Below, piece after piece: positions 1 through 64,000 of a stretch of 64,000 bases of DNA; position 1 is the stretch's first letter, and every line of letters starts with the position of its first letter. The notes under the pieces are model-generated. The model saw nothing but the letters and a program-made list of their open reading frames with translations. It had not been told where the DNA came from and made no database searches. Position numbers and translations under genes: made by a program. The DNA is from Primula veris (lineage: Eukaryota; Streptophyta; Magnoliopsida; Ericales; Primulaceae): positions 28,000,967 through 28,064,966 of the forward strand of contig OY821744.1 of assembly GCA_963682055.1 (NCBI GenBank), read 5' to 3'.

Positions 1-1062
1 TTTTCATTATTTAAAAAAAAATGGTTGTCTTGATAATGATGGATGTGTCTTAATTCTATATAAAACGCAAAAGAATTTTGTCAAATTGTTGCATTCAGAA
101 AACGCATATACTATAGTATCACAGATGTATGATGTATCGGCATTGGAATCTTTCTTCTGCATATAATATATATCACTGCTAATTAAATGGTAAACACTAC
201 GAAATTTATATCAATGACCCCTAAGCAGTGTATTAAAAATCTCGTCTCAAAATACTCTAATACTCGAAAAGCTAAAAAACTCAAAAAGATAATGTTCAAC
301 TTTAGCCTAAAGTTTAAAGAACAGCGTTTTTATGCATCAATGCTAAAAAAAACACGCGTTAGACTAAAAAAGTTTAAGATTTAGTTAAGAAAAAAAAAAT
401 CTCGCAAAAATATATATAGTCTCACAAATTGGTACAAACACAAGAGCAACTCAGTAGCCCGTTGTTATATTAAACATACCACATGATTTAACTATACATG
501 TTAATATTAGTTATTCATAATTTTTTGGACTAATTATTTTCGTATATTCTATACTTAGCATACATATATGTATTTATGTTTTTCTAGTAAAGTTTACGCT
601 TTTGACATCGGAACTTACGTTTCAGTAAACCTTTTCTAAAAAGTCTTCAGCAATAATTTAGCGTTTTAAAACATTACCCTTCTTAAGTGGCCAAAGTAAT
701 CAATAAAGAAAAAGATTTAGAGATGAATAAATATTGAATTGGAATGGACATACAAATATGTGGACAAGCACGTGATACAATATATTGGTAATTTTAGAAT
801 AATAGAAAATATGGTTTCTTGGCAATTATCTGAACCTGTATACTGAAGGAACTAAACCGAACGAAGCACCAGCTCCGAGTCAAGTAATTGAATCGGTCGA
901 TTTAGTTTAGATCCGATAATTAATACTATATGTGCGGTCTGTTTTAGTGCTTCTTAATTAGGTGCATCTTCTGATTCGCCCCTTCAAGCAACGAATTTCT
1001 CCTTATAGTCCCGCAGTATAACCAGAACTAGAACATATTTCACAGCATTGAGATACATGATG
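1..1062. other. Gene-free AT-rich flank
   Basis: No convincing gene is visible. The only open frame of note (65 codons at 187-384) is Lys/Asn-rich, as AT-rich noncoding DNA tends to be, and has no recognisable domain. The stretch ends at the AAGGT target duplication of Copia-A. Confidence 0.6.
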
Positions 1063-1203
1063 AAGGTTGTTGGTTTTTGGTACTATTTCGAATACAATAA
1101 TGAAAGGACAATAAATAAAAGAGACAGGAACGCAAAGGAAATAAACAATTTTATTTCTCACAATTGGAATATGAATTACAATTCCTGACTCAACAAATAA
1201 ATA

Positions 1204-1372
1204 AAACTGCTGGACTGAAATAAAGAAACTGCCGGACTGTTTTAAAGAAACTGCCGGACTGGTTTTACAGAAACTGCCGGACTGGTTTTGAACAAAACAA
1301 ACTGGACTGGTTTTAAAGCATAAAAAACTGCCGGACTGGTTTTTAACAAATAAAAAACTGCCGGACTGTTTT
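1204..1372 (-). repeat. U5 tandem CTGCCGGACTG repeats
   Basis: Five exact CTGCCGGACTG cores plus two variants (CTGCTGGACTG and a shortened form), separated by A/T-rich linkers of about 10-40 bases. The same block is at 7954-8122 in the other LTR, and an expanded version is in Copia-B at 15600-15880. Confidence 0.85.
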
Positions 1373-1979
1373 TTGTAAATACTGGAAATTACAGAACTGA
1401 AAAGTAAATAACAGAATCGAAAGACTGAAAGTAAACAGTACTGAAATGTAAATACAGAAAAGAAACAGTACAGGAAAGTAAATTACAGAAATGAAACGGT
1501 ACTGAAAGGAAATGGACAGAAAGTAAAAGACTGAAAAATAAATAACAGAAAGTAAAAGAAGAGGCAACTGCTGAGCAGTTTCCCTTAAACAATATTTCCC
1601 GAACCACCTTTAAAGGTTTCTGGTTTCGGGACTTTGTTCCCAAGGTACAACTTCTATCTCAGAGTGGCTCGTATGGAAACCGGCACCGAACCACAGGTCG
1701 AGCTGTTGGTGGTGCGGTTCTCTCTCACTAAGTGTATGCTTATGCTGTGAGTTGTGTGTATGATGGTGTACTGAAATGAGAGGGGGATGGCTGCCTTTTA
1801 TAGGCTCTACTGAAACCGCAACCATAAATGTTGGTCTTTAATTCTGGGAGTTACACCCCCAGAATCCGCTCAATCAATTCTGAAACCGCAGCATTTACTC
1901 TCATTCATTGCTGACGTTTCTCTTGCTGGAAACTCTAGGGACTCCTTTTGTATTTTATACAAAACTCCCTATTCGGGTT

Positions 1980-2247
1980 TGGACCCAAGACCCAAGACCC
2001 AAGACCCAAGACCCAAGACCCGAGACCCGAGACCCGAGACATTCCCCAAATCCCAAATCCCAAATCCCAAATCCCAAATCCCAAATCCCAAATCCCAAAT
2101 CCCAAGCCCAAGCCCAAGCCCAAGCCCAAGCCCAAGCCCACGCCCACGCCCACGCCCACGCCCACGCCCGTGCCCGTGCCCGTGCCCGTGCCCGAGACCC
2201 GAGACCCGAGACCCGAGACACGAGACACGAGCGAGCGCGCGTGTGTG
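1980..2247. repeat. U3 minisatellite of CCC-headed 6/7-mers
   Basis: Runs of 7-mers and 6-mers that change one or two bases at a time: CCCAAGA, CCCGAGA, CCCAAAT, CCCAAG, CCCACG, CCCGTG, CCCGAGA, then ACACGAG. It lies upstream of the LTR TATA box. It makes several frames open on both strands, but these are low-complexity artefacts. Confidence 0.93.
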
Positions 2248-2613
2248 GTACACACTAATACTCTTAGGTGTATGTGGACATGTTAGTTTAATAACTACAT
2301 GGGTTGGTATGGTATATATATTGTAAGATTAACTCTTAATCTTCCAATATGGGATTATACTAAATGGTTTTTCTCATTAACCATTTCGTTTTTCCAGATT
2401 TGAGCTTCCGAGGTACCAACTTTGAAGCCAATTTGTATTCACACCCATTCTCCGAATAGGTCATGTGATATACCGTTACGAAGCTCGTCACACGGGCTAC
2501 TCAACCACGTTGATTACGGTATAAACAACTCAGCGCTGTTACACAAAATAATGACTCGAAGTTGGTCCAGTGACCATTCGGAAACACCCATGTTTTCACA
2601 TGTTTTTCCAACA

Positions 2614-2624
2614 ATCCCCCACAT
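2614..2624 (-). other. Copia-A polypurine tract
   Basis: Read on the minus strand this is ATGTGGGGGAT immediately before the TGTTGG start of the 3' LTR. That is the typical position and composition of a copia plus-strand priming site. The same motif precedes the 3' LTR of Copia-B. Confidence 0.85.
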
Positions 2625-3090
2625 GAATGCAATTGGCTGAAAATAAAATGCTCCTAAATGCATACGAGAGAAAACCGCAAGAGTTCACTGCATAAGGACA
2701 GGTAGCGCGCGCCTTGAACCTGCCGTAGTGACGTAAAATCTGATATGCTACTATTGGGTAGCCTTTAAGCCTTGAACCCTTTAGCGTTTGTGCATACCAG
2801 GGTAATGCGCACACAGTGTCCCCTCTACACCACTTACTAAGCCCTTTGGTTGTTGTCCATATTTGGCCGTGGACTGCCTTGGCAAAGTTCAACCGAGTGC
2901 TCTAGTGATTTAGCCCATGGCTCATCACATAGTATCGGCCATACACACTCGTCATAGGTGATTTCAAGTCAAGGGTGTCCTGACTCACCCCTCTCGATCT
3001 TCGAGATACTTGTTTTCATTAAGAGCCTCATGCTCACCCTTAAGATGGTCTAGGTCTATCACTCTTTCATCCTAGAAATGGGCTGGGAAC
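2625..3090 (-). other. Copia-A 3' untranslated internal region
   Basis: About 470 bp between the pol stop codon and the polypurine tract. It is noncoding and is conserved almost base for base in Copia-B (13928-14394, opposite strand). Confidence 0.75.
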
Positions 3091-5487
3091 TTAAGTTCCC
3101 GAGTGCTTTGTTCGGTCACCCCCACAGTTCGGTTTTCCCGTTGAACCCGACGCTGGAGAATCCAGTTCGGGTTGGGTTGCCTCTGAGGAGGTTTCCAGTT
3201 TAATGGGCTTCAACCCCATTCCCCTCGATGAAACTTCAACTCCTACCTGAGTCAAGCCTTTTGTAAATGGATCCGCTATATTGTCTTTAGATCTCACAAA
3301 ATCTAAGGACACCACACCGTTAGCTAACAATTCTCTTACGGATTTATGTCTCCGACGAATATGTCGGGACTTTCCATTATACATATGATCCTGCGCCCGT
3401 CCAATAGCCGACTGACTATCGCAGTGCATGCTTATTGCTGGGACAGGTTTCGGCCACATTGGAATTCCTTCCAGAAAGCTTCTCAGCCAATCAGCCTCTT
3501 CTGTTGCTAGATCCAACGCTATGAACTCAGATTCCATAGTTGATCTAGCTATGCACGTCTGCTTGGATGATCTCCATGAGACAGCTGCTCCTCCCATCAC
3601 GAACACATATCCGCTAGTGGATCGTGTACTGTTGGAATCCGAGATCCAGTTTGCATCAGAATACCCTTCCAGTACAGCTGGATATCTGGTATAATGCAAC
3701 CCTCGGTCTGCTGTGTATCTCATGTATCTGAGAAGTCTCATGATGGCCTTCCAGTGTTCCTCATTGGGATTACTGGTGTACCTACTCAGTCTACTCACTG
3801 AGTTGGCTATGTCTGGTCTAGTACAGTTCATGACGTACATCAGACTGCCTATTATTCGAGAATATTCCAATTGTCTCACACTCTCCCCAAAGTTCTTTTT
3901 CAGGGTGGTTGAGATCTCTATCGGAGTTCTGGATGTAGCTCTACTATCTTTATCAAATTTGTCAAGCATCTGTCTGACATAGTGAGTTTGAGATAGCGCA
4001 TATCCGTCTGATGTCTTGGTAATTTTCATACCAAGTATAACATCAGCGACACCCAAGTCTTTCATCTCGAATTTTTGTGACAACATTTTCTTAGTGGAGT
4101 TGATGTTATCAATACTCCCTATTATAATCATGTCATCTACGTAGAGGCAGACTACCACGTAGTCCTTTTCATTTCCTTTTACGTAGATGCATTTGTCACA
4201 TTCGTTTATCCGAAAACCGTTTGATAGCATCACTCTATCAAATTTTTCGTGCCATTGTTTAGGTGCTTGTTTAAGTCCATACAAGGACTTCACAAGTTTA
4301 CACACCTTGTGAGCTTTACCTGGAACCACAAACCCTTCCGGTTGTTCCATGTAAATTTCCTCTTCCAACTCACCATTCAAGAACGCCGTTTTAACATCCA
4401 TTTGATGTATTTCCAGATCGAACAGTGCTGCGAGAGCAATGACTATCCGGATTGACGTCTTCCTGGAGACAGGAGCATAGGTGTCGAAATAGTCGACACC
4501 TTCGGTTTGTCTAAAACCTTTCACTACAAGCCTAGCCTTGTATTTCTCGATTGTTCCATCGAGCTTTCTCTTCCTCTTGAAGATCCACTTGTGTCCTAGT
4601 GGCTTACACCCGGGTGGTAGATCCACTAGTTCCCAAGTGTGATTTTGTAATATCGATTCAACCTCATTGTTGATCGCTTCCTCCCAATATTGGGCTTCCG
4701 GGGATGACATTGCTTGTTTGAATGTCGCCGGTTCACCTTCTATCATGAAGGTTACAAAATCTGGACCGAAAGTCGTTTCCTTTCTAGCCCTTTTACTACG
4801 TCGAGGCTCTTCTTCTTCTTCCTCCAACGGTTCACTTGCCCCCACATTTTCCTCACTGTTTGACTCCTCAGTCTCTACAGTTACGGAAGACTTGCGGGGA
4901 AAGATCTCCTCGAAGAAAGAAGCTTCTCGAGCTTCGATGATAGTATCTGCATGCACATCGGGATTATCCGACTTGTGCACGAGAAAACGATAAGCACTAC
5001 TGTTTTGTGCATATCCTATGAACACACAGTCTACCGTCTTTGGCCCTATTCTCGTTCTTTTAGGAAGCGAGACAAGGACCTTCGCGAGACAACCCCAAAC
5101 CCTTAAGAATTTATAGCTCGGCCTATGGCCTTTCCATAGTTCATAAGGTGGTTTATCACGTTTCTTATGTGGTAGCTTGTTCAATACATAGTTGGCGGAA
5201 AGCAGCGCTTCCCCCCACATGTTCTGGGGTAACCCAGAACTTATTAACATAGCATTCATCATTTCCTTGAGCGTCCTATTCTTACGCTCGGCAACCCCAT
5301 TCTGCTCCGGAGAGTATGGGGCTGTCGTTTGATGTATAATGCCATTTTCTGCGCATATCTGCGCAAACGGTGCTTCGTATTCACCGCCTCTATCACTCCT
5401 CAATATTTTAATCTTTTTATTGAGTTGATTCTCTACTTCGGTCTTATAAAGAGCGAATTTCTCTACCGCTTCGTCTTTACTTCTCAT
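3091..5487 (-). CDS. Copia-A pol, second part: integrase core, RT, RNase H
   Basis: 798 codons from the first Met after the internal stop. In order: the rest of the integrase catalytic core (SDRGGEYE, Asp32; NGVAERKNR, Glu67); the copia-specific integrase C-terminal region; an acidic linker (residues 203-227); reverse transcriptase from about residue 285 with the catalytic YVDD box at 449-452; and copia RNase H with SDANW (Asp611), STMESEF (Glu652) and HCDSQSA (Asp690). The frame is open through to the stop at 3091-3093. It continues in the same reading frame as the upstream ORF, from which a single TAG codon separates it, so it is probably not translated on its own. It is almost identical to the Copia-B product. 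Confidence 0.93.
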
Positions 5488-5496
5488 TAAGTAGAC

Positions 5497-7470
5497 CTAG
5501 CAGTATCTAGTACAATCATCTATAAACGTGATGAAATACTTTTTCCCTCCTCGCGTTTGTATAAACTTTAAGTCGCATACATCCGTGTGTATTAGACCGA
5601 GAGGTTCAGTACTTCGTTCAATATGTTGATACGAAGACTTGGTTAATTTTGCTTCAACACAAACCTCACATTTATGTTGTTTATCAAATACAAAATTAGG
5701 TAGTAGATTCAGTGATATTAATTTCTTCATAGAATTAGCATTCACATGACCTAATCTACCATGCCATAAATTAAATGAATCGCAAGAATAAGCAAACGAA
5801 GTTTTATTGGCCACTTGGGCAACATTCACGATTACATTATTCTTGGTACTGGCCTCAGCCTTAGTACCCTCAATAGCTAACTCGGCTCTAGGAGCCGGAG
5901 TACCAACATTTAATTTAAACATGCCGTTGGTCATATAGCCACGGCCTACATACATTCCGTTTAAAGTGATTACAATTTTTGCAGATTCAAATACAAGTTT
6001 AAATCCTTTGTTCACCATCACGGACCCGGAAACCAGATTCTTGCGAATTTCTGGCACATGGAGCACGCCATTCAGTGTGAGCTCCTTTCCCGATGTCATC
6101 TTCAGCAGCACGGTTCCTTTTCCTTCCACCCTGGAAGTAGCCGAGTTCCCCATGAAGCAGCTCTCATTGTCCACGGCCGTATAGGTCTTGAACATCCATT
6201 TGCTGGCACAGATGTGACTAGTGGCGCCTGTGTCCAGCCACCATTCCTTTGGGTTGCTCCCCACCAGGTTCACTTCCGAGACCACAGCACTCAGGTGCAT
6301 ATAGTCCTGTCCAGCATCATCTCCTCCCTCAGCCACATTAGCTTGAGCAGGTGCCCTCTTCCTCCCTTTCCCTTGGAACTTCCTCTTTGGGGGGGGTTTG
6401 GGCTTGTCGGTGCGCATCTTACAATCCGCGGCACGATGGCCCGGTTTGTTGCACACAAAGCAGTCTCCCATGAATTTCTTCTTGAGAGAGGCACCGACTC
6501 CGCTGTCAAAGCGTTTCCGCTTAGACATAGCGTCCTCAACCACATGGGCCTTGGCAACCGCGTTGCCTGCTCCGCCACCGCCTTTCCTTCCGGATCGGCG
6601 GTTGCTTTGCTCAACATTGAGCCTCTCAATGAGTCCCTCCAAGGTCATAGCCTTTCGCTTGTGTTTCAGGTAGTTTTGAAACTCTTTCCAAGAAGGTGGC
6701 AGTTTCTCAATCATTAATGCCACTTGGAAAGGTTCGTTGATAACTAGCCCTTCAACCTCAAGCCTATGGTATATGAGTTGGAGTTCCTCAACCTGCTCGA
6801 TAACACTCTTCCCATCAGTCATCATGTACTCGTGAAAGTCCGTGACGACAAATTTCTTTGCGCCAGCGTTATTCACTTTGTACTTTCGTTCGAGAGACTC
6901 CCAAAGCTCCTTTGCAGAAGCCTTGGGCTCGAATACACTGAAGAGAGTGTCATCCAGAGCACACAGGATGTAGTTCCGGCATAGGTAGTCGCCGTGTTTC
7001 CACGCTTCCACCGCCGAAACCGTCTGCACGTCCTCATCGTCCTCGCTTAGGACGGGTGCAGACTCCTTAAGAAACCGGGTCAGATTAAGGGCAGTTAAAT
7101 AAAACAGCATCTTTTGCTGCCAACGTTTGAAGTTGTTGCCCCTAAACTTTTCCGGTCTCTCCAGTTGAGAGGTTGGCAACATTGGCATCGCCGGTGTTGC
7201 CGGAGCCTTGCCCTTTGCCCTGGCTGCAGCCACAAGCGCTGCCTTGGCCGCAGCCTTAGCAGCAGCCTGTGCTGCGGCCGCAGCCGCAGCCATAGCATCA
7301 GCCTCTGCCGCAGCAGCGTCGGCCGCAGCCTTTGCCGCAGCAGCTTCGGCCTCAGCCTGAGCCTGAGCCCCCCCACTCGCAGCGCTCGCATTGTTATGGC
7401 TACTGCCAATCACAAGTGCGCCCTGCACGTTTTCCGAAGAAACGGTGGGTATTTGATCCTCATTAGTCAT
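5497..7470 (-). CDS. Copia-A gag, protease and N-terminal integrase, ended by an amber codon
   Basis: 657 codons from the ATG at 7470. An open in-frame TTG lies 12 bases upstream, but ATG is the more likely start. In order: an Ala-rich segment (about residues 32-92); a copia-type gag (UBN2-like) domain (about 100-290); a zinc knuckle CX2CX4HX4C (337-350); aspartic protease with WWLDTGATSH (Asp413); the integrase HHCC zinc-binding module (His570, His575, Cys601, Cys604); and the start of the integrase core with HTD (Asp629). The frame ends at TAG after DDCTRYC. In Copia-B the same position is TAC (Tyr), so a one-base nonsense change split the polyprotein. TTTCAG stands directly before the ATG and could be a splice acceptor or chance. 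Confidence 0.93.
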   Translation of the reverse strand: MTNEDQIPTVSSENVQGALVIGSSHNNASAASGGAQAQAEAEAAAAKAAADAAAAEADAMAAAAAAAQAAAKAAAKAALVAAARAKGKAPATPAMPMLPTSQLERPEKFRGNNFKRWQQKMLFYLTALNLTRFLKESAPVLSEDDEDVQTVSAVEAWKHGDYLCRNYILCALDDTLFSVFEPKASAKELWESLERKYKVNNAGAKKFVVTDFHEYMMTDGKSVIEQVEELQLIYHRLEVEGLVINEPFQVALMIEKLPPSWKEFQNYLKHKRKAMTLEGLIERLNVEQSNRRSGRKGGGGAGNAVAKAHVVEDAMSKRKRFDSGVGASLKKKFMGDCFVCNKPGHRAADCKMRTDKPKPPPKRKFQGKGRKRAPAQANVAEGGDDAGQDYMHLSAVVSEVNLVGSNPKEWWLDTGATSHICASKWMFKTYTAVDNESCFMGNSATSRVEGKGTVLLKMTSGKELTLNGVLHVPEIRKNLVSGSVMVNKGFKLVFESAKIVITLNGMYVGRGYMTNGMFKLNVGTPAPRAELAIEGTKAEASTKNNVIVNVAQVANKTSFAYSCDSFNLWHGRLGHVNANSMKKLISLNLLPNFVFDKQHKCEVCVEAKLTKSSYQHIERSTEPLGLIHTDVCDLKFIQTRGGKKYFITFIDDCTRYC

Positions 7471-7817
7471 CTGAAATGACAATATAAAACCGTTTAGTTT
7501 CTCGCAAGAAAACTAAATTCTTTATCGCAAATACTAATTATAACTTAATTAGATTGCTTCAAAAGAATAAAAACCAGAGAAAGAGATTCTAGCGTGAAAA
7601 TCAAATCACTTTTGATTTCACTAAGAATTCTTTATAGTATTCTAGAATAAAAAGATCAAAACCAATTCGGATTTATTCTATGTGCAAATTTCAATTTCTA
7701 GTAAACTAGCAATGATTTTGCGAGAATAAAAACCGAGACGTCAACAACAATAAAATAAAAATGAAAAGTCCTTTCTTATTTCGAAAATAGAAAACCAAAA
7801 ATGATATTGTTTAAGAT
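7471..7817 (-). other. Copia-A leader between 5' LTR and gag
   Basis: Noncoding AT-rich leader. The bases next to the LTR end (ATCTTAAACAATATC on the minus strand) do not resemble the initiator-Met tRNA priming site TGGTATCAGAG usual in plant copia elements. The primer is therefore unidentified: a tRNA-fragment primer or a mutated site are both possible. Confidence 0.6.
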
Positions 7818-9321
7818 TGTTGGTTTTTGGTACTATTTCGAATACAATAATGAAAGGACAATAAATAAAAGAGACAGGAACGCAAAGGAAATAAACAATT
7901 TTATTTCTCACAATTGGAATATGAATTACAATTCCTGACTCAACAAATAAATAAAACTGCTGGACTGAAATAAAGAAACTGCCGGACTGTTTTAAAGAAA
8001 CTGCCGGACTGGTTTTACAGAAACTGCCGGACTGGTTTTGAACAAAACAAACTGGACTGGTTTTAAAGCATAAAAAACTGCCGGACTGGTTTTTAACAAA
8101 TAAAAAACTGCCGGACTGTTTTTTGTAAATACTGGAAATTACAGAACTGAAAAGTAAATAACAGAATCGAAAGACTGAAAGTAAACAGTACTGAAATGTA
8201 AATACAGAAAAGAAACAGTACAGGAAAGTAAATTACAGAAATGAAACGGTACTGAAAGGAAATGGACAGAAAGTAAAAGACTGAAAAATAAATAACAGAA
8301 AGTAAAAGAAGAGGCAACTGCTGAGCAGTTTCCCTTAAACAATATTTCCCGAACCACCTTTAAAGGTTTCTGGTTTCGGGACTTTGTTCCCAAGGTACAA
8401 CTTCTATCTCAGAGTGGCTCGTATGGAAACCGGCACCGAACCACAGGTCGAGCTGTTGGTGGTGCGGTTCTCTCTCACTAAGTGTATGCTTATGCTGTGA
8501 GTTGTGTGTATGATGGTGTACTGAAATGAGAGGGGGATGGCTGCCTTTTATAGGCTCTACTGAAACCGCAACCATAAATGTTGGTCTTTAATTCTGGGAG
8601 TTACACCCCCAGAATCCGCTCAATCAATTCTGAAACCGCAGCATTTACTCTCATTCATTGCTGACGTTTCTCTTGCTGGAAACTCTAGGGACTCCTTTTG
8701 TATTTTATACAAAACTCCCTATTCGGGTTTGGACCCAAGACCCAAGACCCAAGACCCGAGACATTCCCCAAATCCCAAATCCCAAATCCCAAATCCCAAA
8801 GCCCAAGCCCAAGCCCACGCCCACGCCCACGCCCACGCCCACGCCCACGCCCACGCCCGTGCCCGTGCCCGTGCCCGTGCCCGTGCCCGAGCCCGAGACC
8901 CGAGACCCGAGACCCGAGACCCGAGACACGAGACACGAGCGAGCGCGCGTGTGTGGTACACACTAATACTCTTAGGTGTATGTGGACATGTTAGTTTAAT
9001 AACTACATGGGTTGGTATGGTATATATATTGTAAGATTAACTCTTAATCTTCCAATATGGGATTATACTAAATGGTTTTTCTCATTAACCATTTCGTTTT
9101 TCCAGATTTGAGCTTCCGAGGTACCAACTTTGAAGCCAATTTGTATTCACACCCATTCTCCGAATAGGTCATGTGATATACCGTTACGAAGCTCGTCACA
9201 CGGGATACTCAACCACGTTGATTACGGTATAAACAACTCAGCGCTGTTACACGAAATAATGACTCGAAGTTGGTCCAGTGACCATTCGGAAACACCCATG
9301 TTTTCACATGTTTTTCCAACA
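7818..9321 (-). repeat. Copia-A 5' LTR
   Basis: 1504-bp LTR that would drive minus-strand transcription of the element. The TATA box reads CTATAAAAGG on the minus strand at 8545-8552. The U3 minisatellite at 8731-8955 has fewer CCCAAGA and CCCAAAT units than the other LTR. The termini are TGTTGG and CCAACA, and the outer end abuts AAGGT. Confidence 0.95.
8545..8552 (-). promoter_or_regulatory. TATA box of the Copia-A 5' LTR
   Basis: TATAAAAG on the minus strand, about 770 bp inside the U3 end and directly downstream (in transcription sense) of the minisatellite. Confidence 0.75.
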
Positions 9322-9326
9322 AAGGT

Positions 9327-10259
9327 TGACTCCATTAATGATTTGTTTTTCGAATCTTTTCCAATTAAGCGATGAATTTATCATACATTGTGAACTCCGT
9401 GTTTGAAGTTTGTGTTACATTGTTGTTGATGTGAAAGTTACGAAGGAAACCTTTAATTTTGGGAACACACGGTAAATTTTCAAACGGGAACTGGACTTTT
9501 AGACATGACGATCAAGTGAGTTGCCTATCCTGAATTTTCAGACGGGACTTGCATTCGTCGCTAAATGAAGAGCAAAAGCATGTCAATAGAGGATTTGTAG
9601 CTTCGTGCCTGATGTCTTCCAAACAACTCTGGCCGAGCTTGCTCTCTAGAATTTCGTGTGTACGGCCTAGCCTTTATCTTCAACTTTCTTTCTATTTTTT
9701 TTTTATCTCTAATCCGAGCCAAACCTAGAAAATGTTAGCCTCATGATTAGGGCTCTAACAGACTGATCGTCCTCCGACACTCAAATCGGTTAGTAGTTCT
9801 TAGGAATAATCTTACGAGAAAGTATTGAATTTGAGTAATAATTGTTGAATGTCTCATACTTGGAATCTAATCAGCTCTTTACATGGATACGTACGTGATC
9901 ATCTAGTGAAGGGCAAGTGGCGAGCTAGTGCTTCTCGAGAAATTATTGGTCTTGGCTTACCTCTTTGTAAGACAAGGGCTCTTAGATCACTAATGGTCCT
10001 CTAACCTCCTTATCACCCACTAAGAAGCCTTATTACTTAAATTAGCCAAAATTTGGCACGGGTATAACAATTATATGATGAGGAAATTAAGGTGTATCAT
10101 GAGATATGAAGCCCATGAGGCTAAAACTTTAAGAAAACTTATGAAGATATGATTATCAAGGTAACTGGACTGACTGATTAAGGTTTCAATAGTAATTTAG
10201 AATAAATCCGGTCGTTATAAGTGCCTGTACAACTTAACATAGCCCAAGATTGCGAAGTT
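9327..10259. other. Spacer between the two inverted copia elements
   Basis: 0.93 kb of apparently single-copy host DNA between the AAGGT duplication of Copia-A and the GGAAT duplication of Copia-B. I see no gene. In a read-through transcript it would be the loop of a large hairpin. Confidence 0.65.
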
Positions 10260-10264
10260 GGAAT

Positions 10265-10969
10265 TGTTGGAAAAACATGTGAAAACATGGGTGTTTCCGA
10301 ATGGTCACTGGACCAACTTCGAGTCATTATTTCGTGTAACAGCGCTGAGTTGTTTATACCGTACTCAACGTGGTTGAGTAGCCCGTGTGACGAGCTTCGT
10401 AACGGTATATCACATGACCTATTCGGAGAATGGGTGTGAATACAAAGTGGCTTCAAAGTTGGTACCTCGGAAGCTCAAATCTGGAAAATCTGGAAAACGA
10501 AATGGTTAATGAGAAAACCATTTAGAATAATCCCATATTGGAAGATTAAGAGTTAATCTTACAATATATATACCATACCAACCCATGTAGTTATAAAACT
10601 AACATGTCCACATACACCTAAGAGTATTAGTGTGTACCACACACGCGCGCTCGCTCGTGTCTCGGGTCTCGGGTCTCGGGTCCAAACCCGAATAGGGAGT
10701 TTTGTATAAATTACAAAAGCAGTCCCTAGAGTTTCCAGCAAGAGAAACACCAGCAATAAATGGAATTGATTGCTGCGGTTTCAGAATTAAAGTGAGCGGA
10801 TTCTGGGGGTGTAACTCCCAGAATTGATGACCTATATTTATGGCTGCGGTTTCAGTAGAGCCTATAAAAGGCAGCCCTCCCCCTCTCATTTGAACACACC
10901 TTAAAACATACAACTCACAGCATAAGCATCATATATAGAGAGAGAACCGCACCACCAACAGCTCGACCT
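10265..10969 (+). repeat. Copia-B 5' LTR, truncated
   Basis: It matches the 3' LTR from its first base to GCTCGACCT and then diverges. The U3 minisatellite is reduced to three TCTCGGG units (about 10658-10681), against about thirty units in the 3' LTR of the same element. The TATA box is retained. Confidence 0.92.
10863..10870 (+). promoter_or_regulatory. TATA box of the Copia-B 5' LTR
   Basis: TATAAAAG in the conserved context GAGCCTATAAAAGGCAGCC, identical to the TATA box of the 3' LTR (15170-15177). It lies about 105 bp upstream of the ATG created at the LTR/pol junction. Confidence 0.75.
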
Positions 10970-10995
10970 ATATTTATGGCTGTGGTTTCCGGGTC
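10965..10995 (+). other. LTR-to-pol recombination junction
   Basis: LTR sequence up to GACCT is followed by a second copy of the LTR segment 10826-10851 (GACCTATATTTATGG onward, one base different), and then by pol sequence. Short shared motifs are present at both joins: GACCT at the first and GGTTTC at the second. This looks like two template switches. Confidence 0.8.
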
Positions 10996-13564
10996 TGTTA
11001 TGGTGAACAAAGGATTTAAACTTGTATTTGAATCTGCTAAAATTGTAATCACCCTTAATGGAATGTATGTAGGCCGTGGCTATATGACCAACGGCATGTT
11101 TAAATTAAATGTTGGTACTCCGGCACCTAAAGCCGAGTCTGCTATTGTGGGTACTAATGCTGAGGCAAGTACCAAGAATAATGTAATCGTTAATGTTGCC
11201 CAAGTGGCCAATAAAACTTCATTTGCTTATTCTTGCGATTCATTTAATTTATGGCATGGTAGATTAGGTCATGTGAATTCTAATTCTATGAAGAAATTAA
11301 TATCACTGAATCTACTACCTAATTTTGTATTTGATAAACAACATAAATGTGAGGTTTGTGTTGAAGCAAAATTAACTAAGTCTTCGTATCAACATATTGA
11401 ACGAAGTACTGAACCTCTCAGTCTAATACACACGGATGTATGCGACTTAAAGTTTATACAAACGCGAGGAGGGAAAAAATATTTCATCACGTTTATAGAT
11501 GATTGTACTAGATACTGCTACGTCTACTTAATGAGAAGTAAAGACGAAGCGGTAGAGAAATTCGCTCTTTATAAGACCGAAGTAGAAAATCAACTCAATA
11601 AAAAGATTAAAATATTGAGGAGTGATAGAGGCGGTGAATACGAGGCACCGTTTGCGCAGATATGCGCAGAAAGTGGCATTGTACATCAAACCACAGCCCC
11701 CTACTCTCCGGAGCAGAATGGGGTTGCCGAGCGTAAGAATAGAACGCTCAAGGAAATGATGAATGCTATGCTAATAAGTTCTGGGTTACCCCAGAACATG
11801 TGGGGGGAAGCGCTGCTTTCCGCCAACTATGTGTTGAACAAGCTACCGCATAAGAAGCGTGATAAACCACCTTATGAACTAAGGAAAGGCCATCGGCCGA
11901 GCTATAAATTCTTAAGGGTTTGGGGTTGTCTAGCAAAGGTCCTTGTCTCGCTTCCTAAAAGAACGAGAATAAGGCCAAAGACGGTAGACTGTGTGTTCAT
12001 AGGATATGCACACAACAGTAGTGCTTATCGTTTTCTCGTGCACAAGTCGGATAATCCCGATGTGCATGTAGATACTATCATCGAAGCTCGAGAAGCTTCT
12101 TTCTTCGAGGAGATCTTTCCCCGCAAGTCTTCCATAACTGTAGAGACTGAGGAGTCAAACAGTGAGGAAAATGTGGGGGCAAGCGAACCGTTGGAGGAAG
12201 AAGAAGAAGAGCCTCGACGTAGTAAGAGGGCAAGAAAGGAAACGTCTTTCGGTCCAGATTTTGTAACCTTCATGATAGAAGGCGAACTGGAGACATTCAA
12301 ACAAGCAATGTCATCCCCGGAAGCCCAATATTGGGAGGAGGCGATCAACAATGAGGTTGAATCAATATTACAAAATCACACTTGGGAACTAGTGGATTTA
12401 CCATCCGGGTGTAAGCCACTAGGACACAAGTGGATCTTCAAGAGGAAGAGAAAGCTCGATGGAACGATCGAGAAATACAAGGCGAGGCTTGTAGTAAAAG
12501 GTTTTAGACAAACCGAAGGTGTCGACTATTTCGACACCTATGCTCCTGTCTCCAGGAAGACGTCAATCCGGATAGTCATTGCTCTCGCAGCACTGTTCGA
12601 TCTGGAAATACATCAAATGGATGTTAAAACGGCGTTCTTGAATGGTGAGTTGGAAGAGGAAATTTACATGGAACAACCGGAAGGGTTTGTGGTTCCAGGT
12701 AAAGCTCACAAAGTGTGTAAACTTGTGAAATCCTTGTATGGACTTAAACAAGCACCTAAACAATGGCACGAAAAATTTGATAGAGTGATGCTATCAAACG
12801 GTTTTCGGATAAACGAATGTGACAAATGCGTCTACGTAAAAGGAAATGAAAAGGACTACGTGGTAGTCTGCCTCTACGTAGATGACATGATTATAATAGG
12901 GAGTATTGATAACATCAACTCCACTAAGAGAATGTTGTCACAAAAGTTCGAGATGAAGGACTTGGGTGTCGCTGATGTAATACTTGGTATGAAAATTACC
13001 AAGACATCAGACGGATATGCGCTATCTCAAACTCACTATGTCAAGCAGATGCTTGACAAATTTGATAAAGATAGTAGAGCTACATCCAGAACTCCGATAG
13101 AGATCTCAACCACCCTGAAAAAGAAATTTGGGGAGAGTGTGAGACAATTGGAATATTCTCGAATAATAGGCAGTCTGATGTACGTCATGAACTGTACTAG
13201 ACCAGACATAGCCAACTCAGTGAGTAGACTGAGTAGGTACACCAGTAATCCCAATGAGGAACACTGGAAGGCCATCATGAGACTTCTCAGATACATGAGA
13301 TACACAGCAGACCGAGGGTTGCATTATACCAGATATCCAGCTGTACTGGAAGGGTATTCTGATGCAAACTGGATCTCGGATTCCAACAGTACACGATCCA
13401 CTAGCGGATATGTGTTCGTGATGGGAGGAGCAGCTGTCTCATGGAGATCATCCAAGCAGACGTGCATAGCTAGATCAACTATGGAATCTGAGTTCATAGC
13501 GTTGGATCTAGCAACAGAAGAGGCTGATTGGCTGAGAAGCTTTCTGGAAGGAATTCCAATGTGA
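10976..13564 (+). CDS. Copia-B integrase-RT-RNase H fusion with LTR-derived start
   Basis: 862 codons. The ATG and the first four or so codons come from the duplicated LTR patch. From [10 protein letters not shown] onward the frame is Copia pol, starting in the region just before the integrase (about Copia-A residue 484). It keeps the HHCC module, the integrase core without the amber codon of Copia-A, RT with YVDD, and most of RNase H. It ends where a conserved Trp codon (IPMWPK in Copia-A) has become TGA, before the last catalytic Asp region (HCDSQSA). Gag and protease are absent. The ORF could be expressed from the nearby LTR TATA box, but function is unknown. Confidence 0.9.
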
Positions 13565-13927
13565 CCGAAACCTGTCCCAGCAATAAGCATGCACTGCGAT
13601 AGTCAGTCGGCTATTGGACGGGCGCAGGATCATATGTATAATGGAAAGTCCCGACATATTCGTCGGAGGCATAAATCCGTAAGAGAATTGTTAGCTAACG
13701 GTGTGGTGTCATTAGATTTTGTGAGATCTAAAGACAATATAGCGGATCCATTTACAAAAGGCTTGACTCAGGTAGGAGTTGAAGTTTCATCGAGGGGAAT
13801 GTGGTTGAAGCCCATCAAACTGGAAACCTCCTCAGAGGCAACCCAACCCGAACTGGATTCTCCAGCCTCGGGTTCAACGGGAAAACCGAACTGTGGGGGT
13901 GACCGAACAAAGCACTCGGGAACTTAA
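13565..13927 (+). pseudogene. Copia-B RNase H C-terminal remainder after the stop
   Basis: Same frame as the preceding ORF, separated by the TGA at 13562-13564. It contains [13 protein letters not shown] and the tail found in Copia-A, ending at the same stop codon. Without read-through it is not translated with the rest of pol. Confidence 0.88.
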
Positions 13928-14405
13928 GTTCCCAGCCCATTTCTAGGATGAAAGAGTGATAGACCTAGACCATCTTAAGGGTGAGCATGAGGCTCTTAAT
14001 GAAAACAAGTATCTCGAAGGTCGAGAGGGTTGAGTCAGGACACCCTTGACTTGAAATCACCTATGACGAGTGTGTATGGCCGATACTATGTGATGAGCCA
14101 TGGGCTAAATCACTAGAGCACTCGGTTGAATTTTGCCAAGGCAGTCCACGGCCAAATATGGACAACAACCAAAGGGCTTAGTAAGTGGTGTAGAGAGGAC
14201 ACTGTGTGCGCATTACCCTGGTATGCACAAACGCTAAAGGGTTCAAGGCTTAAAGGCTACCCAATAGTAGCATATCAGATTTTACGTCACTACGGCAGGT
14301 TCAAGGCGCGCGCTACCTGTCCTTATACAGTGAACTCTTGCGATTTTCTCTCGTATGCATTTAGGAGCATTTTTATTTTCAGCCAATTGCATTCATGTGG
14401 GGGAT
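13928..14405 (+). other. Copia-B 3' untranslated region and polypurine tract
   Basis: Noncoding and nearly identical to 2625-3090 of Copia-A. It ends with the polypurine tract ATGTGGGGGAT at 14395-14405, directly before the 3' LTR. Confidence 0.8.
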
Positions 14406-16020
14406 TGTTCGAAAAACATGTGAAAACATGGGTGTTTCTGAATGGTCACTGGACCAACTTCGAGTCATTATTTCGTGTAACAGCGCTGAGTTGTTTATAC
14501 TGTACTCAACGTGGTTGAGTAGCCCGTGTGACGAGCTTCGTAACGGTATATCACATGACCTATTCGGAGAATGGGTGTGAATACAAAGTGGCTTCAAAGT
14601 TGGTACCTCGGAAGCTCAAATCTGGAAAATCTGGAAAACGAAATGGTTAATGAGAAAACCATTTAGAATAATCCCATATTGGAAGATTAAGAGTTAATCT
14701 TACAATATATATACCATACCAACCCATGTAGTTATTAAACTAACATGTCCACATACACCTAAGAGTATTAGTGTGTACCACACACGCGCGCTCGCTCGTG
14801 TCTCGTGTCTCGGGTCTCGGGCTCGGGCACGGGCGTGGGCGTGGGCGTGGGCGTGGGCGTGGGCGTGGGCGTGGGCTTGGGCTTGGGCTTGGGCTTGGGC
14901 TTGGGATTTGGGATTTGGGGAATGTCTCGGGTCTCGGGTCTCGGGTCTCGGGTCTCGGGTCTTGGGTCTTGGGTCTTGGGTCTTGGGTCCAAACCCGAAT
15001 AGGGAGTTTTGTATAAATTACAAAAGCAGTCCCTAGAGTTTCCAGCAAGAGAAACGCCAGCAATAAATGGAATTGATTGCTGCGGTTTCAGAATTAAAGT
15101 GAGAGGATTCTGGGGGTGTAGCTCCCAGAATTGATGACCTATATTTATGGCTGCGGTTTCAGTAGAGCCTATAAAAGGCAGCCCTCCCCCTCTCATTTGA
15201 ACACACCTTAAAACACACAACTCACAGCATAAGCATCATATAGAGAGAGAGAACCGCACCACCAACAGCTCGACCTGTGGTTCGGTGCCGGTTTCCATAC
15301 GAGCCACTCTGAGATAGAAGTTGTACCTTGGGAACAAAGTCCCGAAACCAGAAACCTTTAAAGGTGGTTCGGGAAATATTGTTTAAGGGAAACTGCTCAG
15401 CAGTTGCCTCTTCTTTTACTTTCTGTTATTTATTTTTCAGTCATTTACTTTCCGTCCATTTCATTTCAGTACCGTTTCATTTCTGTAATTTACTTTTCTG
15501 TACTGTTTCTTTTCTGTATTTACATTTCAGTACTGTTTACTTTCAGTCTTTCGATTCTGTTATTTACTTTTCAGTTCTGTAATTTCCAGTATTTACAAAA
15601 AACAGTCCGGCAGTTTTTTATTTGCTTAAAACCAGTCCGGCAGTTTTTTATTTGTTTAAAACCAGTCCAACAGTTTTGTTTAAAACCAGTCCGGCAGTTT
15701 GTTAAAACCAGTCCGGCAGTTTTGTTTAAAACCAGTCCGGCAGTTTGTTTAAAACCAGTCCGGCAGTTTGTTAAAACCAGTCCGGCAGTTTCTGTAAAAC
15801 CAGTCCGGCAGTTTCTTTGTTAAACCAGTCCGGCAGTTTCTTTATAACAGTCCGGCAGTTTCTTTATTACAGTCCAGCAGTTTTATTTATTTGTTGAGTC
15901 AGGAATTGTAATTCATATTCCAATTGTGAGAAATAAAACTGTTTATTTCCATTGCGTTCCTGTCTTCTTTATTTTATTGTCTTTTCATTTATTGTATTCG
16001 AAATAGTACCAAAACCAACA
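14406..16020 (+). repeat. Copia-B 3' LTR
   Basis: 1615-bp complete LTR. It starts TGTTCG (one change from TGTTGG) and ends CCAACA. The U3 minisatellite is at 14786-14990, the TATA box at 15170-15177, and the U5 block of CAGTCCGGCAG repeats at 15600-15880 has about ten exact cores, twice as many as Copia-A. Confidence 0.94.
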
Positions 16021-16025
16021 GGAAT

Positions 16026-17470
16026 GACTAGAAAACCCACCTTTGAGACAAATGAAGGGAAAATAGTGTTGTGATTCAGGCATAGGATATGTTGTTCTGC
16101 GCTCTGATTTACTAAAATCAAATGGTTCTTACTTCTTATGGTGATGTAGTTAACAAATTTACTACTTCAAAGTACCCTTCTTTCATACCAGTGGAAGCAC
16201 TCGCGGAACTGGCGGAACTGGTATAAGGCTGGGGGGTTAGCTTGCTCTCTCACTTTTTATATAAAATTTATCAAAATACCAATAGGGTATTAATCTAATT
16301 ACAAAATTAACATTATATTTAAGCAGAGAGTTTGTATTATAGATACATAAAATTCTCTCTATATATAAGCGATGGCATTAACACTAACAAACCATAAACT
16401 CAATCTCTTATACGATGACCAGTCATACTTATTATTCCCAACACAAGTTAAGTTTGAACCATAACTGTTTTTTTCCTCTTTCTTATTTCTTCTTTTTTAT
16501 CCTAACTATTTAATTAGTTTGCAAAATTAATAATCTACTCTACTTTATTGGTTCTATCCTTATTTACTTAACAATTGTTAATTACTTTAAAAAGTAATGG
16601 TACTTTTTAATACTAGCTTTTTATTAGAAAAAGCTAGGTACAGTGTAAATTTGGAAAAAAAATATTTAATTCTTTATTAAAATAAATTCTTAATGGAACA
16701 TGTATAAATCAATTGTGACTTTTAAATTAATTAATTGTTTAGTAGGTTGTTTACAGAATGTTTATCTTGTTATTTACACGTATAGATTAAGTTGGGTAAA
16801 CTTATTGTTTGGCTTATTTTAATTTATTTCAAATAAAATTGTTGTTTCACTTTGTAACTTACTTAACTAGTTAACTTCATTATTTTTTATATGATTTAAC
16901 AGTTTAAATTGAAAATAATATATTTGAAAGTTTGTCGAACGATGTTATTATGCATCGCTCTCAAGATATGTGTGACGGTATGAGCCGATTGTAAATTAAA
17001 TAACAATATTTGACCTTTTGCAGTTTTGTTTTTCTTAATTTTTATTTTTTCAATATTTTGACCATCTGGTTTTAAGTCCTGGCTCCGCCACTTAGTGGAA
17101 GCTAACACTAAGGCTTGTTTCATTGCGAGTTGTAAGCTAATAAGTTGGTCATCCAACTTAAATGTCTAGTTTTCATTAGTTAGGTTGTTAAATAGATTGC
17201 AGTTTGTATACAAACAAGCTTAAATCTGCAATGGAACAATATTTTGTTCTGAAAAAAGATAATAATCTGTCCTTTTTCATCAAAACTGTAGTCGAATTAA
17301 TGCAGCAGTGTTACAAGTAGGTTAACATAAGACACACCCGCAATGCTGATAGCCTGATACCAGAATAGTTGACCTATAACGACATGTTACTTTGTAATTT
17401 GTAAGACGAGAATGTATTATTAACAGTAAAGAAACAAGTAAATAGAAGATCGTCGAGAGTTTAAAATAAA
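16026..17470. other. Gene-free AT-rich host DNA
   Basis: 1.4 kb with poly-A/T tracts and no convincing coding frame or repeat structure. It ends at the CAGCT target duplication of Tat-1. Confidence 0.6.
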
Positions 17471-17475
17471 CAGCT

Positions 17476-18003
17476 TGATAAAACCATAACTTTTGGCGGT
17501 GGCGTTAGGTTTTTCAACGATATAATATTGAATATATAATAAACGATGAACACTGCTTGATCTTTATTGCTATTCGGCAATTGCCCTTGTTCGGATTACA
17601 ATTTCCTTTTTACAATCATGCTCGACTTTAACTATTTAATCTCTCATCTTAGTCTTTCTCCTTCTTCTTCGGTACTCGGCTCTTTCTCTGCTCGGTTTGT
17701 TTCTTGATGTGATAAGTTTTGACTAATTTCTCTCTTTTCTCTACTTCTCTCTATATTTTTTGGATAGATTTTCTGGTCTCTTTCTTGGGGGGATACTTGG
17801 CTATTTATAGGCTATTATGTCTCCTAGGATGTTGACAAATGTCTTCATCTCATGGGTTTTATCAGATATGGGTCCCTAGTTAAGTGGGCTTGGGCTTTTT
17901 GTAAAGGAGGTGATAACCCATTAAGCGTTGGATACCCAGTTATAATATATGGGCTGATTAAGACCCGAATAGAATATTTGGGTCTAATTTTTATGTTCTA
18001 TCA
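17476..18003 (-). repeat. Tat-1 3' LTR
   Basis: 528 bp, TGATAAAACC to TTCTATCA. A minus-strand TATA box CTATAAATAG lies at 17801-17810. It is the only complete LTR of the element, and its last 136 bp match the stub at 27408-27543. Confidence 0.92.
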
Positions 18004-18020
18004 AGTGCTCCCTGACTTCC
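18004..18020 (-). other. Tat-1 polypurine tract
   Basis: On the minus strand this reads GGAAGTCAGGGAGCACT directly before the TGATAG start of the 3' LTR. The core CAGGGAGC recurs in the tract of Tat-2. Confidence 0.7.
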
Positions 18021-18241
18021 TCGGTGTGGTTTCCACGTCGAGGGAGTCATGATTGGTCTGTCGAAGAGATTACTTCGGTTTAGCTGTTCCCTATGTTTCA
18101 TTCGGCAAATGCCCCTAATTATAAATGCTTCTTGGGACCCATTTACTATCTTGGGAACTCGCAAATTTGCTATTTGACTTTGATAAGACCCTTGGTATCT
18201 TTCTTCAAAGCAACCCTTGACCTTTCTAAAAACCACCTTAT

Positions 18242-18250
18242 TATAAAAAG
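18242..18250 (+). promoter_or_regulatory. TATA box of antisense gene A
   Basis: TATAAAAAG, 61 bp before the ATG at 18303. Confidence 0.55.
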
Positions 18251-18302
18251 GGAATACCCTTCCCACAATTACTTATTCCATCACCACCTTGCTTGTGACT
18301 TA

Positions 18303-18572
18303 ATGGCTTCTCCCAATGGTTCTACTGGAGACAATTCTTCAGATTATGTCGTTTACTTGGAGAATGAAGTCAAGAAGGCTCGCGTTATGAAAAAGAAATT
18401 GGCGGACGTGACAAAAAGGCTATCTGATATGGACGCAGCTCATCACTTGACGATGGCTGACCTTGATTGGGCCTTTGAACGTATAAAGAGGCTCGAGGCT
18501 TCTCTGGCTAAGCAAAAGGCAGCAAAAAGGGCCTATAAGCTTGCTTTTAAGGAGTTGCATGCTCGATCTTAA
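18303..18572 (+). CDS. Antisense small gene A, coiled-coil protein
   Basis: 89 codons on the strand opposite to pol. The start is set at the MASPNGS methionine because gene B begins with the same MASP...GDN...YV(V/A) pattern and both have a TATA box about 60 bp upstream. The longer open frame to 18093 has no such support. The product is a charged helix with heptad-like spacing: a YLENEV segment, then KRLEASLAKQK and KRAYKLAFKELHARS at the end. I do not recognise a named family. It is paralogous to gene B, with ELEAS/RLEAS and KRAYKLA(L/F)KE conserved in position. An AATAAA-like signal lies at 18682-18689. Confidence 0.7.
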   Translation: MASPNGSTGDNSSDYVVYLENEVKKARVMKKKLADVTKRLSDMDAAHHLTMADLDWAFERIKRLEASLAKQKAAKRAYKLAFKELHARS

Positions 18573-18847
18573 CCGAGTTCGGATGACGATGAAGGAGGCT
18601 CTTCCTCGGAATAATTAGTCGTTTATGATTTCTTTTGTATTGGATATTATCTCCAAGTTGTAACTGAACTATTGAAAATATTAATAAAATATTTCTTTAT
18701 TATCGCTCTTGTCTGTTTATCTTCTTGGTACCTTATTGGATGCCTTAATTGGATTTGAACTGTTGTAGTTAACCATAAATGCTCTTGGGAAGCTCAAGAG
18801 GTTGTCTTTCTTCGAGATGACCTTTGATCTACCCCATTGTTTCTTCC

Positions 18848-18857
18848 TATAAAAAAG
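18848..18857 (+). promoter_or_regulatory. TATA box of antisense gene B
   Basis: TATAAAAAAG, 57 bp before the ATG at 18905. Confidence 0.55.
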
Positions 18858-18904
18858 GACTGTCCCTATTTTCTTTGTGCAACTCCTTCTTTATTAACGA
18901 ACAA

Positions 18905-19240
18905 ATGGCTTCTCCTCGTGAAAATAGTGGTGACAACCTTCCTGAATATGTTGCCCATCTCGAGGAGGAGGTTAGGAGGACTCGTATCTTCGAAAGGAGG
19001 GCTGCCTCTTTAACCGTGGAGGCTCGCCGAGCTGCTGAGATGGATGAGCGCTTGGAGGCAATGGAGAGTGAATATCAGAGGTCTCTGATCGACACTATTT
19101 GGGCTCGTGCTCGGATCAAAGAGTTGGAGGCTTCTAGAGAGAGGCATATTGCTTCCAAGAGGGCTTATAAATTGGCCCTCAAGGAAGTGTATGCTCGGTC
19201 CAAGAAGAGGACCGAGGATGAAGCTGGTCCTACAAAATAA
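18905..19240 (+). CDS. Antisense small gene B, coiled-coil protein paralogous to A
   Basis: 111 codons, starting MASPRENSGDNLPEYV in register with gene A. It is strongly charged and predicted helical: HLEEEVRRTR, an Ala/Arg/Glu-rich middle, then RIKELEASRERH and KRAYKLALKEVYARS, with a short extra KKRTEDEAGPTK tail. The match to gene A over its full length argues for tandem gene duplication and for real coding. An AATAAA signal follows at 19292-19297. No function can be read from the sequence; an oligomeric structural or nucleic-acid-associated role is only a guess. Confidence 0.72.
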   Translation: MASPRENSGDNLPEYVAHLEEEVRRTRIFERRAASLTVEARRAAEMDERLEAMESEYQRSLIDTIWARARIKELEASRERHIASKRAYKLALKEVYARSKKRTEDEAGPTK

Positions 19241-19589
19241 CTCTCTTTTCCTTTATTTTTTGTAATGTAATTTTGTCGAGTAGCATCTTGTAATAAATTT
19301 CCCCTTGATTAATGGAAAATTTTCTTTTTCTTGCTTTTATCTGAATTATTCTCCCAATGCAATTAATTTGACTGCGCACGCTTGTGGATTCATTAATGCT
19401 TTTTCTTGGGTCTTGCGTTTGACCTTATCCATTGAACCTTCTGAATCTTTGTATCTAGGGACTGAGGGGATTTCTCGAGCCCTGTGCACAAATCTTATCC
19501 TTTATATCTTAATATTGTTGCACTTTTTCCAGATTGACACGTGCAGAGGCTTTTCGAATTTTACCCTCTTTAAATACTGGCATGAATCC

Positions 19590-19735
19590 AAGCGTTTCTT
19601 CTCAACAGACGCCTCTTTTTATAATGAATGGTTGCAACTCCCCACTTTTAATTTCTCAACAGGCGCATCTTTTAATTACCCTCGTTTTCCCAAATCTCTT
19701 GGCGAACGGTTGCACTTCCCCACACTAATCCTTCC
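19590..19735 (+). repeat. Imperfect direct repeat upstream of gene C
   Basis: The motif series TCTCAACAG(A/G)CGC(C/A)TC ... GGTTGCA(A/C)(C/T)TCCCCA occurs twice in a row just before the TATA box of gene C. It may be a duplicated promoter element. Confidence 0.5.
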
Positions 19736-19745
19736 TTAATTTCTC

Positions 19746-19753
19746 TATAAATA
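19746..19753 (+). promoter_or_regulatory. TATA box of antisense gene C
   Basis: CTATAAATAC context, 92 bp before the ATG at 19838. Confidence 0.6.
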
Positions 19754-19837
19754 CCTACTTAAGATATGGATTTCTTCACAACCTCCCCCTTATCTCTCTT
19801 CATTATATACAGAATTTTGTCTTACAACTTCCTAAAA

Positions 19838-20131
19838 ATGGAAGATTCTTCAACCAAATCTGCATTGGTCTTGCAAGTGGAGGCTTTTGAAGAATCATAT
19901 GGCCATGCACTAAAGCTGTTGAAGGATGCTGAGGAGGAATTAAAGGTGATGCGTTATCACCATACCGAGATGGTTCGGGAATTGACTTGGCTAAGATCCA
20001 AGCTGGATTATTGTCGACATGCTCGTCGGGCTCTAGTCGAAGAGAATGAGGTGTTGAGGGGGAACCCGACACTTCGAGACAGGGATGTCTCTGCCGGGCC
20101 CTCTCATCGATACCGATTGACTTCCCCCTAG
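19838..20131 (+). CDS. Antisense small gene C, coiled-coil protein
   Basis: 97 codons starting MEDSSTKSALVLQVEAF. Most of the chain is a charged amphipathic helix (ESYGHALKLLKDAEEELK, then RELTWLRSKLDYCRHARRALVEENEVL). It ends in a short basic/Ser tail. It has the same general design as genes A and B but I cannot align it with them by eye. It sits on the plus strand of Tat-1, opposite to pol, with its own TATA box. The 0.8 kb behind it is T/C-rich and noncoding. Confidence 0.62.
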   Translation: MEDSSTKSALVLQVEAFEESYGHALKLLKDAEEELKVMRYHHTEMVRELTWLRSKLDYCRHARRALVEENEVLRGNPTLRDRDVSAGPSHRYRLTSP

Positions 20132-20649
20132 CCTCGCCTTTTTTCTCTCTTTTTATTTTTTTTCAGTTTCCTTCATTTCTTCCTCTTCCTCTTCTTGCAC
20201 TTTCTTTTTTCCTTTTTCTCTTCTTCTGCACCACTACGATGTAACAATCAACCCTGTGATCCTAAGGGTTTTGTGTTACTTCTAGGGTTTTTGTCATTTT
20301 TCATTTTCCTCTTCTTGCTTTTCACTTCTTTTTTATGTTCCTCTTCATTCTCTTCTTCCTCTTCCCCATCGCCTCCTTCCTTCATGCATCCTGTTCGATG
20401 GGTTTGCCGACATAGTTGATCTTCTGTAATAGAATTTTCTTTTGATGTTATTCTCGGATGTAATAGACCTCGATGTAATAGATTTTCTTTCGATGTAGTC
20501 TCCTGATGTAATAATTTTTCCCTTTGATGTCCTCTAATGTAATGAACAGTGATGTATCTCAGCCTTATTAATGAAAATTTCCTTTGCCCCTTCATATTGC
20601 ACTTCTTTTTATATTGCACTTGTGGTTTGTCGTTTTTCTGGACTGTGGA

Positions 20650-20840
20650 CCTTTGAATGTCTTCTCTTTTTATTTCTTGCTGTATTTATTGTTGTACGGT
20701 AATATCATATGTCTGTAGACCTTTGAATGTCTTCTCTTTTTATAGGTGCCTGCTCCTAGGCACATGTCAGATAATATGCATGTTCCCAAGCACCTTGTCA
20801 GATTATATGCATGTTTCCAAGCACTTGTCAGAAAATATCA
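20650..20840 (+). repeat. Short tandem repeats upstream of gene D
   Basis: CCTTTGAATGTCTTCTCTTT occurs at 20650 and again at 20720. Then a unit of about 31 bp built on CAC(A/T)TGTCAGATAATATGCATG is present three times (20759-20840), ending 15 bp before the TATA box of gene D. Confidence 0.65.
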
Positions 20841-20854
20841 CACTATCTTTTCTC

Positions 20855-20862
20855 TATAAATA
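20855..20862 (+). promoter_or_regulatory. TATA box of antisense gene D
   Basis: CTCTATAAATACTCC context, 108 bp before the ATG at 20963. Confidence 0.6.
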
Positions 20863-20962
20863 CTCCTCTTCTTTTCTTTAGTAGTTACCCTCTTTCATCA
20901 ACTCTTATTGTTTGCTTTTCCCTCATCCCCTATCTTATCCTGCACTAAAACAATTTCCCAGA

Positions 20963-21442
20963 ATGTCTGAACCTGTGGTGAGATATCATGCTCAGATGAA
21001 GGGCTTGGATACTGAGGTATCTCGGGTCCGTCATCGAATGGCGAGGCTTGAGAAGGAGTATGGTGTTTTGGCCTTGAGTTTGTTCAGCTCTCATCCCGAA
21101 GAGACAGTGAAGTGGACCGAGATTTCGGCCTTGAGTCGCCAGCTCGATCATTTGTTGTTACAGAGAAATCATCTGGCCAACTCCTGGTATGATGCCGAGG
21201 AGATTTGGGACCATGCTCAGAATGAGTTTGATAACTCTCCTCAAGGCCTCGCTAGTATGACTGTTAAAAATGCTCGGCTTAAAGAACAAGTTACTGCCCT
21301 TATCGGCGAGAATGCATACCTTGCCCGGGAGAATGAATGCTTGGTTGTCATGAACGATTCATATGAAGCTTGGTTGAACTGCTCTGCTCGTTTTGCTTTC
21401 TCTCGGTCTGGCAGTTCGGTTTTTCCACCCATTGATCCTTAG
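20963..21442 (+). CDS. Antisense small gene D, coiled-coil protein
   Basis: 159 codons, the longest of the small frames. It starts MSEPVVRYHAQMKGLDTE and has three helical stretches: about residues 12-35 (RVRHRMARLEKEY), 50-85 (ISALSRQLDHLLLQRNHL) and 105-140 (NARLKEQVTALIGENAYL). The C-terminus is Ser/Pro-rich. I recognise no family. It has a TATA box and a repeat-bearing upstream region of its own. Confidence 0.65.
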   Translation: MSEPVVRYHAQMKGLDTEVSRVRHRMARLEKEYGVLALSLFSSHPEETVKWTEISALSRQLDHLLLQRNHLANSWYDAEEIWDHAQNEFDNSPQGLASMTVKNARLKEQVTALIGENAYLARENECLVVMNDSYEAWLNCSARFAFSRSGSSVFPPIDP

Positions 21443-21586
21443 TTAGGCTGGGCTGGTTTTATGATGTATTTCCCGTTTTGGAACTTGTATTTTATTTTGT
21501 ATTTGAATCAGATGTATCTTTTCGTATCTCGTGCCTTTGTCTTATGAACCGTTGCAATGCCTCGTTCTTCGTGCCCTTTGAATCTT

Positions 21587-21594
21587 TATAAATG
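21587..21594 (+). promoter_or_regulatory. TATA box of antisense frame E
   Basis: TATAAATG, 80 bp before the ATG at 21667. Confidence 0.5.
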
Positions 21595-21666
21595 CTCCCT
21601 ATTGTCTGTATTTCATTACCAATTCTTCCTTTCTCTCTCTTGTTTTATAATTTGCTTTTGTTTGAG

Positions 21667-21762
21667 ATGGCTCCCATCACTAGATCTGCCTCAAAAAAGA
21701 AAGCGTTTACTTGTCGAAAACAGCAGCGGTTGTGGACTTTTCTATGGTTGGAAAAAAGGTAA
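21667..21762 (+). CDS. Antisense frame E, short basic peptide or first exon
   Basis: 31 codons starting MAPITRSASKKKAF, strongly basic. The stop codon overlaps a good splice donor (AG then GTAAAC at 21759), so this may be a 5' exon of the large gene that follows rather than an independent gene. I could not find an acceptor that keeps the reading frame. Confidence 0.35.
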   Translation: MAPITRSASKKKAFTCRKQQRLWTFLWLEKR

Positions 21763-22270
21763 ACCTCTGTCACACGAAAGGACGGTTATTATTTTATTCT
21801 TTCTGTGGCTCCACTCCTTTTAACTGTGCTAAGTAATCCCTTTAGTTTTTTACCTCATAATTTGCTGAAGAAAAATATCTCTTATCTTCTCTCTCTAGGG
21901 TTTGTTCTTCCCGCCAAAAATTTGCTGCCTCTCTATCTAGGGTTTGTCGTGACGGTTGAGAGATTTACTGCTATTCTCCCTCGCTTGCTCGTGATCATGA
22001 CTGTAAGTATCTTCGTATTTTGTGGTTTGTTTGTTTGGATACTTCTGTGATTAGGATTCGTATTTGATTTGTGGTTGTGGTCATATTTGGTCTTAGTTGT
22101 CTATATTTGTCTATCTAGGTTGTTGAGTAGTGGTTTTTCTTCCTGTATAGGATATTTGTTGGGTTGATGGAAAACTTTTTAGGGTTTCGAACAATTGGGG
22201 GGGGCGGGATTTGTCGTGTCATGTGTTTTGGGGTTAGTATTTTGATGGATTTGTGATGATGTTTGGATAG

Positions 22271-25200
22271 GAAATTTTGACCCAATGTCTGGCCTAAGTT
22301 GGCACATTTGTGGAAAAGGACTTTAAGAGGCTCGCCGGAATACCGGATAACATACACATTCGGCTGCCTGTCTCTGATGAGGAGGTTTTGGGATATGTCC
22401 CTGCCGGCGAGGTAGCTGTGCGTTCCTCGGCCTTCTTCACTGGGGGTCTTAGACTTCCGTTTACGGAGTGGGTGGCTTCGTTCTTTGAGGCCGTCCAGAT
22501 AGCTCCGGCCCAACTCGCTCTGAATGGTTACCGAACCTTGATCGGTATTCAAAGGTTGTCGGAAGTATCGGGGATAGATATTGAACTGAAAGATGTCTTC
22601 GGGGTCTATAGTTTGAGTTTCGAGCGCCGCAGTTCGTATTTGAAGCGCATTCTCCCGGCTGGTAATTGGGTTGCCGGACACCAACAAAGAACATAACCTT
22701 GGTGTTGTGATTGCGTCCGGGGAATGGGGCTGTGAAGGACACCATATCCCTGGACCTGTGACCACAGCTCCTGCTATTCCAGACCTCGGCGCTCCCAATG
22801 TTGAGGCGCTCTTAGTGCTTTGGAAATGGTGGGGGCCTGGGCCTACCAAGGATCCGGCAAGCCGTTCTGCTCCCCTGCTACTTGGTTACCCTGCGGGGCC
22901 AGTGACCAAGGGGAATCCTGCGCCCGAGATCCCTAAAGAGCCCGAGGAGGAATTCGTAAAAGTTGTTAGGGCTCGAAGTGCTGCTCGGGGAGGGAAAAAG
23001 CCCACTCGTTCTAAGCGCCGAAAATCGGACCCCGCTGTTGGCACCCCGAAGAGGGCTAGAGGGGTTGAGACCTCAGGTAATGTGGAGGTTGCGGATGTTG
23101 GCAGGGGTGTAGAGGTGGTCGCATCGTCCCAAGGTGATACCACCGAGGAGGCTGTTGCGAATCTCGATGTAAGTGTATTTGTTTTTGTTAATAGTTGCCT
23201 TTTGACTCTGTTGTTCCCTGCTTTATATGCTATCTTGTTTCAGTTATTGACTTCTTCATTGGTTACCCTTACTCTTGCCCGGTCTATGGGTATTATGGTG
23301 TTTCAGGGGTCGTTCGACAACATATTCGAACATATGAACCTCCTGGTGAGCATGGGCGAGGATACGATGACCCTGCCTGTCGTCTCGTCTGCCCGTATTG
23401 AGGATCCGATAGATCTGCCTGTTGGCTCGCCCATCCGTACTGAGGAGGTGACCGAGCATGGGGACCCTAAGACCGGTCCTTCGGAGAAGGAGGTGAGGGA
23501 GGAAGTGGAGGTGGAAGCCGGCAAAGAGACTACCATGGGAGTTGTGGTGGGTGTCGAGGATGAGGTTCTCGAGGGACCTGAAAAGGTGTTGGTGGACGGG
23601 GTGGCAATGACCCGTTATATTGATCGGTGTAGGGGTGAACTGTTGGAGCAACCCCGAGTCTTGAGGATGGGGTATACTGCTCTTAAGCCCCTCGTTGTCA
23701 AGGATGCAGAGAAGATAGCTGCTCGTCCTGCAATGTCGGTTATAGAGCAGGCCAGTACTGACGCGCTTCGGGTATGTTGCGCACGTTTTTTTTTTTTTTT
23801 AAGTCGTGATGCTCTTGTTTTGGCTGGTGTCTTATGTCTCTAAATACAGGTCTTCGTGGATATCGTGGTGTTAAGGGATCAGCTGTCGGCACTAGAGTCT
23901 GAGAAGGAGAAGCTGATGGCCGAAAATAAAGCTTTGGCCGAGGATAAAGCTCAGCAAGTGAAGTTGGTCTCCGAGCTAGAGGCGGAGAAAGAGAAGCTGA
24001 CGGCCGAAAATAAAGCCTTGGCCGAGGATAAAGTTCAGCAAGCGAAGTTGGTCTCCGAGCTAGAGGCGGAGAAAGAGAAGCTGATGGTCGAAAGCAAAAT
24101 AACGGCCGAGGAGAAAGCCCAGATGGCTAAATTGGCCACTGATAATGAGAAGTTGGTAGGAGATAACTTACGCCTGACCGAGGAAGTGGAGAAGATGGGG
24201 GCCGAAAAAGAGGAGTGGGTCGAGAAATATGACCTACTGGAGGCCGATAACTTGCTCATGGCGGAGGATGTGGAGGCCGGAACATCTGAGGTTGCTGCTC
24301 TGAAGGCAGGGCAGGCAGACGAACGGAAAAAGTTTGCAATGATGGCTAATTTTTCCGTCTTTTGCGCTCATGTCCGAGCTCTAAACTTTGCACAAAGGTG
24401 CCATTCTCGGACCGGGCGTGGTCGGAGTTGGTTTATCCCTGTCCGCAAGGTGCACCTCCTAAGCCTCAGGATTGGGCCAACCTCCGAGACGAGGAGCTCC
24501 CACGGATGCCGGGACATACTATTTCGACGGCGCTCCGTCCCCATTCCGGGTCGGCTCCAACGACCCCTCGATCTGCTATTGCCGTGATTCCCCCACCCGC
24601 ATCCCCTCAGGTAGAGCCTTGACCATTTACTTGTAATATTTTCTCTGTATCTTAGCGTAAAGTCTTTTGTTACCCGAATTATGGGTCTCTTTTGTAACTA
24701 GAAAGATATTCTTTTGGGAAGTGATAATATAGGTGCTATGTTTTCTTTCTGTTTGGCTTTCCTTGTTAATTCCCCTGTTTGTGGGTCGTCGTCTTTTGAA
24801 GGATGTAAAAACATCTTGTCAGGTACCCGCCAATCCCCTTGCCATGGTGGGCTGGACCTCGCCTAGTCGTAGCGTAGGCGATGTTATAAACGGTCTTGAA
24901 AAAGCTAACGCGTCCCTAACCTCTGAACTGAATTCTGCTCGGCGCGAAATCGATGGTTTGAATATTCATATTTCAAATTTGTCAATTCGATTACGTGACT
25001 TGGGAGAGAGGTTCAGTAAGAAGACCGCATACTATACGACAAATAAGGGAAAGGCTAAAGAGCTTCTTGGTGCGCTTCGGCGCTCTCGTGATGAAGCCCG
25101 AGGCCGGGTGACGAGCTTGAACTTGGTTCTAGGGGCCGTTTTCGAAGACGCGGACCTGTTGCTATCCTTTGCCAGAGCGTATTGGGCCCGAAGTCGTGCA

Positions 25201-25416
25201 TTAGAGGTGCTCGATCATGTAAAAGGGATGCGTGGTGTTGCCCGGGCAGAGCGTATGGGTGCCGCTATGGCCGGGGTAACTGAGACCACGGCTGCCTTGA
25301 ACCAAGTAGATGCGGTCGTACAGGAACGTTTGGGGACTCAAATTGTCTCATTGCGAAATATCCATTTCGCTGACGCCGTAGAGACCTCAGCGTCTGTTGA
25401 TGGGTTATCAGATTGA
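22271..25416 (+). pseudogene. Tat-1 large antisense gene (Transposase_28-like, coiled coil), decayed
   Basis: A spliced plus-strand gene. Proposed exons are 22271-23168, 23307-23771, 23850-24610 and 24823-25416, all with GT-AG introns in phase 0. A six-base first exon ATGACT at 21997-22002 before GTAAGT is possible. The first exon holds a domain resembling Pfam Transposase_28 (FFTGGLRLPFTEW, then a helical region and DTNKEHN...GEWG). The second and third are acidic and then a long Lys/Glu/Ala coiled coil built on a repeated EKEKL(M/T)AENKALAEDK unit. The last exon is another coiled coil. Lesions: an in-frame TAA at 22295-22297, a +1 frameshift near 22660, and a frameshift between about 24360 and 24420. 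Without these the product would be about 900 residues, similar to the Tat-2 gene. Confidence 0.72.
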
Positions 25417-25605
25417 TGATCGTGTAGCTTGTTTTGTCATTGTATATGTAGCTTGTATATAAAAAATCTTCATTCTTCTACTTTCGTGTCTTTTCTTTTC
25501 TTTGTTCGATAAGATATCCCTGTCTCTTCTATATTTGAGGCTGAATATTCATCTCGTCCTTTCTTCCCCATTTTTTTTTGTTTTTTGTTTTAGGCACATG
25601 CTACT

Positions 25606-26118
25606 ATGTCACACCAGGCCGGTTCTCCATGCCTAGTTAGTCCGGGGCTAGGACCTACTGGTGTTGCCCGGGACGAGGTCTCATTTGGTGCGGCTAGTGA
25701 AGGGCATGCCAAGTGGCCTTACATCATTTTAATGGGCAAAAACGTCAAGTTGGTCGATCAGTGCGCCCGACTTAGGGCCAAGTTGAAAATCCAGGCGTCC
25801 TCTTTTCGCGAATATGTTCGTCGTGCCGAGCATGTTGTTGAGGTTCAGGAGCGTCGTTTAGATCGGTATTGGCGTGTAAAGGAAAAATACCCCGGTAAAC
25901 TAAAGTCGCTGGTAACCCAAGCCAATATTTTGGTGAAGTATTTCCGCCTGTCTCGATCCAGATTCGATGCTTCTGCGGCTACGATCGAAGCTCATAAGCT
26001 TCCCTTCGACGATGCTCGCCGTAAAGCGGCCTCGGATGTTTACGGTAAACTAAAGTCGCTGGTAACCCAAGCCAATATTTTGCTGATCTCTTCGTTTGGT
26101 ACTTTATTGCCTCCGTAG
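25606..26118 (+). CDS. Antisense frame F, possible further coiled-coil gene
   Basis: 170 codons starting MSHQAGSPCL, preceded by TTTTAG and by TATATAAAA at 25456-25464. It could be a sixth small gene or a downstream exon of the large gene. The middle is helical and charged (VDQCARLRAKLKIQ, VVEVQERRLDRYWRVKEKY). A 40-bp segment is duplicated in frame (25893-25932 and 26043-26082), so the block YGKLKSLVTQANIL appears twice and the second copy leads directly to an unrelated C-terminus. No family recognised. Confidence 0.5.
   Translation: MSHQAGSPCLVSPGLGPTGVARDEVSFGAASEGHAKWPYIILMGKNVKLVDQCARLRAKLKIQASSFREYVRRAEHVVEVQERRLDRYWRVKEKYPGKLKSLVTQANILVKYFRLSRSRFDASAATIEAHKLPFDDARRKAASDVYGKLKSLVTQANILLISSFGTLLPP
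25893..26082 (+). repeat. 40-bp direct repeat inside frame F
   Basis: CGGTAAACTAAAGTCGCTGG and the 20 bases after it recur exactly at 26043-26082, 150 bp downstream, which is a whole number of codons. Confidence 0.9.
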
Positions 26119-26179
26119 TACGGGCCATAACTCTTTCTCAATTTTGTTTGATGCATATTAGCCTCTTTGCTTGGCCTTA

Positions 26180-26213
26180 CCCCCCCCCCCCCCCCCCCCC
26201 TTTTTTTTTTTTT
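26180..26213. repeat. Homopolymer pair C21-T13
   Basis: Twenty-one C followed by thirteen T. The length is likely unstable or uncertain in sequencing. Confidence 0.95.
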
Positions 26214-26239
26214 ATATACCTGCATATGTTTGAGGTCTT

Positions 26240-26403
26240 GATTATTCCTAGGCCTACCCTTAGGCATGCCGTTTGGGAATTTCATAGTATTCCTAGGCAC
26301 AAGGGCCGTTTGGGAATTTCATAGTATTCCTAGGCACAAGGGCCGTTTGGGAATTTCATAGTATTCCTAGGCCTACCCTTAGGCATGCCGTTTGGGAATT
26401 TCA
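26240..26403 (-). repeat. 37-bp tandem repeat in the Tat-1 pol/antisense convergence zone
   Basis: The unit GCCGTTTGGGAATTTCATAG plus 17 bases ending in CAAGG starts at 26268, 26305 and 26342, and a 45-bp variant leads to 26387. It lies between the end of the antisense genes and the end of pol, the 3' untranslated zone of the element, where Tat elements are known to carry tandem repeats. Confidence 0.88.
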
Positions 26404-26508
26404 GCTGCACTCGTTAGACAGCATGATAAAATGTTTTATTTACCCAAAAGACAATGTCATTAAGCAGGAGGGGTAAGGTGGCACCTGTATTTGTACTGAT
26501 GAGATGAT

Positions 26509-27405
26509 CTATATGTAGTACTTCTTTAGGTTAGCCACATTCCAGGAATTCTTCTCCCCTCTGCTGTTTTCGAACAGAACGCTTTTGAGTTTGTAGGTAA
26601 CCGGGCTTGTTCTCTTGACGATCTAGTATGGTCCCTCCCAGGTGGGGCTTAATTTGCCATGTATTTCATTGCGGGTATAGACCGTTACTCGTCGCAGCAC
26701 CAATTCTCCGACCATAAACTCTTTGGTCCCTTTCACCCTCTTGTCATACGTTTGCTTAACGCCTTGTTGATACTTCGCTAGTGTAAGAGCTGCTATCTCT
26801 CGTTTCTCGTCTAGCATGTTGAGTTCCTCCCTCATTCTTTGTTCATTGTTTCCTTGCTCGACTAAAGTTGTTCGTAGTGTGGGTAGCCCGATTTCCGTTG
26901 GTATGACGGCCTCGACGCCGTATGCTAAGCTGAACGGGGTTTCCTTGGTGCCCGTCTTTGGTGTAGTTCGGCACGACCATAAGACGTTGAGCAGCCGCTC
27001 GGGCCATCTCCCCTTCGCTTGTTCGAGGGTTGTCTTGATGCCATCTAGGACGGTTCGGTTTGATACCTCTGCTTGTCCGTTTCCCTGTGGGTATGTTGGC
27101 GTCGAATAGAACTTTCGGATACCGAGTTCTTCGTACCAAAGCTGCAAGTTGGCTTCTTTGAACTGGGTGCCATTGTCTGCGACGATGGCGTACGGTATAC
27201 CGAACCTTGTGATGATGTGCTCCCAGATGAACTGTTTGACATTACTGGCTTTAATTTCACGGAGAGGTTTAGCCTCAACCCATTTGGTGAAGTAGTCCGT
27301 CGCCACGATCAGATATTCGACGTTGCCGGGTGCTTGAGGAAGCTTCCCGACTATATCAATCGCCCATTGTGCGAATGGCCATGGTGCCGATACCGGGGTC
27401 ATCAT
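26509..27405 (-). pseudogene. Tat-1 integrase remnant
   Basis: The frame opens exactly at the junction with the LTR stub. The HHCC zinc finger is gone. The catalytic core is present: AIDIVG (first Asp), VADNGTQF (second Asp) and NGQAEVSN (Glu). It continues to the C-terminal module with SPTWEGPY. There a TAG (26623-26625) interrupts the GPY/F motif, after which the same frame runs 37 more codons to TAG at 26509-26511, ending in NVANLKKYY. The enzyme could not be functional because the N-terminus and all other pol domains are deleted. Confidence 0.9.
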
Positions 27406-27407
27406 AA

Positions 27408-27543
27408 ATGGGTCCCTAGTTAAGTGGGCTTGGGCTTTTTGTAAAGGAGGTGATAACCCATTAAGCGTTGGATACCCAGTTATTATATATGGGCTGATTA
27501 AGACCCGAATAAAATATTTGGGTCTAATTTTTATGTTCTATCA
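27408..27543 (-). repeat. Tat-1 5' LTR stub
   Basis: The first 136 bp of the LTR in minus orientation (TGATAGAACAT...), two mismatches from 17868-18003. It is fused directly to integrase sequence at 27405-27407. The outer edge abuts the CAGCT target duplication. Confidence 0.93.
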
Positions 27544-27548
27544 CAGCT

Positions 27549-28354
27549 AGAAACTGAATTAGCATAGACACTGAGGAAATCAGCTATTGAGCCAGGCCCT
27601 TAGTAGATCGAGAAGGGTCGATATCTGCACAAAATGCTTACGTGTTGTGGATTTCGAGTCTTGCTCATTTGCAACTTTTAAGTGCATCATTTTATCACAA
27701 GTCATACTGGACCTACTAGGTTTCTCGAACTTGGAAATTAAGCTTATGCATATCTGGTCGAAGAAAGCTAAAAGTTTAAAATTGAATTACTCCGACTTAG
27801 CATATGGTGCTAATAAGCAAACTTATTAGCTAAAATACTTCACTAATTATGCATTTAGTTCGATTTAGACAAAGGGGGCGGTTAAATTCTTGAATTTCCT
27901 AATCAAAAGCTTTGCACACGTTATATTGCCTTTTTTTTTATGAAGCGGTGGGGAAAGAGAAAGTGTCAGTGTGAGTTTATATAAAAACTAGTAATCGTTG
28001 CTCACGCGTTGCGTATGCGATACGTAGTATGCGATACGTAGTGACATAGATATAATTCCGACAAATAAACTTAATATTTTTTTTAAAATTTAAATATCGA
28101 ATGATTAACAATCGTATATAAAGAGTAACATAACGTTTTACTCTTATAAAAAATACACAAAGATTTTGTTTTGAATATAAATGTGTGAAAAATAATATTT
28201 TTTAAGTTATTTATGTATTTGAATTAAGTGATGACATTTAAGAGTAATTACAATATTAGAGTGAGGGTATTTTTAGAAAATTTGGACAAAATTGAGCTGT
28301 GTTAAAATGCTTGTGTTGGTTTATATTAATAGTTACGATATCAACTCTATTCTA
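27549..28354. other. Gene-free host DNA
   Basis: AT-rich with no convincing gene. The 15-base motif GTATGCGATACGTAG is repeated directly at 28012-28041. Confidence 0.6.
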
Positions 28355-30010
28355 TTGACGAAATGTTTAGCGTGCAAATCTAGTTTCTTTCTTCAGATTA
28401 ACAATTGATAAAATGACAAGTACGCAAATGAATTCAACTTAAAGCTGACACGTTGTTAAGCCACTAGATATTAAATTTGTCACAATTGGAAACTGAAACA
28501 CGAAGATGAAATTGAACTGAAAAGTATGATATATGGGGTTTTTAAAGAGCAGTAAACTTTTTTAAAGTAAATGCAAGTTAAAAGCCTACAACGCACATGT
28601 TCATCTTTTTTATTCCTTAACATGAAAATTAATAAACGCCATTTTTTCTTAAGAGAACTCAGAACACCATACAAACTAACAACGCTAACATTACAAGACG
28701 GATAGAATTGTAGAAACAAATCTTTTTAAAGCAAAGTACGATTAGAAGAAAACGCTTTCATGTGGCCAGTCAGAACTTTTGTTTTTTGCTTGCAATAATG
28801 CATACAAAGAAAGAAGTGAAGAACCAAGTATGTTAAACCGAAACAAAAAAAAAGGATAGAAAATGAAACTCTCTAAACAGTGAAACGAAAAAAATTGAAA
28901 GTTCTAAACAAAAGTCTATATTCACTTTTTTTTTTCACTACACTGAAGATGGAAAGCACAAATGGGGTAGTCTTTCTGTACAAAAAGCTAGCATCTTTCC
29001 TTTTGAATCCCTTTTTGTATCGAGTAGGAAGATACTTAGCATCAATGACAAAAGAATTCTATGCTAAAAATCTTACTGTTCAGTTTGCTCATGACAACAA
29101 ATCCCTGCTAGAAAGAATGCAAAGACCATAAAATAAGGGGAAAAAAATGCACTTTACAAAAGCACAACACTTTTTTCTTTTCCGGCAAAAGAATCATTTC
29201 TTAATTCATAATCAAATACACTTGCAATTTGAATAACATAATTTTTTGCAGTGACTGTTTCTTTATCAGAAAATTACTCCAACAATCTGCAAATGTATTA
29301 TATCCCCATTCTCTGTCTTTAATGAACTACTATATTCTATCACTCTTCTTAACAAAAACCAATAATTTCTATTTGATCATTTGATCAACAATGTAATCAT
29401 CTTCTCAACTCACTTACAATTGGACCAACACCCACTTTCAAGAAAGTCGATAAAACAATCTATTAACGCACAAATGAGCCAAGAAGTAAAACAGAATTAA
29501 GTGAATCAAACAAATGCATATAACAAATATCCCAGTTCCAATTACAGAAACATTCACACGTTTTTGAATTTATCCACAGTTTCGGATAAAAGCCCACTTC
29601 TTTATCTGATTATCTCTAATCAACTTCTATTCATCACTGATTTTATATATTTTCCTCTACAAATTGAAGAACTAGCACGATTCTACATATTTACAAGATC
29701 CCTTTTTATTACAAACATAAATTAGGGGCTAGTTAAGTACCAGTATCCATCCATTTTGCTTTTCCAATATGTAAAACTAGTTTCTTTAGAATAAGTTCAA
29801 TTTTTCTACCAAATTAAACCAAACAAGCTTATACAATCCTTCTCCTCCCGAAAACCGAACCTGAACTCCTGCTCCTCTCGATTGACACCTCAGACGACCC
29901 CTCCCCTCGAAACCGCCCAAAAAACGACACAAACCCACGAAACGCCCTCCCGACCCTCCCCCCTCTCCTCGTCCTCCCACTCCTCGAACCCCACGAGACC
30001 CTCCTTGGCC
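28355..30010 (+). repeat. Left arm of an old inverted duplication
   Basis: This segment matches, in reverse complement and with many indels, the region 34826-39702. Anchors: GCGTGCAAAT at 28371 with 39688; the GGCCACATGAAAGC-type block near 28760 with 39231; GTACAAAAAGCTAGCAT at 28979 with 38590; TTTGTTATATACATTTGTTTG (one base different) near 29510 with 36540; and the last RING exon near 29829-30000 with 34826-34999. It is too diverged to date by eye. Confidence 0.82.
29131..29828. other. 3' flank of the RING gene
   Basis: AT-rich noncoding DNA within the left duplication arm. It is alignable with 35000-36700 of the right arm and contains no gene of its own. Confidence 0.6.
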
Positions 30011-32334
30011 CTTCCCCAAACCCATTTTCCATCTCCGTATAGACAGCAGGCAGCTCCCTTTCCCTCTCCGCCCCCCCTCTCCACCTCCCCACCGCATATC
30101 CCCCTCCCGGCAGCCTCCATATCGTCAACCCAACCGGCGTCTCCCCTTCCTCCGTCATTACTCCCTCTTCCCCGGGCAGCGCTGCCCGACACACAGGACA
30201 CGTGTTCCGAATCTTCAACCATGGAATAATACACTCAGAGTGATACATATGCTTACACGGCATCTCTTTTGCCTCCGACCCGACCTATGAAAACAATTTT
30301 ATCAGTTGGAAAAATGTGAAAATTCCAAATTCCCAACAAAAGCTTAGTGGTAATATACTAATATGCAAGGGAGAACGCACCCATGTAATTCCGAAAAATA
30401 TGACCATGTATTTCCCCTAAAATATGTAAAAACCTATGATTTGACACCCTCTATTTTTTTATTTTGTTCACTTAATTTAGTAGATTATGTAACTTTTGGC
30501 AGCCACAAAAATACCCTCTCTTTTTTCATTTCACTTTATTTACTAGCTTATGTAACTTTTGGCAGCTACCAAAATACCATTTCTTTTTTTATTTCACTTA
30601 ATTTACTAATTTATCTAACTTTTGGCAACCACAAAATACCCTCTCTGTAAATTTTGGCACCCACAAAAATACCCTTTTTTTATTTATTTATATTTCACTT
30701 AATTTAGTAAATTTTGGCACCCAAAAAAACAGATTTCATTAACTATAACCATTGTTAAAACTGTAAATATGTACTTCAAACGCATCCGTACAGATCGCAC
30801 AATTAATAAAGACAAATTTGAAGAGCGAGATAGGGAAATTAAGTTATTGTGTTAAATCAATATTGTTTGTCAAGTGTCAATTTTCTTTAAAATTTAAGCA
30901 GGATCGTAAGTAAATTGATGCATATGCTCCCTGTCAGTACAGATCACACAAAAATACCTTCTCTTTTTTTATTTCACTTAATTTAGTACCCTTTTTTTTT
31001 TACTTCACTTAGTAGTTGATGTAACAATAATAAAACAGTAAATATGTAGGAAAGTTTTCTTGTTTTTATATCATTTTTATCTCCTACTCATTATGATAGA
31101 GAGGATTGTAAATAGCCTGAGTTTTTTTGTCCAACTGAGTAGCTAAATTTGATAAAAAGGTGATTTTTATGTTAAATTTGAATAGAATTTTGGCTTAGCT
31201 TGATGTGGACTCTCTAACAATGTGAAAACTGTGAATATGTACCTCAAACTGTAAATCTGTTTTTTTTTTTCTTTTCTGAAAAAGCTAAAAATCCAGATTT
31301 TTAAAATATAGATTTCCAAATTTTTAAAATCTGATTTGGGACCAACAAACCCAGACTCTTCACTGACGTGGCACATCACCAAGTTCTCAATCTATGCTTT
31401 CGAAGCGAGCGGGTTTTCAGGTCGGGCTAAAGCAGCAGTAACCTCGATGCCCGATATCTGTTCCAGCAACCGATCAAACCCAGAGCTGATTAAGAAGTCG
31501 GAGAGGGGGTGGGGACGGGGCGGAGAGAGAGACGGAGGAGTCGTCAGAGTAGTAGAGGTGGTGATTAAAAATACCCTCTTTTTTACCACTTAATTTAGTA
31601 GTTTATGTAACTTGTAACACCCATAAAAATACCCTCTTTTTTGCCACTTAATTTAGTAGTCTACGTAACTTTTAACACCCATAAAAATTCCCTCTTTTTA
31701 ATTTCGCTTAATTTACTAGTTTAGGTATATTTTGGCACCCAAAAAAAATAGGGTCATTAATTAATACTAGTTCAAACAAGAAAACAAGAATTAATACTTA
31801 ATTCAGGATACTAAATGATAAAAATAAGAATTAAGTGTACTAAACAAGAAAACAGCAACAATGAAATATAATAAATAAATAAAAAAGTACCTCAAACACG
31901 TCCGTACAGATCGCGCAGTTAGACATGGTTTCCCTGCTGACGTGGCAGGTCAGCAGGGCCTCGATGGATGCTTTAGAAGCGGGCGGGTTTTCAGGTCGGG
32001 TCAAAGCAGCAGTAACTTCGATCCCCGAAAGCTGTTCAAGCAAGCGATCAAACCCGGAGCTGATTAAGAAGTCGGATACGGGTGGAGGGACGGGGCGGAG
32101 TCCGGCAGCAGAGGAGTCGTCGGAGTAGTAGAGGTGGTGGTGGTTTTGGATCTCGTCACGAAGGACGATTACAGGGTTGAATGGAGATCTGTCATGACGG
32201 TGCCGGTGGGAGGCGGTGGATGGAAGGGATTCGATGAAGCCGGTGTTGCAGTGTGGACACGTGGCGGATGATGGAGTGAGAGAGACGGTGGTTGTGCATC
32301 TGTGGCACCAATACGACGGCGGCGACGAAGACAT
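29829..32334 (-). CDS. RDUF-type RING-H2 E3 ubiquitin ligase (two exons)
   Basis: Exon 1 is 32334-31891 and exon 2 is 30284-29829. The 1606-bp intron (GTAC...TATAG) lies in phase 0 inside the RING. The product is about 299 residues. In order: an N-terminal zinc ribbon (YWCHRCTTTV...ATCPHCNTGFIE, two CX2C pairs, residues 8-35); a linker with SDFLISSGFDRLLEQL; a RING-H2 domain with CAIC, CKHMYHSEC and CPVC across the splice; and a DUF1117-type tail beginning LTIWRLPGGGYAVGR. Zinc ribbon, RING and DUF1117 together define the plant RDUF family, cytosolic/nuclear E3 ligases, some of which act in abscisic-acid and drought responses. All eight RING ligands are present and no lesion is visible, so it looks functional. 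Its intron is swollen by repeats. Confidence 0.9.
30430..30730. repeat. Minisatellite of about 60 bp in the RING intron (cluster 1)
   Basis: Four to five units built on CACTTAATTTAGTAG...ATGTAACTTTTGGCA...CACAAAAATACCCTC. The same unit forms cluster 2 at 31565-31745. Confidence 0.85.
30768..30955 (-). pseudogene. Short echoes of the exon-1 splice border in the intron
   Basis: 30768-30804 repeats, with a few changes, the exon-1 end that codes for CAICTDVFE plus the GTAC donor (31887-31925). A shorter trace (GTACAGATC in the same context) lies at 30937-30950. They are too short and altered to function as exons. Confidence 0.65.
31355..31565 (-). pseudogene. Partial duplicate of RING exon 1 inside the intron
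   Basis: On the minus strand it still encodes SDFLISSGFDRLLEQISGIE and RPENPLASKA, closely matching the exon-1 segment at 31939-32140. The zinc ribbon and the RING start are missing, and the frame soon runs into unrelated sequence. A tandem duplication of the exon-1 end plus the 5' part of the intron explains it. Confidence 0.88.
31565..31745. repeat. Minisatellite in the RING intron (cluster 2)
   Basis: Three units of the same unit as cluster 1 (CCACTTAATTTAGTAG...AACACCCATAAAAAT). Confidence 0.85.
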
Positions 32335-33740
32335 CTATTTATATTTATATATATGTATAGGTGTGTGTGTAGAGAGAGAGAGAGAGAGTGAATGTGAAGA
32401 CCGAAAATGTGAAGGGAGGAAACTAAGATAAGAAGAAAGGGTATTTTAATGGATTAATTTAATTAATTACACTAACGCTTTTGTATTTTCTATAGCTATT
32501 CTTTTGTGTTTTGTATTTTTTTTATGTTTTCTTTAGAGATGATTGATTGTATATTTCATTTTGATGCACGACAATACGAGATGGTTATAATCGTTGTTCC
32601 ATTTCCACGGTGCTTTCAATCGGTTTGATGTTACGTCAAATTGAACTTCTACAATCTGTGACATTAATTCTTTTTAATGCAAGGCATCCATGCTAGGTAT
32701 TTACATTGATGGGTTTTTATTTTGGATATAGGAGCTAGTTATGATCATTTTGTTCTAGTACACTACCATGCTAGGTGCCACGGGTCTGTTTTTCGCTCCA
32801 GAAAACAGTGCTAACACTAGGTGTTTAGGGCATCAAGATCTTTTTTGAATTAGAAAAAAACTACTACGTATAATCAAAAGGAGTATATGTGTGTATTGTT
32901 TTGTTTTGGTAGATGAAATTAAAAGGAGTATGTTAAATTATTTTTTTAGTTTACTTGATATGTATTTATCCATTATGAAGTAATTATTTGAGCATTCGTA
33001 TTTTTTTTTCCAATGAAATAACTTGAGAAAGATCAAGTATCTACTTTCTTTTGAAGTATTTGATCATAACTGTCAAGTTTTTTTATGGATGAATCATATT
33101 ACTTTAGGTCCAAAAGAAATTCCGTATATATACTTATAAGGGAGTAACAAGATGGTGATATGTCTTATATTTCATTTCGACTTTATGTGAAGAAAGTCTA
33201 TTTTTTCATTTGTTTTAGTTAGATTTTTCAAACTGTGGTCACACTCACTCGTAGATTTTGAAGACAAAAAGGAATGAAACTCGATCCTTCCAATGAACAA
33301 GTTCTTGCCTCGCTATCATATGCATAACTTTGTTCAGTCGCTTTTCGTGTGAAGAGAGCGAAATGCAATATTACAAAGTTTGTTTGAAGTCTATATAAAT
33401 TAAATTAAATTAAATGAGACTATTGGACATGAGTATATATAATTATTTTTTCAAAGTTGGTGACTAATTTGGCTACAATTCAAAAGGTCTTATTAGATGA
33501 AATGGGTGTCAAAACTATAAGTGTCAGCAGTATAAATTAGAATCTTCTTCCTATTAATTAACACGCGTGAGGATGATGATAGGTTAACGGCGTAGGAGCG
33601 CGTTTCACTCGGTGGGAATTAGCCCCACGCGTTCAAAGCACCGTTTAAACTTCTCTAACTAACGCCGTCTGATGACGTGGCCGTGAACAGAGGACTGACT
33701 GGTCAATATACTTAATATAAAAGCCTACACATATTTACTT
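32335..33740. other. Upstream region of the RING gene, otherwise gene-free
   Basis: Directly upstream of the RING start are an AT-rich TATA-like stretch (32336-32355) and a GA microsatellite (about 32370-32388), which may form its promoter and 5' untranslated region. Beyond that I see no gene. A GC-richer patch at 33570-33690 has two opposed (T)AACGGCGT-like motifs. Confidence 0.5.
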
Positions 33741-33746
33741 TTTATT

Positions 33747-34190
33747 TTTATGTAATCATAAGTACACTTAACTACTGATTAATAAAAAACTATTAAACTA
33801 TTAACATTAACCATTTAATTACTAAACTATACACATTTTTCATAAATAAATCTTTCCGACAAAATCGATCTCAAAATCGTATCAGGTGTCATCACACGAC
33901 CAAGTAAATGTTATTTTACCGGTTTGCCATTGTTTTTTTCGCTTAGAATTAAATGGTGAAATTCAGTTCTATATTTCTATATTTTTTGGTTTTGTAACGG
34001 AAAATGAGGATGAAAAAGTGAAATAAATTTTAACGTGGTCACGTGATGACACGTGACACGATTTTGATATCGATTTTGTTAGAAAAATTTGTTTGTAAAA
34101 AAAATACTAGTTTAGTAGTTAAATTGTTAATTTTGATAATTTTGTAAATTTTTTTTTTTTTAATACTGCAATCAAGTGTAATAAATGACG
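33747..34190. mobile_element. Foldback/MITE-like element 1
   Basis: The left arm (33747-33925) and right arm (34020-34190) are inverted repeats about 170 bp long. Matched blocks include ACAAAATCGAT, CAAAATCGT, GTGTCATCAC and the AC(T)ACTAAACTA segment. The arms surround a loop of about 95 bp. The exact ends and a target duplication could not be fixed. Confidence 0.7.
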
Positions 34191-34825
34191 CGGGCTAAAA
34201 CTTAAATGGTCGTTGACTACGAGAGAAATAAGTATGTGAGTACTTACCAAGCAACAACGCCCATTTTGGACTAATATGAACGAACCAACGAACGCCTTTC
34301 TTGAATTAATATTTTATCTTGGCTTGTAAAATTAACTTTGTACTCTAAATGATTCTTTTCTTTGTCATTTTATTTTATTTTCTTTTCCTCTAACAGTTTC
34401 ATTTTATTATAAAACTTTAGTTTATTTTTTGTCTTTATTCTGTTGATACTTCTTTTCCTGGGGGTCTTGCGGCACTTCATGTAGAGTGCACCTAACAATA
34501 CTAGACTTAATTTTGATTTGTTAAAATTTTGTATAATTATTCTGTTTTACCTGTTTAACAGAATTTTGTTTTAATTTTGTTTCTCTTATGAAATTGTTTT
34601 TAGTAAAATAAGTTTATGATAACCTTCTGGTCTGTGAATTCTGGTGTTTACAGCTAAATTTAATTCCGTTTTTTTTTATATCTGGTTATAGTTGTTTTTA
34701 GGTTTTCAAAATAATCTTTGCGAAATCAGTTTATAGAAATTATTTGTGGTTTAAGAAATTTCATATTTGTTGGTTAATTTCAGTTATAACCTTTGGTTTA
34801 TATCTTCGATCCAGTAAGATTCTGG
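34191..34825. other. Gene-free segment before the RING gene fragment
   Basis: AT-rich, with no coding frame. It does not resemble the upstream exons of the RING gene, so the right duplication arm breaks at about 34826. Confidence 0.55.
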
Positions 34826-34999
34826 TGGAGTACTTGGCCGAGGAACGGGGAAGGGTTTGGGAGGACTTTTCCTAATTTCGTATCTTTCTTTGGGAGGTTT
34901 CAATCGGATGGGTCATTTGGACCGTCGATTGATAGGAGCAGGAGTTCGAGTTTGGTTTTTGGGAGGAGGAAAAAGGGTAAAGTAGTGTCAATATTTTGA
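34826..34999 (+). pseudogene. C-terminal fragment of an RDUF RING gene
   Basis: The frame encodes NFVSFFGRFQSDGSFGPSID and RSRSSSLVFGRRKK before a stop. This matches the C-terminus of the RING gene at 29829-30000 (FVSFFGRFRGEGSS, RSRSSGSVFGRRR). The orientation is opposite to that gene, as expected from the inverted duplication. Zinc ribbon, RING and most of DUF1117 are absent. Confidence 0.87.
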
Positions 35000-37304
35000 T
35001 TATTTAAGCTTGTTTGATCTCACTTAAAACTTCTAATTTTAGAGGTCTAAAAAATAACATGGTTGAAAGAGGGCTCAGATCACTTGCCTGACGTTAACAG
35101 ACATTCTTTACATTTATGCAGAGGCAGTTTTCATGACTGGAATCTATGACCTCGTGCCATCTTAATTTTATGTTTGCGATTAGAGAAATTATGCATATAT
35201 ATTTAGAATTAGGCAATATTTTTCAATTGTAGTCGAAAGAGATGGTTAGATCAGTAGGCTTTTTTCGAAACTCAGAAAAGATTGATATGCCTTAGTTTGA
35301 AACTTTATAATCTATGACCTCCGATCAAATTTTTTGGTTGTAAAAGTTTATAAATTACAAATTTAGTCCGTATAGTTTGAAAATTTATAATATAATCTTA
35401 AAATTATAAAAGATGCAGATTTCAGTTTGAAAAAAGTTAAATTTATATACTCCGACTTAATTTTTCGTAACACAATAAACAAAATTTATCTAAGATTCAA
35501 AAGCTTGTTAAAAATGTATATTATTTTTTATTTTTGCAGAATTGTGTAAAATACCCCTACTTCTCATAATTTTTTTTTAAAAAAAACTACTTCAAAAGTA
35601 AGAAGTAATATTAATTATTTTTTTTCAACAAGAAGAGAATTAATAAATAATATCGATTTTTGATGAAAGGCTTTATTCTTCAAAAAAATTGTATAATATA
35701 TAAATCTCTTTCCAAACTAAATAAAGTTCTTAGAAAATGTTGCTTTTATCTAAAGAAAGTTTTTTCCTAAAAAGCAAAGTTCTTTCCAAAGTCGGTTTTT
35801 TCTTTAGTAAACAATTCAAAATAAAAGGCTTAAGCAAACATTATTTTGGTATATAAAAGAGAAAACAATTTAGTACAAAGTTTTAAATCATAAACTAACA
35901 TTTTTTTTTTAAAAACTCGCAATTTCTTGAAAAAAAATTCTTTGAAAAATTGCATTTTCTCAAGAAAAGTTGCTAAATTGAAAATATGCATTTCCCCAAG
36001 AAAAATAATAATATTTGTTTTCTGAAAATGGGTTAATTTTGTTATTTTCATCAATTTACTATCTTAATTTCTAATTTCTAAACTATGGGGACTGTAATGT
36101 AAATGTTTTAAACTTTGAAAGTTAAGTTTAACGTTTTCCATCCAAAAAGTAAACGACTGGTCATCAAATCATTAAAAGTGTACAGTAGAGGTCAGTAAAT
36201 CAAGATTTTTGAAAGTTAGGTCACCGTATTGTTATAGAAAAGGTTTTATACAATTGCTAGGAAAAAAACAACAACATTAGTACTTAACAAACCCTTAATT
36301 TATGTTTGTAATAAGAGAAATTATGGATCTATTTGGATTTGATATTTTTTTTTGATTTGTAATTAGAAAGGGGATTAAATCAGTGATGACAAGAAAATTT
36401 GTTGTATTTTGCTAATAAACTTATTGATAGCAGTAGCTGATTAGAGGTTAAAGAAAAGAATGCATTTTTTTGGTAATTGCAGAAAAATTGGTGAATATTG
36501 ATCGGTGAATGTATTTGAAATTGGAATTGGGATCGATATTTGTTATATACATTTGTTTGATTTACTTATTCGGTATACTTGTTGGTTTCATGAATTGGTA
36601 GATTGTTGGTGAATATGTGAACCGAATGAGATTCTTCTTTATCACATTTTGGAATTTGTCTTTGTTTTGATTGTAGGTGCAAGTGGACAATATGATCAAT
36701 AGAAACAATTGGTTATGTTGAGTATCCTATCATGTATGTATTTTTATCGCATATCACTTGTGGATAGATCGTGCCATGCGTATAAATGTTCTGTTGAGTC
36801 CGCTTAGTCTCAAATGATGTTGTGTCAGCTCTCCCGGTCCCAAGATGGACCCGTCCCAGAATGAACGTTGTACTGTACTTGTTGGGCTCTTTCAAAAATA
36901 GTGCAGTCCATAAGTGAGGGGCAGTGTTGCGTATCCCATAATATGGATGTGTTATTATCCCACAATATTTATGAATAGATCGTGATATGTGTATAAACGG
37001 TGTTTCTCTCATTATTTGTTTTAAGACATTTTAATGGGGAAATGTATTTGGTTCAACATGTTCTTTGTTAGCAAATGTGATCGAATGTAGTTGAGAGAAT
37101 GGTAAAGAATTTTCCGCAAATTCCATTTTGCTACGTTTATGGAGTAATTCTTGAATCCACTTCATTAGCTGATTGTTGGAGTAACATCTTGATTTTCCTT
37201 ACGAATTTCATAAAGTGCATTTTCTGGAAATTGTGTTGATAGAAAATATTCTGAAAAGAAAAGTATTGTGCTTTGCTAAAGGGAAAAAAATACATTTACT
37301 GTAC

Positions 37305-37485
37305 TGTAATATCTATTGTTAACAATTTAGTTAACAGACTATCAAAATTAATAATTGACGTACTGAACTATCATAATGTTCACAATTCATTTACATCTGT
37401 TAATTTAGTTGGATGAAAGTTAGTTTCGGTTTTCATTTTGGTCATATTGTTTGTAACTTGTATAAATTCATAAATATATAATTAT

Positions 37486-37529
<44 letters not shown>

Positions 37530-38206
37530 TATAATACACATATATATATATGTTATAAATAAATATATATACATAATGTATGCATAAATAAATATATATA
37601 CATATAATATAATGCATCTATACATATTATTGTAAACAATATAAATTCTAGATGATGCTTGTGTATAAGAAGAAATTATAAATACTTAACAAATATATTC
37701 TATTTAGAAAAAATGAATAACTTTTTTAAAAAAATAACAGTTTTCTTGCCGTTTTTTCATGAAAGTATTCAAATAGTGATGTGGTCTCAAATAATTTTTG
37801 CCCGAATGTCATAAATCTAAAACTTTAGTTTCGTTTCATGAATACTTTTTTTCATGAATACTTTAGTTTCGTTTTAGAGAAAATATAAAAAAAAAAATTA
37901 TAATTTTTTTACTTTAGAAAAAAAATCAAAGAAAATTTAGTTAAATAATATGTTTTTTAAACTAAAATATTTATTATGGATGTATATGCATGTGTTTTAG
38001 TAGAAAGATTGTAAATTGTAATGTTTCGAAAAGAGATGATTGAATTTATACAAGTTACAAAAAATATGACCAAAATGAAAAGTGAAACTAAATTTCATAC
38101 AACTAAATTAACGACAGTATCTGAATTATGAATATTACGATAGTTCAGTACGTCAATTGTTAACTTTGGTATTTTGATAGCTAAATCTTTAAAAACATAT
38201 ATTACA
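37305..38206. mobile_element. Foldback/MITE-like element 2
   Basis: Inverted repeats of about 180 bp. Left: TGTAATAT...AATTGACGTACTGAACTATC. Right: the same in reverse complement, ending ATATTACA. Other matched blocks are TCATTTTGGTCATATT and GTAACTTGTATAAATTCA. The loop contains a TA microsatellite (37489-37525). No target duplication was identified. Confidence 0.75.
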
Positions 38207-38215
38207 ATAAAATAT

Positions 38216-38260
38216 CACTACAAATAAATACTTAAATAGCAACGGAATTATTGACGGTAT
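38216..38260. mobile_element. Possible CACTA-type terminus
   Basis: CACTACAAATAAATAC followed by subterminal GACGG/ACGACGG motifs resembles the end of a CACTA transposon. The opposite end (TTGTAGTG) was not found, so this is weak. Confidence 0.25.
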
Positions 38261-39702
38261 TTTTTGTTACGAACTTATTAACGACGGTTTTTGTGACAGC
38301 TTTGTGACAATTTAGTCAATTTGTAACAGATTTGTAATAAATTTTTAAATTAGTGACATGTTTTGACTCTTACTAAATCAATCATTTTTTATTTTTTTTA
38401 TGTATTTTTTTCCGCATATTTTCTTCTTCCATAATCTTACCCTCTTTCTAGCAAGGGATTCTTGCCTATGGCCATAATCCATTTGCTGAACAGTACTAAG
38501 CTTTTTAGCATAGTATCCTTTTGACATTTGATGTTATTTTCCTACTCGTAGAAAGAGGGAACACATGAGGAAAAGGATCGATGCTAGCTTTTTGTACAGA
38601 ATTGGACCCCCTCCCATTTGTGCTTTCCAACTTCTATGTTTTGTATATACATGTCTTTGACAGGAGAATGAGAAAGTGACCATATACTTATGTTTAAAAA
38701 ATTTATTTTCCAAATTTATTTTTTTTTGGTTTTGATGTTGTCTCACTGGACCCGTCAAACTAGATTTTTTTTCATTGTCAGGTTAACATTACATTGTTTT
38801 CTTAATAAATGCTTGTATTTTTTTCCAATTTTATTTTAATAATCCCTAGTTATATTTATTTATAACTTGAAACAAACAAAAAAAATGAAAAAAAAGTAAG
38901 CATATATATATTTTTTTGAATTATCTCTCTTTAAAATGCCAAATAATACCAAATAAACAATTAAATTATCAAAATATTATAAAAACATGAAAATCATTTT
39001 TTTTAAAAGTAACTATTAACAAAACGATGAAATCATTGACTTTACAAAGGAAGTTCATAAATTTAATAACATTTATTAATAAAAAGAAAGTATAATTAAA
39101 AAAAAGTATAGTCAGGCTCACTCACTCTCTTGTGTTTCACTATTCTCCATCCACTCTTTATTGTTTTATTTGTTATTTTACTTTTTTTTCTTTGTAAGCA
39201 TTATTGGTAACTAGAAACAAGAGTTCCAACTGGCCACATGAAAGCATTTTCTTCCATTCGTACCTTGTTTTTGAAAGCAATTGGTAAAATTCTATTCGTT
39301 TGTGGTGCTGTGCAAAGATGACCCATATGTTTTGGAAAGTTAGCTTCATCTTTTTTGTTTGTACACTACCACACTTTGTAATTTGTATAGTGTATGTCTA
39401 ACAAAACATTAGCCTTTTAGAAAGAAGATGAACATGTCACATGTGTGTTGGAGACTTTTAACTTCCATTTACTTTTTTTTTTTTTTTTTTACTTTTGAGG
39501 GAGTATTTCTTTTTAACACATGATATATATATCATATTTTTCCATCAGTTTTATATCTTTATTGTTTTTTTATTTCCAATTGTGACAATTTTATTTCTAG
39601 TAGCCTAAGAACGTGGCAGCTCTAAGTTGACTCCATTTGCATACTTGTCAATTGTTTGCCTCAAGAAAGAAATTACATTTGCACGCCAAGCATTTCCTAA
39701 AC

Positions 39703-40167
39703 AAGATAAAAATTAGAAATTTTGCATATGCACTCACACGACACTTTCCCTTTCTCTCTCAATAAGAAATGTCAAAATAGACATATGCAGATTTTAATAT
39801 TGACATGTGTTTTACACTTCTTATCTTTAGTAATATAGCATATTTTGTCAACGTCAATTTTGTGATTTTCGTCAATGAATGTTTTTTCTTTTAGTGGCAT
39901 GTCGTTTTTTTTTTGGAAAACGTTTGTAAGTTACTCTAAAGTCCAGCCTAGCCCAGAATTAACAAATATCGGATAAAAACTAAAACTACACATTTGTCAA
40001 AATCTCCATTCTTTGTTGTCAAACATTACAAATATTAAACACTATAATTTTAAACACGACTTGAAAGTTATCCACACGTTAATTTTGAGCTATAAAATAG
40101 TTTGAGATTTACGACAGTTCGCAAAACTTTAAAAGTTTCCATTTCTAGAATAAGGTATTTGATTATG
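39703..40167. other. Gene-free host DNA
   Basis: AT-rich with no features seen, between the duplication arm and the solo LTR. Confidence 0.55.
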
Positions 40168-40172
40168 GAACC

Positions 40173-41391
40173 TGTTGAACGATGTTCTTCTAATCGATTA
40201 TTTTAATGATAACAAAATTTGTAAAACATGATAAAAGCTCGTTTTGCGTACTAATCACTTATCTAGCTTGTTAAAGGTTCGAAATGATAGAATGCTTAAA
40301 TACGAAGCCAACGGTTCAAGCGGAACCATAATCGGACTTAAAACGGAGAAGTTACGAGCATTCGAAGTATAACGAGAAAACCGAGAAATTGCCAGAAAAA
40401 ACGACCGATCGTTTTGGACAAAACGACCGATCGTTTTTGATCCAAAATGTTCCAGTGAGGTCGTCTGAAAAACTACCGATCGAAATGGCAAAAACGACCG
40501 ATCGTTTTTGGTCCAAAATGTTCCAGGAGTTCATGATAAAAACGACCGATCGTTTTTGGTCCAAAATTTTCCAGTGAGTTCATGATAAAAACGACCGATC
40601 GTTTTTCAGAAAACGACCGATCGTTTTCTGCAGAATTCAAAAAATAGTTTTTTGACTTATTCTGGAAAATTGGGAAACTGCTTAAAACCATTGGATAAAG
40701 ACATAACACTTCATACAACGGTAACAAAGACCAATTAGCCTTCAAATACCCCCAAATTCCTTAATGAAGATCACCCCAATTCACACACTCAATTAAGCTA
40801 TCATTTCAAGATCATACTCAACCTTATACTTCATTTTTCTCACTTGTATTCATATAAATTCTTGAGTGTAATATTATTGTAATCTTATAAACACCAAGAT
40901 ATTATTTTTTTAGTGATCGATACTCTTTCGATTCAAATTATATAGTGAATTATAAACTCATTTGTGAGCGAGTGATCGGGTAGAGGCTTTGTAAGCAAGT
41001 GTAGCTTAAAAGCTCTAGGTTTTTTCATTCGGGATACTCATAGAGTGAGGGGGAGCTTAATCGGTCGATTAGCTCGTTAGGATGTAATATTGGAAAAAAA
41101 ATTCTAGTGAAATACTCGGTAGTGTGAATACCGAGGAGAGGAGTAGGCGCGTTTTGTCAAACCTCTATACATATTGTGTTATTTCTTTTCCCTTAACTTT
41201 TACATTCCGTACTTATTTATTGCTTTTTTTGATTGCTTGCATAGTTTAAACTAGCATTAAATAGTTAACAAAATTGTTTAGTTATAAAATCTACTAATTA
41301 GCATAGTTAATAGCTCAAAGTTTTTATTCCGCGAAAATTATACGTAAACCTTATTCACCCCCTCTAAGATTTAGACACTTACGGACTAACA
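40173..41391 (+). mobile_element. Solo LTR of a third LTR-retrotransposon family
   Basis: 1219 bp, starting TGTTGAACGA and ending ACGGACTAACA, flanked by a perfect 5-bp target duplication GAACC (40168-40172 and 41392-41396). The end TTCACCCCCTCTAAG...CTAACA is typical of plant copia LTRs. No internal domain is present, so it is what remains after LTR-LTR recombination. Strand is inferred from the LTR end composition. Confidence 0.92.
40395..40630. repeat. Near-palindromic AACGACCGATCGTT array in the solo LTR
   Basis: Six exact copies of AACGACCGATCGTT and one degenerate copy (AACTACCGATCGAA), with spacing of about 20-70 bp. Several are followed by GGTCCAAAATGTTCCAG. Each copy contains the perfect palindrome CGATCG. 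Confidence 0.93.
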
Positions 41392-41516
41392 GAACCTATT
41401 AAAACCCGCATTCATTCGGGTATGAAAATGATTTCATATGTTTAAAACGATGCAAAGTTTCAATTTCTAAAAACAGATTACCTATTATAAAATCCCCTAA
41501 ACCCATGCATACGAGC

Positions 41517-41628
41517 TATGAAAACAATTTTATGAGTTGAAAATGTGAAAAGTCCAATTCCACAACAAGAGTTTAGTGGTAATATTTATAAAAAAAAATT
41601 CATTAATTATAACAATGTTAAAACTGAT
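41517..41628. repeat. Displaced fragment of the RING gene intron
   Basis: CTATGAAAACAATTTTAT followed by AGTTGAAAATGTGAAA and AGTTTAGTGGTAATAT matches 30285-30360. It then jumps to a match of 30735-30765 (ATTATAACAATGTTAAAACTG). The orientation is the same as at the RING locus, with the minisatellite missing. Confidence 0.75.
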
Positions 41629-42886
41629 GAAATTGATTTAATCACTACTTAGATGAAATTGATCAACTACAGGCCGATTAGGCCTCGTGACGTCCGTGAA
41701 GATACCACCGGAGTTAGATAAGGAACATTGAGTCGTCCGAGCATTTTTTAGATGATCCGAGTTATATATATGTTTATGTGCATATGTGATATGCCACTCG
41801 GTTATGGTATAAAAAAATAGTCAGAATTTTATTGAGAAAAATAGCATGTCGAAATAGTATATCAGTAGCATATACTTGTAGAATATCAAAAGGTGCACCT
41901 TTTTCAGGGCGTGCGATTTTATTATAAGGATTATTTTTACACATCTATAACAAAAAGTCTCAAAATTATATTTATAAGTATGAAAAGTTTAGTAATTCTC
42001 ATCGTGATAAAATTTTATTTTGTATTTGGAGGTTAATTAATAAGCCCCTGGCCGACCTAACGGTTTTTTTTACTACTTAAATTTCGTGTAATTCGTGTTA
42101 CCCTTTTGAGGGGATAGTTTCGCCCTGTTGTTAATATATTTAGTCGGTTTAATCTTAAAATTAAAAAAGAATGAAAAATAAGTGATGAGCTTTATATATA
42201 GGTTCATGCACTGTCATCTCTCGTGGTGCACTTGGGCTGGGGGTTAAGGATTGCATGGGCGTACTTATAGATGGGGACCCTTCCAAATCAGTAGTTGCTT
42301 CCTCCCCGGGCTCCACCGTCCGATCTTGTTACATCGATCGTTGATCAACTTTCCGACCTTCTTTTCTTGACTTGGCTTACGTTTTCATACTTGCGAAATA
42401 AATTTCTTTTGTTGTTTATGGAGAAAAACCAAAAGAGCAAGTGAAGCAATGCAACCGAATGTTTTCAGATTGTTTTTCAAACTTTATTTAACCGTTGCTT
42501 GATCATGCTTTCGAATAAAAGAGTGTGTGTGACGGATGCTATATATGTAAATCTTGAAAAATCCATGCAATGTTCTTGGTTATATATTTCCCCATCTAAA
42601 TGTGGATCCAAATTTATTCTTCTTGTTTCTTTTTAATTATCATTTGAAATAAAAATTCTTCTCAAGTTCGATTTGCCCTTAGGACTTATTCTTAATATGT
42701 ATCATAAAAATAGACGTACGCTAGTCAATATTATTACGGATATATATGATTAATATGGAAATGGTTAAAAAAGGAGGTTATTGTAAGAAATCTTATATAT
42801 TTTCAAATCACAAAAAATGGCAAATTAATATAGCTCGAATTAATAAGTGGCACAAGGTCACAATTACTATTATAATATTTTAATAT
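41629..42886. other. Gene-free host DNA
   Basis: No convincing coding frame. A less AT-rich patch at 42190-42370 may be an exon or promoter trace but has no recognisable content. Confidence 0.5.
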
Positions 42887-42896
42887 GAGTATTTTG

Positions 42897-43368
42897 AGTT
42901 TTTTTTCTCTTTTATACACCATACTTTTTGCGAGTTTGTACATCGATCATACTGTCATTTAATTAATACATCATACTACCATTTTTCGGTAATTTTATAC
43001 ACTTCCGTCCAATAAAATTAAAAATTTCATCCAAAACGAATTTGTGGTAAGAAAATACTTCATCATTAGCCATAAAGTTGAAGTTAGACTTGAAAATTTA
43101 AACGAGTTTGTACATAATTAATTTGTAGTATAAAATGAGCATGATAAGTTTAAGGCCAATAGGCTACATGAATCAAAGTGTGCAACTGATATTATAGAAT
43201 AAAAAATGTGGGTGTAATATGTGAAATTCGAGTGGACGGAAATTATTATACGAAAATGTATAAAATCACCGAAAAGTGTTAGTATGTTGTATTAATTAAA
43301 TAATATGATAATATGAGGTATAAAATCATAAAATTTCAATAGTGAATGTACAAAGGTGAAAAAACCCC
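42897..43368. mobile_element. Mutator-like MITE
   Basis: Long inverted repeats over more than 120 bp at each end. Matched blocks include TTTAATTAATACA, CATACTA and TTTTCGGT(A/G)ATTTTATAC. The element is flanked by a 10-base direct repeat GAGTATTTTG (42887-42896 and 43369-43378). A target duplication of 9-10 bp and long terminal inverted repeats suggest a Mutator-type element. It has no coding capacity. Confidence 0.78.
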
Positions 43369-43538
43369 GAGTATTTTGCAGTAGCAGGTGGGGGTGGGTT
43401 TGTATTACTCTTAATATACCAGCTATATTGGGTCAATTTTGATTGAGGCAATATTGAGCAATAGCTTTCCTCTGAGTTTTAGACTGATCCTGATCTTCGT
43501 ATCAAAAAAAATAGACTGTGGATTACTATTACGTAATT

Positions 43539-43774
43539 GCTCCGTTGTTATTTAATTATTCATTACGAAACTACAATTAATTTTGATCGGTTTATAATTT
43601 TTATCAGAATTGTTGAATTGATTATTTTTTAAATTTAATCATAAAATTTAACATTTGAACTATATGATGAATTTTTAAAAAAATTCATTATGACAATTTT
43701 GATATAAGTTATTGGTCGGTCAAAATTACAGGTACATAGTTTCATAATGAACAATTAAATAGGAACGGGTGGAG
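43539..43774. mobile_element. Stowaway-like MITE 1
   Basis: Terminal inverted repeats: left GCTCCGTTGTTATTTAATTA, right (reverse complement) ACTCCACCCGTTCCTATTTA, both continuing into CATTA(C/T)GAAACTA. The right flank is TA; the left TA is not preserved. Confidence 0.65.
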
Positions 43775-46534
43775 TAGCACATGATTGTTAATGGTTTGCT
43801 ATTTAGTAACGATCACTGCAGTTTTCTTGCAGATGGATATATACACATGTAATATGTTATATGTGTTAGTATATTAATAGCACACAAATTTGTTGGTGTG
43901 GCAATTTGTTGGTGAAGGCAGAAATGGTAAATGTTAATGTGGAATTTCACACAAAAAATACAACCAAACGAAAAAAAAAGGGGGCTTTGCTCAATCACTA
44001 TGTAATTATGGGGGAGCGTCCTGGTATCCCGAGGTCACCAAGTTACTCCCCAAAATATGATTCTTCATAGAATTACACCACAGTTTCGTGAAAATTGGAA
44101 AAGTATCATGAATGATTCTTAACTTTTGAAATAAGATATAAATCTGGTCCCCTTCAAAATATTTTAATTCCAAATAGGTATTAAAACATTGCTTATTAGA
44201 AAAATATAATTTAGAACGACTTACTTACATACAGTTTGATCAAATATTTAGAATTTTGTCTTCGTACACGCCAAAAAAGTTAGATAATTGTCCGATACTA
44301 CTCCAAAACCTAATGATAAATTACTTGATATAGACAGTAATAGAAAAAAAAACTCAAAAACTTTTTATACTATTATTTTGAAATTAATGCCATCGTATTC
44401 TTGGACCTCATGTCCAACTTTTATTAAACGTGGTGTGAAAGTTATTGTCTAGTTTTCATATATTTGATAAAAATATTGGTTTTAATTTTTCAAATTTTCA
44501 AATGTGTTGCTCGATTAATTATTGTCGCGCGTTAGTCACTGCATATATATGGTTGTCATCAAGTAACTTTCTCGTCTAACATTTAATCTCAAGAGCACTT
44601 GAAGATTACTATTTACTCGCCCTGTGTGATGACGATAAAATATCTCATAAAATATAATTATCGATCTATATAGCTAAGAATCTTGTTATGGCTGATAGTT
44701 CCGCGGTGATAATAGAGAACAACTCTGTATAAATTAATAATAGAGGATTTAAGCATAATCAAGTATGTTATCATCACCGTGAACTAACCACTACTTTCTT
44801 ATACACTTTAGGGTTGTATTCTACTTCAAATTCGACTTAAAAATAGGTCAAAATATCTATTTTTCCTGCTACTAGCTTTTTGAACAATGAAATACATGAA
44901 ATTTTTTAAGTGGAAAATCTATTCTATATTGTTTCTGATTTTTATGTCTTTATCTAAGTGAAAGGATTAAATACCGAATTTATTTATTTTATAGTATTTA
45001 ACGAAATTAGAATAAATTTAAATAAATATGGAAGATTGAAATTTCATTTTTTTTGTTTTGATATTCTATAGAAAATACCATAACATAATAAATATAAGTG
45101 GCTGAATTCTTTTTTAGGGCAGAACTAACAACTATAATAACCGTGACCTATATATATAGTATATAACACGATAAGTTCGGTACTTCATCAAGATAATTTC
45201 TAGCTAGGCAATTGTACCATCAATTGTGACATGGGCCGTAATTAAACACGAAAATGATATAATAACTTATACTCGGACAAATTGAACCGTTGAAATGAAT
45301 TGTCAAATCTCGATTGAGTATGGAGTATCTCACTCATCAAAATGGAGCCTAAGAATTCCAAACAGAGCAATTGACTTCATTGATAAACTCGGCGAAAATT
45401 TTATAGGATTTTCCAGTTGTCATGAGAATGGTATAGGAAGCGAAAGGTTTCAACGAAAGGGAATTTCCTATTTCTTATAGAGAATTTCTTAATTGTTGAA
45501 GTGCAACTATAATAGATATTCCTATCAAATACCATTCTCAATAATAATAATAATAATAATAAGGGAAGCCAATTTCTCTCTCCTCATTTTAAAATCACCA
45601 CAATCCATCCCACAACCCGCCTACATTGGACCTGTGAAGAGCTCGTCGAAGTTTCCCCGGCATCCGATGACTTCATCAAAGCTTCATCGATAGAAGTGAA
45701 AAATGGGTATGCAGATCATGTCGAGTAGGTTTGCACTTTCAGAAATACGTATGCACTCTCACGAATGAATATGCACTTTCACGAGTTAATATGCACTTCA
45801 CCGACCTCATCAGAGTTCGTCGGACCTACTTCGATAAATCACGACCGATGGACAAATGGTAGGTAATACGCTTTCAAGAATAGGTATAAACTTCACGAAT
45901 GGCATGCACTTCCCCAGACATACTACAAACTCGTCGGAGGTTCATCGGACTTCCGCCTGCTGACCGACGACTTATGTTCAAGTGGTGATGAAAATTGGTT
46001 GGGAAGAGTTGGGGTAGATAATTATGATATTTTTGAGATAAGGAGAGACAAAGTGAAACTTTTTGATAAATAAAGATTGAAATGATGTTATTTGAAAATT
46101 AGTACAAAAGTGATCAATTTTCAAGAATTTCCTTTGTTATATATTCACCATCGACCCCTGAATCCGCAAGTTCAGTTTTTTCCTTGTCACAATATATATA
46201 TATATATTATTGTTAAACACTGCTGCCTCAATTATTATAATCGCCTAGTACTTCACGGATTTCGCTTGTGTTGTTGATTTTGTACATTGATCTTCGAGAT
46301 CAAAAGCCATTCTTGTGTATAGGATGTTTTGTAATTACACATTTCATTTATTTGAAACATAATTTTTTATTCGATTTAGCTAACGTCCATAAAATAGGAT
46401 TTTCTAGTAAAATTGGACGGTACAAAATTACACAAAAAATGTAGCTTGTTGAACAAAATAACAGATGACCAGGTATGTGTAGCATTGACAATATTGTTGA
46501 TTGAGAAACTTTTTTTTTTTTTTTTTAAGTAACT
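43775..46534. other. Gene-free host DNA with simple repeats
   Basis: No convincing gene. It contains an AAT microsatellite (about 45537-45561). At 45729-45805 there are about four imperfect 20-22-bp units built on TATGCACTTTCACGAATGAA. Confidence 0.55.
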
Positions 46535-46730
46535 ATTTAATTGTCTATTGTAAAACTACGTGTAATTTTGATCGGTCAAGAACTTATATCAAAATTGTTA
46601 GAATGAAAATTTTTAAAAGTTGATCATATAGTTCAAATATTAAATTTTATGATTAAATTTTAAAAAAATTCATTTTGATATAAGTTAATCGATCAAAATT
46701 GCACGTATTTTGATCACTATTATTTTGTGG
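46535..46730. mobile_element. Short foldback element related to MITE 1
   Basis: A palindromic hairpin: ACGTGTAATTTTGATCGGTC...AACTTATATCAAAATTGTT against TTTTGATATAAGTTAATCGA...AAAATTGCACGTATTTTGATC. The internal sequence resembles that of the element at 43539-43774. Confidence 0.65.
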
Positions 46731-47323
46731 TCAGCCATCAGAAGACTCGGTACACACTTTATATTTAAATGAATTTGATGCCTTACTACTTACTAGCTTT
46801 CCCGTTATAACTTGTACATGTGGCATAGAACTTTTTAATATTAATTAATATTAGTTCTGTATTTAGGCCTTTTGGGTGACATAGAACTTTTTCAAATAAT
46901 TTTAAAGTTTAGTAAATGCCAGTCTAGATTATACATTACTAAACAAATACTACCATTTTTAACCAAATGCATAACAATTTACCTGTGTGGGAAAGGTACT
47001 GTAATATTTTTAGAGTAAAAAGATTTAGAATGGAAATTCAAACAATATTAGTAATTAATAGAGGTGTATATGATGTCACTTGTCAAATAATTAGGATGCT
47101 GTTTGTCTCTTTTTCTCGAGGCAGCCACATGCAGTACATTCCCGATGTGGATCTAATTTACTATCCTGGCCCTACCTAATTATTTTTGCTAAATTAAATA
47201 CTAGTACTCCTTTTCCCTTTTTCACATCTCTGTAAATTCAGTAAAGTAAGAAAGGTAAAGTATGTGAGTAAAAATTGAAACAACCACTGTCAAAGTAATG
47301 CTTTTCTAAAATAAGAACTATTA

Positions 47324-47535
47324 CTCCCGTCCGTGCATAGTAAATAATACTACTTTTTTGACACTTTTTACCAAAAAGTTTTATAAAATGACCATAATTA
47401 ATAAGTATTGTTTTTTACAAATCATGAATACCATTAATATTTTAAGGGTATGCTTATAAATGATATATCTATATTTATTAATTCAATTAAATCTAACAAA
47501 CATTTAACTGGACTAATTTTATTAGAGGGATGAAG
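47324..47535. mobile_element. Stowaway-like MITE 2 (tentative)
   Basis: Starts CTCCCGTCCG after TA and ends GAGGGATGAAG before TA. The length and ends fit Stowaway, but the inverted repeats are diverged. Confidence 0.4.
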
Positions 47536-48189
47536 TAATTAATGAAAAGAGTAGTACCATTTGTATATGATCTTCCAACAAAATATTTAGTTAATACTGG
47601 TTTGGATCCCTGCAGTCCTCAGCCCTCATTCGTGTAGTTATTTTTAATGTTAGCAAATGCAATAACATTGATATCACCAGTAGTTAATATGCGTTAAAAT
47701 AGATAAAGTGTTGGTTAAATCATTTTTCTAAAAGTAAAATAATGTTATTAGATTCCGCTATTCGAGTGATTTTTCCTCTTGGACAAGACCATTGCCATTT
47801 TGTTGGTCGAATTTTTACAAAATTAATAATTGGTAAATCAGTGATGTCGAAGACTTTTAGAAATATATAAAGCTTCCACTGCCTCACTCCCCACTATTGT
47901 GATGCCGATTATTCTAACACTGAAGAGTATATGAAGATCGTAAATTTTCGATACCAAAAACCAGATTAGAAAGCTTTAATCTACATACAGTACTTAGATG
48001 GAAAGGCCTCTTATCTTATATTCAGTATAATTCACAACAATGTGTGTCAATTGCAGCTCATTACTATCCTTGATTGAACTTACAACCAAATCTACATAAA
48101 AAGAAAATAAAAAAGAAAAAGAAATACTTCTCGTTTTGAAAACTTATCTTGGTCGGATCCGAACCCAAGAAAAACTCACTCTTTATTTC

Positions 48190-48522
48190 TCAAGAATCTC
48201 TATCCTTACTCCAACTAACAAGCATCTTAACACACCTCTTCATGATATAAAACTTGGCCCTCTGCTCCTTTGCTAAGCTACTACATTTCTTCGCGAAATC
48301 CGAGCATTTTCTCGAAGAGCTTCTTGAGAGACTAGATTTGGAAGAAGAGCTTTTTGTCGATGAGCTTCTAGAAAGAGGTGGCTTGTGATTTGAGTTCTTG
48401 AGAGAAGAGGTCCTAAGAAGAGGAGATTTAGAAGAGTTTTTTTGTGAAATGCTTCTCATGAATGAGCTTTTTGTTTGTTCATCTTTTGAATGTTTCCATT
48501 TCTCATCTGTGTATAAATCCAT
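48190..48522 (-). CDS. DEVIL/ROTUNDIFOLIA-like (DVL/RTFL) small protein
   Basis: 110 codons in one exon. The C-terminal motif (about residues 76-110: CSSLAKEQRAKFYIMKRC, then VKMLVSW and a final DRDS) matches the conserved RTF/DVL domain of plant small polypeptides that restrict cell proliferation along organ axes and associate with the plasma membrane. The N-terminal 75 residues are Ser/Lys-rich, with three imperfect repeats of the pattern K(S/N)S..K(S/P)PLSRSSS. A TATA-like ATATATATACC lies about 70 bp upstream on the minus strand (48592-48601). The usual Cys in the motif LLCW is Ser here (LVSW). The family overexpression phenotype is known; the role of this copy is not. Confidence 0.88.
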   Translation of the reverse strand: MDLYTDEKWKHSKDEQTKSSFMRSISQKNSSKSPLLRTSSLKNSNHKPPLSRSSSTKSSSSKSSLSRSSSRKCSDFAKKCSSLAKEQRAKFYIMKRCVKMLVSWSKDRDS

Positions 48523-51500
48523 GGTTGTAAAATGTGATGCAGGAGGGGTAGAGAGATTTAGGTCTTAGATGTGGTGAGCTATTGGGTAAGGGTATATATA
48601 TCTCATGATTTGGGGCAGTGGGAAATGATATCTAATGCTTTGAATACCATGTCATTTATGACATTATAACATTGTGCTAATGTGGGGTATGGTATTTTTC
48701 ATTTAATAATTTTGACTGATATTTGGATCTCATGTTAAATTGTAGTAATATTATTTATTTCTCTCTTGGTTTTTGTAAAGCATATCTAATATTGGTTTTG
48801 TAAAAGCTTCATCAAACTGTAAGTTTTTCAGAGTAGAAAACGGAAAATGTGTCGAAAAATAAATAAGATTTCGAGTTTTTCGCAATACAATTTTGCTTTC
48901 CTAATAGAGAAGTATCGATTTTGTTAAACTTTGAATCAAGGTTTTATAGAACATAGTTCTTGATAGAACGAGGACGGAGTAATTACCGTGATGTATTTAA
49001 GTAGCTAATTTTGGTTATCTACTTAACGGATCAATTTTTATCGGAACTTTGTATTCGTATAGTGAGGAGCTTCAAGTCCAAAAGTGTAAAAAGAGCCAGT
49101 TTCTTCTAATTTCAAAAAAAAAAAAAAAAACATACTACAAATAGTTAAAACATAATTGTATTGAACATGAATAATGAACAGAGCGCAGAGCAAGATATTG
49201 AATTGAATTTTTTTCATAAGTGAGAGCAGGATTGAGGATACGACTTACAAGAAAAGATAACAATCTCGTAAGTTCTATTTATGCAGCGTATTCACTTTCA
49301 GTCACACTCCCTTGTCAGACACAAACGCATGGTCCTGTTACAGACTTACTGTTTGCCAAATTTATATCTAAAAGTATGCAAAATTGTTTACGAGATGTAA
49401 CTAGTAAAATCCAAATAATTTAACAGAAGGTCAAATCTGATGAAATGTGAAGGGAAAATTAAGTAGATTGATTTGTTTTTGCCACTATAGTAGGCATTAA
49501 CTATCATGTTACATGTGTAAAGGAGACATGACAAAACGTTTGAAAAGGATTATTCAATTATTGTACATCCATTGCACAAGGCTGTGACAGTGTAAGCGGT
49601 AAATTTTAAAGCTACTAAAATTTGAATCCTTATACCCCTTCAAAAGCTAAAGACACACTATATGCTACCAGTGGCTTAAGATATGCCACATCAAATAAGA
49701 TAACTATGACATTATGGCTCTTTATCAAGCCTCATGCTATTAAATAAGTATATAGTAACATTTTGTTTTGTTACTTTCAAATTTCAATTGTGATGGTAAG
49801 AAAACAAGGTCTGGGATAGTACAATGAAGGATGAATTTCACTATTACTTCCCATAGTTTCAGACAAAAGTCTGTTAGGAAAAATTCAATTTAGTCTCTAT
49901 ATTTTAGGGAAAACAAAATAGCATATTTTGGGTCTTATTCGATAAGGTATTCTAGATTTAAATTTTAAACTCCTTAATTGCTCAAATTTGTAGGTGAATG
50001 TTACTGCAATTAATATTGATTGTATAAACAGCTAATTTAGATCTAGATGTATTACTTATGGATTACTTGGATTCAATTACATCATTGCAAGGGTTTACAT
50101 CCATAATAATAATATGATATGTTCAAATCTAGAGACTATTAGTTCCTATATATATATATATTCAAACTATTGATACCGAATAGTACTTCAATTAAAGCTA
50201 CAGTGACTTTTATTGCACTGGCCTTTTACCAAACAAGTCGTATTAACATTTAACACTAGAGTCTTTACACGCTTGTAATATCTTACAGATGAAGAAATCC
50301 ATGTGTCAATATTACAAACTTACAATGTTTAAAGTATGATAGAGACACTGCATGATGGCGGAATAGTGTTTTCTGACCAACAAATTGTACCAGAATGAGA
50401 GTGAAATAGATGATGCATAGCAAGTTTTCCAAAAGATGTCTATTTCTAATATTTCTCACGGATTAAAATGCTATATAAATACTTATCAATGTCAGGACGG
50501 AACCACAAACAAATACGTAAGTTTGTCAAAATTAATAAAAACGTTTAATATTTTTCAAAATATAAAACCGGAAAAGGCGGATTTTTGTAAAAATTTTACC
50601 CTCTTTTTTTATTTTTTTTACCTTGCATGTTTCTTAATTAAAATGTATTTGATTTCTATTTTTTTCCTTTTCGCTCAATTTCGACTTTATTTTTAAACTC
50701 CAAAAAAAAAATCACAATAGTAATTTCACATTCAGTCATGTGTCGAAATTTTCAGCATTTCAAAATTGACTAAAAAATAAATAAAATAGAAATACAAAAG
50801 ATATAAAAGTTAAATTTAATAAATCAATATATAACAAGTAAAAAGATTAAGACACGAAGGTAAACAAATATTAAAAAATAAATCCTGAAAAATCCAAACG
50901 TATATTAAATAATAGATATATACGAACAATTAAATATCTATTACACAATTTCAGTATATTCATTTCAATTAAAATACAAACCATCAAAAATTCTTTTATA
51001 AATTTTGTTTGCACTCACCACTACTCTAATTATTATTTTTGTTTAATTTTTTTAAAGATGTGTGTTACGTGTCAACATGATAAGTTGGTGTAAAATGTAT
51101 TTTATAATCACATGCATATACAAATTTTTTGAAGTATTACTTATATTATCATCACATACAAAATTATGGTATGTTATTACACTAACAATATATAATTTTG
51201 GAATGAGTTGCCAAAAAAAATATTTAATAGGTTGTCAGAATACCGTATATATAAATTAGTATGAAAAAAATTAATAAAAAAAATTATTTTTCAAAATTGT
51301 GAGTTTGCCGCGGTACCGAGGTGCCACACCCCTGATCACTGTCATTATAACACAACTTACTAACAAGATAAGATATATAAAGTAAGCATAGAATGCTATA
51401 ATTTTCACTGCTAGATTAAGGAAAGTAAGTATAATATGCATGTTAATTTCCAAAAAAAAAAGTATAATATGTATGTAAGTTGTAACTCATTCTGGTATGT

Positions 51501-51569
51501 TCTACAGTTTTCATTCCTGTTACTTTTTCATACACTCCATGTAAAATAAGTGAAAACAAAATTGCAGTG
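48523..51569. other. Gene-free AT-rich host DNA
   Basis: Apart from the promoter of the DVL-like gene, no gene or clear repeat is visible. An A17 tract lies at about 49115. It ends at the TTGTA target duplication of Tat-2. Confidence 0.55.
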
Positions 51570-51574
51570 TTGTA

Positions 51575-52268
51575 TGGCGAGCCTGATTTTCTTCCCAAGC
51601 TCGGCTTTCTCAATTCGCGTCGGCTCTAATCTTCCGAGGGATCCGTACTGGGCCAGGTTGGCTATGGTGACGAGGGGACTTTCGTACCTGCGCAGGAAAC
51701 AAACAGGGGCCCGGGGTTGGTACCAGGTTTTCCCTCTCCAACGATCAAGTCAGTATCGGTGTTAACTGAAAGTAGGAATATAATTAAGGGTAAGGGATCG
51801 GGCCGGTTACAGGTCGTTGTATCGAGTGGTACAGATAGTGTTCTGGGGGTCCGGGTTGTTTAAGCTTTATCTCTCCTCTCTCTATTTGTGCGTCCTCCTC
51901 TAAGTGGTATTAGTGGGGGTATTTATAGTGTAATCAGAGGTGTATTAGCCCTTGGATCACTGTACTGTTTGGTGCTGATCCGACGGCTTCATGTCATTTA
52001 TGACTCTGACAAGGGTACTGTCCTTCGTCGGGGCCCACAAGGGCTGGTCTGTGATTGGGCCACGTCGACGAAACACATAAGGGGTCCCCCAATGGGGGCA
52101 GCTGCATTAATGGGGGAAGCGTACTTAACAAGCTTCTTTAGGCCGGCCTAGGCACGACCCGGTCTCTCCAGGACCGGGGTGATGAGTCACCCATGGTAGA
52201 TAGGCCCGGATAGCCTGTTGCTGCGGTGATATCGACCCGGACGAGAGAATGTCGACATTCCCTCGCCA
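51575..52268 (-). repeat. Tat-2 3' LTR
   Basis: 694 bp. Minus-strand TATA box TATAAATA at 51921-51928. Near-identical to the 5' LTR. Confidence 0.95.
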
Positions 52269-52283
52269 ACAGCTCCCTGTCCA
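52269..52283 (-). other. Tat-2 polypurine tract
   Basis: Minus strand GGACAGGGAGCTGT directly before the LTR start. It shares CAGGGAGC with Tat-1. Confidence 0.7.
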
Positions 52284-52429
52284 GAGTCGCTGTTTAAGGA
52301 CGAGGTTGACAAGGACCTTCCAGTCGCTACGGGGGCTCCGGTCATTATTGTTCCCAGGTTTGGTGGTGCGGAGAAGCCTATGCAGGGCCGGTCGTGTGAC
52401 ATGTGTCTCTGGTATTTATGAATTCTTCA

Positions 52430-52672
52430 CACGTGGAGCACGCATGGTGTGCATTTAAGGGGCGCCGCCCCCGTCTCTTCGACTCTATCAATGCCATTAA
52501 TGCTAAAACGGCTGACGTGTGACACTTGGCAATCGACCTCTATTTGCTGTACACGTGTAATGCGTCGATTGAGTGGCGGCGGTTATTAGTGGGAGTTCGT
52601 GTAATGAACCGTCGTTGTCTTTTCACCTTCTGGTAAATGTCTTTTCATCTTCTGGTGGGGGGTCTATAAATA
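52430..52672 (+). promoter_or_regulatory. Promoter of the Tat-2 antisense gene
   Basis: Plus-strand elements: CACGTG G-boxes at 52430-52435 and 52552-52557; TGACGTGT at 52513-52520; an 18-base repeat TGTCTTTTCA(C/T)CTTCTGG at 52616 and 52638; and the TATA box TATAAATA at 52665-52672. The ATG follows 100 bp downstream. The layout is that of an ordinary plant RNA polymerase II promoter, independent of the LTR. Confidence 0.7.
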
Positions 52673-52772
52673 CCCTCAGTGAAAATCTATTTTCACTTTC
52701 TCCTTCTTCTCTCTAGATTTTCACAGCAAATAGATTTCCTTTCTTCTCATACTTACCTAACACCCTGCCAAA

Positions 52773-55491
52773 ATGGTTATTAAACACGGAGCTGGCAAGG
52801 GCCCGATGGTTGCCCCTAGACCACAACGCCTAGCCGTGATGGCCAACTCACTTCCTTTCCGGGCCATGGTCCTAGACCCGACCCTGAGCGTCGACCTCAA
52901 CGACAACAGCATCATGGTGAGGCTCCATGGGCCCAATCTCGAAGAGTTCCGCCAGCTCTGCGGGATCGGCGAAGGGTTCCGCCTCCGCAAGTGCCTGACC
53001 TCTGACGAGGTGAACGGGATCGTAGCGGATCCCAATAGTATGGTAACACTCTCCCTTTCTACTCTTCTTTATGGGGGTACCCACCTCCCTATTCCGGGGC
53101 TACTGGCGGAGCTCTGCGCTTGGACGCAGACTCTTCCGTGCCAGTGGCCACTGCAGGAACACCGGATCTGTGCCGGAATGGAAGCCCTCAACGAACTCCT
53201 GGGCTCGTCCCTGCTAGAGCCGTTGGGGCTTAGGGAACTCTTGGCTTGCTATGAGTTCCTTCAGAGCGAGCCGAGCTCCCAGGCCAAAAGCAGGCAACCC
53301 TACCTGCGGTGCCGGGCTTACAACCAATTGATCACGGGTAACTCCGATTCGAATCGGGGTTATACCCAAGATGTGATCGTGGTGGAGGGCGACTGGCTCC
53401 GCCGAGATGACCTGGTTCTACCCACCAGGCCGGGAAGGGTCCTTAGCAACAAGGATTTCAAGGCCACGGTCGCCATGAAGCTGTGGGGCCTTGGCAAAGC
53501 CAACGTCCAGTCGCTCGAAAGGGCCCTAAACTGGTGGGGCCCGGACGGAAATGACGTCGGTGCGCGTGATGCGGAGCGGTTGTTGGTATGTGGTTCCCCT
53601 ACCAGCTGCAAGGGGAACGAATTCAAATGGCCCCACAGGACCTTCTGTCCTGTGGGATACTCCCGGGACAGATGGGAGAAGGAGCAGGGGCTAGAGTCCA
53701 CCCTACCCCCTAAGACTCTCAAGGAAGCTGAGGCAGTCGAGGGGTCTGCTGAAAGAACCTTGAAGAAGGTGGTGAAATCGAGGCCGAAGCCGAGTGCCAG
53801 GGCGAAGGCCGTCGAGGCGAGATCTTTCGCTCCTTCGACGGCCGGGGTTTTCTTTGAGACCCGGTCTGATGGTACCGTCCTTCACTACCGAGTGGGGGCG
53901 GACGGTACCCGTACCTATATTGATGTGCATGGGAAGCCTCTGACAGAGGTTTTCCCCTTGAGCTCTAGGGAGCCCGCTGTGGGGAGCCCCCTACGCTTAG
54001 AAGATAGCCCATCTGAGGCAGAACCCTCCGGGCCAGCCTTGGGCACCTCAAGGACCAGGGTAAGTCGCTTCTTGTTTTTCTCAAATCTTCGTTTTTATAC
54101 TTAGCTAGATTTAGTTAATTTCTCTAACTCCTTTCTTGTGTGGTCTGTGTAGGTGGTCCGTTCCGACGAGGAGGAGGCGGATGAAGAGGCCGAGGAGGAG
54201 GCGGGGTTGGATGGCGAGGAGGCGGAGATTATTGAGCCCGAGGCTGGTGAGGGAGGGGTCGTCGGGGCAGGGGACAAGGAGGTGGAAGAGGTGGAGGCTT
54301 TGGAGCCCGAGGCTGAGGAGGAGGAGGGGGGTCGTCGGGACAAGGGACGACGAGGTGGTTGAAGTGGCTCCCACAGATGCTAAGGTAAAGACTTTGGAGA
54401 GGTTGGGAGGCCTGGCGGAGCAGTTGAGGCGTGAGCGAGCCGCTCGTAAAGCCGAAGCAGCCGAAGCTGCCAAGAGGAAGAGGGAGGAGTCGAAGGCCCC
54501 TCGGGATGCAAAGAAAGCCCGTGCCGGGGATTCTGAGCCGAGGGAGGATGCCAGGGAGCATGTGGTCGTTGCTGAAGAGCGAGCGGTGTCATCCATTCAG
54601 GCAAAGGGTCCGATGCCTAGCGCTTCGGGCTCAAGCTCAGGCTCTGGCTCCCCGTTCCCAAGGATGCCTATTCAGACTCCGGAGGAGGTCAAGGCGGCAG
54701 CCGGGGTTCGGAGCATTATGGAGGGCCATCCCTCTGCTGGCCTGCTTGCTCTGGCCTCGCTTCAGCAGCAAACTGTCGAGGCCGACCAACGTGGTCGCGA
54801 CTTTGCTTCCGCCATGACGTCGGCCATGGCCATGATCCCGCAGGTAAAACGTTGTTTTCGTTGTGCCATTGTCTTTCGTTTATTTCTTAAATTCTTGCTA
54901 AGTGTTTCTCTTCTTTTGTAGGCCTACTTGACGATGAACCAATACGTCTACCAGCAAGGGCAACTGGTGAGGTCGTGGGCTTCGAAGGCTGAGGCCAATG
55001 CTAAACAGGCCGAAGACGCTCTGAAGAAGGCGGAGGGGGCCCGGAAAAGGGCGGAGAGGGCCGAGGGTCTCGTCGAATCCTTGGAAGCTCGGAGAGCTGA
55101 GGCCGCGAAGGCCGGTGCTGAGGCCGAGGAGCGTGCCCAAGCTGCGGTAACGGCTCTGAAGGAGGTTGAAGCGAGCGTGGCCGATAAGGTGAAAGCTGCG
55201 GTCGAAGACGCTGAGGCCGGGGTGGCCGAAAAAGTAAAGGCTGCGGTTCAAGCCGTCGAGGCAGAGATGAGCGCCGCCTTGGAGCTATCGACACAGAAGG
55301 ACTTTAATTCCTTCTATGTCGATGGCTGGTCTGAGGCAGCAGCTTTTATGAGGGCGGGACCGGATCATCCGGTGTGGAACATGGAAAACATTTTTGTTCC
55401 GGTCCCCTCTGCTCCCGTTCCCGAGGTGGTCCCCTTAACCCCTCGAGCCCTTTCGGACGCCGATGCAGATGATGATGAGGGGGCATCTTAG
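52773..55491 (+). CDS. Tat-2 antisense gene (Transposase_28-like domain plus coiled coil), three exons
   Basis: Exons 52773-54059, 54153-54843 and 54922-55491. The two short introns (93 and 78 bp) have GTAAGT/GTAAAA donors and TAG acceptors, both in phase 0. Exon 1 (429 codons) has a domain resembling Pfam Transposase_28 at about residues 50-165, with YGGTHLPIPG matching FTGGLRLPFT of the Tat-1 gene. Exon 2 starts with an acidic Glu-rich stretch, then a basic helical part. Exon 3 is a long Ala/Glu/Lys coiled coil ending in an acidic tail. Exon 2 contains one extra base in a G6 run (54326-54331): its 691-bp length is one more than a whole number of codons, and coding switches frame there. Otherwise the product would be about 848 residues. 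Its function is unknown. Confidence 0.8.
54326..54331 (+). other. G6 run at the exon-2 frameshift
   Basis: The acidic frame runs into a stop at 54360-54362, while the following coding sequence is in another frame. The switch falls at GAGGAGGGGGGTCG. Confidence 0.7.
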
Positions 55492-55735
55492 GGCTTTTTG
55501 TGGTTTTTAGATTTTATTCTCGATGTAATTTCCTTTTTTGTACTTAGCATGTAATAGCTTTCCATTGAATGAAATGAAAAAACAATTTTGGACTTGTCTT
55601 TTATTCTTCTGTGTTTTATTTGTTTACTTCCATTGTGTTTTATACATTGTATACACGCTCCCAAATGAGTGGGCCTTAGTGCTTCGGCGTTGGGGCGCTC
55701 GTTTGATACAACTCATAACTTGCAAACCGAAGTAA

Positions 55736-56120
55736 CACATAGAAAATTTAAATGAACTGAAAAATTCAAGTAAATATGAACCGGGGTGCCGTATAGGCTC
55801 GTGTTCTGAAACACTTAGAAAATTTAAATGAACTGAAAAATTCAAGTAAATAGAACCGGGGTGCCGTATAGGCTCGTGTTCTGAAACACTTAGAGAAAAT
55901 TTAAATGAACTGAAAAATTCAAGTAAATAGAATCGGGGTGCCGTATAGGCTCGTGTTCTGAAACACTTAGAGAAAATTTAAATGAACTGAAAAATTCAAG
56001 TAAATAGAACCGGGGTGCCGTATAGGCTCGTGTTCTGAAACACTTAGAGAAAATTTAAATGAACTGAAAAATTCAAGTAAATAGAACCGGGGTGCCGTAT
56101 AGGCTCGTGTTCTGAAACAC
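55736..56120. repeat. 77-bp tandem repeat between the convergent Tat-2 genes
   Basis: Five units, starting near 55736, 55812, 55887, 55964 and 56041 and ending at 56118. Each has CACTTAGAGAAAATTTAAAT near its start and GGGGTGCCGTATAGGCTCGT toward its end. The units are nearly identical; the last three are exactly 77 bp apart. Confidence 0.96.
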
Positions 56121-56244
56121 TTGTAAAATTTAAATGAAATGTACGCCGGGGAGCTATTGAAATAACAACAGTTTTCATTTATAAAGCCCACAGGCATAAA
56201 TTTGCACCACATTCTTATTTACACAAAGTCATAAAGGCCGAGCC

Positions 56245-56463
56245 CTACTGGTAGTACTTCCTTAGGTTTTTGACGTTCCAAGGTCGGTCCACCGGGACGT
56301 CGTTGGGAAGACGGCCCAACAGGTAGGCCCCGTTCCCAACTGCACCGAGGATTCGATAGGGGCCTTCCCAATTGGGGCCTAGCTTGCCGTCGGACTGTAC
56401 CCTGGTGTTGTTGTTTACTTTTCGTAGCACGAGGTCTTCATCTTGGAAACGTCTGGCGTTCAC
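56245..56463 (-). CDS. Tat-2 integrase C-terminal segment
   Basis: About 70 codons that continue the integrase after a frame change. The segment has ARRFQDEDLVLRKV, then the GPY/F module with NWEGPYRI, and ends NVKNLRKYYQ. Compared with the Tat-1 integrase, about 30-35 residues between the end of the catalytic domain (NEKMMGQ) and this module are missing, so a deletion also put it out of frame with pol. Confidence 0.85.
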   Translation of the reverse strand: MNARRFQDEDLVLRKVNNNTRVQSDGKLGPNWEGPYRILGAVGNGAYLLGRLPNDVPVDRPWNVKNLRKYYQ

Positions 56464-59400
56464 TGCCCCATCATCTTTTCGTTAAGCCCGTTTTCCACAA
56501 TGTCCGTCCTCAGAGAGGGAAGCCCGATTTCTAACGGGATGATGGCCTCCATTCCGTAAGTGAGGCTATAGGGTGTCTGTTGAGTGCCCCGTCTTCTCGT
56601 CGTTCGGTAGGCCCATAGGACATGATACAGTTCTGCGGCCCATTGTCCTTTGGACTCGTCTAGCCTCTTCTTGATTCCGTCGAGCACGGTCTTATTTGAT
56701 ACCTCGGCTTGTCCGTTGCATTGGGGGTACGATGGGGTCGAATAGTAGTTCTTGATGTGATACTTTGCATACATCGCTTTTAATTTGACCCCGGTGAACT
56801 GTCCCCCATTGTCCGCGACGATTGAGTAGGGGATTCCGAATCTGGTGATCACGTCTCTCCAGAGGAAACGTATCACTTCGGCCTCTGTGATTTTCGCTAA
56901 GGCCACGGCCTCCACCCACTTTGAGAAGTAATCGGTGACCATGAGGAGGAACTTCTTCCCCCCCGGGGCTACGGGGAATGGTCCGATGATATCCATGCCC
57001 CACTGCGCAAAGGGCCAGGGCGAGGTCACGCTGCTCATTTTTTGCGCCGGGGCATGGGGTATGGGTGCGTACTTCTGACACTTCTCGCACCTGAGTACGA
57101 AAGCTTTGGTGTCCTTCTGCATGAGGGGCCACCAATATCCGTGGGTCAAGGCTCGGTTGGCCAGCGATCTGCCCCCGGTATGGCTCCCACACGTTCCTTC
57201 GTGAATTTCCTCCATGACCCTTATTACCATGTCGGGGTGGACGCAGAGTAGGTAGGGGCCAGAGAACAATCTTTTATAGAGCTTGTCGTTGGGAGCTATC
57301 CAGAATCCCAGTGTCGTTCTTCTTATTTTCTCGGCCCCTTTCTTATCATTGGGAAGATCACCGGAGCGATGGTATTCGATTATGGGGTCCATCCAGCTTG
57401 GCTCCGGCGGGAGGTCAGTCACCATGTTAATTGTTGCCTTAGCCTCGATGCTAGGCGAAGGGACATATTCTATGGTGATGACTCTCTCTTTCTTATCACT
57501 CATGACCGAGGCTAGGGTCGCTAGTGCATCGGCGTGGGTGTTCTCGTTTCTGTTGATGTTGACGATTCCTTGACATTCGAAGCTTTGGAGTATTCCGGAA
57601 GCGATAGCCACGTAGCTGGACATTCTGTCGTCCTTCGTCTGAAATTCACCACTGATCTGGCTGCTGACTAATTGAGAGTCCGTATGCACCAGTATCTTTT
57701 TGATTCCGAGGCTTCGGGCCATTTTTAAGCCGGCGATAACGGCCTCATATTCGGCCTCGTTATTGGTGGCTCTGAAGCCAAGTTGGATTGACTTCTCGAT
57801 CACATCCCCTTGTGGAGATCGGAGTACGACGCCGAGGCCGGACCCTTTCTTATTGGCGGCTCCATCCGCGTGCAAGGTCCAGGTCTCGGGGGCACAACCT
57901 GTGATGTCGGGGCATTGAGTCGTCCCAGTGAATTCCAACACGAAGTCGGCCAGGGCCTGTCCCTTGACGGACGCTCGCGGCGCATAGCTGATGTCGTAGG
58001 TATTCAAGTGGCAGGCCCACTTCATCATTCGTCGAGAGAGATCCCCCTTTTGGAGTATTTCTCGCACAGGCTGGTCAGTATAGACCACAATGTTGTGCGT
58101 AGAGAAATAGTGAGCAAGTTTTCGTGAGGCCACGACGAGGGCTAGGACGAGTTTTTCCAAAGGCATATACCTTGCCTCAGCATCGAGGAGAGTTTTGCTC
58201 ACGTAATAGATAGGCCTTTGCTCCCTGTCGAGTTCCTTGATGAGGACGGCGCTGACGGCTATCTCAGACACGGCCAGGTATAGGGTAAGGACATCGCCTG
58301 GGTCCGGCTTGGCTAGAAGGGGCGGACTTCCGAGGTAGTCCGCCAGCTCGGTGAACGCACGCCGGCATTCATCGGTCCATTCGAATCTCTTCTGAGCTTT
58401 TAAGGCCGTAAAGAACGGTTTGCATCGGTCCCCGAACCGGGCAATAAATCGGTTTAGGGCGGCGGCCATCCCGGCTAGCTTTTGTATGTCCTTTCTCTTC
58501 TCAGGTGTTTTCAAATTCTTCAAGGCAGAGATCTGGGACGGGTTCGCCTCTATGCCGCGGTGGGTCACCATGAACCCTAGGAATTTGCCGGCACCTACCC
58601 CGAAGGCACATTTAGAGGCGTTCAGCTTCAGGTCATGCCTTCGTATCATTTCGAAGGCCTCTCTCAGGTCGGATAGGTGGTGCTCCTCGTGGGTGCTTTT
58701 TACCACCATGTCGTCAATATAGACTTCCATGGTTCGGCCTATGTTCTTAGCGAATATCTTGGTGACCATCCTCTGATAGGTAGCCCCGGCGTTCTTGAGC
58801 CCAAAGGGCATCACTTTGTAGCAGTAATTTCCCCTTGGGGTGATGAAGGCAGTTTTTTCTTGGTCGGCCTCCGACATGGGTATTTGATGATAGCCGGAGC
58901 AGGCATCCAGGAAGCTCATTCTGGCGGCCCCGGCCGTAGAGTCCACTATTTGATCGATTTTGGGCAAGGGGAAAGGATCTTTGGGACAGGCTCGGTTGAG
59001 GCTCGTGTAGTCGATGCACACCCTCAGCTTCCCATTCTTTTTGGGGACCACTACGGGATTGGCGAGCCATCTGGGGTAATAAATCTCCCTGATGGCCCCG
59101 GCCAGCAGAAGCTTCTCTACTTCCTCGTTTATGGTATCGGCATGCTCTGGACTGACACGGCGCCCCTTTTGCATCACGGGCTTGGCATCCGGGTTGACGT
59201 TTAATCGGTGGCAGGCGAGGTCGGAACTGATTCCTGGCATCTCGCTTGGTTCCCATGCAAAATTGTCGAGGTATTGGAGAAGGAGTTCGACGAGGTCGGT
59301 GACCTCAGGTTTGGTAAGCTTTGCCCCCACCATAAAAAAGTGGTCCTCGTCATACCCCGGGATTCGGATTTTCAACAGTCCCTCCTCCGCCTTGTCTTCG

Positions 59401-61025
59401 GCCTTAGGCCCCATCTTTTTGTTTAGTTCCCTCAGCAGCTTAGGGTCCTCTGCCTCGATGTTCATGGCACTTTGGGCCGGCACCATCTTTTTGCCGGAGT
59501 ACACGGCCATGGCACAGCTGCGTGAAACTTTCTGATTTCCCGAGATGGTTTCCACACCAGACTCAGTTGGGTACTTAACCTTTTGGTGTAAGGTGGAGGA
59601 GACTCCATCTATTCCATGGAGCCACGGGCGCCCCAATATCACGTTGTAAACAGAGGGGACACTCACCACTGTGAACTCTACGCCCATAACTTTTGTACCC
59701 GTTTTCACAAGCAAGGTTATGTTTCCTCTGGGCTGGACCGCCTCCGAGCTGAATCCGTACAGGGGAGGAACGTCGGTTTCCAACTGTTCCTCTTTGAGTC
59801 CCATCTTTCGAAAGAGGTCTTCAAAGAGTATATTGACCGACGCTCCTTGATCGACGAGGATCCGTCCTACTGCGCAGAGGCCTATCTGTGCCGAGATAAC
59901 AAGGGCATCAGTGTGGGGCGCGTCCACCCCCACCAGATCGAAGTCAGTGAAGCTTACATCCGGCTTGGCATCGCGCTTATACTTTTTCCGGGGGCTGGAG
60001 CTTTCTGCGAGGCAGACGCGCTGCTTCATCGCTGCTTCCCGTGCCGAGGTCCTTTCTTCCCCATTATGGCTAGACCTTTTCGGCCCAGAGTGAATGACAT
60101 GACAGATCATCACCGGTGGAGGGAGGTCCCGCTGCCTCTCATCAACCCCTTCTCCATCTCGATCGGACTCCCTCCGTGATTTGACATATTTATCCATCAG
60201 GCCATCCCGGACCCATCCCTCGAGCCTGGCCTTCAGGCCATGGCACTCGTTGGTGTGATGGCCTCGACCCCTGTGGTATTCACATATCTTGTCGTTAGGC
60301 CCTGGGGCCGGCTCGTTCCGTAGTGGGAGAGGCCAAGAGAAGAAAGGCTCGTTCTCAATCTTGTTAAGAAGGTCGACGAGAGGTAGGCGAAAGGTGGTGG
60401 AATAGGCAGCGCCCGACCCCGAGGCGACAGGGGTTTGATGCCCCGGTCGGGGGTCCTCTTTTCTTCTTTTAGGGGCCGGTTGCGGGTTTCTTCCCGTTCG
60501 TGGCCGCTCCATCCTTTCCGCTATGGGCCGGTTTCTTCGAGGGCTCGTTGCGACGAACCGATCCCTTGGCTGGTCGATAAGGGCTACTGAACGTGTTGCC
60601 CCAGCTGACCTCATGTCCTTCTCTATGTCGATATGCTGTTTTATGAGGGACCTGAGTTGAGGAACAGAGTTGGGGGGGGTCGCGATCATCTCGTTTCGGA
60701 TCCTGCTCCCAACTACCATGTTTTGCCTGAAGGCAGCTATGGCGGTGGAGTCGGGACAGTCCGCGCATTCGGCATGCTTCAACCAAAACCGACTATCATA
60801 ATTCTCGAGGGTCTCTTTAGATTGGACCCTCACTTGATAGAGTTGCTCCGGCTGGGCAGCTCTCTCTTTCAAGTTTATGAACCGGTGTGCGAAGTCATAA
60901 GCTAGGTCGTCCCAACAGTGGATAGAATTGACGGGCAGGGACTGGAACCACTTACTAGTGAGCCTTCCCAGGCTGGCGGGAAAGCACCTGCACATTAATT
61001 GGTCAAGGTGTGACCAATGGTTCAT
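56460..61025 (-). CDS. Tat-2 gag (rest)-protease-RT-RNase H-aRNase H-integrase polyprotein
   Basis: 1521 codons. In order: retrotransposon gag domain (about 15-135); a zinc-knuckle-like CX2HX4HX4C (CEYHRGRGHHTNEC, 248-261); aspartic protease with LVDQGAS (Asp392); reverse transcriptase (about 615-800) with YIDD at 769-772; a gypsy RNase H (about 865-1030); a second, archaeal-type RNase H (about 1045-1180) with HADGAANKKG (Asp1053), TNNEAEYEA (Glu1090) and HTDSQLV (Asp1116); and integrase with a HHCC finger (His1275 to Cys1316) and catalytic residues Asp1345 (GMDIIG), Asp1405 (VADNGGQF) and Glu1441 (GQAEVSN). The dual RNase H is a Tat hallmark. The true gag start lies upstream in another frame (61738). 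The ORF ends at a frame change before the integrase tail. Confidence 0.94.
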   Translation of the reverse strand: MNHWSHLDQLMCRCFPASLGRLTSKWFQSLPVNSIHCWDDLAYDFAHRFINLKERAAQPEQLYQVRVQSKETLENYDSRFWLKHAECADCPDSTAIAAFRQNMVVGSRIRNEMIATPPNSVPQLRSLIKQHIDIEKDMRSAGATRSVALIDQPRDRFVATSPRRNRPIAERMERPRTGRNPQPAPKRRKEDPRPGHQTPVASGSGAAYSTTFRLPLVDLLNKIENEPFFSWPLPLRNEPAPGPNDKICEYHRGRGHHTNECHGLKARLEGWVRDGLMDKYVKSRRESDRDGEGVDERQRDLPPPVMICHVIHSGPKRSSHNGEERTSAREAAMKQRVCLAESSSPRKKYKRDAKPDVSFTDFDLVGVDAPHTDALVISAQIGLCAVGRILVDQGASVNILFEDLFRKMGLKEEQLETDVPPLYGFSSEAVQPRGNITLLVKTGTKVMGVEFTVVSVPSVYNVILGRPWLHGIDGVSSTLHQKVKYPTESGVETISGNQKVSRSCAMAVYSGKKMVPAQSAMNIEAEDPKLLRELNKKMGPKAEDKAEEGLLKIRIPGYDEDHFFMVGAKLTKPEVTDLVELLLQYLDNFAWEPSEMPGISSDLACHRLNVNPDAKPVMQKGRRVSPEHADTINEEVEKLLLAGAIREIYYPRWLANPVVVPKKNGKLRVCIDYTSLNRACPKDPFPLPKIDQIVDSTAGAARMSFLDACSGYHQIPMSEADQEKTAFITPRGNYCYKVMPFGLKNAGATYQRMVTKIFAKNIGRTMEVYIDDMVVKSTHEEHHLSDLREAFEMIRRHDLKLNASKCAFGVGAGKFLGFMVTHRGIEANPSQISALKNLKTPEKRKDIQKLAGMAAALNRFIARFGDRCKPFFTALKAQKRFEWTDECRRAFTELADYLGSPPLLAKPDPGDVLTLYLAVSEIAVSAVLIKELDREQRPIYYVSKTLLDAEARYMPLEKLVLALVVASRKLAHYFSTHNIVVYTDQPVREILQKGDLSRRMMKWACHLNTYDISYAPRASVKGQALADFVLEFTGTTQCPDITGCAPETWTLHADGAANKKGSGLGVVLRSPQGDVIEKSIQLGFRATNNEAEYEAVIAGLKMARSLGIKKILVHTDSQLVSSQISGEFQTKDDRMSSYVAIASGILQSFECQGIVNINRNENTHADALATLASVMSDKKERVITIEYVPSPSIEAKATINMVTDLPPEPSWMDPIIEYHRSGDLPNDKKGAEKIRRTTLGFWIAPNDKLYKRLFSGPYLLCVHPDMVIRVMEEIHEGTCGSHTGGRSLANRALTHGYWWPLMQKDTKAFVLRCEKCQKYAPIPHAPAQKMSSVTSPWPFAQWGMDIIGPFPVAPGGKKFLLMVTDYFSKWVEAVALAKITEAEVIRFLWRDVITRFGIPYSIVADNGGQFTGVKLKAMYAKYHIKNYYSTPSYPQCNGQAEVSNKTVLDGIKKRLDESKGQWAAELYHVLWAYRTTRRRGTQQTPYSLTYGMEAIIPLEIGLPSLRTDIVENGLNEKMMGQ

Positions 61026-61738
61026 CTGGTATCGGTAGTGTCGGAGATGAGTCTCTGGATCAGAGTCCGCGTTGAAGGTTTGGAGGATAGGGGCGATAAA
61101 GTTCCGGGGGGGGGGGGTGTACTGTATTCAATTTCGTCCGAGAACGGGGTGCTGCGGGTCGAGGCCACGATTTTCAACGCTGCCTCACCAGCTGCATCGT
61201 GCCGTCCGCGTCGGCCACGTCTCCGTGTCCGAGTTGGCTTATCGGTTCGGGCATGACTAGATTCTGGCCGTGAGTCCCGACTACCATCTTGCCAACGGAG
61301 CCGAGAGTGTATACTCCGCTCGTTATCGCGGCGAGAATTTCCTTCTTGGGAATGCTCCGACTCCGCACCCCTAGCCGGCTCCCTGGGAGTCTCTAGGGGG
61401 GGTCGTCGGAGGGGTCCCAACCTGGACATCACGCTTTTAACGGGGACTGGAACCGATTTGTCTTGGCTCGCGCCTTGAGCGGGCTCGAGTTCCGGCTCCA
61501 TCAGCGAGGCTATCAAGGCTTTCTGGGCCGCAAGAGCGACGAGCTCTTTTTGGTGGATATCGATCATCATCTCTGTTAGCTCGGTCCGCGATCGGGGTGC
61601 GGGAGCTGTTGCGGTCAAGGGAACGGGCTCCCTGGTAGATGCGGTCCTAGGGGTCTCATCAAAAGAAAGCGTTCTCGGCATCCCAAGAACGTGGGGGGGT
61701 CGAGACGATGGGGTGTCAAATCGGTTATTGCCAGACAT
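61022..61738 (-). CDS. Tat-2 gag N-terminal part, frameshifted from the rest
   Basis: Starts MSGNNRFDTPSSRPP at 61738, 43 bp from the priming site. The chain is Pro/Arg/Ser-rich and intrinsically disordered, with a short helix (MMIDIHQKELVALAAQKALI). After STPPPP the frame meets the G12 run on the plus strand (C12 in gag), and from there the true gag continues in the other frame: NFIAPILQTF and then DSDPETHLRHYRYQ, leading into the long pol ORF. The codons from 61105 to 61022 in this frame are therefore not gag. Confidence 0.85.
   Translation of the reverse strand: MSGNNRFDTPSSRPPHVLGMPRTLSFDETPRTASTREPVPLTATAPAPRSRTELTEMMIDIHQKELVALAAQKALIASLMEPELEPAQGASQDKSVPVPVKSVMSRLGPLRRPPLETPREPARGAESEHSQEGNSRRDNERSIHSRLRWQDGSRDSRPESSHARTDKPTRTRRRGRRGRHDAAGEAALKIVASTRSTPFSDEIEYSTPPPPGTLSPLSSKPSTRTLIQRLISDTTDTR
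61106..61117. repeat. G12 run at the gag frame change
   Basis: Twelve G on the plus strand (proline codons of gag). A one-base length change here explains the frame switch. Confidence 0.85.
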
Positions 61739-61780
61739 GTTTCTTTTAAGGACGGGGAGTCGAAGCTAACGCGTTCAGTT

Positions 61781-61797
61781 TCCCACAGACGGCGCCA
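61781..61797 (-). other. Tat-2 primer-binding site
   Basis: TGGCGCCGTCTGTGGGA on the minus strand, two bases after the 5' LTR end. It begins TGG as required for pairing to a tRNA CCA end. I did not assign the tRNA. Confidence 0.8.
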
Positions 61798-61799
61798 AT

Positions 61800-62494
61800 T
61801 GGTGAGCCTGATTTTCTTCCCAAGCTCGGCTTTCTCAATTCGCGTCGGCTCCAATCTTCCGAGGGATCCGTACTGGGGCAGGTTGGCTATGGTGACGAGG
61901 GGACTTTCGTACCTGCGCAGGAAACAAACAGGGGCCCGGGGTTGGTACCAGGTTTTTCCCTCTCCAACGATCAAGTCAGTATCGATGTTAACTGAAAGTA
62001 GGAATATAATTAAGGGTAAGGGATCGGGCCGGTTACAGGTCGTTGTATCGAGTGGTACAGATAGTGTTCTGGGGGTCCGGGTTGTTTAAGCTTTATCTCT
62101 CCTCTCTCTATTTGTGCGTCCTCCTCTAAGTGGTATTAGTGGGGGTATTTATAGTGTAATCAGAGGTGTATTAGCCCTTGGATCACTGTACTGTTTGGTG
62201 CTGATCCGACGGCTTCATGTCATTTATGACTCTGACAAGGGTACTGTCCTTCGTCGGGGCCCACAAGGGCTGGTCTGTGATTGGGCCACGTCGACGAAAC
62301 ACATAAGGGGTCCCCCAATGGGGGCAGCTGCATTAATGGGGGAAGCGTACTTAACAAGCTTCTTTAGGCCGGCCTAGGCACGACCCGGTCTCTCCAGGAC
62401 CGGGGTGATGAGTCACCCATGGTAGATAGGCCCGGATAGCCTGTTGCTGCGGTGATATCGACCCGGACGAGAGAATGTCGACATTCCCTCGCCA
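61800..62494 (-). repeat. Tat-2 5' LTR
   Basis: 695 bp. The minus-strand TATA box TATAAATA at 62146-62153 is the probable promoter for gag-pol. The outer edge abuts TTGTA. Confidence 0.95.
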
Positions 62495-62499
62495 TTGTA

Positions 62500-64000
62500 C
62501 TGTATGGTTTTGAGTTCACTCATTTTAAAGGTTGTATGGACAAGTGTACAATGAGTGAAAATAACATCGCTCAAATTATTATGGGTCCATAGTTCCCATC
62601 TAGAACTAAACTTCATCATGACTCGGAGCCTTAATTATATGGAGTCCTAATGAAGTCAGACTTAACGCTCCGATTGAAGAATACAAGGGCCACTCTTGAT
62701 CAGTAATCTCTATATATTACTAATAAAGAGGAACATGGGAGAAATAATTTAGTTTAGTTAGGAACATAAAAGCGACCGATAAGTAGCTAGCTAAACCTCT
62801 TGCTCCATCGACGTAAACCCCATCACATTTAGCAATCAAGTTTTTATAACAAGTCTAATTTTAGCAACTAAGTAAATAAGTAGAAAACACCATTAATAAT
62901 CAAATGAAAAACATTATACAAATATTTATATGATAATTATAATATCATGTTCCTGATCTATTCGATATAACCTCGGGGACAGGGGCATTGACGAGTGTTT
63001 AAGTTAGTACTTAAGGTGAGCACATGTCCATGCCTGCAAAACCAACTATATGTATATATATACATAATAATATATGAAGCTAACTGCCGATATGTATAAT
63101 AATATATGCCCGATTCCCACTGGTTTGACCCTTTTGAATATCTGCTCCCTTTCTTTTATTATATATATATTACTTCTACCTTAAACAATAAATAACCATT
63201 CTCTTGACTAATTAAGTACACTATTAGACTTTGATCTATGATTATGCTATACTAAATCTAGGTGTTCTAAACTGTGGTCCTGGACTACTAGTTTAACAGT
63301 CGGAATCGAAGCAATTGTGACCTATGCGGTTAGGTTTTATTTCGTTTTCATTATTGGTTTCGAAAGTTTGACTCGTAATTCAGGTAAACTTTTTCCTATT
63401 AGCCTTTTTTTCTCTCGCTACTCATCCCGACAATTAGCTATATAAACTATGCGCAACTGATCACAAGAGGGTTACAAACACATCACATGACTAGTTCCTT
63501 TAAAATTTACTGTACTAATTTGTTCTGAAGATAGTTGAATCGGCATTGTAAAGACATTGAAGGGCGAACGCGATGAACCAGTGCTCTTTTTTTCCGTTAG
63601 CAAATTTAAGAGATGACCACAATTACATGAATCCAACTCGTCACTTCTTACTTTAAATGTGTTGCCGAATTAAAATATGTCAAATATATCCAACCTTTGT
63701 AAACTAGTAGCTAGACACAAAAATATTCAAATTTACAAGAAGAATTTCAACGTCATGGTTCACGAACCAATGCCTAGAGATACATCACGCTTTTGGAGAT
63801 GCTGATCATGGTGCTCCACACCAAGTCTTACTATAATATTATAGCCCGTATATATAATTAATATAACGGTACGAGAAAACATTGCTATCTATGCAGTCAA
63901 AGAAAACACAAAAAGAACTTACAATCAAGCCGGCGTGGTACATTGGCAGTGACGGTCCAAAGGTTTACCACACCTTCATCCCAATTGAAAGATTTTCACT
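62500..64000. other. Gene-free host DNA
   Basis: AT-rich, with no recognised gene. The last 80 bp (63920-64000) are less AT-rich and could be an exon edge: a minus-strand donor GTAAGTTC lies at 63915-63922. There is too little sequence to call it. Confidence 0.5.

What the first reader, a model, noticed from the sequence alone, without database searches (positions are those of the whole stretch)
18242..21762. Tandem array of five small TATA-equipped reading frames on the antisense strand of a Tat retrotransposon
Seen: five plus-strand ORFs (18303, 18905, 19838, 20963, 21667) inside Tat-1, whose pol reads on the minus strand. Each has a TATA box (TATAAAAAG, TATAAAAAAG, TATAAATA, TATAAATA, TATAAATG) 57-108 bp before its ATG. 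A and B are clearly paralogous from the first Met to the KRAYKLA(L/F)KE end; A-D are all mainly helical. Established: Tat elements (Grande, Ogre and relatives) often carry one antisense ORF between pol and the 3' LTR. Inference: this lineage multiplied small helical genes there, perhaps as structural partners of gag or of the large antisense protein, or as host-interaction factors. I know of no published equivalent but could not search.
Basis: partly seen in the sequence, partly recalled or inferred. Interest (0 to 1): 0.9.

Follow-up and report, generated by a model that had tools for sequence, protein, structure and literature searches.

The report
Antisense mini-gene cassette in plant retrotransposon
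A family of jumping genes, probably in a plant, carries on the strand opposite its normal genes a row of five small protein genes with promoter-like sites, and selection appears to have kept these proteins intact across the copies compared, so they probably help the element, although their job is unknown.

Summary
Observation largely confirmed, then corrected. The window holds an internally deleted, Retand/Tat-like Ty3/gypsy element (17476-27543, TSD CAGCT) whose pol reads on the minus strand. Between integrase and 3' LTR the plus strand carries ORFs A, B, C, D, each behind a TATA box. The own genome holds at least 150 scored places (a cap) for each. A-D lie in the same order in 17 of 20 fetched copies. 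Pooled dN/dS is A 0.34, B 0.22, C 0.25, D 0.28-0.30, against 0.56-1.13 in five noncoding controls. TATA boxes are kept within variable leaders. Homologues of A-D exist elsewhere. The fifth ORF is not a gene here: siblings carry a 122-aa gene E (dN/dS 0.20), of which a deletion of about 780 bp left only promoter and start. A is cut 14 codons short. Only A and B are demonstrable paralogues. A large TRP28-like gene (F) follows, broken here and in the two siblings read. Antisense TRP28 genes in Retand are published; a cassette of small antisense genes was not seen in nine literature searches. Most likely accessory genes; expression and function are untested.

The parts
17476..18003 (-). 3' LTR (528 bp, TG..CA), with 5-bp target-site duplication CAGCT at 17471-17475
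   Evidence: sequence reading; LTR of over 450 bp beside the array in 24 of 29 sibling loci
18242..18250 (+). TATA box of gene A
   Evidence: TATAAAAAG in 16 of 18 aligned copies (window included), TATAAAAG in 2
18303..18572 (+). gene A, 89 aa here; cut 14 codons short of the 103-aa sibling form
   Evidence: dN/dS 0.34; orthologue P0002 72%
18848..18857 (+). TATA box of gene B
   Evidence: 18 of 18 aligned copies begin TATAAAA
18905..19240 (+). gene B, 111 aa, paralogue of A
   Evidence: dN/dS 0.22; orthologue P0001 74%
19746..19753 (+). TATA box of gene C
   Evidence: identical in 18 of 18 aligned copies
19838..20131 (+). gene C, 97 aa
   Evidence: dN/dS 0.25; homologue P0005 81%
20855..20862 (+). 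TATA box of gene D
   Evidence: identical in 18 of 18 aligned copies
20963..21442 (+). gene D, 159 aa, predicted as three long helices
   Evidence: dN/dS 0.30, 0.28; homologues P0003 85%, P0004 81%; AlphaFold2 mean pLDDT 73
21587..21594 (+). TATA box of gene E
   Evidence: TATAAATG in 16 of 18 aligned copies, TATAAATT in 1, lost in 1; TATAAA at the expected place in 11 of 12 loci (two of the 12 are places already fetched)
21667..21762 (+). remnant of gene E: about its first 12-13 codons, then a deletion of about 780 bp (junction at 21702-21704, 3 shared bases) and other sequence; 122 aa in siblings
   Evidence: sibling E dN/dS 0.20
21997..22002 (+). predicted first coding exon of large gene F, before a GTAAGT donor; predicted acceptor ends at 22270
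   Evidence: exact donor string in 13 of 20 sibling stretches, some of which may end before it; splicing is inferred
22271..26118 (+). rest of large antisense gene F: weak TRP28 match within 22298-22696; coiled-coil-like exons about 23850-24610, 24823-25416, 25594-26118 (borders inferred); stop at 22295-22297 and frame breaks in this copy
   Evidence: PF04195 E 0.0064, below Pfam's cut-off; selection on F not tested
26623..27400 (-). 3' end of pol: integrase core
   Evidence: PF00665 1.4e-10
27401..27543 (-). remnant of 5' LTR (143 bp, 4 differences from the 3' LTR), joined to integrase; rest of that LTR, gag and most of pol are missing; TSD CAGCT at 27544-27548

Best explanation
The stretch is the antisense accessory region of a Retand/Tat-like Ty3/gypsy retrotransposon family. 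Reading away from the 3' LTR, sibling copies carry five separate small genes (A, B, C, D, E) and then a predicted large, intron-containing TRP28-like gene (F), opposite to gag-pol. SHOWN: the small frames are conserved in many copies at fixed order and are constrained as proteins on this strand; their TATA boxes are retained while the leaders around them vary. INFERRED: each small gene is transcribed by Pol II from its own TATA box on integrated DNA and makes a small helical protein; the proteins act in trans as accessory factors, perhaps with the TRP28 protein in the nucleus (transcription, anti-silencing, or nuclear entry of the integration complex). INFERRED reason for antisense placement: genes with their own introns and ends can sit in the element without splicing or cutting short the genomic RNA. 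The window copy is a decayed, non-autonomous member.
For: At least 150 scored places (cap of the tool) each for A, B, C, D and E in the own genome, from 2668, 2674, 1468, 1437 and 1411 first-look candidates, A and B partly matching each other. A-D in the same order in 17 of 20 fetched copies; LTR of over 450 bp ending 874-904 bp before B in 24 of 29 loci. dN/dS 0.34, 0.22, 0.25, 0.30, 0.21 for A-E (D 0.28 and E 0.20 with more copies), 0.80-1.49 in shifted frames, 0.56-1.13 over three frames of five noncoding controls. TATA boxes retained. A and B each have their own orthologue in other data, so the pair is old and both are kept. P0002 (A) and P0005 (C) both list a longest contig of 5397 bp, suggesting linkage elsewhere. 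A sibling piece carries RT, RNase H and integrase in Ty3/gypsy order on the opposite strand.
Against: No transcript evidence could be obtained. AATAAA is not enriched on the gene strand (2 plus, 8 minus in 18004-22000; 2-4 plus against 4-9 minus in 18 siblings), so separate 3' ends are unproven. Some 3' spacers are as little diverged as the ORFs (A-B spacer 0.025, A 0.042). One antisense frame per gene also gave a low ratio (0.26-0.55). A small frame in the C-D spacer gave 0.45 and 0.50 in two of its frames, from 6 copies. A's bootstrap interval is wide (0.25-0.78). All copies used were found through similarity to B, the ten added through E. Heptad periodicity is weak: shuffles reach it in 49, 130, 16, 46 and 71 of 300 for A-E. 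D's fold matches nothing with E of 0.001 or less. F is broken in the window and in both siblings read. No step of the mechanism has direct evidence.
Confidence: 0.7

Rival explanations
1. The five small frames are exons or pieces of one long spliced antisense transcript rather than separate genes.
For: The neighbouring gene F is predicted to be spliced. AATAAA signals are few on this strand.
Against: C's similarity to its homologue is high from its ATG on and low before it; intact siblings share lengths, hence stops, for B, D and E almost throughout; each frame has its own retained TATA box.
Confidence: 0.1
2. The antisense RNA itself is the functional product (double-stranded RNA or interference with the genomic RNA) and the frames are incidental.
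For: Antisense retrotransposon RNA can act this way (discussed in PMC7264820). TATA boxes are conserved.
Against: Constraint on amino acids in one of three plus frames: dN/dS 0.20-0.34 against 0.80-1.49 in shifted frames.
Confidence: 0.05
3. The small genes are host genes captured by the element (transduction).
For: A-E match no retrotransposon domain in Pfam.
Against: No Pfam family above its cut-off for A-E; best sub-threshold hits are KxDL for A (E 0.00051) and YabA for D (E 0.00076). Database homologues are five unnamed proteins, with longest contigs of 5.4 kb or less. Host proteomes could not be searched as such.
Confidence: 0.08
4. Chance open frames, still open only because the copies are young.
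For: The window's LTR pieces differ at only 4 of 143 sites.
Against: Control stretches have stops in every copy in the frame tested and dN/dS 0.56-1.13. Homologues at 72-85% identity keep the frames.
Confidence: 0.04

Closest known systems
Retand-lineage Ty3/gypsy elements with antisense TRP28 ORFs (Vicient 2025, PMC11963269; parts 1-3 of 5 of the text and passages read)
   Same: Antisense coding between pol and 3' LTR; a TRP28-like domain (weak here); LTR length (528 bp against 315-1,194 bp); 5-bp TSD. More than one antisense ORF per element is already in print: 104 of 600 bp or more in 63 clusters.
   Different: Five small antisense genes, each behind a TATA box. The pol-3' LTR stretch is about 8.6 kb here against 2,933-6,566 bp. 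That survey counted ORFs of 600 bp or more (or shorter ones with TRP28), so genes of 89-159 codons would have been passed over.
Grande gene23 of maize (as described in PMC7264820, parts 1-2 of 3 read; the original paper was not read)
   Same: Antisense gene between pol and 3' LTR with a promoter of its own.
   Different: A single gene is described. Nuclear location and transcription are reported there and are untested here.
Antisense accessory genes of complex retroviruses (HBZ, APH-2; as discussed in PMC11963269)
   Same: Works-like comparison only: extra proteins from the strand opposite gag-pol.
   Different: No sequence relation tested or claimed; here there are several small genes side by side.

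Membership tests
Ty3/gypsy LTR retrotransposon | RT and RNase H before integrase in pol | tested here: met
   Sibling piece L053: RT, RNase H, integrase domains on the strand opposite A-E. The window copy itself keeps integrase only.
Retand lineage | RT phylogeny groups with Retand | not tested
   No tree was built; no reference RT set was at hand.
Retand lineage | Long pol-3' LTR region with antisense ORFs | tested here: met
   About 8.6 kb with plus-strand genes against minus-strand pol.
Retand lineage | TRP28 (PF04195) domain in an antisense ORF | tested here: inconclusive
   PF04195 at E 0.0064, 17.1 bits, below the curated 26.2 bits.
Retand lineage | 5-bp TSD and TG..CA LTRs | tested here: met
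   CAGCT on both sides; LTR 17476-18003. Shared with other plant LTR elements, so not diagnostic.
Grande gene23 type accessory gene | Antisense, own promoter, transcribed | tested here: inconclusive
   Antisense position and conserved TATA met; transcription could not be tested.
Grande gene23 type accessory gene | Nuclear protein | not testable with these tools
   E begins with a basic, NLS-like stretch (motif judged from recall; sequence).
Coiled-coil proteins | Long helices with heptad repeat | tested here: inconclusive
   D modelled as three helices; heptad signal weak; A, B, C, E not modelled.

The most novel reading that the evidence does not exclude
A plant LTR retrotransposon lineage has evolved an accessory gene set comparable in number to that of complex retroviruses: five separately promoted small helical-protein genes plus a spliced TRP28 gene, all antisense, whose proteins work together in the nucleus to control expression or integration of the element.
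Probability: 0.25. Interest if true: 0.75.

Novelty: new variant of a known kind. Interest (0 to 1): 0.62.

Why it matters
The antisense genes of Tat/Retand elements have no known function. Five small, separately conserved genes beside the TRP28-like gene give several tractable proteins for finding it, and suggest that ORF-length cut-offs hide part of the coding capacity of plant retrotransposons. It also offers a testable reason for antisense placement: genes with introns and ends can be carried without damaging the genomic RNA.

Tried and rejected
Relatives in other collections: three scans of viral contigs (A/B, D, C) and one of genome contigs (D) gave no confirmed relative. Solved structures: best E 0.099 for D and 0.41 for A/B, so none. 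Fold search of D: 515 matches at E up to 10, none at 0.001 or below. E as first exon of F: rejected, because siblings show a full E gene and the one sibling looked at has no ATG-led frame at that place. My idea that recombination between two similar starts made the deletion (note) was dropped: the junction shares only 3 bases. An 85-aa ORF between E and F gave dN/dS 0.53 (other frames 1.17 and 0.75; 26 copies) and is left undecided; a 74-aa frame in the C-D spacer gave 1.00 in frame and 0.45 and 0.50 in the other frames, from 6 copies. Strand-specific AATAAA enrichment was not found. One search handled 15 minus-strand loci in the wrong orientation and is replaced for LTR and spacing; its splice-donor search covered both strands. 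In some searches the minus-strand loci among L022-L030 (five) were not turned and so dropped out; one search includes them. In one search the C profile held one 182-aa member and is poor. A structure of B was never obtained. The integrase search of the genome did not complete. Selection on F was not tested.

Nine paper searches were answered; in the titles and abstract beginnings listed (20 of 39 papers) I saw no plant retrotransposon with a row of small antisense genes. The library holds open-licence papers only, so this is not proof of absence. Steinbauerova 2011 and Gomez-Orte 2013 were not read (cited in PMC7264820). PMC12786077, PMC6696364 and PMC11728184 were seen as passages only; the last mentions ORF3/4 of Retand-2 and multiple aORFs of Tat/Athila elements in Arabidopsis.
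Full report
What is there. The window contains an LTR element from 17476 to 27543, flanked by the target-site duplication CAGCT at 17471-17475 and 27544-27548. Its pol reads on the minus strand: the integrase core matches PF00665 at 1.4e-10. The 3' LTR is 528 bp. The 5' LTR survives as 143 bp joined directly to integrase, with 4 differences in 143 from the 3' LTR. Gag, protease, RT and RNase H are missing between them in this copy. A sibling piece has RT, RNase H and integrase in Ty3/gypsy order on the same strand as this integrase.

The five frames. Four ORFs of 89 aa or more on the plus strand compare with a mean of 0.41 and a maximum of 3 in 400 dinucleotide shuffles; 10.6% of positions in the region have such a TATA at 51-115 bp.

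Copies in the genome. Searches with A, B, C, D and sibling E each filled the limit of 150 scored matches, from 2668, 2674, 1468, 1437 and 1411 candidates of the first look; A and B partly find each other. Stops inside the matched stretch were noted, by my count of the rows, for 6 of 150 A, 13 of 150 B, 10 of 150 C and 23 of 150 D matches; these lists favour intact copies. In 20 fetched 5.2-kb stretches A, B, C and D all occur in the same order in 17; L041 lacks A, L044 lacks C and D, L049 lacks D. Among the 17, D is matched only in part in L039 and L047. In 29 loci an LTR of over 450 bp stands beside the array in 24, is partial in 4 and absent in 1; A is present in 27 of 29 and C in 28 of 29. 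These loci were the best matches to B, not a random sample.

The fifth gene. In siblings the frame that begins at 21667 is a 122-aa gene, E. The window copy lacks about 780 bp that L036 has, with 3 bases shared at the junction, so its 31-aa ORF is a remnant joined to other sequence. In 12 loci brought in by E, D lies 606-727 bp before E in 12 of 12, and TATAAA stands at the expected place in 11 of 12; two of these loci (L054, L056) are places fetched before.

Selection. Pooled pairwise Nei-Gojobori dN/dS over 28, 30, 29, 18 and 16 copies gave A 0.34 (bootstrap 0.25-0.78), B 0.22 (0.15-0.32), C 0.25 (0.22-0.28), D 0.30 (0.26-0.34), E 0.21 (0.17-0.25); the two shifted frames gave 0.80-1.49. With ten more places D is 0.28 (28 copies) and E 0.20 (26 copies). 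Five noncoding controls (three spacers, 29 copies each; the leader region, 24; the LTR, 8) gave 0.56-1.13 over three frames; a small frame in the C-D spacer gave 1.00, 0.45 and 0.50 from 6 copies, so low values can arise by chance in small samples. In one search one antisense frame per gene also gave low values (0.26-0.55); this is expected where third codon positions of the two strands face each other. For A, B, D and E every antisense frame of the reference copy contains stops; for C one antisense frame is open. All copies came through similarity to B, which can lower B's value; the ten added came through E. Pairs are pooled without a tree, so intervals are only indicative.

Promoters. Across 18 aligned copies (the window and 17 siblings) the TATA boxes of C and D are identical in 18 of 18; A is TATAAAAAG in 16 and TATAAAAG in 2; 18 of 18 B begin TATAAAA; E is TATAAATG in 16, TATAAATT in 1 and lost in 1. 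The TATA-to-ATG leaders have pairwise diversity 0.064-0.171, against 0.018-0.118 in ORFs A-D; spacers after the ORFs range from 0.025 to 0.140, so low divergence is not confined to coding parts. The TATA 7-mers rank 7 of 115, 25 of 111, 10 of 146, 9 of 162 and 15 of 134 by identity among their surroundings; combined by hand with Fisher's method this is about p = 0.007, approximate because windows overlap.

Relatives elsewhere. In 5.8 billion proteins A/B gave 2 hits out of 98 candidates, D 2 of 27, C 1 of 2. P0002 is nearest to A (72%) and P0001 to B (74%), although A and B are 46-47% alike: the A/B duplication is older than the split from those sources. P0002 and P0005 both list a longest contig of 5397 bp, which suggests but does not prove that A and C are linked there. 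The source organisms are unknown.

The large gene F. After E comes a predicted gene whose first coding exon is ATGACT before a GTAAGT donor (21997-22002), then an exon from 22271. The exact donor string occurs in 13 of 20 sibling stretches. The next part matches TRP28 weakly (E 0.0064, below Pfam's cut-off), followed by coiled-coil-like exons to about 26118; exon borders are my reading. The window copy has a stop near the start of F, absent from the sibling stretches that show this exon, and further frame breaks. The two siblings read further (L051, L052) also have broken frames, so I did not see an intact F, and I did not test selection on it.

Other element in the window. A second element at about 51575-62494 has LTRs 99.3% alike over 695 columns, a minus-strand gag-pol frame of 1555 aa, antisense frames of its own at 52761-55491, and a 77-bp tandem repeat between them and pol, but only about 500 bp between its LTR and its antisense frames, where no frame of 150 aa or more was listed. 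The array is thus not common to all such elements here.

Structure. D is predicted as three long helices (3-39, 45-91, 93-148) at mean pLDDT 73 from 3 sequences. Solved-structure and fold searches give no significant match. Heptad periodicity is weak. 'Coiled coil' is therefore a reasonable guess, not a result.

How it may work. The part shown is coding constraint on several small antisense genes with retained TATA boxes. The rest is inference: separate Pol II transcription from integrated DNA, small helical accessory proteins, perhaps acting with the TRP28 protein. Antisense placement would let the element carry genes with introns and their own ends without harming the genomic RNA; the lack of AATAAA enrichment on the gene strand does not help this idea.

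Comparison with print. Vicient 2025 (PMC11963269, parts 1-3 of 5 and passages) reports antisense ORFs in all Retand clusters analysed and TRP28 in 97%, a pol-3' LTR of 2,933-6,566 bp, 104 antisense ORFs in 63 clusters, and a 600-bp ORF cut-off. Vicient and Casacuberta 2020 (PMC7264820, parts 1-2 of 3) describe Grande gene23 as antisense, transcribed from its own promoter and nuclear. In nine searches I saw no listing of a cassette of small antisense genes. I rate it a new variant of a known kind.

Noticed in passing
window 51575-62494: Second Ty3/gypsy element with LTRs 99.3% alike, one 1555-aa gag-pol frame on minus, antisense frames at 52761-55491 without a Pfam hit above cut-off, and a 77-bp tandem repeat (55740-56199) between them and pol.
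   Followed up: partly
window 1058-9322 and 10260-15974: A copia-type element on minus (Pfam) and a second stretch in opposite orientation, 98% complementary over 3.4 kb, forming a large inverted repeat.
   Followed up: no
L031:4283-4540 and equivalents: An 85-aa frame between E and F, shared by siblings, dN/dS 0.53: undecided between a further small gene and noncoding; lost in the window copy.
   Followed up: partly
window 18303-21442 and siblings: Synonymous divergence among copies rises from A/B (0.05-0.09) to D/E (0.22-0.24), which may reflect recombination between subfamilies or the choice of copies by similarity to B.
   Followed up: no
window 26181-26403: Homopolymer runs and short tandem repeats between gene F and pol, matching siblings in several overlapping ways.
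   Followed up: no
window 40420-40627: Repeated motif around AAAACGACCGATCGTTTT, in direct copies.
   Followed up: no
window 30462-31772: Family of roughly 60-bp AT-rich repeats in two clusters.
   Followed up: no
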